DNA of 39,538 nucleotides, taken from assembly GCF_003003845.1 (NCBI RefSeq), contig NZ_PVWO01000003.1, positions 1 through 39,538 on the forward strand, in the 5' to 3' direction. The stretch is from Chamaesiphon polymorphus CCALA 037 (lineage in GTDB: Bacteria > Cyanobacteriota > Cyanobacteriia > Cyanobacteriales > Chamaesiphonaceae). Shown here in pieces: positions 1-39,538 of this stretch. The notes beneath the pieces were generated by a model. That model was not told the origin of the DNA, ran no database searches, and saw only the letters and a program-made list of their open reading frames with translations. The position numbers and the translations under genes are program-made. Each line of letters starts with the position of its first letter. Within the stretch, counting starts at the first letter, position 1.

Positions 1-171
1 AGATTGGCGGGAAGTGGTCGATATTTATCCGCTCTCGCCAATGCAGCAGGGGATGCTGTTCCACAGTCTTTATGCTCCCGATTCGGGGGTCTATCTGGAG
101 GTGTTCCACTGTACGTTGCAGGGTCATCTCGATCTCCCCACTTTTTGTCAAGCTTGGCAACAGGTTATCGA
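1..171 (+). repeat. Near-identical repeat of 38528-38698 (E-C linker and C-domain start)
   Basis: The first 171 nt align without gaps to 38528-38698 with about eight differences by eye. There is one identical run of roughly 50 nt and another of about 60 nt, far above the similarity of other C-domain starts here. Identity collapses just after GTTATCGAT. Confidence 0.85.
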
Positions 172-3100
172 TGGTCACGAAATTTTCCGGACGGCGTTCC
201 GGTGGGGCGATTTGGAAGTGCCATTGCAGATCGTGCGCCAGCAGGTGGAATTGCCATTTACTTACCACGATTGGCAGGATACCGACGCGCCGCAGTTAGC
301 TGATTTCTTGGCTCGATTGCAGCAAACTGGTTTGGATTTGGCAACAGCACCGCTGATGCAGCTCCATTTAATTCAACTGACTCCGACTCAATATCACTTT
401 GTCTGGATTCACCATCACATTCTGCTAGATGGTTGGTCGCTTTCGACAGTATTGCAGCAGGTTTTTGCCAACTACGAACGATCGATCGAGGGTTTACCCG
501 CACTGGTGACACCTACGCCAGCTTATCAAACCTATATTGCTTGGCTCCAGCAACAAGATCTCAGTCAGGCGGCTGGGTTCTGGCAGCAAGAGTTGCAGGG
601 CTTTACGACCCCAACGCCGCTGCCCAGTACCAAAACAGACAATGTTGGCTCTAGTGAGGTCGAACTGCTCTTGTCGCCCGATCTGACCCAGCAACTAGAA
701 AGCTTTGCCCGTAGCAATCACCTCACCGCTAGCAATCTGGTTCAAGGGGCTTGGGGAATGCTGCTGTCGCGTTACAGTGGCGATCGAGAAGTCCTGTTTG
801 GGGTGACTTTCTCGGGTCGTCCGCCGACCCTGGCTGGTGTGGAATCGATGGTGGGCTTATTTATCAATACACTGCCGATGCGGATGGATGTCGCTGGTGA
901 GTTGGAAATTGTCCCCTGGTTACAGACATTGCAAGCCAAACAACTCGCCGCTAGTCAGTACACCTATAGTCCGCTGGTGGATATTCAGCGATGGAGCGAC
1001 CTGCCATCGGGGGTACAACTCTTTAATAGCCTGGTTGTGTTTGAAAACTATCCAGTTTCCAGTGCCCTGCAACAACCCGTCAGTAGCTTAGAAATTACTG
1101 ATGTGCGCGGTAGCGAGCAAACAAATTATCCGTTGACGCTGATTGCGATTCCGGGGTCACAACTATCGCTCAAAATTAACTACGATCGCAGTCTGTTCGA
1201 GCATGAGACGGTACTGCGAATGCTAGGACATTTGGAAGTGTTGCTGGCAGGCGCGATCGATCCCACGGCGACGACAATAGGGGAGCTGCCGCTGTTAACA
1301 TCGGTTGAAATGCAGCAGTTGCTAACGGAGTGGAATCAACCTTCAGTTCCTTATCCCCAACAGTGTTTTCATGAGATCTTTAGCAACCACGCGGCTCGAA
1401 CGCCTGATGCGATCGCCGTTGTGGCTGACGAGCGACAACTGACCTACGCTGAATTGGATGCCCGCGCTAATCGACTGGCACATTATCTCCAATCCCTGGG
1501 AGTAGGGCCAGAAATAATCGTCGGTCTGTGCGTGGAGCGATCGATCGCTGCCATTGTTGGTATTCTGGGGATTCTCAAAGCAGGTGGAGCCTATGTCCCG
1601 CTAGATCCCGCTTATCCCAAAGCGCGCCTCGACTACATTGCAACTGATGCCCAAATCGCTATGTTGCTGTCGCAGACAGATTTACAGGCGCAAATCCCCA
1701 CCGTGGATACTGTAGTTTGGCTCGATCGCGATTGGCCGACGATCGAGCAGTCTTCGAGCGTTGCACCCACACTCGATCGATCTGATGACCTAGATCGATT
1801 GGCTTATGTCATCTACACTTCCGGTTCTACGGGTCAACCCAAAGGGGTAATGGTTACCCATCGCGGCTTAGGAAATTTGGTCGCGGTGCAACAGGAACTG
1901 CTCCAAGTTACGCCCCAAAGTAAAGTCGTCCAATTTGCTTCTCTCAGCTTTGATGCTTCGGTTTGGGAAATTTGTATGGCGTTGGGGAACGGAGCGACCC
2001 TCTACCTGGGCAGTCGGGATACCCTGCTACCAGGAGCCGATTTACAGCAGTTTTTACAGACTCACAGCATTACCCACGCCCTCTTACCACCATCAGCATT
2101 GGCGGTGATGCCCCAGAATGACTTCCCGCACTTGCAGCACTTGGTAGTCGGCGGGGAAGCTTGTCCGGCTCCGCTAATCGATCGCTGGGCACCAGGACGG
2201 CATTTTTACAATGCTTATGGGCCGACAGAAGCTACAGTTGTGGGCACGATCGCAATTTGTCAGCCGCAGATGGGGCAACCCCCGATCGGCAGACCTTTAA
2301 CGAATACTACAGCTTATATTCTCGATGGCCAGCAACGATTGATGCCAGCCGGGATTGGGGGCGAGATTTATTTAGGTGGTGTCAATTTGGCGCGAGGGTA
2401 TCTCAATCGATCGGAATTAACCGCCGAGAAGTTTATCGACCATCCCTGGATTCCTGGAGCGCGACTCTATCGCACGGGAGATTGGGGACGTTACCGCACT
2501 GACGGTCAAATCGAATATCTGGGACGGATCGACCACCAGGTGAAGATTCGCGGCTTCCGGATCGAGCTGGGCGAAATTGAGGCTGTGCTAGTTCAACATC
2601 CAGACATCTTGCAAGTTGTGGCGATCGCTCGCACTTTAGAATCGGGACGACAGCAGTTGGTGGCTTATCTGGTCGGTCAACCAGCAGCCCAGTCACACCC
2701 GCCTAGTATTGGCGACCTGCGGGCGTTTATGTCCAGCCGATTGCCGGATTATATGGTGCCTGCCGCCTTCGTGTTTATCCCAGAGTTGCCGATTACACCC
2801 AATGGCAAGGTCGATAAAGCGGCACTCCCCGACCCAGACCTCAGTGAAGCCTTGAGTGCCGACTATGTGGCACCCCAGAGCGAGATTGAAGATCGATTGG
2901 CACAGATTTGGGCAGAGGTGCTCGGACTGCCGCAAGTTGGCATCCGCGATAACTTCTTTGAGTTGGGTGGTGACTCGATCTTGAGCCTGCAAATTGTCGC
3001 CCGCGCGCACCAACTAGGCTGGCAGTTGACCCCCAAACAACTCTTTACCCACCAGTCGATCGCCGAATTAGCTACTGTAGTCGGATTTGGCACGGGCATT

Positions 3101-4430
3101 CAGGCCGCTCAAACACCAGTGGTGGGCGAAGTGCCGCTGACCCCCATTCAACATTGGTTCTTTGCCCAAGACTTGCCCCGACCGCACCATTTCAATCAAT
3201 CGGTATTACTAGCAGTGCCGAGTGATATAGAGCCAGTGGTGTTAGAGCAAGCTCTCCAGCACTTAGTTTTCCATCACGATGCGCTGCGGTTGCAATTCAT
3301 TCCGAATGCGGGGAGTTGGCAACAATACAATGCTCCACCTGATGCACAGGTACAGCTCCAGATTGAAGATTTATCGGCCTTACCCGCCGGAGATCGACTA
3401 CAGGCGATCGCCGATCGCGGTACCTTACTCCAAGCGAGTTTGGACTTGGGCGCGGGCTTATTACTAGCTGCCAGCTTATTCAAAATGGGCGAGGGTAGCG
3501 ATCGCTTGCTAATTGTCATCCATCACCTAGCCGTCGATGGGGTGTCGTGGCGGATCTTAATGTCCGATCTCCAAACTGCCTACCAGCAAGGTCTGGCAGG
3601 GCAGACGCTCCAACTGCCACCCAAAACTACTTCGTTCCAATACTGGGCACAGCAACTCTCTAACTACAGTCACACCGCCGACTTGCAAGCGGCGCGGGAC
3701 TACTGGCAAAGCTTGCCAGTGGTACCCTCGCTACCGATCGATGGCACGCTCCAATCGACAACGCATACCGTCGAGCAAGCCGAAGCGATCGCCGTTAGTT
3801 TAGATGCCGCCACCACACAGGTGCTGTTGCAAACCGTGCCCACTGCCTATCAGACCAAAATTCACGAAGTTTTACTGACTGCTGTGGTGCTGGCATTTCA
3901 ACAGTGGACGGGTCGATCGTCGCTGTACCTCGATTTGGAAGGGCACGGTCGCGAAGAATTGTTTGCAGATGTCGATTTAAGCCGCACCGTAGGTTGGTTT
4001 ACCACGATGTTCCCCGTGCAGTTGGTACTACCTGCGCTCGATCTGGGTACTGCGCTGATCGCAGTCAAAGAGCAAGTCCGGCAGGTGCCGGATGGGGGGA
4101 TGAGTTATGGGTTACTCCGCTACCTCAACCCCAGTATGGGTGGGTTGGGTGACGTACCCGCAGCGCAGGTGAGTTTTAACTATCTCGGTCAATTTAGCCA
4201 AGAAACATCGGCAGATGAAGGATGGCAATTGACGGCAGATAGTGGTGGTGACGAACAATCGCTCCAGGCCGCACGGAGTCATTTAGTGGAAGTAAATGCG
4301 GTGATTTTGGCGGGAGAACTCCAAGTCAATTGGACTTATAGCCCCCAAGTTCATCTACCCGCCACTATTGACAAGCTAGCTGCTGATTTCTTAGCCGCGC
4401 TTCGATCGCTGATTAGCCACTGTCAAGCTC
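2..4430 (+). other. NRPS-A last module: C(D-accepting)-A-T-E
   Basis: The C domain opens with VVDIYPLSPMQQGMLFHSLY, the style of C domains that follow E domains, and keeps HHILLDG (413-433). The T domain carries GGDSILSL with serine 2975-2977. The E domain shows HHLAVDGVSW (3521-3550), EGHGREELF near 3940, TVGWFTTMFP and FNYLGQF, so it should be active. The module condenses a D-ended upstream chain with its own residue and epimerises the product. Confidence 0.93.
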
Positions 4431-4525
4431 CTGACGCAGGTGCTTATAGTCCGACCGATTTTCCAGAAGCCGATCTGGATGGAGACGAATTAGCAGCCAT
4501 CCTCGATGACTTTTCGACGCTGTAA
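2..4525 (+). CDS. NRPS-A (3' part): nonribosomal peptide synthetase, C-A-T-E, 5' end outside window
   Basis: This is the final module of a multimodular NRPS whose start lies upstream. The frame is open from base 2. The GTG at 14 is not a credible start, because it falls inside the E-to-C linker that precedes YPLSPMQQGMLFHSLY, a linker seen at every other E/C junction here. At least 1507 codons are visible. Domains in order are C (~26-1260, HHILLDG at 413-433), A (~1364-2850), T (~2870-3080, GGDS with the phosphopantetheine serine at 2975-2977) and E (~3121-4400, HHLAVDGVSW at 3521-3550, then EGHGRE and TVGWFTTMFP). The C domain is of the kind that accepts a D-configured peptide, so another E domain must sit just upstream. 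The protein ends after E with a short acidic tail (DELAAILDDFSTL), a plausible docking peptide for NRPS-B, which starts 60 nt later. The module should add and epimerise one hydrophobic residue. It acts in the cytosol on carrier-bound intermediates. Confidence 0.96.
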   Translation, partial: DWREVVDIYPLSPMQQGMLFHSLYAPDSGVYLEVFHCTLQGHLDLPTFCQAWQQVIDGHEIFRTAFRWGDLEVPLQIVRQQVELPFTYHDWQDTDAPQLADFLARLQQTGLDLATAPLMQLHLIQLTPTQYHFVWIHHHILLDGWSLSTVLQQVFANYERSIEGLPALVTPTPAYQTYIAWLQQQDLSQAAGFWQQELQGFTTPTPLPSTKTDNVGSSEVELLLSPDLTQQLESFARSNHLTASNLVQGAWGMLLSRYSGDREVLFGVTFSGRPPTLAGVESMVGLFINTLPMRMDVAGELEIVPWLQTLQAKQLAASQYTYSPLVDIQRWSDLPSGVQLFNSLVVFENYPVSSALQQPVSSLEITDVRGSEQTNYPLTLIAIPGSQLSLKINYDRSLFEHETVLRMLGHLEVLLAGAIDPTATTIGELPLLTSVEMQQLLTEWNQPSVPYPQQCFHEIFSNHAARTPDAIAVVADERQLTYAELDARANRLAHYLQSLGVGPEIIVGLCVERSIAAIVGILGILKAGGAYVPLDPAYPKARLDYIATDAQIAMLLSQTDLQAQIPTVDTVVWLDRDWPTIEQSSSVAPTLDRSDDLDRLAYVIYTSGSTGQPKGVMVTHRGLGNLVAVQQELLQVTPQSKVVQFASLSFDASVWEICMALGNGATLYLGSRDTLLPGADLQQFLQTHSITHALLPPSALAVMPQNDFPHLQHLVVGGEACPAPLIDRWAPGRHFYNAYGPTEATVVGTIAICQPQMGQPPIGRPLTNTTAYILDGQQRLMPAGIGGEIYLGGVNLARGYLNRSELTAEKFIDHPWIPGARLYRTGDWGRYRTDGQIEYLGRIDHQVKIRGFRIELGEIEAVLVQHPDILQVVAIARTLESGRQQLVAYLVGQPAAQSHPPSIGDLRAFMSSRLPDYMVPAAFVFIPELPITPNGKVDKAALPDPDLSEALSADYVAPQSEIEDRLAQIWAEVLGLPQVGIRDNFFELGGDSILSLQIVARAHQLGWQLTPKQLFTHQSIAELATVVGFGTGIQAAQTPVVGEVPLTPIQHWFFAQDLPRPHHFNQSVLLAVPSDIEPVVLEQALQHLVFHHDALRLQFIPNAGSWQQYNAPPDAQVQLQIEDLSALPAGDRLQAIADRGTLLQASLDLGAGLLLAASLFKMGEGSDRLLIVIHHLAVDGVSWRILMSDLQTAYQQGLAGQTLQLPPKTTSFQYWAQQLSNYSHTADLQAARDYWQSLPVVPSLPIDGTLQSTTHTVEQAEAIAVSLDAATTQVLLQTVPTAYQTKIHEVLLTAVVLAFQQWTGRSSLYLDLEGHGREELFADVDLSRTVGWFTTMFPVQLVLPALDLGTALIAVKEQVRQVPDGGMSYGLLRYLNPSMGGLGDVPAAQVSFNYLGQFSQETSADEGWQLTADSGGDEQSLQAARSHLVEVNAVILAGELQVNWTYSPQVHLPATIDKLAADFLAALRSLISHCQAPDAGAYSPTDFPEADLDGDELAAILDDFSTL
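1364..2850 (+). other. Adenylation domain, NRPS-A: pocket DAWLVGAVVK, probably Leu-like hydrophobic
   Basis: Core motifs are intact: LTYAELDARANRLAHYL, YTSGSTGQPKGVM (~1810), NAYGPTEATVV (~2208), GRIDHQVKIRGFRIELGEIE and NGKVDKAAL (~2800). The GrsA-type pocket was read by eye from FDASVW (Asp codon at 1952), HALLPPSA, HLVVGGEA and AYGPTEATVV, giving D-A-W-L-V-G-A-V-V plus the invariant Lys. Its D-A-W start and G-A/N-V-V end resemble Leu-type codes such as DAWFLGNVVK. It is not an exact match that I can vouch for, so Leu or a similar aliphatic residue is an inference. Confidence 0.6.
4446..4525 (+). other. C-terminal tail of NRPS-A, putative donor docking peptide
   Basis: After the E domain the last residues are acidic and short, ending DELAAILDDFSTL. 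E-terminated NRPS proteins commonly end in a communication-mediating helix that pairs with the N-terminus of the next C domain. NRPS-B begins 60 nt later with a D-accepting C domain, which makes it the natural partner. This is inferred from position and composition only. Confidence 0.5.
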
Positions 4526-4585
4526 AGCTTTATTGCTGGATTAAACATCACCTTTTTTCGTTCGTTACCCAATTCAAAAAAAGTT
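4526..4585 (+). other. 60-nt NRPS-A/NRPS-B intergenic spacer
   Basis: This is an AT-rich spacer with a T-run followed by an A-run just before ATG 4586. I see no inverted repeat strong enough for a terminator and no clear promoter, which fits co-transcription. A good Shine-Dalgarno is absent; only an A-rich stretch lies 3-10 nt upstream of the start. Confidence 0.6.
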
Positions 4586-7500
4586 ATGAATACCGTCGAT
4601 CGAGCCAACCCCACCAACCCGAACAAAAACGTTGCTGCTATCTATCCACTGACACCGATGCAGCAGGGGATGTTATTTCATACCCTCTATACAGCGGGAT
4701 CGACTTTGTATTTCGAGCAGCTCTGCTGTACGTTACAGGGTGAATTGGATGAAGCAAAATTTGCCGCAGCTTGGCAACAGGTAGCCGATCGACATGCCGT
4801 ATTACGCACTGCTTTTCTGTGGGAAAAGATCGATAAACCGCTTCAGGTGGTGGGTAAGGTCGTTAATTTACCTTGGACTTATCACGATTGGCGATCGGAC
4901 AGTACGGACGCGCAACAAGCACAACTAGAGGCGTTTTTAACAGCCGATCGCCTTCAGGGCTTTAAGTTAAATCAAGCTCCGTTGATGCGATTTACGTCGA
5001 TCCGCGTAGCTGACGATCGCTATAAATTTGTCTGGAGTTACCATCATCTGTTAATTGATGGTTGGTCTTTACCCACGTTGATTCAAGAGGTGTTTGCTTA
5101 CTATGAAGCCGCGATCCAAGGTGAAACCCTGACCTTGGACTTGCCCCGCCCCTATCGAGACTACGTAGTGTGGCGCGAAAAACAAGATGTAGAAAGTGCC
5201 AATCGATTTTGGCAGCAATATCTACAGGGGATCGATACGCCTACCCCCGTGCCAATTCGCCTCAAGACTAGCGCACAGCAGCCAATTTATCAAACAATCG
5301 ATCGACAGCTCTCTGAGTCTACAACCGCCCAAATCCAAGAATTTGCTCGCCGCCACCAACTCACGCTTAATACCGTCTTCCAAGGCGTGTGGGGCTTGTT
5401 ACTGGCTCGTTATAGTGGTGAGAGCGAAGCCCTGTTTGGGGCTACTGTTTCTGGCAGACCGCCAGTACTGACTGGTGTGGAAACGATGGTGGGACTGTTC
5501 ATTAATGCCGTACCTGTCAGAATCGCTCTACCCGCACATACCCGCGTGCTGGAATGGCTACAGGGGATTCAACAGCAACAACTCGCAGCTCAGGCTTACG
5601 ACTACAGTTCGTTGGTGGATATTCAAGGGGTGAGTGAGGTACCGCGTGGCTTGTCTTTGTTTGACACGCTATTGGTATTTGAAAATTATCCGATTAGTGA
5701 ATCGCTGCAATCGCAACAGCTCAGTTTGGATGTATCGGATATTCATAGTTTCGAGCAAACCAATTATCCGTTAACCTTGGTGGCAATCCCGAGCGGACAA
5801 TTGACCCTCCAGGCAAATTATGATGCCAGCCAATTTGAGTACGCAGCGATCGAGCGACTGTTAGGACATTTCCAGCAGTTATTACTAGCAGTTGTGACGC
5901 ATCCCGACTGGGAGATCGAGCAGCTATCCTTGCTGACAGAAGCAGAGGTTGCCGAACTCCAGCAGTGGCAGCCACAACCGCAAGCCCCCAGCCAATTGTG
6001 TTTGCATCAAGCATTCGATCGCCAAGTCAGCTTAAATCCAGAGCGAATAGCCGTAGTCTGTGGCACCGAAAGCCTGAGCTATGCAGCCTTAAACCACCGC
6101 GCCAATCGACTCGCCCACTATCTGCAATCGCTGGGTGTTGCAGCCGAAACCTTGGTCGGCATCTACATGGAACGCTCGATCGATCTCATCGTCAGCACGC
6201 TGGCTATCGTCAAAGCTGGGGGGGCGTATGTTCCACTCGATCCGACTACTCCAGTCGCCCGACTGAGTTTGATGCTCGACGATACCCAATTACCGATTTT
6301 ACTCACTCAAGCTGACTTATTAGCACAGCTCCCCACTACTACCGCTACCACGATTTGTGTCGATCGCGATTGGCAACTGTGGGCGAGTGCCTCGGACAGT
6401 AATCCAACTCCAGCTATTACTCCCGCCAGCCTAGCTTATATCATCTACACCTCTGGTTCGACCGGAGTTCCCAAAGGGGTAATGATTCCCCATCAAGGGA
6501 TTACCCGCTTAGTGTTGGATACCAATTATGTCAGCTTAAACGCTAGCGATCGAATCGCTCAGGCGGCCAATACTGCCTTTGATGCCGCCACCTTTGAAAT
6601 TTGGGGAGCTTTGCTCAATGGTGCCCAGATCGTGATTATTCCGCGCTCGGTCTTGCTCGACCCTACCGAATTGGCGATGCTGCTCCAAGAGCAGGAAATT
6701 ACGGTCTTATTTTTGACTACAGCCCTCTTCAATCGGATGGCTAGCTTGGTTCCCACGGCTTTTGCTCGACTGCGCTGTTTACTGATGGGTGGGGAAGCGA
6801 TCGATCCGGTCTCTGTCCGAGCGATCCTAGCAACCGCTCCGCCGGAGCAGTTAATCCATGTTTATGGCCCGACAGAAAGCACTACTTTTACCAGTTGGTA
6901 TCGGATCTCGGACGTGCCTGCAACGGCGACTAATATTCCGATCGGTCGTCCGGTGGCACAGACTGAAATCTTGATTTTGGATCGGCAGTTACAGCAAGTG
7001 CCTGTCGGCATCCCAGGCGAACTACATATCGGTGGTAGTGGTTTGGCACGAGGCTATTGGCAGCGTCCAGAGTTAACGGCTGAAAAATTTATTCCCCATC
7101 CCTGGGGCGAACCAGGTGCTTTGCTCTACAAAACTGGCGACTTGGTGCGCTACTTACCCAGTGGCGAGATTGAATACCTCGATCGCATCGACCAACAGGT
7201 CAAGATTCGCGGGTTTCGGATCGAGCTTGGCGAAATTGAAGCCGTCCTCTCGCAGCATCCCGGCATTCTCCAAGTCTCCGTCCAAGCCCAGGCGATTGAG
7301 TCTGGAGCGAAACAACTTGTTGCTTATATTGTCTCGCGATCGAGTGCCGAACTTAGTCCGAGTGAGTTACGGCAGTTTTTGGCGACCCGCTTACCGGATT
7401 ATATGATTCCGGCGATGTTTATGCCGTTGAGTGCCTTACCCCTAACACCCAATGGCAAAGTCGATAAGCGATCGTTACCAGCACCCGATCGATCGCAGGC

Positions 7501-10500
7501 GATCGGGGCGAGCTATGTTGCCCCCCGCACCGAGCTGGAACAACAACTAGCGCAAATCTGGTCGGAGGTACTGGGGACGATCCAGATCGGTATTTTTAAT
7601 AGTTTCTTCGATTTGGGGGGTCATTCGCTGATCGCCACTCAGCTAATATCGCGGATTCGGCGGAACTGCCAAGTCGAGCTATCGCTCCAGACGCTGTTTA
7701 ACATGCCGACGATCGCCGAGCTGGCAACCGAGATCGAACGCGGTCGCACCCCTAGTTGTAACACGCTACCTTTAGTTTCGATCGATCGCGATCGCCTACT
7801 ACCGCTGTCTTTTGCCCAGCAACGGCTGTGGTTTTTGCAGCAACTAGATCCCCAGAGTACGGCTTACCATATTCCGATTGCCTTACGGCTGCAAGGGAAT
7901 TTAGATGTCAATGCCTTGCAACAGAGTTTACAGGCGATCGTCCAGCGACATGAGAGTTTGCGGACTAATTTTGCCTTAGATAGTAGCGGTCAGCCGTACC
8001 AATCGATGCGATCGACTGTAACAGTACCATTACCGACGATCGATGTCCGGCACTTAGGGGCAGCACCAGCAGCGGCGATCGCCGCCGCCACATCCAGCGT
8101 CAATGACACGATCTTTGACTTAACGACAGATTTATTGTTGCGCGCACAGCTCTTACAACTGGGTGCGGATGAATATTTACTATTGTTCTGCATCCATCAC
8201 ATCAGTGCTGATGGCTGGTCGATGGGCATTATCATCCGCGAACTGGTCGCGTTGTATACAGCGGCAATTGAGGGGCAAGCGGCCAGCTTACCAGAGTTAG
8301 CCATTCAGTATGCTGATTTTGCTCACTGGCAACGCCAACTACTTACGGGCGACTTGCGCCAACAGCAGCTCGCATATTGGCAACAACAACTCGCCAACTT
8401 AACACCGCTAGAACTGCCCACCGATCGCCCGCGTCCGGCAGTGCAAACCACGAGTGGGGCAACGCAGGAGTTTGCGCTGAGTGCCGAATTGAGTCGATCG
8501 CTGGTCAAACTCAGTCAGCAAACTGGGACTACTTTATTTATGACCCTGTTGGCGGCATTCCAGATCTTGCTCTCGCGCTATAGCGGGCAGATGGATATTG
8601 CCGTTGGCAGTCCGATCGCCAATCGCAACCGCGAAGAAATCGAACATCTAATTGGCTTTTTTGTCAATACCTTGGTGCTGCGTACCGATCTATCGGGATC
8701 GCCGACCTTCCGCGAGTTAGCGAACCGAGTGCGGCAGACGACACTGGCAGCCTACGAGCATCAAGATTTGCCATTTGAAATCATCGTCGAAGCCTTGCAA
8801 CCCGATCGCGATCTCAGCCATAGTCCGCTGTTTCAAGTGATGTTCGTCTTGCAAAATGCGCCCACGTCGGAGCTGAAGTTACCAGGTCTGAACTTGAGTG
8901 CGGTAGCGACTCCCACGACTATCGCTAAGTTCGATCTCACTTTGGCGATCGCCGAACCAGCCAACAGTGATGACGCGGCTAGCGGCTTAACAGGTGTGTG
9001 GGAATATAACACCGACTTGTTCGATCTGGCGACGATCGACCGGATGAGCGGTCATTTCGAGCAGCTCTTGAGCGCGATCGTCAACAATCCAGATGGTGCG
9101 ATTTGCCAGCTACAGCCGATCGCTCCCGCAGAGATAGCACAACTAGGCTTATTTAGTCAAGGTGTCGAGCAGTTTGTCGCGACCGATCGCTGCATTCACC
9201 AACTGATTGCCGATCGGGCGATCGCGCAACCCACCGCCATTGCTGTCGTCTGGGGCGATCTGCAATTAACCTATGCCGAACTAGATGCCCGATCCAACCA
9301 ATTAGCGCACTATCTGCAAGATGTGGGAGTCCGAGCGGAAACGGTGGTAGGCATTTGTGTCGAACGCTCGCTAGAATTAATCGTCGGTCTATTGGGGATT
9401 CTCAAGGCTGGGGGAGCTTATGTCCCGATCGATCCTAGTTATCCGGCGGCGCGGTTGGCTGCGATTTTGGCCGATACGCAAATGCCTGTGTTGTTAACTC
9501 AGGCATCTCTAGTCGCCCAGTTACCGGAGCATCAAGCCCAGGTTGTCTGTCTCGATCGGGACTGGGCGACAATTGCAACCAACACTAGCAATCCTTGTCC
9601 GAATCTGGTGACAGCCGCTCGACTAGCTTACATAGTCTATACTTCCGGTTCCACAGGTACGCCCAAGGGGGTGATGATTCCGCATCGGGGCTTACTCAAC
9701 TTGGTGGCATGGCACCACACCGCTTTTGCAGTCACCGCAGCCGATCGCGCCACTCAATTAGCGGGGATTGCTTTTGATGCGGCGGGGTGGGAGATTTGGC
9801 CTTATTTAGCTGCTGGAGCTACCTTACTACTGGTACCGCCTACAGCCATCCATCATCCCACTGAATTACGGGATTGGTTGCTCGATCGCCAAATCACCAT
9901 CAGCTTTGTCCCCACACCTGTTGCCGAACAACTCTTTCACTTAGACTGGCCGGATACCACTGCTCTACGGATGATGCTCGTAGGTGGCGATCGATTAGCG
10001 ACTAATCCAGCCACGCGGATGCCGTTTCAGGTCGTCAATAACTATGGGCCTACCGAAAATACGGTAGTAACCACTTCAGTGGTGCTCGATGACAGCAATC
10101 CCGACGCCGTACCGACGATCGGTCGCCCCATTGCCAATACGCAGGTGTATTGTTTAGACGATCGCGGGCAGCTTGCCCCGATTGGTATCCCCGGTGAATT
10201 ATGGATTGGCGGTGCGAGTCTAGCGCGAGGATATTTAAACCGCCCCGAATTGACTGCTGAAAAATTTGTGGCTCATCCGCAGGTGGACGGAGCAATCCTG
10301 TATCGCAGTGGCGATCGCGGTCGGTACTTGGCGGATGGTCAGATTGAATATTTAGGACGGCTCGATGAGCAGGTCAAAATTCGCGGTTTCCGAATCGAGC
10401 TGGGAGAAATTGAGACAGTCCTGAATCAACATCCAGAGCTATTTCAAGCGGTAGTGGTGGCGATCGATCGGGATGGACAGCAAAAGTTAGTTGCTTATAC

Positions 10501-13500
10501 CGTGCCAATGCCCGATGCTCAGACAACTTCCGAGCAACTGCGGCAGTTCTTGGGCGAACGGTTGCCAGACTACATGATTCCGGCTTATTTTGTCACGCTC
10601 GATGAGTTGCCCTTGACCCCCAATGGCAAGGTGGACAAACGCGCTTTGCCGCTGCCAGATCTGACTGCGGAGATGGGCAAAAACTACGTCGCCCCACGCA
10701 CCTCGATCGAAGCCCAGTTAGCAGCGATTTGGGCGCAAGTCTTGGGCACTCCCCAAGTGGGCATTCATGACAACTTTTTTGCGATCGGTGGCGACTCGAT
10801 TCTCAGCTTACAAATTATTGCCCGTGCTGCTCAAGCCGGAATCCAACTGACCCCCAAACAACTATTTGCCCATCAATCCATTGCCGAATTAGCCGCCGTA
10901 GCCCGCACCGGACAGGCGATCTCTGCCGAGCAAGGGGTCGTAGTTGGCGATGTGCCACTGACCCCGATTCAACGGTGGTATTTCGATCGAGACTTGCCCG
11001 CACCGCACCACTTCAACCAGACGGTCTTACTCCAAATCCCCGCCACAGTATCGGCGGATCTCCTCCAGCCGATCTTGACATCGATCTGGCAACACCATGA
11101 TGCCCTGCGTCTGCAATTCCAGTCGATCGATGGTGGTTGGCACCAAACCAATGCCGCGTTGACTGCCGTACCCCAACTGCAAGTGGTGGATTTGGGACAG
11201 CTCACTGGTACGGAACAAACCGATCGATTGACCGAAATTTGCGATCGATCGCAAGCCAGTCTAGATTTAGCGTCAGGTTGTCTGCTCCAAGCTACTCTAT
11301 TTGAGATGGGTGAGGGACAACCGCAGCGGCTATTACTAGTGGTGCATCACTTGGCCGTAGATGGCGTGTCTTGGCGGATTTTGCTCGATGATATTCAAAC
11401 AGCCTATCAACAGGTCAGTCAGGGTCAGAACATCAGCCTCCCAGCCAAAACCACCTCCTGGCGACAATGGGCGCAGCAGCTCGTTACCGCGAGTGGTGAT
11501 TTTATCCCCGAATTAGATTACTGGCACCGCCAGATTGCTTCAGTATCGCCAACATTGCCGACCGATCGGCAGGGCGAGAACACCGCTAGCTCGGCAGAAA
11601 CCGTGACTGTTTCGCTCGATGCCACAGCCACCCAAGATTTATTACAGCGCGTGCCAGCGGCTTACCGGACTCAAATTAATGATGTCTTAATTGCGGCACT
11701 CGCCCAGACGATGAGCGAGTGGACGGGCGAGTCCCAGATCCAGATCGACTTAGAAGGTCACGGGCGGGAAGAATTATTTGATGATGTGGATATCTCCCGC
11801 ACGGTGGGCTGGTTTACGACGATGTTCCCCATTTGTCTGGATCTCGCCCCCGATCGTCACCCCGGATCGTTACTCAAGAGCATAAAAAAACAATTACGTC
11901 AAGTCCCCCACAAAGGCATTGGGTATGGGTTGCTGCGCTACGTGCGCCGAGAACCCAGTCTCAGCAGCCATGTTGCCGCCCCGATTAGCTTTAATTATCT
12001 CGGTCAATTCGATGGAGTCTTGGCTGCCGAGAGCGATTTTGAAGTTGCTACGGAGTCAGCGGGGTCAGATATTAGCTTGCAAGGAGAACGCCGACATCTG
12101 CTCGACATCAATGGCGCGATCGTTGCGGGAGAATTACAACTAAATTGGACTTACAGCAGCAACATATACGATCGACAGACGATCGAGCGATTAGCGCAGA
12201 ACTTAATTGACAACTTAGCAGCCTCGATCGCCCATTGTCTGGAACCAACGGCTGGAGGCTACACGCCGTCGGACTTTGCGCTGGCGCGGCTCTCCCAAAC
12301 TGACCTAGATCGGTTGGTGGGTGACAACTGGCGACAGATTGCCGATATTTATCCCCTCTCGCCGCTGCAACAGGGGTTACTGTTCCATAGCTTATATGCG
12401 CCCGAATCGGGAGTGTATATGGTGCAAGTCCACTGTATGTTAAAGGGCAATCTCAACTGTGAGATTTTTGGGAAAGCTTGGCAACAGGCGATCGATCGCT
12501 ATGAAATTTTGCGGACTGGCTTTATCCATGCCGAATTAGCCACGCCGCTCCAATGCGTGTTCGATCGAGTGCCACTAATCTTACACCAGCACGATTGGCA
12601 AGCCAAAGATTTAGTAACTCAACAGGTCGATCTCGATCGACTATTAGAGCGAGAACGCCAGCAAGATTTCGACCTCGCGCGTCCGCCACTGATGCGGCTG
12701 CAAGTGATTCAACTCGCAGCGGATACATATAAATTTGTCTGGACTCACCATCACTTATTACTAGATGGTTGGTCTTTACCATTGGTATTTAAGGAAGTAT
12801 TTGCCGCCTACCATGCTTACGAACGGGGTCAATTGCAACCCCTCGCCCCAGCCACCCCTTACCGGAACTATATTGCTTGGTTACAAACCCAAGACTCGAC
12901 CGCCGCTCGATCTTTCTGGCAAGCCCAATTGCGGGATATTACCGATCCTACGCCGCTGCTGGCTCCCACCGATCGATCGCAATTAGATTCGGGCTACCAG
13001 GTGGCACGATCGCGATTGCCCCTAGCCGTAACAACGACAATCCAACAGTTTGCCCGTCAGCATCAATTGACGATGAGCAACCTGATCCAAGGTGCTTGGG
13101 CACTGTTGCTGAGTCACTATAGTGGTAATGCCGATGTGGTGTTTGGCGTAACTGTGTCGGGCAGACCCGCCACCTTGCCTGGAGTTGAGGAAATCGTCGG
13201 GCCATTTATTAATACTCTGCCCGTTCGAGTGGCGATTCCGTTCGATGCACCGATCTTGCCGTGGTTACAAGCTCTCCAACACCAACAGCAAGAGATCGAT
13301 CGATATGCTTACACCCCCCTGAACGACATTCAAGGTTGGAGCGAGGTTGCCCGTGGGGTGCCCTTATTTGAGAGCATCGTCGTCTTTGAGAATTACCCAG
13401 TTGGTGAGGCTGTCAGCGAACCCCACGCTAACGATCTCCAAATTATTGAGGTGCAAAGTTGGGAGCAAACCAACTATCCCCTGACCTTAATTGCTAGCCC

Positions 13501-16500
13501 CGGTGCGGAGTTAGCCTTGGACATTAGTTTCGATCGCAGTCGGTTTACCCCAGATAGCATCGACCGGATGCTGGAGCACTTACAAGCATTGCTGGCTGGC
13601 ATGGTCGTCGATGGCGATCGATCGATCGAGAGTATCCCGTTGTTATCCACACCAGAACGCCAGCAATTGCTAGAGGTGTGGCACCAAACCCACGCTGACT
13701 ATCCTCAAGATCGGTGCATTCATCAGTTATTCGAGCAGCAAGTAGAGCGCACGCCAGAGGCGATCGCGATCGTCTTTGAAGATCGGTGTTTGACTTACCA
13801 AGACTTAGATCGGTGCGCCAATCGACTGGCACACTATCTCCAATCTCAAGGTGTGGGAGCGGAAACACTCGTCGGGATTTGTGTCGAGCGGTCTGAGGCG
13901 ATGGCGATCGCGATTTTAGCGATTCTCAAAGCGGGCGGTGCTTATGTGCCGATCGATCCCCTGTATCCACGCGATCGCATTGCTTATGTGCTGGCAGACT
14001 CTGGGCTGAGACTCTTGCTCTCCCAAACTTCACTAGCCGAGAATTGGTTGGATCTGGGCGTAACAGTTGTGTGTGTCGATGGCGATGCCGATCGGTGGCA
14101 GCAGCTCCCTGTCACAAATCTGATTAGTTCGGCAACAGCTACGAATTTAGCTTATATCATCTATACATCAGGTTCGACCGGACAACCCAAAGGCGTGGAA
14201 ATCCAGCACCGCAGTGTCATCAATCTGCTCTGGGCGATAATCCGTCAGCTCGAACTGAGTGCCACAGATACGTTGCTAGCGGTAGCGACATTTTCCTTCG
14301 ATATTTCCGTGGCGGAGCTGTTTTTACCGCTGCTCGTCGGTGCCAAGTTGGCGATCGTCAGTCGCGATGTCGCCGCCGATGGCTACCAACTGTTACAGGC
14401 GATCGATCGGTATCAGCCGACATTCATGCAGCCCACCCCCACTACCTGGCGGATGTTATTAGCCGCAGGTTGGCAGGGTAGTCCGAACTTAAAAATGGTG
14501 AGTACGGGTGAGGCACTTCCTGCCGATTTGATGCAGCAACTACTCCCGCTGGGCAAAGAGCTGTGGAACTTATACGGGCCGACCGAAACGACTATCTGGT
14601 CTACTGGTTATCGAATCACATCCCCACGAGCACCGATTACGATTGGTTATCCGATCGCCAATACTCAAATTTACATTCTAAATGCTCGTCGTCAGCTCGT
14701 CCCGATCGGCGTCCCAGGCGAACTCTACATTGGTGGTGCGGGTCTGGCACGGGGCTATTGGCAGCGATCGGAGCTGACTGCCGACAAGTTTATCGACTCT
14801 CCTTTTAGTACCGCAGGGGAGCGTTTATACCGAACAGGGGACTTGGCGCGGTATTTACTGACTGGGGAAGTAGAATACCTCGGACGGATCGACCAACAGG
14901 TGAAGATTCGCGGCTACCGGATTGAGTTGGGAGAAATTGAAGCCGTCCTCTCTCAGCATCCAGACATATCTCAGACTGTGGTGGTGGCTCACAGCCCAGA
15001 GTCTCGATCGCCACAATTGATCGCCTATGTCGTACCTAGTGCAAATGCCCAACCCACGGCGGAGGAATTGCGCGAATTCCTGGTAGAGCGGCTGCCAGCC
15101 TACACGATCCCCAGTATGTTTGTTACCTTGGCTGAATTGCCGCTCACGCCCAATGGCAAGATCGATAAACGGGCATTGCCGCACCCCGATCGCGGGGAAC
15201 TAACCAATAACGCTTATGCAGCCCCACGCACCACGCTAGAAAGTCAACTAACCGCCATCTGGGCAGAAGTTCTGGGTCTATCTCAGGTAGGCATCCACGA
15301 TAACTTCTTCGCGATCGGTGGAGATTCGATTCTGAGTTTACAAATCGTCGCGCGTGCTGGTCGATCGGGGATTCAACTGACACCCAAACAACTATTCGCT
15401 CGCCCCTCGATCGCCGAACTGGCGCAAGTAGCGAGTACGGGACAAGCCATTGCCGCAGAGCAAGGCATTGTAACTGGATCGGTACCTCTCACGCCGATTC
15501 AACACTGGTTTTTTGCACAAAACTTGCCAGAGCCGCAACATTTTAACCAATCTGTGCTATTGGAAGTACCAACAGATTTATCAGCGGACTTACTCCAACA
15601 AGTCTTGACAGCGATCTGGCAGCATCACGACGCGCTCCGCTTGCAATTTGTGGCGACAGGTGGCAGTTGGCAGCAAACTAATGCCGACTGGAGTGCGCCG
15701 CCGCAGCTTCAAACAATCGATTTAGCGGATTTATCCGGTCAGCAACAAGTCGATCGGTTAACAGAAATTTGCAGTCAAGCTCAAGCCAGTTTGGATCTCG
15801 CCGCTGGTTGTTTACTGCGATCGACATTATTCCAGATGGGTGCCGGAGTGCCCCAACGCCTGCTGATTGCCATCCATCACTTAGCTGTAGATGGCGTGTC
15901 TTGGCGGATTTTATTAGAAGATCTCCAAACTGCTTACCACCAACTGACTCAGGGCACAACGATCTCTTTCCCTGCGAAGACGACGGCTTGGCAATATTGG
16001 GCACAGCGGCTGACAGCAGTTGCTGGCGCGCTCGATGCGGAGTTGGATTACTGGCAAGCTCAGGTCAGTCAGCCACTGACACTGCTCCCGACGGACGCTC
16101 GCGGGGAAAATACGATCGGCTCTGGGGCTACTGTGACGGTTTCTCTCAGTGCGACGGCGACTCAAGACCTGCTCAAGCGCGTACCCGCAATTTATCGCAC
16201 GCAGATTAATGATGTGTTGATAGCCGCCCTAGCCCAAACGATCGGGGAGTGGACGGGTGAGTCGAGTCTGTACTTGCATTTGGAAGGCCACGGACGGGAA
16301 GAACTATTTGACGATGTGGATATTTCTCGCACTGTGGGCTGGTTTACGACGATGTTTCCCGTGTCGCTGCATTGGTCTGAGGGCGATGGAGAGGGAACAT
16401 TGCTCAAGAAGATTAAAGAACAACTGCGACGGGTGCCTAATAAAGGCATCGGCTATGGAGTCCTCCGCTATCTACAACAATCGCATAGCCTCGCCGATCG

Positions 16501-19500
16501 CCCCACGCCAGCGATTAGCTTTAACTATCTAGGTCAATTCGATCGCACCCTCAGTGCTGAAAGCGATTTCCAACTAGCCAGCGAGTCGGCGGGGGCTGAG
16601 AGTAATAGTCAGGGTCATCGCCAGCATTTGCTAGATATCAGTGGCTCGATCGTCGGCGGTCAACTACATTTGAGCTGGAATTATAGTAGCAATCTCCACC
16701 AGCCCGAAACGATCGAACGATTGGCGCACCGTCTGTTACATCATTTAACCGCCACGATCGACCATTGCTTGGAACCTACCGCAGGTGGTTACACCCCCTC
16801 AGACTTCCCCCTCGCTCAGTTATCGCAACCAGAACTCGATCGAATTGTCGATAACGATTGGCGATCGGTAGTCGATATTTATCCGCTCTCACCGATGCAG
16901 CAAGGGATGTTGTTCCACAGTCTCTACGCACCAGAATCTGGCGTTTATGTAGAGTTGGTGCAGTGTACATTGCAGGGCAATCTGAATATCGATGTATTTT
17001 GTCAAGCTTGGCAACGGGTCATCGATCGCTATGATATTCTCCGAACCAGCTTCATCTGGTCGGATTTAACCGCCCCTGTGCAAGTCGTGCGCCAACAAGC
17101 CACTTTACCTTTCACCTATTCCGACTATCGCGACGCGGATCCCCAGCAGCAACAGCAACACATCGTTGCCGCGATCGAACGCGAAAAACAGGGATTTGAG
17201 TGGTCGCAACCACCCCTGATGCGGTTGCACTTAATGCAATTATCAGCACATACCTATGAATTTCTCTGGAGTAGCCATCACATCTTATTAGATGGTTGGT
17301 CGCTGCCATTGGTATTTAAGGAGGTACTAGCCGCTTATCAGGTCTACGAACGGGGCGAAACCATTGAGGTGATGCCACCAGCTAATTCATATCGGAGCTA
17401 TATTGCGTGGTTGCAGGCTCAGGACATGGGTGCCGCTAAAGTCTTTTGGCAACAGCAGCTTGAGGGAATTGCTGCGCCGACACCATTAATCGCGCCGACC
17501 GATCGATCGGCATTGACTAGCGGCTCCTACATCGCACGGTTACAGCTACCACCAGAGACGACGGCTACACTCCAACAATTTGTCCGCCAGCACCAACTGA
17601 CGATGAGCAACCTCATCCAAGGAGCTTGGGCATTGCTGCTCGGTCGCTATAGTGACGAACGGGATGTGGTATTTGGGGTGACGGTTTCGGGACGACCAGC
17701 AGCTTTGGCTGGTGTCGAAGAGATCGTCGGTCTGTTTATTAACACGCTGCCGCTGCGAGTGGCAATTACCGACGAGATCGAGGTCTTGCCGTGGCTGCAA
17801 ACCCTGCAAGCGCAACAACAAGAGATCGATCGCTATGCTTATACGCCATTAGTCGAAATTCAAGGTTGGAGCGAGATTCCGGCAGGAGCCGCGCTGTTTG
17901 AAAGCATTGTGGTGTTTGAAAATTACCCGCTCGGTGAGGCTGTCCAATCGCCGCCGAGTGCTGATGATTTGCAAATCATTAATGTGCGGAATTTGCAACA
18001 GACTAACTTTCCACTCACCCTGATTGCGATTCCTGGTAACGAGCTAGCGATCGAAATCCGATCGGATTGTAGTCGCTTTACCACGGAGACGATCGATCGA
18101 ATGCTCGGACATTTCCACCATCTGCTGCTCGAAATTACGACCGCTCCCAACCGATCGCTCGATCGATTAACGCTAATATCTGCCGCCGAACGAGCGCAAT
18201 TGACCGAGTGGCAACAAGTTAGCGGCTACGATCCCACCGAACTCTGCATCCCCGCACTGTTCGAGCGACAGGTGTTATTGAGTCCCGACGCGATCGCTGT
18301 AGTTAGCGGTGAGCAGACCATCACCTATGCCGAATTGAACGCTCGTGCCGATCGATTAGCCTCCCAACTTCAGTCGCTCGGCGTGCAGTCTGAGGGGCTG
18401 GTGGGCATCTGTATGGAGCGGTCGATCGAGGCGATCGTCAGTGTCGTGGCGATCCTCAAAGCGGGTGGTGCTTACGTGCCCCTCGACCCCACCTATCCGC
18501 CAGAACGACTGGCTTATATGTTGGCAGATACCCAACTAGCCGTGCTGCTCACACAGGTGGAATTACTCGATCGCTTACCGCCCACTACCGCTCAGACGAT
18601 TTGTATCGATCGCGATTGGGAACAGATCGCCAGTCATCCCCCCTTTAATTACCCCAGCCCAACGATTTCCCCCACCGACTTAGCTTATGTAATTTACACA
18701 TCGGGTTCCACCGGACAACCCAAGGGCGTAATGATTCCGCATCAAGGGATTACCCGCCTAGTGCTGAATACCAACTATATTCAATTCTCGGCACTCGATC
18801 GGGTGGCACATGCTGCCAATACCGCCTTTGATGCCGCCACCTTTGAAATTTGGGGAGCCTTACTCAATGGGGCGCAACTCACGATCGTGCCGCAGACGGT
18901 GCTGTTATCGCCACCAGACTTAATTGCACTGTTGACCGATCGCCAGATTAGCGTGTTGTTCCTGACTCCAGCCCTATTCGATCGATTGGCCAGCATCGCA
19001 CCGACAGCCTTTGGTAAGCTCCGCTATCTGATTATGGGTGGGGAAGCCCTCGACCCTCATTGGGTGCGCGTGGTGCAAGCTGCTGGCGCGCCGCAGCACT
19101 TACTCAATGGCTATGGCCCGACCGAGAGTACGACCTTTGCCACCTATTATGAAGTGACCGAGCTAAGTCCCACGGTCACGAATATTCCCATCGGTCGTCC
19201 CCTAGCACACACCGAGATCTCGATCTTAGATCGGTATCTCCAACCCGTCCCGATTGGGGTACCTGGCGAGCTGCATATTGGGGGAGCGGGCTTGGCACGA
19301 GGATATTGGCAACGTCCAGAGCTGACAGCCGAGAAGTTTATCCCACATCCCTGTAGCGATCGACCGGACAGTCGCTTGTATAAAACTGGCGATCTGGTGC
19401 GCTACTTACCTAGTGGCGATATTGAATACCTCGATCGCATCGATGGACAAGTCAAAATTCGGGGGTTCCGTATTGAAATTGGTGAAATTGAAGCGGTTCT

Positions 19501-20104
19501 GATTCAACACCCCCACATTCGTCAAGCGGTAGTCGTAGTTACCACCACGGAGCAAGGGCAAAAACAACTAATCGCTTATGGGGTGACAGATCCCACCACG
19601 GAGTTATCAAATAGCGATGTCCGTCAATTTTTGTCAACACGTCTTCCGGCTTACATGATTCCCTTGGTGTTTGTCACCTTGGCTGAATTACCGTTAACGC
19701 CCAATGGCAAGGTCGATAAACGGGCTTTACCGACCCCCGATCTCACAGCACTGCTGGTCACTGAATATGTGGCTCCAGCAACCGAGCTGGAAGTAGAACT
19801 GGCAGAAATTTGGGCGAACTTATTGAACCTCAAGCAGGTGGGTACGACCGACAATTTCTTTGAGGTGGGCGGTCATTCCCTACTGGCAACCCAATTTATT
19901 TCGCGAGTCCATCAACACTATCAAGTCACGCTCCCCCTGCATAGCTTCTTTATGCAGCCGACGATTCGCGATACTGCTCGACTTATTCTGGAATCTCAAC
20001 TGAGCAATGTGGATGATGATGATGATTTTCTAGCTCGCACCCTAGCGGAGCTTGATGATTTGTCAGATGAAGATGTGCGGCAACTCCTAGCGCAAGACGA
20101 CTAA
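4586..20104 (+). CDS. NRPS-B: four-module nonribosomal peptide synthetase, C-A-T / C-A-T-E / C-A-T-E / C-A-T
   Basis: This complete 5172-aa synthetase starts at ATG 4586, 60 nt after NRPS-A. A weak A-rich stretch precedes the start and no strong Shine-Dalgarno is visible. The short N-terminus (about 15 residues) runs directly into a D-accepting C domain, matching the E-terminated NRPS-A. Fourteen domains follow: C-A-T (4631-7735), C-A-T-E (7780-12250), C-A-T-E (12335-16790) and C-A-T (16870-19990). All four C domains keep HHxxxDG. The four carrier serines are at 7625, 10796, 15326 and 19877, with GGDS before E domains and GGHS where no E follows. Pocket codes suggest Ile/Val, Leu, an unassigned residue and Val. 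The second and third residues should be converted to D. The C-terminus has no TE and ends in a strongly acidic tail that probably docks to NRPS-C, 34 nt downstream. The protein therefore extends the chain by four residues without releasing it. Confidence 0.98.
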   Translation: MNTVDRANPTNPNKNVAAIYPLTPMQQGMLFHTLYTAGSTLYFEQLCCTLQGELDEAKFAAAWQQVADRHAVLRTAFLWEKIDKPLQVVGKVVNLPWTYHDWRSDSTDAQQAQLEAFLTADRLQGFKLNQAPLMRFTSIRVADDRYKFVWSYHHLLIDGWSLPTLIQEVFAYYEAAIQGETLTLDLPRPYRDYVVWREKQDVESANRFWQQYLQGIDTPTPVPIRLKTSAQQPIYQTIDRQLSESTTAQIQEFARRHQLTLNTVFQGVWGLLLARYSGESEALFGATVSGRPPVLTGVETMVGLFINAVPVRIALPAHTRVLEWLQGIQQQQLAAQAYDYSSLVDIQGVSEVPRGLSLFDTLLVFENYPISESLQSQQLSLDVSDIHSFEQTNYPLTLVAIPSGQLTLQANYDASQFEYAAIERLLGHFQQLLLAVVTHPDWEIEQLSLLTEAEVAELQQWQPQPQAPSQLCLHQAFDRQVSLNPERIAVVCGTESLSYAALNHRANRLAHYLQSLGVAAETLVGIYMERSIDLIVSTLAIVKAGGAYVPLDPTTPVARLSLMLDDTQLPILLTQADLLAQLPTTTATTICVDRDWQLWASASDSNPTPAITPASLAYIIYTSGSTGVPKGVMIPHQGITRLVLDTNYVSLNASDRIAQAANTAFDAATFEIWGALLNGAQIVIIPRSVLLDPTELAMLLQEQEITVLFLTTALFNRMASLVPTAFARLRCLLMGGEAIDPVSVRAILATAPPEQLIHVYGPTESTTFTSWYRISDVPATATNIPIGRPVAQTEILILDRQLQQVPVGIPGELHIGGSGLARGYWQRPELTAEKFIPHPWGEPGALLYKTGDLVRYLPSGEIEYLDRIDQQVKIRGFRIELGEIEAVLSQHPGILQVSVQAQAIESGAKQLVAYIVSRSSAELSPSELRQFLATRLPDYMIPAMFMPLSALPLTPNGKVDKRSLPAPDRSQAIGASYVAPRTELEQQLAQIWSEVLGTIQIGIFNSFFDLGGHSLIATQLISRIRRNCQVELSLQTLFNMPTIAELATEIERGRTPSCNTLPLVSIDRDRLLPLSFAQQRLWFLQQLDPQSTAYHIPIALRLQGNLDVNALQQSLQAIVQRHESLRTNFALDSSGQPYQSMRSTVTVPLPTIDVRHLGAAPAAAIAAATSSVNDTIFDLTTDLLLRAQLLQLGADEYLLLFCIHHISADGWSMGIIIRELVALYTAAIEGQAASLPELAIQYADFAHWQRQLLTGDLRQQQLAYWQQQLANLTPLELPTDRPRPAVQTTSGATQEFALSAELSRSLVKLSQQTGTTLFMTLLAAFQILLSRYSGQMDIAVGSPIANRNREEIEHLIGFFVNTLVLRTDLSGSPTFRELANRVRQTTLAAYEHQDLPFEIIVEALQPDRDLSHSPLFQVMFVLQNAPTSELKLPGLNLSAVATPTTIAKFDLTLAIAEPANSDDAASGLTGVWEYNTDLFDLATIDRMSGHFEQLLSAIVNNPDGAICQLQPIAPAEIAQLGLFSQGVEQFVATDRCIHQLIADRAIAQPTAIAVVWGDLQLTYAELDARSNQLAHYLQDVGVRAETVVGICVERSLELIVGLLGILKAGGAYVPIDPSYPAARLAAILADTQMPVLLTQASLVAQLPEHQAQVVCLDRDWATIATNTSNPCPNLVTAARLAYIVYTSGSTGTPKGVMIPHRGLLNLVAWHHTAFAVTAADRATQLAGIAFDAAGWEIWPYLAAGATLLLVPPTAIHHPTELRDWLLDRQITISFVPTPVAEQLFHLDWPDTTALRMMLVGGDRLATNPATRMPFQVVNNYGPTENTVVTTSVVLDDSNPDAVPTIGRPIANTQVYCLDDRGQLAPIGIPGELWIGGASLARGYLNRPELTAEKFVAHPQVDGAILYRSGDRGRYLADGQIEYLGRLDEQVKIRGFRIELGEIETVLNQHPELFQAVVVAIDRDGQQKLVAYTVPMPDAQTTSEQLRQFLGERLPDYMIPAYFVTLDELPLTPNGKVDKRALPLPDLTAEMGKNYVAPRTSIEAQLAAIWAQVLGTPQVGIHDNFFAIGGDSILSLQIIARAAQAGIQLTPKQLFAHQSIAELAAVARTGQAISAEQGVVVGDVPLTPIQRWYFDRDLPAPHHFNQTVLLQIPATVSADLLQPILTSIWQHHDALRLQFQSIDGGWHQTNAALTAVPQLQVVDLGQLTGTEQTDRLTEICDRSQASLDLASGCLLQATLFEMGEGQPQRLLLVVHHLAVDGVSWRILLDDIQTAYQQVSQGQNISLPAKTTSWRQWAQQLVTASGDFIPELDYWHRQIASVSPTLPTDRQGENTASSAETVTVSLDATATQDLLQRVPAAYRTQINDVLIAALAQTMSEWTGESQIQIDLEGHGREELFDDVDISRTVGWFTTMFPICLDLAPDRHPGSLLKSIKKQLRQVPHKGIGYGLLRYVRREPSLSSHVAAPISFNYLGQFDGVLAAESDFEVATESAGSDISLQGERRHLLDINGAIVAGELQLNWTYSSNIYDRQTIERLAQNLIDNLAASIAHCLEPTAGGYTPSDFALARLSQTDLDRLVGDNWRQIADIYPLSPLQQGLLFHSLYAPESGVYMVQVHCMLKGNLNCEIFGKAWQQAIDRYEILRTGFIHAELATPLQCVFDRVPLILHQHDWQAKDLVTQQVDLDRLLERERQQDFDLARPPLMRLQVIQLAADTYKFVWTHHHLLLDGWSLPLVFKEVFAAYHAYERGQLQPLAPATPYRNYIAWLQTQDSTAARSFWQAQLRDITDPTPLLAPTDRSQLDSGYQVARSRLPLAVTTTIQQFARQHQLTMSNLIQGAWALLLSHYSGNADVVFGVTVSGRPATLPGVEEIVGPFINTLPVRVAIPFDAPILPWLQALQHQQQEIDRYAYTPLNDIQGWSEVARGVPLFESIVVFENYPVGEAVSEPHANDLQIIEVQSWEQTNYPLTLIASPGAELALDISFDRSRFTPDSIDRMLEHLQALLAGMVVDGDRSIESIPLLSTPERQQLLEVWHQTHADYPQDRCIHQLFEQQVERTPEAIAIVFEDRCLTYQDLDRCANRLAHYLQSQGVGAETLVGICVERSEAMAIAILAILKAGGAYVPIDPLYPRDRIAYVLADSGLRLLLSQTSLAENWLDLGVTVVCVDGDADRWQQLPVTNLISSATATNLAYIIYTSGSTGQPKGVEIQHRSVINLLWAIIRQLELSATDTLLAVATFSFDISVAELFLPLLVGAKLAIVSRDVAADGYQLLQAIDRYQPTFMQPTPTTWRMLLAAGWQGSPNLKMVSTGEALPADLMQQLLPLGKELWNLYGPTETTIWSTGYRITSPRAPITIGYPIANTQIYILNARRQLVPIGVPGELYIGGAGLARGYWQRSELTADKFIDSPFSTAGERLYRTGDLARYLLTGEVEYLGRIDQQVKIRGYRIELGEIEAVLSQHPDISQTVVVAHSPESRSPQLIAYVVPSANAQPTAEELREFLVERLPAYTIPSMFVTLAELPLTPNGKIDKRALPHPDRGELTNNAYAAPRTTLESQLTAIWAEVLGLSQVGIHDNFFAIGGDSILSLQIVARAGRSGIQLTPKQLFARPSIAELAQVASTGQAIAAEQGIVTGSVPLTPIQHWFFAQNLPEPQHFNQSVLLEVPTDLSADLLQQVLTAIWQHHDALRLQFVATGGSWQQTNADWSAPPQLQTIDLADLSGQQQVDRLTEICSQAQASLDLAAGCLLRSTLFQMGAGVPQRLLIAIHHLAVDGVSWRILLEDLQTAYHQLTQGTTISFPAKTTAWQYWAQRLTAVAGALDAELDYWQAQVSQPLTLLPTDARGENTIGSGATVTVSLSATATQDLLKRVPAIYRTQINDVLIAALAQTIGEWTGESSLYLHLEGHGREELFDDVDISRTVGWFTTMFPVSLHWSEGDGEGTLLKKIKEQLRRVPNKGIGYGVLRYLQQSHSLADRPTPAISFNYLGQFDRTLSAESDFQLASESAGAESNSQGHRQHLLDISGSIVGGQLHLSWNYSSNLHQPETIERLAHRLLHHLTATIDHCLEPTAGGYTPSDFPLAQLSQPELDRIVDNDWRSVVDIYPLSPMQQGMLFHSLYAPESGVYVELVQCTLQGNLNIDVFCQAWQRVIDRYDILRTSFIWSDLTAPVQVVRQQATLPFTYSDYRDADPQQQQQHIVAAIEREKQGFEWSQPPLMRLHLMQLSAHTYEFLWSSHHILLDGWSLPLVFKEVLAAYQVYERGETIEVMPPANSYRSYIAWLQAQDMGAAKVFWQQQLEGIAAPTPLIAPTDRSALTSGSYIARLQLPPETTATLQQFVRQHQLTMSNLIQGAWALLLGRYSDERDVVFGVTVSGRPAALAGVEEIVGLFINTLPLRVAITDEIEVLPWLQTLQAQQQEIDRYAYTPLVEIQGWSEIPAGAALFESIVVFENYPLGEAVQSPPSADDLQIINVRNLQQTNFPLTLIAIPGNELAIEIRSDCSRFTTETIDRMLGHFHHLLLEITTAPNRSLDRLTLISAAERAQLTEWQQVSGYDPTELCIPALFERQVLLSPDAIAVVSGEQTITYAELNARADRLASQLQSLGVQSEGLVGICMERSIEAIVSVVAILKAGGAYVPLDPTYPPERLAYMLADTQLAVLLTQVELLDRLPPTTAQTICIDRDWEQIASHPPFNYPSPTISPTDLAYVIYTSGSTGQPKGVMIPHQGITRLVLNTNYIQFSALDRVAHAANTAFDAATFEIWGALLNGAQLTIVPQTVLLSPPDLIALLTDRQISVLFLTPALFDRLASIAPTAFGKLRYLIMGGEALDPHWVRVVQAAGAPQHLLNGYGPTESTTFATYYEVTELSPTVTNIPIGRPLAHTEISILDRYLQPVPIGVPGELHIGGAGLARGYWQRPELTAEKFIPHPCSDRPDSRLYKTGDLVRYLPSGDIEYLDRIDGQVKIRGFRIEIGEIEAVLIQHPHIRQAVVVVTTTEQGQKQLIAYGVTDPTTELSNSDVRQFLSTRLPAYMIPLVFVTLAELPLTPNGKVDKRALPTPDLTALLVTEYVAPATELEVELAEIWANLLNLKQVGTTDNFFEVGGHSLLATQFISRVHQHYQVTLPLHSFFMQPTIRDTARLILESQLSNVDDDDDFLARTLAELDDLSDEDVRQLLAQDD
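4631..7735 (+). other. NRPS-B module 1: C(D-accepting)-A-T, no E
   Basis: C begins AAIYPLTPMQQGMLFHTLY, the same style as C domains after E, in line with E-terminated NRPS-A. HHLLIDG is at 5042-5062. The T domain has GGHSLIATQL (serine 7625-7627), the carrier type seen when no E follows. The residue should stay L. Confidence 0.92.
5990..7480 (+). other. Adenylation domain, NRPS-B module 1: pocket DAFFLGVTFK, probably Ile (or Val)
   Basis: Read from FDAATFEIW (Asp codon 6581), VLFLTTALF, CLLMGGEA and HVYGPTESTTF: D-A-F-F-L-G-V-T-F plus Lys. This belongs to the branched aliphatic family of codes (Val/Ile). Large parts of this domain align without gaps to the first A domain of NRPS-C at a constant offset of 15,649 nt, but the specificity segment differs between the two. 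Confidence 0.65.
7780..12250 (+). other. NRPS-B module 2: C(LCL)-A-T-E
   Basis: C begins LPLSFAQQRLWFLQQLDP, the LCL style, fitting an upstream module without E; HHISADG is at 8195-8215. The T serine is at 10796-10798 in GGDSILSL. E shows HHLAVDGVSW at 11345-11374, EGHGREELF and TVGWFTTMFP. Spacing of C, T and E motifs matches NRPS-C module 1 almost exactly (offsets 12,472 and 12,478 nt for C and T), suggesting a shared origin. Confidence 0.93.
9200..10660 (+). other. Adenylation domain, NRPS-B module 2: pocket DAWFLGNVVK, leucine
   Basis: Read from FDAAGWEIW (Asp codon 9776), ISFVPTPV, MMLVGGDR and NNYGPTENTVV: D-A-W-F-L-G-N-V-V plus Lys. This is the well-known Leu code. With the following E domain the residue delivered should be D-Leu. 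Confidence 0.87.
12335..16790 (+). other. NRPS-B module 3: C(D-accepting)-A-T-E
   Basis: C begins ADIYPLSPLQQGLLFHSLY and has HHLLLDG at 12749-12769. The T serine is at 15326-15328 (GGDS). E has HHLAVDGVSW at 15875-15904 and intact later motifs. The C domain is a close relative of the C domain of NRPS-C module 2 (offset 12,481 nt), although the A domains that follow are of different lineages. Confidence 0.92.
13710..15190 (+). other. Adenylation domain, NRPS-B module 3: pocket DIAQVTLIWK, substrate unassigned
   Basis: Read from FDISVAELF (Asp codon 14300), FMQPTPTTW, MVSTGEAL and NLYGPTETTIW: D-I-A-Q-V-T-L-I-W plus Lys. The frame of this code (D-I-x-Q-x-x-L-I-W) recalls Gly-type codes such as DILQLGLIWK, but Ala at position 239 and Thr at 301 replace the usual Leu and Gly. 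The active E domain that follows would be pointless with achiral glycine. I therefore leave the substrate open; a small or polar residue is possible. The core motifs for catalysis are intact. Confidence 0.7.
16870..19990 (+). other. NRPS-B module 4: C(D-accepting)-A-T, no E
   Basis: C begins VDIYPLSPMQQGMLFHSLY, as expected after the E domain of module 3, with HHILLDG at 17276-17296. T shows GGHSLLATQF (serine 19877-19879), the non-epimerising carrier type. The residue stays L, and the next C domain (NRPS-C) is LCL type, so the assignment is consistent across the protein boundary. Confidence 0.92.
18240..19740 (+). other. Adenylation domain, NRPS-B module 4: pocket DAFFIGGTFK, probably valine
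   Basis: Read from FDAATFEIW (Asp codon 18830), VLFLTPALF, YLIMGGEAL and NGYGPTESTTF: D-A-F-F-I-G-G-T-F plus Lys, one step from the Val code DAFWIGGTFK. The segment ~19020-19160, which holds pocket residues 299 to 331, is nearly identical at protein level to the matching segment in the first A domain of NRPS-C. Confidence 0.72.
20000..20104 (+). other. Acidic C-terminal tail of NRPS-B, putative docking region
   Basis: The last 32 residues hold 13 Asp/Glu and only two Arg, including five consecutive Asp and a predicted amphipathic stretch LSDEDVRQLLAQDD. NRPS-C begins with a basic stretch 34 nt downstream. An acidic-to-basic docking interaction is a reasonable inference, not shown by the sequence. 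Confidence 0.5.
20012..20026 (+). repeat. (GAT)5 coding trinucleotide run
   Basis: Five tandem GAT codons encode Asp-Asp-Asp-Asp-Asp just before the C-terminal helix of NRPS-B. Gain or loss of units would keep the frame and only change the acidity of the tail. Confidence 0.9.
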
Positions 20105-20138
20105 CTCTAAATATTCTTACCTTCACATTTTTAAAGTC
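20105..20138 (+). other. 34-nt NRPS-B/NRPS-C intergenic spacer
   Basis: This is a very AT-rich spacer without a visible terminator hairpin or promoter, and without a clear Shine-Dalgarno before ATG 20139. It supports co-transcription of the two genes. Confidence 0.65.
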
Positions 20139-20261
20139 ATGAGCGATCTACTCCAGCAACTTGCCAAACTCTCTCCAGAAAAGCAGCAACTCCTATTGCG
20201 GCGGCTGAAATCTAAGCAAAGTGGTAGCCAGTTACAGCCGATTCCTCAGTTAGAGAGCCAA
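20139..20261 (+). other. N-terminal extension of NRPS-C, putative acceptor docking region
   Basis: About 41 residues precede the first C motif. The first 26 contain six Lys/Arg and two acidic residues in a likely helix (LSPEKQQLLLRRLKSK). Its charge complements the acidic end of NRPS-B. The docking role is inferred. Confidence 0.5.
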
Positions 20262-23200
20262 GCTGATTACCCGCTGTCCTTTGCCCAGCAGCGGTTATGG
20301 TTTTTGCAACAGCTCGATCCTCACAGTACCAACTATCATATTCCCGGGGGATTGCGACTGCACGGAGAGTTGGATGTAGCGGCACTCCAGCAGAGTTTGC
20401 AAGCGATCGTCGATCGACATGGTAGTTTACGCGCTAATTTTGGGGCGACTGCTGAGGGTGAAGCCAGACAGTCGATCGGGATAAGTGCGCCGCCAATGCT
20501 CCAGCCGATCGATCTGCGCGATGTAGCGGCTGACGATCGATCTACCGCAGTGCAGCGTCTCACTGCCGCCATCAATGATACTCCGTTCGATCTAACGACA
20601 GATCCCTTGCTGCGGATGCAACTCGTGCAGGTGGATACAAATGAGTATCTGCTGCTATTTTGTATGCACCACATTGTCTCTGATGGTTGGTCGATGGGGA
20701 TTTTAACCCAGGAGTTGGCAGCTTTATATACAGCGGCGATCGAGCAACAACCGCCAGCTTTACCAGAATTAACGATTCAATATACTGATTTTGCCCACTG
20801 GCAACGGCAACTGCTCACGGGCGAATTCCGCGAACGGCAAATGCAGTATTGGCAGCAGCAATTGAGTGGTTTGCCACCACAGTTAGAACTGCCCACAGAT
20901 CGCCCTCGTCCCACCGTCCAAACCTTTGCTGGGGAACAGGTCGTGTTTTTTGGCGATCGCTCTCTGGACGAATCATTGACCAAACTCTCTCAAGAGGCGG
21001 GCACGACTCTATTTATGACGCTGTTGGCGGCGTTCCAATTGTTGCTCTATCGCTATACCAATCAAACCGATATCGCCGTCGGTAGTCCGATCGCCAATCG
21101 CAATCGACCCGAAATTGAAAACCTCATTGGTTTTTTTGTCAATACTTTGGTCATGCGGACGGACTTAAGCGGACAACCCACGTTTCGAGAGCTACTACGG
21201 CGGGTGCAATCGGTGGCATTGGGTGCCTACGAGCATCAAGACATGCCATTCGAGCTGGTGGTCGAAGCAGTCCAACCCGAACGCGATCTCAGCTACAGTC
21301 CGCTGTTTCAAGTGATGTTTGTCCTGCAAAATGCCCCTGCTGAAGAATTGCAGTTACCAAACTTGTCACTGAGTCCGATTCATAGTGTCAACAACACCGC
21401 TAAGTTCGATCTCACGCTATCCATCGATCGGGGTGAAACTGGCTTTTCCTGCGCGTGGGAATACAATACCGATTTATTCGATCGAGCGACGATCGATCGG
21501 ATGAACGAGCATTTTCATCGCCTATTGGTGGCAATTGTAGACAATCCAGACTGTGCGATCGAGCAACTACAGTTTATGCCCCCCGCAGAGCTAGATCGAT
21601 TAGCCCAGTTGAGCCAGAGCGATTTACCTCAGAGCGGCAACGAGCTTTGTCTCCACACCCTATTCGATCGCCAAGTCAGTTTAAATCCAGAGCGAATTGC
21701 CGTAGTCTGTGGCACCGAAAGCTTGAGCTATGCAGACCTCAACCACCGCGCCAATCGACTCGCCCACTATCTGCAATCGTTGGGCGTTGGAGCCGAAACC
21801 TTGGTCGGCATCTACATGGAACGCTCGATCGATCTCATCGTCAGCACGCTAGCTATCATCAAAGCTGGGGGTGCATACGTCCCCCTCGATCCGACTACTC
21901 CAGTCGCCCGACTGAGCTTGATGCTCGACGATACCCAATTACCGATTTTACTCACTCAAGCTGACTTGTTGGGACAACTTCCCCCCACTACCGCTACAAC
22001 TATTTGTGTCGATCGTCAGCAGCAATTGTGGGCGAGTGGATCGGACAGTAATCCAACTCCCGCTATTACACCCACCAACCTAGCCTATATCATCTACACC
22101 TCTGGTTCGACTGGCATCCCTAAAGGAGTAATGATTCCCCATCAAGGGATTACTCGCTTAGTATTGGATACCAATTATGTCAGCTTAAACGCTAGCGATC
22201 GGATCGCTCAAGCTGCTAACACTGCATTTGATGCAGCGACCTTTGAAATCTGGGGAGCTTTACTTAATGGTGCCCAGCTTGTCGTAATTCCGCGCTCGGT
22301 CTTACTCGCCCCGACCGAGTTGGCGACGATGCTTAAAGAGCAGGAAATTACCACCTTATTCCTGACCCCAGCACTATTCAACCAGGTAGCCAGCTTGGTA
22401 CCCACGGCATTCAGTCACCTGCGGTATTTGATTATGGGTGGGGAAGCTCTCGACCCCCATTGGGTGCGGGTAGTGCAAGCTGCTGGCGCGCCCGAACACT
22501 TACTCAATGGCTACGGGCCAACTGAGAGTACGACATTTGCGACTTATTATGAGGTCGCCCAGCTCGATCCGGCGGCGACGAATATCCCGATCGGTCGCCC
22601 ATTGGCGCAGACTCAGGTGTATATCTTAGATCCCTATCTGCACCAAGTGCCTGTCGGCATAGCTGGCGAACTGCATATCGGTGGTAATGGTTTGGCACGG
22701 GGCTATTGGCAACGTCCAGAGTTAACGGCTGAGAAATTTATTCCCCATCCGTGGGGCGAGTCAGGCGATCGCCTGTACAAAACTGGTGACTTGGTGCGCT
22801 ATTTACCCAGCGGCGAGATTGAATACTTAGGTCGAATCGACCAGCAGGTCAAGGTTCGCGGGTTTCGGATCGAGCTTGGCGAAATTGAAGCCGTCCTCAC
22901 GCAGCATCCCGATCTGCTCCAAGCTTCGGTACAAGCGCATTCTAATCAGTCGGGACAGAAACAATTGGTGGCGTATGTCGCAGCTCCCGCTGGTATCGAA
23001 CCTAGTTCGAGTCAGTTGCGGCAGTTTTTGGCAACCCGCTTGCCGGATTATATGGTGCCAGCGGTTTTTATCGTCCTGAGTGAGTTACCCTTAACGCCTA
23101 ATGGCAAGGTCGATAAACGGGCTTTACCAGAGCCAGATTGGAACTCGATCGTGACGGCTAGTTATGTTGCCCCGCAGACTGAGGTAGAACGCCAACTGGC

Positions 23201-26200
23201 GCAAATCTGGGCGGAGGTGCTGGGATTGTCTCAGGTGGGGATGACGGATAATTTCTTTGCGATCGGTGGGGATTCGATCTTGAGCTTGCAGATCGTGGCT
23301 CGATCGAATCAAGCAGGGATTAAGATCTCACCCAAGCAACTCTTTGCCCACCAATCGATCGGCGAACTGGCACGGGTGGCAGGGACTGGTGTGACGATCG
23401 TTGCCACCCAGGGGCTGGTAACTGGTGCCGTACCACTCAGCCCGATCCAGCAGTGGTTTTTCGAGGAAGATTTACCCGATCCGCACCATTTCAATCAAGC
23501 AGTGTTACTAAAAGTGCCTGCGGATCTCTCGTCTGACTTGTTCCAACAAGTTTTGGAGGCGATCGTCTCTCACCATGATGCGCTGCGGCTACAGTTTACC
23601 CGCGATCGCGATGGCACTTGGCAACAAACCAATGCCGCGCTGGAGACTTTGCCCCAACTGCAAATTGTGGATTTGAGTGAATTGACGGGTGTAGCTCAGA
23701 TTGACAAATTGACTGAAGTATGCTCTCAACAACAAGCAAGCCTGGATCTGGCGGCTGGCTGTCTGCTCCGCGCCGCACTCGTGCGGATGGGGGCAGGACA
23801 ACCCCAGCGGTTGTTACTGGCGATCCATCATTTGGCTGTGGATGGAGTCTCGTGGCGAATTTTGTTGGCAGATCTTCAGACGGCTTATCACCAACTCAGT
23901 CAGGGTGAGGCAATCGCGCTACCAGCCAAAACTACGGCATGGCAACAATGGGTACAAAAATTAGCGACGGCTACTGCTGATTTTTACCCCGAATTGGCAT
24001 ACTGGCAAGCTATCGGCGATCGACAGTTCGAGCCGCTGCCACAGGACTATCCTGGCGATAATACCGTGGCGGCAACCGCTACTGTCTCGGTATCGCTCTC
24101 TGCCACTGCGACTCAGAATTTATTACAGCGCGTACCGACGGTATATCGCACCCAGATTAATGACTTACTGCTGGCAGCACTGGCGCAGACGATTGGGGCC
24201 TGGACAAAAGAGTCGGCAGTGCGTCTGGATTTGGAGGGACATGGGCGCGAAGAATTATTTGAAGATGTCGATATTTCCCGCACTGTGGGTTGGTTTACTA
24301 CCCTCTTTCCCCTGTGTTTGGAGTTGCCATCTACCGATCGACCGGATCTGTTAATTAAAACTATTAAAGAACAATTACGGGCAATTCCCCACAAAGGTCT
24401 AGGCTACGGGGTGTTGCGCTATTTAGAGCGATCGCCGAGTTTGCAAGCGCAAGCAGCAGCCGCGATCGGCTTTAATTATCTCGGTCAATTCGATCGCGCG
24501 ATCGAGGTCGAGAGTGATTTCCAACTGGCGCAAGAGTCCGCCGGAGCCGATCTCAGTCCCCAAGGACACCGTCAGCATTCGATCGAAATCGGTGCGCTGA
24601 TTGCGAACGACCGACTCCAGTTCAACTGGAGCTACAGTCAAGATCGCTACGATCGCCAGACAATCGAGCAATTAGCCGATAACTTAATCGATCGTTTAGC
24701 CGCCTTAATCGACCATTGCCTCGAACCGACGGCGGGTGGTTATACCCCTTCAGATTTCCCGCTGGCGCGCTTGTCTCAGGGCGATCTCGATCGGCTCATT
24801 GGCGATCGATGGCAACAGGTGGCGGATCTCTATCCGCTATCGCCAATGCAGCAGGGGCTACTGTTCCATAGCTTATACGCTCCCGAAACAGGCGTGTATA
24901 TGGTGCAAGTTCAATGCACATTACAGGGTCATCTCAACTGTGAGATCTTTAGTCGGGCATGGCAACAGGTTGTCGATCGCTATGAAATTTTCCGCACTGG
25001 CTTCATTGGGGCAGAATTGGCGACACCGCTCCAATGCGTGTTCGATCGTGTGCCATTAGTAGTCGATCGCCACGACTGGCAACAGCGAGACTGGGAGACT
25101 CAACAAGTCGAACTCGATCGACTCGTGCAACAACAGCGGCAACAGAGTTTCGATCTGGCGCAGCCGCCGCTGATGCGTCTCCAACTGGTGCAGCTTAATG
25201 TCGATACCTACGAGCTGATCTGGACTCATCATCACCTGTTATTAGATGGTTGGTCGTTACCCTTGGTGTTGAAAGAGGTGTTCGCGGCCTATCATACTTA
25301 CGAACTCGGTCAGATTCCGACGATCGTTCCCACCACCCCCTACCGCAGCTATATTGCTTGGTTGCAAGCTCAAGATTTAACCGCCGCCAAGCAGTTTTGG
25401 CAAGCACAACTTGAGGGGATTACGGCTCCTACTCCCCTATTCGAGCCGATCGATCGATCGGCCTTGGGCGAGGGTTATCAACTAGCGCGGCTGCAATTAT
25501 CTGTCGATGAGACAACCGCCATCCAGCAATTTATCCGTCAACATCAACTGACGGCGAACAATTTGGTGCAAGGAGCCTGGGCACTGCTGTTGAGCCGCTA
25601 TAGTGGTAACGCCGATGTGGTGTTTGGGGCGACAGTTTCGGGACGACCCGCGACGTTACCTGGTGTCGAAGAAATCGTCGGTCTGTTTATCAATACCTTG
25701 CCAGTGCGGGTGTCGCTGCCGACTGATACCACGCTCTTGCCCTGGTTGCGCGCTCTACAACAGCAACAGCAGGAGATCGATCGCTACGCCTACACGCCCT
25801 TGGCAGAAGTCCAAGGCTGGAGCGAGGTACCGCGCGGGGTACAGTTGTTCGACAGTATTGTGGTGTTTGAGAATTATCCAGTGGGTGATGCCGTCCAGGG
25901 ACAGCCGGAAGCGAGTGAATTACAAATTAGCAATGTCCGGTGTTTGGAGCAGACTAATTATCCGCTCAATTTAATTGCCATTCCTGGCGATGCGTTGATT
26001 CTAGACATCAACTACGATCGCAGTCGATTTACCGCAGCCACGATCGATCGGATGTTGGGTCATCTCCAGCATTTATTGCTAACCATGTTACAGGCGGGAG
26101 ATTGTCCGTTACAGGATCTCGATCCGATCGATGCTCGCGAACGCCAACAGTTGCTGGCTCTGGCAATCGCTCCTACCATTGCTTATCCATTAGAGCAGAG

Positions 26201-29200
26201 TTTCGATCGTCTGTTTGTGCAGCAAGTCCAGCAGCAGCCCCAGGCGATCGCCTTGATTTGTGATGACCGCCAGTTAACCTATGCCGCCTTAGAAGAACAG
26301 GTAGAACGGTTGGCTGGGCACCTGTACCAATCGGGCGTTCGCGCTCATACCGTCGTCGGTCTGTGCGTGAATCGATCGATCGAGATGGCGATCGGGTTGC
26401 TAGCAATTTGGCGATCGGGTGGGGTTTATCTCCCCCTCGACCCCGAATACCCGCTCGCCCGCTTACAGTTTATGGTGAATGATGCTGGTGTCTCGGTATT
26501 AGTCGGACATCGCGATTGTTTGACTGCTGAGTTGACGAGCGATCTACCCTGTCTGTACCTAGAGGAGCTGCTGACAACGCCGCTAGCTGTTGAAGTCGCA
26601 CTACCGCAAATTGCCACAACCGATCCAGCCTATCTGTTGTACACATCCGGTTCCACAGGGCAACCGAAAGGGGTATCAGTCGATCGCCAAACGCTCTTGG
26701 CTCACTGTTGCGGCATGGCCGAATATTATCAATTGCAGCCGCACGATCGAGTGCTTCAGTTTGCATCCCTCAACTTCGACCCTTCCTTAGAACAGTTGTT
26801 GCCTGCCCTAATCGCCGGAGCTGGTGTCGTATTGCGCGGCGGCTCGGTCTGGTCGGCGGCAGAATTACTCGCCCAGTTGCAAGACCACAGCGTGACTGTA
26901 GCTAACTTGCCGACTGCTTACTGGCGACAAGTGACGACCGCTTGGCAACATCTAGGAGTATCCTTGCCCAGCCAACTGCGGCTGACGATCGTCGGTGGCG
27001 AAGCTTTGCTGGTTTCGGACTTGGCTCCGTGGCAGTCGCTCCAGCATCCAGCCGCTCCAGCACCTACATTAATCAATGCCTATGGGCCAACCGAAGCCAC
27101 AATTACGGCTCTAACCTTTGTCGTGCCCGATGATTTCGCTGGCGATCGGTTACCGATCGGTCGTCCGTTACCCAATCGGCGGGCTTATATCCTCGATCCG
27201 ATCGGTCGGATCTGTCCGACTGGGGTACCAGGTGAATTGCATTTAGGGGGCGCGGGGCTGGCGCGCGGCTATTATCGCCAGTCCGCTCTCACGGCGGAGA
27301 AGTTTGTCAGCGACCCGTTCCAGGATGGCTCCCCAGCGCGGATGTATCGTACTGGCGATCTCGCCCGTTATTTACCAAATGGGGACATTGAATATTTGGG
27401 ACGGCTCGATCGACAGGTAAAGATTCGCGGTTTTCGGGTAGAACTAGCTGAGATTGCGACAGTACTCAGCCGCCATCCCGCCATCCAAGATACCACCGTC
27501 CAGGTTTATACTCCAGCGAGCGGTCAGCAACGGCTGGTGGTCTACTATGCCAGCTACCCCACCGCGATCTCTGTCTCAGAAGCCGAACTCCAGCAATTTT
27601 TGGCAACCAGTCTCCCAGAGTACATGGTGCCCAGTCTATTTGTCCGGCTCGATCGGTTGCCCTTAACCCCTAGTGGCAAGATCGATCGTCAAGCCTTACC
27701 CGATCCCCTATTGATGTCTGAAGCCACCGCTGCGATCGTCTTACCGACTACGCCGACAGAAATTGCCTTAGCGGAGATTTGGCAAGAGGTGCTCGGACTG
27801 CCGCAAGTGAGCGCGAATGACAACTTCTTTGCGATCGGTGGCGACTCGATTCTGAGCTTGCAAATTATCGCTCGGGCCAATCAAGCCGGGATGAAATTAA
27901 CCCTCAAAGAACTCTTCGCTCATCCTTCGATCGGCGATTTAGCGACAGTTGTCAGTTTCGGTGCAGCGGTGCCAGCCGAACAGGGGATCGTGACTGGTGC
28001 CGTACCGCTAACGCCCATTCAAGCCTGGTTCTTTGCCCAACCGCTGCCAGACCGACATCATTACAATCAGACGCTCCTCCTCGTCGTCCCCGCAGACTTA
28101 TCTGCAACCTTACTCCAGCAGGTATTGACCGAAATCGTCCGCCATCATGATGCTCTCCGGTTACAGTTTATTGCCACCGATCGCGGCTGGGAGCAGCAGC
28201 ACGCGCCTCTGAGTGACTTACCCCAACTCCAGATCGTCGATTTGAGTGAATTGACGGGGGTAGCGCAAACTGACAGATTGACCGAAATTTGCAGCCAGCA
28301 CCAAGCCAGTCTGGATTTAGCAGCGGGTTGTCTTCTCCACGCCACGCTGTTTGAGATGGGCGCGGGACAACCGCAGCGATTGTTACTAGCCATTCATCAC
28401 TTAGCGGTGGATGGGGTGTCGTGGCGGATTTTGTTGGCCGATCTTCAGACGGCTTATCAGCAGCTCAGTCAGGGTGAGGCGATCGCGCTCCCTGCGAAAA
28501 CCACGTCGTGGCAACAGTGGGCGCAGCAACTCACCGCCGGAGCCAGTGACTTTATGGCGGAGCTAGACTACTGGCAAGCTCAAGCCCAACAGCAATCGAC
28601 CTTACTACCATCCGATCGAACTGGTGAAAATTCAGTCAGCTCTACCGAGACTGTCTCGATGTCACTCTCAGCCGAGATGACTCAAGATTTACTCCAGCGC
28701 GTACCCGCAATTTATCGCACCCAGATCGACGATTTACTCTTGGCTGCGCTGACTCAAACTATCGGTGCCTGGGCTGGCACAGCGACCGTGCAGATCGACT
28801 TAGAAGGACACGGACGAGAAGAACTATTTACCGATGTGAATATTTCCCGCACCGTTGGCTGGTTCACGACGATGTTTCCGATTTATCTGACCTTGCCAGC
28901 GAATCATCGGCCAGCGTCGATCCTCAAGAGCATAAAAGAACAATTACGTCAAGTCCCCCACAAAGGGATCGGCTATGGACTGCTGCGCTATATCTGCCAA
29001 GAACTCAGGGAGATCGAGCGAGATGCCGCACCGATTAGCTTTAACTATCTGGGGCAGTTCGATCGCACCTTAGAGGATGAGAGTGATTTTCAACTAGCCG
29101 AAGAATCCGCTGGAGCGGAGCGGAGCGATCGCGGCGAGCGTCAGCACGACTTAGATGTGAGTGGTTTAATTGCTGGTGGCCGCTTGCAGATGAGCTGGAG

Positions 29201-32200
29201 CTATAGCCACAATCGCTACGATCGTCAGACGATCGTCGAGTTAGCCCAATCCTACATGGATAATTTGACTGCGTTTATCGCTCACTGTTTGGAGCCAAAC
29301 GCTGGCGGCTATACTCCTTCAGATTTTCCGCTGGTAAACCTGACCCAGACCGAACTAGATCTGGTGGTGGGCGACAAGTGGCGACAGGTGGCGGACATTT
29401 ATCCGCTCTCCCCGATGCAGCAAGGGATGTTATTTCATACGCTCTACGCTCCTGATGGGGGGATGTATGTAGAACTGGTGCAATGTACGCTCCAGGGCAA
29501 TCTCGATCGCACCATCTTCGCTCAAGCTTGGCAACAGGCGATCGATCGCTATGATATTTTCCGCACTGGCTTTCTGTGGGCAGAGCTATCGACACCCTTA
29601 CAAGTGGTGTACGATCGAGCTACCGTGCCGTTTGTATTTGCCGATTGGCAAGGGCAGGATCCCCAGCATCAACAACAGCAGCTTGCGGCACTGATCGATC
29701 GCGAACACCGAGGATTCGATCTCCACCAACCACCATTAATGCGGCTGCATCTGATTCAATTATCAGCCGATACCTACGAGTTCATTTGGAGTAGCCATCA
29801 TTTATTGTTAGATGGTTGGTCGTTACCGCTGGTGTTTGAGGAGGTATTTGCTTCTTACCATGCTTGCGAACAGGGGCAACCCATTCAACCGATTTCCGCC
29901 CCATCCTATCGCAGCTACATCGCTTGGATCCAAGCGCAGGACATGGCAGCGGCTAAAGTCTTTTGGCAGCAGCAACTTCAGGGCATTGCCGCGCCGACTC
30001 CCTTAATCGCCCCAGTGGATCGATCGACGTTAACTAGTGGTATGGCTGCGGCCAAGCAGCATTTATCGGCAGATACAACTACGCTGCTGCAAACATTCGT
30101 GCGGCAACACCGACTCACGCTCAGTAATTTGATTCAAGGTACTTGGGCATTATTATTGAGTCGTTATAGTGGGACACCCGATGTAGTATTTGGGGTGACT
30201 GTCTCTGGCCGACCTGCAACATTACCCAATGTCGAAAAGATTGTCGGTCTGTTCATTAATACGTTGCCGATGCGCGCGACCATCCCCAGCGAGACGGCGG
30301 CTGATGAGACGATCGCCTCTTGGTTGCAAACGCTACAAACCCAACAACAAGAGATCGATCGCTATGCTTACACCGCCCTCGTCGAAATCCAGGGCTGGAG
30401 CGATGTGCCGCGAGGTGTCGCCCTGTTTGATAGTATTGTCGTTTTTGAAAATTATCCGATCGGTGCCAACGATCGAGAGCAGCCAGATAGTAATGATTTG
30501 CAGATTACTAACGTGCGGAGTATCGAGCAAACTAACTACCCACTGACGTTGACAGCGATTCCAGGTGCAGAATTAGCCTTAGAAATTAGTTACAACTGCG
30601 AACGGTTTAGCCCAGACACGATCGAGCGGATGTTGACACATTTCCAGCAGTTACTCCTGGCGATGGTAGCGGATATTCATTGTCCATTAGCTCAACTACC
30701 CTTGTTGAGTCCAGCCGAACAGCAACAGTTGCTAGCTCACGCGATCGCCCCCACCATTGATTACCCTGTGGCGGCATCTATTTCTACGCTCATTTCCCAG
30801 CAAGCCGCTCGGACACCCCAGGCAATTGCCCTGATCTGTGACGAACGACAGTTGAGCTATGCCGATCTAGAACGACAGGTACAGACTCTGGCTTGGCAAC
30901 TGTCGCATCTGGGGGTCAAACCGCACGCCGTAGTAGGTTTATGTGCGAACCGATCGATCGAGCTGGTAATCGGTCTGCTGGCCATTCTCCAAGCAGGTGG
31001 CGTGTATCTGCCACTCGACCCCCAAAATCCGCTAGAGCGGCTCCAATCGCTGTGTACCGATGCGGGGGCGATCGCACTCGTCGGGCACCGCGATTGTCTG
31101 ATGCCTGAGTTGGTAGTCGATTTACCTTGTCTCTACCTGGATGAGCCATTAGATCCTCACACCGCGATCGTTGCGCTGGACTCTTTACCCCAGACGGCTC
31201 CTACCGATCCAGCTTACTTGCTCTACACCTCTGGTTCGACAGGCAAACCCAAGGGCGTACTGGTCGATCATCAAGCTCTGGTCGCGCACTGTTTGGGCAT
31301 TCGCGATCGCTATCAGTTAGTAGCTAGCGATCGTGTCCTGCTGTTTGCCGCATTTACCTTCGACCCTGCTCTAGAACAACTATTACCCGCTTTAATCACA
31401 GGTTGCCAGACGATCGTCCGAGGCGACAGGCTGTGGTCGGCAGTAGAATTGTGGAACCAAATCGATCGCCACGGCATCACCATTGCGGACTTGCCTACGG
31501 CTTATTGGCGACAATTAGTACCCGCTTGGCTCCAGAGCGATCGCGCCTTACCCGCCCAACTCCGCTTGACGATCGTCGGTGGTGAAGCACTCCTACCTGC
31601 GGATCTGCCAGCTTGGCAAGCATTGCAAACTGCTTCAGATCGATCGCTACCATTAATCAATGCCTATGGCCCCACAGAAACCACAATTACCGCACTGACT
31701 TATACCGTTCCGGCCAACTTTGAGGGCGAACGACTGCCAATTGGCTCGCCACTGCCCAATCGGCGGGCATATATTCTCGATCCGAGCGGTCAACTCTGTC
31801 CGATCGGCGTTCTGGGCGAACTATGTCTAGGCGGTGCCAGTCTGGCGGTCGGCTATTACCGCCAACCGACGCTCACATCTGCCCAGTTTGTCCCCGATCC
31901 GTTCGATCCCGAACCAGGAGCGCGGATGTATCGCACTGGCGATCTCGCGCGATATTTACCTGATGGTCAAATCGAGTATTGGGGACGGATCGATCGACAG
32001 GTGAAAATACGTGGCTTCCGAGTCGAATTAGCAGAAATTGAATCGTTACTGAGCGAACATCCCGCGCTGCAAGCGGTTGTACTCGATACTTACTATCCCA
32101 CTCCCGGACAACAGCGGTTGGTCGCTTACTATGTCTGCCGATCGACAGATCTGGTGACGACAGCCGAGTTACAGCAATTCTTGGCCGCCAAACTGCCAGC

Positions 32201-35200
32201 ATACATGGTGCCATCTGCCTTCATGGCGATCGATCGCTTGCCATTGACTCCCAGCGGCAAGATCGATCGTCAAGCCCTGCCGATCCCATCAGCCCTACCG
32301 GACGAACGCCGCGAGTTTGTCGCCCCCACTACCCCCACCGAGATTGCCTTGGCGCAGATTTGGGCAGCAGTGTTAGGACTGCCCCAAGTCGGTATTCATG
32401 ACAACTTTTTTGCGATCGGTGGCGACTCGATTCTGAGTTTACAAATCATCGCCCGTGCCAATCAAGCCGGAATTAACCTGACCTTTAAACAGCTTTTTGC
32501 TCACCCCTCGATCGGCGAGCTAGCCCAAGTGGCTGGTATGGGTCAAATGGTACGGGCAGAACAGGGACTAGTCATCGGTGCGGTACCACTGACACCGATT
32601 CAGCAGTGGTTCTTCGCGCAAGAATTCTTAGCTCCCCACCACTACAATCAAGCCGTACTCTTAACTGTTCCGGCAGATCTAGCCACCGATTTACTCCAGC
32701 AGGCTTTAATCCACATCGTCAGTCATCACGACGCGCTGCGGCTCCAATTTACCACTGACGATCGGGGCTGGCACCAATATAATGCGCCACTGAGTGACTT
32801 ACCACAACTTCAGATTGTGGATTTGAGTGACTTTAGCGAGGAAGATCGAGCCGCACAATTGACCGAACTCTGTAGTCAACAGCAGGCTAGTTTAGACTTA
32901 GGCTCTGGTTGTCTGCTCCAGGCGACATTATTTCAGATGGGTGCAGATCGTCCTCAGCGGCTGGCGATCGTCGCGCATCACTTGGTCGTTGATGGTGTCT
33001 CGTGGCGGATTTTATTAGATGACATTCAAACTGCTTACCAGCAACTCAGTCAAAATACAGCGATCTCGCTACCTGCCAAAACCACATCTTGGCAACAGTG
33101 GGCACAACAGTTAACCGCCGCCGCAGATGACTTTATTGACGAGTTAGCATACTGGCAAACCCAGGCACAGACCGACGAATCCTTACCCACCGATTACCCT
33201 GGTGAGAATACCGCGATCTCGACTGAGACAGTTTCGGTCGGACTGACACTAGAAGCCACTCAAGACCTATTGCGGCGCGTCCCTGCGGCTTATCAAACTC
33301 AAATCAATGATGTCTTGTTAGCCGCCCTAGCCCAAACAATTGCCGAGTGGACGGAGCAGTCAAAAATTCACTTCGATTTAGAAGGACACGGTCGCGAGGA
33401 GTTATTTACCGATGTGGATATCTCGCGGACGGTGGGCTGGTTTACGACGATGTTTCCCGTCTGTTTGCATCTACCCGATTTTCGAGAGCCGGGATTGCTC
33501 TTAAAAACAGTTAAAGAACAACTGCGATCGATCCCCCAGAAGGGCATTGGTTATGGATTATTGCACTATGTACGGCAAGAGCTACAACTGGGCGATCGGG
33601 CGGCGGCGCAAATTAGTTTTAACTATCTGGGGCAATTCGATCGAGTCCTCGATGGGGAAAGTGAATTCCAACTCGCTTCAGAGTCAGTGGGTTGGACGCA
33701 AGACTCGCGCGAACAACGCCAGCATCTGCTAGATATCAATGCCTTGGTGAGTTCCGGTCAGTTGCAGGTTGATTGGAGCTACAGTCATAATTTATTCGAT
33801 CGACAGACGATCGAGCGATTGGCACAGGGTTTTGTGCGGAATTTGCAAGCCCTGATCGACCATTGTCTGGAACCTGCGGCTGGTGGCTACACCCCTTCAG
33901 ACTTCCCCTTGACCACCTTGTCCCAAGTAGAATTAGATCGGCTGGTTGGCGATAATTGGCGACAGATTGCGGATATCTATCCCCTCTCGCCAATGCAACA
34001 AGGGATGTTGTTCCACACGGTTTACGCGCCCGAATCTGGTATGTATGTAGAGTTGGTTAATTGCACGCTGCAAGGAGATCTCAATCCAACTATCTTCCAG
34101 CAGGCTTGGCAACAGGCGATCGATCGGTATGATATTTTCCGCACTGGCTTTAGTTGGGGCGACTTGCCCGAACCGTTACAAATACTCTATCGAGAGGTCG
34201 ATCTACCCTTCGCGCGGCAAGATTGGCAACAGGACACTCGATCGCAACAACTGCAAAAACTCTCGGCCCTAATCGATCGAGAACGCCAGCAAGGATTCGC
34301 GCTGGACGCGCCCCCATTAATGCGATTGCATCTGATTCAGTTGACTGCTGACACCTATGAATTTGTCTGGAGTAGTCATCATTTACTATTAGATGGTTGG
34401 TCGTTGCCGTTGGTATTCAAAGAAGTCTTTAAGGCTTACCACGCCTACGAGCAGGGTCTAGCCGGACAATTGACCCCCGCAACCCCCTATCGCAACTATA
34501 TTGCTTGGTTGCAATCGCAGAATGTCGAGGCAGCTATAACCTATTGGCAGCAGCAGCTTCAGGGTATTGTCTCACCAACGCCACTAATTGCGCCGATCGA
34601 TCGATCGACATTAGTCGATGGTCATAGCACGTTCAAACTACAACTACCGCAGGGAACGACAAAAATCCTCCAAGAATTCGCGCGTCAGCACCAGCTCACG
34701 CTGAGTAATCTGGTTCAAGGTGCATGGGCATTACTGTTGAGTCGCTATAGCGGCGATCGCGATGTGGTCTTTGGGGTGACTGTCTCTGGACGACCACCAA
34801 CGTTGCTAGGAGTCGAAGAAATGGTGGGATTATTTATTAACACCATTCCTTGCCGCGTATCGATCGCCGATCGACAAGAGGTATTACCGTGGCTCCAAGC
34901 AATCCAAGCCCAGCAAGTAGCCAGCGAACAATACGCCTACACACCCTTAGTCAAGATTCAGGCTGCTAGCAATCTGCCCCAAAACGCCCCATTATTTGAG
35001 AGTATTGTCGTTTTTGAAAATTACCCAGTCAGCACGACTGCTAGTGGCAATGGCGATGGCGTAGAGATTGTCGCGATCGAAAGTCTCGAACAAACCAACT
35101 ATCCACTTACATTGGTGGCTGTCTTAGAGTCCGAACTACTCTTAAAGATGAGCTACGACACGAGCCGATTCAGTGTACACACAGTAGAAAGAATGCTCGA

Positions 35201-38200
35201 ACACTGTCAGCAACTGCTATCTGGCATCGTCACCCAACCAGAAATACCGATCGCGCAACTACCCCTACTCACCCCCGCCGAATTACACCAACGAGACAAC
35301 TGGCAACAACCCCAGACCTACCCCAGCACCGAGTGCCTCCACCAACACTTCGAGCGCATCGCCGCCACCACACCCGAGCGCATCGCCATCAGTTGCGGTG
35401 AAGATCGCTGGACATACGCCCAATTAAACGATCGCGCCAACCAACTCGCCCATCACCTCCGGAGCATCGGCGTCACCACCGAAACCCTAGTCGGACTCTG
35501 CGTCGAACGCTCCCTCCACACCATCCTCGGCATCCTCGCCATTATTAAAGCAGGCGGAGCCTACGTCCCCCTCGACCCCGACTACCCCACCGAGCGACTC
35601 ACCTTCATCGTTGAAGATGCTCACCTGAATATCATCCTCACCGCCGCCTCCAGCCGCGAGCGTTGTCCCCAACCTCACGAGCAGTTAATCTGTCTCGATC
35701 GCGACTGGGAAACGATCTCATCGCAACCCACCACCAATCCTCCCTCACAGACAACCCCAGAGCATCTGGCCTACATCATCTACACCTCCGGCTCCACCGG
35801 AGTCCCCAAAGGCGTACTCATCACCCACCACAACGTCCTGCGTCTATTTGCCAGCACCCAAGACTACTATCAGTTCACCAACTCTGATGTCTGGACGATG
35901 TTCCACTCCTACGCCTTCGACTTCTCCGTCTGGGAAATCTGGGGTGCCCTGCTCTACGGCGGTCGCCTCGTCATCGTCCCCTTCTGGATCAGTCGCTCGC
36001 CCGAAGACTTCGCCCACCTACTCCGACAAGAAGGCGTTACCGTCCTCAATCAAACCCCCTCCGCCTTCGTCCGGTTAATCCAATCCCCTGCCCTGAGTGA
36101 CGAGACTACTTCACCACCAGCCTTGCGGTGGGTCATCTTTGGCGGCGAAGCACTAGATCTAGCCAGTCTCCAACCATGGTTCGAGCGCACTACTAGCGAC
36201 TCAATACCACAATCAGCACAATTAGTCAACATGTACGGCATCACCGAAACCACCGTCCATGTCACCTATCGACTGATTACCCAAGCCGATGTCAATGCCG
36301 GACGCGGCAGTATCATCGGGCGACCGATTGGCGACTTACGCCTCTACATCCTCGATGCCGGACTCCAGCACCTGCCCATCGGCGTTGCAGGCGAGATCTA
36401 TGTCGGTGGCGATGGGTTAGCACGAGGCTATTTACACCGCGACGAATTAACTGCCGAGCGATTTATCGCCGACCCCTTCATCCCGGGCGCACAATTGTAT
36501 AAAACCGGAGATCTCGCCAAGTATCTACCCACAGGCGAATTAGAATACCTCGGTCGCAGCGACCATCAGGTCAAGATTCGCGGCTTCCGGATCGAACTTG
36601 GTGAGATTGAAACCATCTTAAGTCAGCATCCAGATCTCGTTCAAACCGTCGTGCTGGCAATAAGTAACGCTTCTGGGCAACAGCAATTAGTCGCCTACTG
36701 CGTCACCGCACCCGACATCGAACGGCAACCCAGTACCACCGAACTGCGAACATTCTTAGGCAGTCAGTTGCCCGATTATATGATTCCGGCAGCATTTGTA
36801 ATGATGGCTCAGTTCCCACTGACGACTAATGGCAAACTCGATCGTAAGGCATTACCCGCACCAGACTTAAGTGCCGAATTAGCTACCAGTTACGTAGCTC
36901 CACAAACCGAACTGGAGCGACAATTAGCCGCAATCTGGGCGGATGTCTTAGGTCTAGAGCGGGTGGGACGAGAGGATAACTTCTTTGCTATTGGTGGCGA
37001 CTCGATTCTGAGTCTGCAAATCATCGCTCGTGCCAATCAAGCGGGAATTCAACTGACACCCAAGCAACTGTTTACCTATCAGTCGATCTCGACGCTAGCA
37101 CAGGTAGCGGGAACGGGAACGGCAATTACGGCGGAACAGGGTATCGTTACGGGGAACGTGCCGCTGACACCGATTCAGCAGTGGTTCTTAGCTCAAGAGT
37201 TACCGCACCCAGAGCATTTCAATCTAAGTATGTTGTTAATGGTGCCTCAAGAGCTGGATGCGGGATATCTGCAACAGGTGTTGACGGCATTGGTGAGTCA
37301 TCATGATGCGCTGCGATTGGCAGTGACACCAAGCCAGGAGCAGGGTTGGCAACAATACCAGGCGGGGATGGGCGAGCTACCGCAGCTATCTGTCGTCGAT
37401 TTGGGACAGTTATCAGTCCAGGAACAGACGGAGCGATTGACAGAGCTTTGCAGTCAACAGCAAGCGAGTTTGGACTTGGGAGTTGGTTGTCTGTTGAGTG
37501 CGACGCTGTTTGGCATGGGTGAGGGACAACCACAACGGTTGTTGCTGGTGGTGCATCATTTAGCGGTGGATGCGGTGTCGTGGCGGATTTTACTCGACGA
37601 TCTGCAATTGGCTTACGAGCAGGTTAGTAGTGGTACACCAATCCGATTGCCAGCGAAGACGACTTCGTGGCGACAGTGGTCGCAGCAGTTGGCTGGGGCG
37701 GATTTTGGTGGGGAACTAGCTTATTGGCAGGGGCAAGCAGCCCAACAGGGTGCGAGTTTACCGCAGGATCTGCACGGGGAGAATACGGTGGGGTCGATGG
37801 CGACTGTTTCGGTGTCACTGGATGCGACGGTGACGGAGGAGTTGTTGCGACGGGTACCAGCGGCGTATCGGACGCAGATTAACGATCTGTTGTTGGCGGC
37901 GGTGGCGCAAACGATTGGGAACTGGACGGGCGAACAGCGAGTAGTGGTGGATTTGGAGGGACACGGACGGGAGGAGTTATTTGAGGATGTGGATATCTCG
38001 CGGACGGTGGGCTGGTTCACGACGCTGTTTCCGGTGTGTTTGCAGTTGCCGGATGAGGATTGCCCTCGGACGTTGATTCAGACGGTCAAGGAGCAATTGC
38101 GACAGATTCCCCAGAAGGGAATTGGGTATGGAATCTTGCGGTATTTGGCGGCTGATGAGTTGTTGAGTAGCCACCATCCAGCACCGATTGTCTTTAATTA

Positions 38201-39538
38201 TCTCGGTCAAATCGATCGCTCTTTTAATGTTGAAGGTGAATTCCAACTGGCAGATGAGTCGGCGGGAGCAACGCAAAACCTCGAAGGGCAGCGACATCAC
38301 ACGATCGATATCAATGCCACGATCGTTGATGGTCAGTTGCAAGTGGATTGGAGTTACAGTACTAACTTGCACCAGCATTCGACGATCGAGTCTTTAGCCC
38401 AGCAATATCTGGCTAACTTAACCTCGCTGGTGGAGCATTGTCTGGAGCCAAACGCTGGCGGTTATACTCCTTCAGATTTCCCGCTGGCGCGACTGACTCA
38501 ATCGACTCTCGATCGGATTGTGGGTGAAGATTGGCGCGAAGTAATCGATATCTATCCGCTCTCGCCGATGCAGCAGGGGATGCTGTTCCACAGTCTTTAT
38601 GCTCCCGATTCGGGGGTCTACATGGAGGTGTTCCACTGTACGTTGCAGGGTCATCTCGATCTCCCCACTTTTTGTCAAGCTTGGCAACGGGTTATCGATC
38701 GCTATGATGTGTTCCGGACTGGTTTTATTTGGACTGATGTCGCGGAGCCGCTCCAATATGTCCGCAAACATGTATCCTTGCCATTTACTTACTACGATTG
38801 GCAAGAACTAGATCCCCAGCAACAACAGCACCAAATTAGCGACCTGCTAGCATCCGAACAACAGGGCTTCGATCTGACTCAGCCACCGTTGATGCGCCTC
38901 ACGCTGGTTCGACTTACGCCCGATCGATATGAATTAATTTGGACGCATCATCACCTCTTGCTAGATGGCTGGTCGCTCCCACTGGTGTTTAAGGAAGTAT
39001 TTGCCGATGTCACAGATACCGTTGTGCCGACGACCCCTTATCGTAACTACATTGCGTGGTTGCAAGCGCAAGATTTAGCCTCAGCTAAATCATTTTGGCA
39101 AGCACAACTCCAAGGCATCACCGCCCCGACACCCTTGCTGGCACTACCCATGCAGTCAGCGGCTGATGGCTACCAGACCTTGGAACGTCGTCTAGCACCA
39201 GCACATACGGCGATCGTGCAAGAGTTTGCACGGCAGCACCATTTGACCATCAATAATCTGATTCAAGGCGTTTGGGCATTGCTCTTGAGTCGTTATAGCG
39301 GCGAACGCGATGTGGTATTTGGGGTCACTGTTTCCGGTCGCCCCCCAGCTTTACCAGGTGTAGAAGAGATTGTCGGCTTGTTCATCAATACCTTGCCGAT
39401 GCGCGTTACCGTCGCCGACGACTTAGCAGTTGTGCCGTGGTTGCAAACCCTCCAAGCCCAGCAGCAGGAGATCGATCGGTATTCTTATACCCCACTGATT
39501 GAGATTCAAGGCTGGAGTGATGTGCCCCGCAGTGAAAA
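20139..39538 (+). CDS. NRPS-C (3' truncated by window): nonribosomal peptide synthetase with four C-A-T-E modules and a fifth C
   Basis: The frame starting at ATG 20139 has no stop before the window ends (6466 complete codons). The start fits because about 42 residues, including a basic helical stretch LSPEKQQLLLRRLKSK, precede the first C-domain motif (YPLSFAQQRLWFL). The first C domain is LCL type, matching the E-less last module of NRPS-B. Modules are C-A-T-E at ~20262-24755, ~24815-29330, ~29390-33895 and ~33965-38470, then a fifth C from ~38540. All C domains show HHxxxDG. Carrier serines are at 23274, 27846, 32427 and 37002, all in GGDS. Four E domains carry HHLxVDxVSW. Pocket codes suggest Val, two unusual acidic-pocket (basic amino acid?) domains and a canonical Thr, all epimerised. 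Module 4 has base and codon use unlike the rest. Termination must lie downstream. Confidence 0.97.
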   Translation, partial: MSDLLQQLAKLSPEKQQLLLRRLKSKQSGSQLQPIPQLESQADYPLSFAQQRLWFLQQLDPHSTNYHIPGGLRLHGELDVAALQQSLQAIVDRHGSLRANFGATAEGEARQSIGISAPPMLQPIDLRDVAADDRSTAVQRLTAAINDTPFDLTTDPLLRMQLVQVDTNEYLLLFCMHHIVSDGWSMGILTQELAALYTAAIEQQPPALPELTIQYTDFAHWQRQLLTGEFRERQMQYWQQQLSGLPPQLELPTDRPRPTVQTFAGEQVVFFGDRSLDESLTKLSQEAGTTLFMTLLAAFQLLLYRYTNQTDIAVGSPIANRNRPEIENLIGFFVNTLVMRTDLSGQPTFRELLRRVQSVALGAYEHQDMPFELVVEAVQPERDLSYSPLFQVMFVLQNAPAEELQLPNLSLSPIHSVNNTAKFDLTLSIDRGETGFSCAWEYNTDLFDRATIDRMNEHFHRLLVAIVDNPDCAIEQLQFMPPAELDRLAQLSQSDLPQSGNELCLHTLFDRQVSLNPERIAVVCGTESLSYADLNHRANRLAHYLQSLGVGAETLVGIYMERSIDLIVSTLAIIKAGGAYVPLDPTTPVARLSLMLDDTQLPILLTQADLLGQLPPTTATTICVDRQQQLWASGSDSNPTPAITPTNLAYIIYTSGSTGIPKGVMIPHQGITRLVLDTNYVSLNASDRIAQAANTAFDAATFEIWGALLNGAQLVVIPRSVLLAPTELATMLKEQEITTLFLTPALFNQVASLVPTAFSHLRYLIMGGEALDPHWVRVVQAAGAPEHLLNGYGPTESTTFATYYEVAQLDPAATNIPIGRPLAQTQVYILDPYLHQVPVGIAGELHIGGNGLARGYWQRPELTAEKFIPHPWGESGDRLYKTGDLVRYLPSGEIEYLGRIDQQVKVRGFRIELGEIEAVLTQHPDLLQASVQAHSNQSGQKQLVAYVAAPAGIEPSSSQLRQFLATRLPDYMVPAVFIVLSELPLTPNGKVDKRALPEPDWNSIVTASYVAPQTEVERQLAQIWAEVLGLSQVGMTDNFFAIGGDSILSLQIVARSNQAGIKISPKQLFAHQSIGELARVAGTGVTIVATQGLVTGAVPLSPIQQWFFEEDLPDPHHFNQAVLLKVPADLSSDLFQQVLEAIVSHHDALRLQFTRDRDGTWQQTNAALETLPQLQIVDLSELTGVAQIDKLTEVCSQQQASLDLAAGCLLRAALVRMGAGQPQRLLLAIHHLAVDGVSWRILLADLQTAYHQLSQGEAIALPAKTTAWQQWVQKLATATADFYPELAYWQAIGDRQFEPLPQDYPGDNTVAATATVSVSLSATATQNLLQRVPTVYRTQINDLLLAALAQTIGAWTKESAVRLDLEGHGREELFEDVDISRTVGWFTTLFPLCLELPSTDRPDLLIKTIKEQLRAIPHKGLGYGVLRYLERSPSLQAQAAAAIGFNYLGQFDRAIEVESDFQLAQESAGADLSPQGHRQHSIEIGALIANDRLQFNWSYSQDRYDRQTIEQLADNLIDRLAALIDHCLEPTAGGYTPSDFPLARLSQGDLDRLIGDRWQQVADLYPLSPMQQGLLFHSLYAPETGVYMVQVQCTLQGHLNCEIFSRAWQQVVDRYEIFRTGFIGAELATPLQCVFDRVPLVVDRHDWQQRDWETQQVELDRLVQQQRQQSFDLAQPPLMRLQLVQLNVDTYELIWTHHHLLLDGWSLPLVLKEVFAAYHTYELGQIPTIVPTTPYRSYIAWLQAQDLTAAKQFWQAQLEGITAPTPLFEPIDRSALGEGYQLARLQLSVDETTAIQQFIRQHQLTANNLVQGAWALLLSRYSGNADVVFGATVSGRPATLPGVEEIVGLFINTLPVRVSLPTDTTLLPWLRALQQQQQEIDRYAYTPLAEVQGWSEVPRGVQLFDSIVVFENYPVGDAVQGQPEASELQISNVRCLEQTNYPLNLIAIPGDALILDINYDRSRFTAATIDRMLGHLQHLLLTMLQAGDCPLQDLDPIDARERQQLLALAIAPTIAYPLEQSFDRLFVQQVQQQPQAIALICDDRQLTYAALEEQVERLAGHLYQSGVRAHTVVGLCVNRSIEMAIGLLAIWRSGGVYLPLDPEYPLARLQFMVNDAGVSVLVGHRDCLTAELTSDLPCLYLEELLTTPLAVEVALPQIATTDPAYLLYTSGSTGQPKGVSVDRQTLLAHCCGMAEYYQLQPHDRVLQFASLNFDPSLEQLLPALIAGAGVVLRGGSVWSAAELLAQLQDHSVTVANLPTAYWRQVTTAWQHLGVSLPSQLRLTIVGGEALLVSDLAPWQSLQHPAAPAPTLINAYGPTEATITALTFVVPDDFAGDRLPIGRPLPNRRAYILDPIGRICPTGVPGELHLGGAGLARGYYRQSALTAEKFVSDPFQDGSPARMYRTGDLARYLPNGDIEYLGRLDRQVKIRGFRVELAEIATVLSRHPAIQDTTVQVYTPASGQQRLVVYYASYPTAISVSEAELQQFLATSLPEYMVPSLFVRLDRLPLTPSGKIDRQALPDPLLMSEATAAIVLPTTPTEIALAEIWQEVLGLPQVSANDNFFAIGGDSILSLQIIARANQAGMKLTLKELFAHPSIGDLATVVSFGAAVPAEQGIVTGAVPLTPIQAWFFAQPLPDRHHYNQTLLLVVPADLSATLLQQVLTEIVRHHDALRLQFIATDRGWEQQHAPLSDLPQLQIVDLSELTGVAQTDRLTEICSQHQASLDLAAGCLLHATLFEMGAGQPQRLLLAIHHLAVDGVSWRILLADLQTAYQQLSQGEAIALPAKTTSWQQWAQQLTAGASDFMAELDYWQAQAQQQSTLLPSDRTGENSVSSTETVSMSLSAEMTQDLLQRVPAIYRTQIDDLLLAALTQTIGAWAGTATVQIDLEGHGREELFTDVNISRTVGWFTTMFPIYLTLPANHRPASILKSIKEQLRQVPHKGIGYGLLRYICQELREIERDAAPISFNYLGQFDRTLEDESDFQLAEESAGAERSDRGERQHDLDVSGLIAGGRLQMSWSYSHNRYDRQTIVELAQSYMDNLTAFIAHCLEPNAGGYTPSDFPLVNLTQTELDLVVGDKWRQVADIYPLSPMQQGMLFHTLYAPDGGMYVELVQCTLQGNLDRTIFAQAWQQAIDRYDIFRTGFLWAELSTPLQVVYDRATVPFVFADWQGQDPQHQQQQLAALIDREHRGFDLHQPPLMRLHLIQLSADTYEFIWSSHHLLLDGWSLPLVFEEVFASYHACEQGQPIQPISAPSYRSYIAWIQAQDMAAAKVFWQQQLQGIAAPTPLIAPVDRSTLTSGMAAAKQHLSADTTTLLQTFVRQHRLTLSNLIQGTWALLLSRYSGTPDVVFGVTVSGRPATLPNVEKIVGLFINTLPMRATIPSETAADETIASWLQTLQTQQQEIDRYAYTALVEIQGWSDVPRGVALFDSIVVFENYPIGANDREQPDSNDLQITNVRSIEQTNYPLTLTAIPGAELALEISYNCERFSPDTIERMLTHFQQLLLAMVADIHCPLAQLPLLSPAEQQQLLAHAIAPTIDYPVAASISTLISQQAARTPQAIALICDERQLSYADLERQVQTLAWQLSHLGVKPHAVVGLCANRSIELVIGLLAILQAGGVYLPLDPQNPLERLQSLCTDAGAIALVGHRDCLMPELVVDLPCLYLDEPLDPHTAIVALDSLPQTAPTDPAYLLYTSGSTGKPKGVLVDHQALVAHCLGIRDRYQLVASDRVLLFAAFTFDPALEQLLPALITGCQTIVRGDRLWSAVELWNQIDRHGITIADLPTAYWRQLVPAWLQSDRALPAQLRLTIVGGEALLPADLPAWQALQTASDRSLPLINAYGPTETTITALTYTVPANFEGERLPIGSPLPNRRAYILDPSGQLCPIGVLGELCLGGASLAVGYYRQPTLTSAQFVPDPFDPEPGARMYRTGDLARYLPDGQIEYWGRIDRQVKIRGFRVELAEIESLLSEHPALQAVVLDTYYPTPGQQRLVAYYVCRSTDLVTTAELQQFLAAKLPAYMVPSAFMAIDRLPLTPSGKIDRQALPIPSALPDERREFVAPTTPTEIALAQIWAAVLGLPQVGIHDNFFAIGGDSILSLQIIARANQAGINLTFKQLFAHPSIGELAQVAGMGQMVRAEQGLVIGAVPLTPIQQWFFAQEFLAPHHYNQAVLLTVPADLATDLLQQALIHIVSHHDALRLQFTTDDRGWHQYNAPLSDLPQLQIVDLSDFSEEDRAAQLTELCSQQQASLDLGSGCLLQATLFQMGADRPQRLAIVAHHLVVDGVSWRILLDDIQTAYQQLSQNTAISLPAKTTSWQQWAQQLTAAADDFIDELAYWQTQAQTDESLPTDYPGENTAISTETVSVGLTLEATQDLLRRVPAAYQTQINDVLLAALAQTIAEWTEQSKIHFDLEGHGREELFTDVDISRTVGWFTTMFPVCLHLPDFREPGLLLKTVKEQLRSIPQKGIGYGLLHYVRQELQLGDRAAAQISFNYLGQFDRVLDGESEFQLASESVGWTQDSREQRQHLLDINALVSSGQLQVDWSYSHNLFDRQTIERLAQGFVRNLQALIDHCLEPAAGGYTPSDFPLTTLSQVELDRLVGDNWRQIADIYPLSPMQQGMLFHTVYAPESGMYVELVNCTLQGDLNPTIFQQAWQQAIDRYDIFRTGFSWGDLPEPLQILYREVDLPFARQDWQQDTRSQQLQKLSALIDRERQQGFALDAPPLMRLHLIQLTADTYEFVWSSHHLLLDGWSLPLVFKEVFKAYHAYEQGLAGQLTPATPYRNYIAWLQSQNVEAAITYWQQQLQGIVSPTPLIAPIDRSTLVDGHSTFKLQLPQGTTKILQEFARQHQLTLSNLVQGAWALLLSRYSGDRDVVFGVTVSGRPPTLLGVEEMVGLFINTIPCRVSIADRQEVLPWLQAIQAQQVASEQYAYTPLVKIQAASNLPQNAPLFESIVVFENYPVSTTASGNGDGVEIVAIESLEQTNYPLTLVAVLESELLLKMSYDTSRFSVHTVERMLEHCQQLLSGIVTQPEIPIAQLPLLTPAELHQRDNWQQPQTYPSTECLHQHFERIAATTPERIAISCGEDRWTYAQLNDRANQLAHHLRSIGVTTETLVGLCVERSLHTILGILAIIKAGGAYVPLDPDYPTERLTFIVEDAHLNIILTAASSRERCPQPHEQLICLDRDWETISSQPTTNPPSQTTPEHLAYIIYTSGSTGVPKGVLITHHNVLRLFASTQDYYQFTNSDVWTMFHSYAFDFSVWEIWGALLYGGRLVIVPFWISRSPEDFAHLLRQEGVTVLNQTPSAFVRLIQSPALSDETTSPPALRWVIFGGEALDLASLQPWFERTTSDSIPQSAQLVNMYGITETTVHVTYRLITQADVNAGRGSIIGRPIGDLRLYILDAGLQHLPIGVAGEIYVGGDGLARGYLHRDELTAERFIADPFIPGAQLYKTGDLAKYLPTGELEYLGRSDHQVKIRGFRIELGEIETILSQHPDLVQTVVLAISNASGQQQLVAYCVTAPDIERQPSTTELRTFLGSQLPDYMIPAAFVMMAQFPLTTNGKLDRKALPAPDLSAELATSYVAPQTELERQLAAIWADVLGLERVGREDNFFAIGGDSILSLQIIARANQAGIQLTPKQLFTYQSISTLAQVAGTGTAITAEQGIVTGNVPLTPIQQWFLAQELPHPEHFNLSMLLMVPQELDAGYLQQVLTALVSHHDALRLAVTPSQEQGWQQYQAGMGELPQLSVVDLGQLSVQEQTERLTELCSQQQASLDLGVGCLLSATLFGMGEGQPQRLLLVVHHLAVDAVSWRILLDDLQLAYEQVSSGTPIRLPAKTTSWRQWSQQLAGADFGGELAYWQGQAAQQGASLPQDLHGENTVGSMATVSVSLDATVTEELLRRVPAAYRTQINDLLLAAVAQTIGNWTGEQRVVVDLEGHGREELFEDVDISRTVGWFTTLFPVCLQLPDEDCPRTLIQTVKEQLRQIPQKGIGYGILRYLAADELLSSHHPAPIVFNYLGQIDRSFNVEGEFQLADESAGATQNLEGQRHHTIDINATIVDGQLQVDWSYSTNLHQHSTIESLAQQYLANLTSLVEHCLEPNAGGYTPSDFPLARLTQSTLDRIVGEDWREVIDIYPLSPMQQGMLFHSLYAPDSGVYMEVFHCTLQGHLDLPTFCQAWQRVIDRYDVFRTGFIWTDVAEPLQYVRKHVSLPFTYYDWQELDPQQQQHQISDLLASEQQGFDLTQPPLMRLTLVRLTPDRYELIWTHHHLLLDGWSLPLVFKEVFADVTDTVVPTTPYRNYIAWLQAQDLASAKSFWQAQLQGITAPTPLLALPMQSAADGYQTLERRLAPAHTAIVQEFARQHHLTINNLIQGVWALLLSRYSGERDVVFGVTVSGRPPALPGVEEIVGLFINTLPMRVTVADDLAVVPWLQTLQAQQQEIDRYSYTPLIEIQGWSDVPRSE
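21645..23130 (+). other. Adenylation domain, NRPS-C module 1: pocket DAFFIGGTFK, probably valine; looks chimeric
   Basis: Read from FDAATFEIW (Asp codon 22230), TLFLTPALF, YLIMGGEAL and NGYGPTESTTF: D-A-F-F-I-G-G-T-F plus Lys, a Val-type code identical to NRPS-B module 4. Most of the domain instead follows NRPS-B module 1, aligning without gaps at offset 15,649 nt. Only ~22420-22560 follows NRPS-B module 4 (offset 3,400 nt). With the E domain the product residue should be D-Val. Confidence 0.75.
22420..22560 (+). repeat. Putative recombined specificity segment shared with ~19020-19160
   Basis: The encoded residues from LRYLIMGGEAL through GYGPTESTTFATYYEV match NRPS-B module 4 with essentially one change (Glu for Gln). 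NRPS-B module 1, the nearest relative of the flanks, has different residues here (CLLMGGEAI, HVYGPTESTTFTSW). The segment carries pocket positions 299, 301, 322, 330 and 331. Confidence 0.75.
24815..29330 (+). other. NRPS-C module 2: C(D-accepting)-A-T-E
   Basis: C begins ADLYPLSPMQQGLLFHSLY with HHLLLDG at 25230-25250. T serine is at 27846-27848 (GGDS). E has HHLAVDGVSW at 28395-28424, EGHGREELF and TVGWFTTMFP. The motif spacing to module 3 is near constant (4566 nt for C, 4581 nt for T and E), and both contain the same odd A lineage, suggesting tandem duplication. Confidence 0.93.
26190..27710 (+). other. Adenylation domain, NRPS-C module 2: pocket DPENIGAITK, unusual; basic amino acid suspected
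   Basis: Read from FDPSLEQLL (Asp codon 26778), VANLPTAYW, LTIVGGEAL and NAYGPTEATIT: D-P-E-N-I-G-A-I-T plus Lys. Trp/Phe at position 239 is replaced by Glu, which would suit a positively charged side chain (Lys, Orn, Dab or Arg). The domain also differs from its neighbours in core motifs: LAIWRSGGVYLPLDP, GFRVELAEI and SGKIDRQALP instead of NGKVDKRALP. Catalytic motifs YTSGSTGQPKGVS and GDLARYL are intact. The exact substrate is not recognised. Confidence 0.65.
29390..33895 (+). other. NRPS-C module 3: C(D-accepting)-A-T-E
   Basis: C begins ADIYPLSPMQQGMLFHTLY with HHLLLDG at 29796-29816. T serine is at 32427-32429 (GGDS). E has HHLVVDGVSW at 32976-33005, EGHGREELF and TVGWFTTMFP. The module follows an E domain and is followed by another D-accepting C, so its residue should be D. 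Confidence 0.93.
30775..32290 (+). other. Adenylation domain, NRPS-C module 3: pocket DPEDIGAITK, unusual; basic amino acid suspected
   Basis: Read from FDPALEQLL (Asp codon 31362), IADLPTAYW, LTIVGGEAL and NAYGPTETTIT: D-P-E-D-I-G-A-I-T plus Lys. It differs from module 2 only by Asp for Asn at position 278, putting two acids (Glu 239, Asp 278) in the pocket, which argues for a cationic substrate such as Lys, Orn, Dab or Arg. It shares the module 2 lineage traits (GFRVELAEI, SGKIDRQALP). A variant IEYWGRIDRQ replaces the usual Leu before GR. Confidence 0.65.
35260..38205 (+). other. Compositional island in NRPS-C module 4 (A-T-E), nearly free of CGATCG
   Basis: CGATCG occurs roughly once per 100 nt elsewhere, but between ~35706 and ~38210 I find only one (~36839). 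The A-domain part favours C-ending codons, and the E-domain part (~37150-38150) favours G-ending ones (TTG, GTG, GCG, CAG). Both differ from the surrounding sequence. The left edge falls in the C-A linker. This suggests acquisition from other donors or different mutational histories. Confidence 0.7.
35325..36870 (+). other. Adenylation domain, NRPS-C module 4: pocket DFWNIGMVHK, threonine
   Basis: Read from FDFSVWEIW (Asp codon 35919), VLNQTPSAF, WVIFGGEAL and NMYGITETTVH: D-F-W-N-I-G-M-V-H plus Lys, the canonical Thr code. Epimerisation at the alpha carbon by the following E would give D-allo-Thr. Its hydroxyl could be a nucleophile for later ring closure, but nothing in the window shows that. 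The codons are strikingly C-ending (CTC, ATC, ACC, CCC) compared with neighbours, and CGATCG is absent from ~35706 to 36838. Confidence 0.92.
38528..38698 (+). repeat. Near-identical repeat of 1-171 (E-C linker and C-domain start)
   Basis: This is the second copy of the repeat, at the start of the fifth C domain of NRPS-C. Downstream of it the two C domains diverge to ordinary paralogue similarity, so the shared tract is local. Confidence 0.85.
38540..39538 (+). other. NRPS-C module 5: condensation domain (D-accepting), cut by window end
   Basis: It begins IDIYPLSPMQQGMLFHSLY directly after the module 4 E domain and has HHLLLDG at 38949-38969. The stretch after the active site is about six residues shorter than in the other C domains (VFKEVFADVTDTVVPTTPY). 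The window ends just after GWSDVPRSE, so the remainder of C and its A domain are unseen. Confidence 0.93.

Follow-up and report, generated by a model that had tools for sequence, protein, structure and literature searches.

Module 4 of a cyanobacterial NRPS: a glycine-lineage A-domain core with Ala239 and Thr301 ahead of an intact E domain

The A domain of module 4 (A4) of the synthetase described here carries the code DIAQVTLIWK, whose frame is that of glycine activators, and is followed by an E domain, which would find nothing to invert on glycine. Which residue, then, does this module load? The window, i.e. the whole stretch of DNA that was analysed, is one entire contig (C501, 39.5 kb) of a cyanobacterial genome of 6.09 Mb and encodes NRPS throughout, in three ORFs; module 4 lies inside the ORF at 4586-20104, which contains no stop.

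Architecture and epimerisation context of module 4

Module 4 is encoded on the + strand and opens with a C domain of the after-E class (12341..13672; PF00668; after-E clade 100%), which accepts D-Leu from module 3. This is followed by A4 (13685..15210; PF00501, PF13193), by a T domain whose motif GGDS was read from the ORF translation at 15317..15328, and by an E domain (15476..16807). The module reaches beyond the 13710-16790 of the original prediction, as it includes its own C domain.

The E domain had been described as complete, and this holds: motifs E1 (PLTPIQHWF), E2 (HHLAVDGVSW), E4 (LEGHGRE), E5 (SRTVGWFT), E6 (PNKGIGYG) and E7 (FNYLGQF) are all present with the catalytic motifs intact, and the domain matches the solved E domains of PvdL, TycA, GrsA and TycB. 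In addition, the carrier motif reads GGDS in all seven E-bearing modules of the window and GGHS in both modules without an E domain. In a tree of the window C and E domains, the C domains that follow an E domain (7/7) form one clade (SH-aLRT 100), and the two that follow a T domain form a separate one (99). The C domain downstream of module 4 (16874..18205, + strand), which belongs to module 5 (Val), is a member of the after-E clade, in agreement with its earlier description as D-accepting. Taken together, the complete E motifs, the GGDS motif and the after-E class of the next C domain indicate that module 4 is a coherent C-A-T-E unit built to pass on a D-residue.

Aligned with PheA, the nine A domains of the window show the codes DAWLVGAVVK-E, DAFFLGVTFK and DAWFLGNVVK-E (modules 1-3), DIAQVTLIWK-E, DAFFIGGTFK and DAFFIGGTFK-E (modules 4-6), and DPENIGAITK-E, DPEDIGAITK-E and DFWNIGMVHK-E (modules 7-9), where -E denotes an E-bearing module; one more C domain follows module 9. 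Several of these codes we take, by code tables, to read Ile, Leu, Val, Val and Thr, and on that reading the position of module 4 is between D-Leu and Val, in a predicted peptide that is strikingly D-rich.

Three further features of the contig deserve mention. The first C domain (window 20-1324) falls in the after-E clade of the C tree, so the absent upstream module probably ends in an E domain as well, in which case D-residues would occupy most positions of the peptide. The A1 code DAWLVGAVVK (window 1817-2230) is unusual, since the pocket is sister (99%) to a Phe-type DAWTIAAVCK domain of the same genome and is without the Phe residues at 278, 301 and 331. A7 and A8 (window 26643-31680), which lie in tandem, both have Glu239 and are relatives of DAEDIGSIV domains of Lys-like type; the A8 code DPEDIGAITK occurs again on contigs C421 and C692, where the segments are identical and may be part of one and the same cluster or of repeats of it.

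The A4 pocket and its relatives

Alignment of A4 with GrsA PheA assigned the ten code positions as D235, I236, A239, Q278, V299, T301, L322, I330, W331 and K517. Specifically, the motif FDISVAE provides D235 (14300-14302), I236 (14303-14305) and A239 (14312-14314) within 14300..14314; Q278, conserved together with W331 in glycine-type pockets, lies at 14429..14431; KMVSTGEAL (14498..14506) holds V299 (14498-14500) and T301 (14504-14506); NLYGPTETTIW (14570..14599) holds L322 (14570-14572), I330 (14594-14596) and W331 (14597-14599); and K517 is found in NGKID (15158-15160). The code as originally read, with Ala239 and with Thr301 in MVSTGEAL, is thus exact.

With canonical Gly A domains (DILQLG[L/M/V]IWK; DhbF, 5U89; AB3403, 4ZXH), A4 has D235, I236, Q278, L322, I330, W331 and K517 in common, and it differs from them by Ala in place of Leu239, Val in place of Leu299 and Thr in place of Gly301. 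The closest solved pockets are 4ZXH and 5U89, the substrate of both being glycine, and in DhbF the counterpart of W331 occludes the pocket and bonds the counterpart of Q278 (PMC11253843). An AlphaFold2 model of A4, built from a five-row alignment only, reached a pLDDT of 48.7 and was set aside.

The glycine-like frame noted earlier proved to be a matter of descent. In the pocket tree, 13 Thr301 rows make up a clade of their own (98%) that sits among the 33 rows of the glycine clade (99%), so that A4 belongs to the glycine clade by its pocket, although the Gly301 and Leu239 of the canonical code DI(L/V)QxGxxW are absent. The Thr301 clade stands apart from the Ser, Cys, Dab, Thr and other lineages. 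Assignment of A4 to a Ser/Cys type (DVWHxSLID, DLYNLSLIW) was rejected, as Ser and Cys rows fall in separate clades outside the glycine clade; an origin of Thr301 from Ser/Cys or Dab domains is ruled out by the same tree.

Among glycine-frame pockets, 121 keep both Leu239 and Gly301, 16 have neither, and 2 and 4 carry one change only (121:2:4:16; p about 1e-15, calculated ignoring shared ancestry). Because the loss of Leu239 and the replacement of Gly301 go together, their joint loss reads as a repacking of the pocket. Other bulky residues at 301 also occur in glycine-lineage pockets (L061:7001, DILQVIAVW; L017:10292, DILQFVAIW), both with Leu239 kept and Ala322. A Thr301 code of another kind, DAHIVTHVVK, of proline-like lineage, is present elsewhere in the same genome (L163:5341).

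A scan for Thr301 codes over genome contigs and 1056 whole genomes brought up some 20 more pockets that fit DI[S/A/C/P]Q[I/V]TLIW, a few of them with DV; carriers of the subclade, about 20 of the 1056 genomes, include several Nostoc relatives and one Verrucomicrobium. A second copy is found in the same genome (locus L111, contig C563, DISQVTLIWK), its pocket being 72% identical to that of A4. The code of A4 therefore recurs as a supported class in other genomes, which is more than chance. Relatives with DI[S/C/P]Q[I/V]TLIW, such as L111 and L113 of Nostoc UHCC 0926, share with A4 not only Thr301 but also FMQPT and M[I/V]STGEALP. Those examined are short single-module C-A-T, C-A-NMT-T, A-T-TE or A-NMT-T-R proteins, whereas a multimodular C-A-T-E setting was seen only in the window copy; searching further families added only more single-module Thr301 proteins, and plasmid records gave matches of <60% identity only. 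A full-text search of open-licence papers for DIAQVTLIWK and its variants found none that prints the code, which subscription papers may do.

Many of the Thr301 relatives adjoin a Val A-T protein, a KS-AT-ACP-aminotransferase and a cupin protein. An uncharacterised cyanobacterial cluster of this kind recurs at L111, L112, L113, L114, L155, L157 and L159, with Val A-T, KS-AT-ACP-aminotransferase, a cupin_8 protein and an acyltransferase or TIGR04325 methyltransferase, then C-A(Thr301)-(NMT)-T and a terminal C-A-T-TE. In the terminal module the A domain is degenerate, with a broken A3 motif (L111:7002-11468; L112:3454-7788, where Asn replaces D235), or absent, leaving C-T-TE (L157:1392-4034), which suggests that the last module of this cluster is non-loading.

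A mosaic A domain

Block identities along A4 are in conflict. Between about 14130 and 14810 the mean identity of the pocket is 67.5% to the Thr301 clade versus 33% to the other window domains, and in the T domain it is 66% to the window domains versus 43% to the Thr301 clade. From about 14950 onwards, Asub and T (14951..15410, + strand) are closest to the modules of the window itself, indicating same-synthetase descent, and the E domain is paired with its module 3 counterpart. In the Asub+T tree A4 groups with the window modules (98%), and holding it with the Thr301 clade costs 37.5 log-likelihood units (AU p 0.029, a single test on a quick tree). By Thr301, by the small residue at 239 and by monophyly, the core of A4 belongs in the Thr301 subclade, but the A domain as a whole does not. 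The segment concerned extends from A3 to A6 (14129..14810, + strand, edges approximate; block identities and tree, 98%), carries 9/10 code residues and is a member of the Thr301 glycine-type subclade.

The D-residue modules 1, 3, 6, 7, 8 and 9 of the same synthetase have Asub, T (GGDS), E and next C domains of the same descent as those of module 4, while their A cores, unlike that of module 4, are of Phe, Leu, Val, basic and Thr lineages. The conflicting block identities and the two trees together argue that a Thr301-type core is exchanged into a pre-existing D-residue module. Among the sequences compared there is no close donor of this core, the best reaching 72% amino-acid identity, and a recent foreign insert is unsupported by base composition (GC 0.48-0.56 throughout module 4); the exchange is therefore not demonstrably recent.

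Candidate substrates of module 4

Putting these data together, we lean towards the view that A4 selects a small chiral residue, which is epimerised to the D-form. According to this proposal, a glycine-lineage core, repacked by Leu239 to Ala and Gly301 to Thr with Gln278 and Trp331 kept, would have entered by subdomain exchange a module whose Asub, T and E domains are native to the synthetase. A4 would then activate a small chiral L-amino acid, likeliest L-Ala; the E domain, presumably active given its intact motifs, would epimerise the residue on the T domain; and the D-accepting C domain would join the D-residue with Val. The net result would be the addition of a very small D-residue between D-Leu and Val. 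Ala is the most likely single substrate, a choice that we hold tentatively and short of even confidence, with Ser or 2-aminobutyrate next in rank.

We infer both the activity of the E domain and the small, chiral nature of the substrate. With Q278 and W331 kept, and with the changes at 239 and 301 co-occurring as though one compensated in volume for the other, the pocket would suit a very small ordinary residue, Ala for instance, better than it would a large or exotic one, which leaves the earlier suggestion of an unusual substrate unsupported. Counting against Ala, a canonical Ala code (DLFNNALTY, L036) already exists in cyanobacteria, and a second one would be redundant.

Activation of glycine, with the E domain left over from the module that received the core and having nothing to invert, appears unlikely. 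The core is of glycine lineage in the pocket tree and retains Q278 and W331. Moreover, a known system comes close to this situation: module 2 of the linear gramicidin synthetase LgrA, aligned as DIANLCIIYK, activates Gly (PMC11253843) and is followed by an E domain described as inactive (PMC8150014). LgrA module 2 resembles A4 in Ile236, Ala239, a bulky residue at 301, an aromatic residue at 331 and an E domain downstream, but differs from it by N278 and Y331, by low pocket similarity (profile 37 bits, best domain) and by an inactive E domain where that of module 4 has intact motifs. The bulky Cys near C-alpha in AlmE likewise enforces glycine, and in AlmE and DltA a Cys near position ~301, placed there by match coordinates and not by structure superposition, is reported to exclude larger L-residues (PMC11253843). 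By analogy, such a bulky residue at ~301 would count against a small chiral substrate and favours Gly. Furthermore, if the graft were recent, the module 4 E domain could be an unneeded leftover.

Against glycine stand the fully intact E domain and the GGDS motif of module 4. Only 1/58 Gly modules with readable downstream sequence in our sample is followed by an E domain, and that one (L080, from 9884; DILQLGMIWK; a Bacillota MAG) has lost its catalytic motifs, with HYLPLDMQSW for HHxxxDxxSW and LLAHGRE for LEGHGRE. From two E domains only, those of L080 and LgrA, it seems that E domains behind glycine modules decay, and the intact state of the module 4 E domain favours a chiral residue. The original reading was right that the core precedes an intact E domain and a D-accepting C domain, but its statement that glycine would make no sense is too strong in view of LgrA module 2, which activates Gly ahead of an E domain.

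That the Thr301 clade is specific for a small residue which is polar or non-proteinogenic (such as 2-aminobutyrate, homoserine, diaminopropionate or a beta-substituted alanine) seems to us more doubtful still. On this reading, the clade would have a distinct specificity for a small non-proteinogenic residue, used in L- or N-methyl form in the PKS-aminotransferase clusters and, after grafting, as a D-form here. This would agree with a consistent private code in a cyanobacterial cluster family with PKS-aminotransferase and cupin genes, with the lack of an assigned code in the open literature, and with the presence of Thr301 in DIWELTADD domains, which we take to be Dab-type. However, the code of A4 is free of charged residues, the pocket remains occupied by Trp331, and the window, all of it NRPS, showed no gene for a precursor.

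Direct loading of D-Ala, as by DltA, is very improbable: DltA is among the A4 pocket matches, and near 301 maps its Cys269, which is described as clashing with L-Ala (PMC11253843), but an intact E domain would be redundant, and neither Ile236 nor glycine ancestry lends specific support.

In conclusion, A4 belongs to a code class that is well delimited and recurs across taxa, and for which the open literature covered here prints no assignment. It exemplifies natural repacking of a pocket within the glycine lineage, as well as a graft confined to the core, in which the recipient module kept its own Asub, T and E domains. Should the substrate be Ala, predictors that assign DIxQxxLIW to Gly would misread the Thr301 clade; should it be Gly, the intactness of the E domain behind a glycine A domain would be puzzling. 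These comparisons also suggest that the state of the E domain can be used as a check on predicted glycine.
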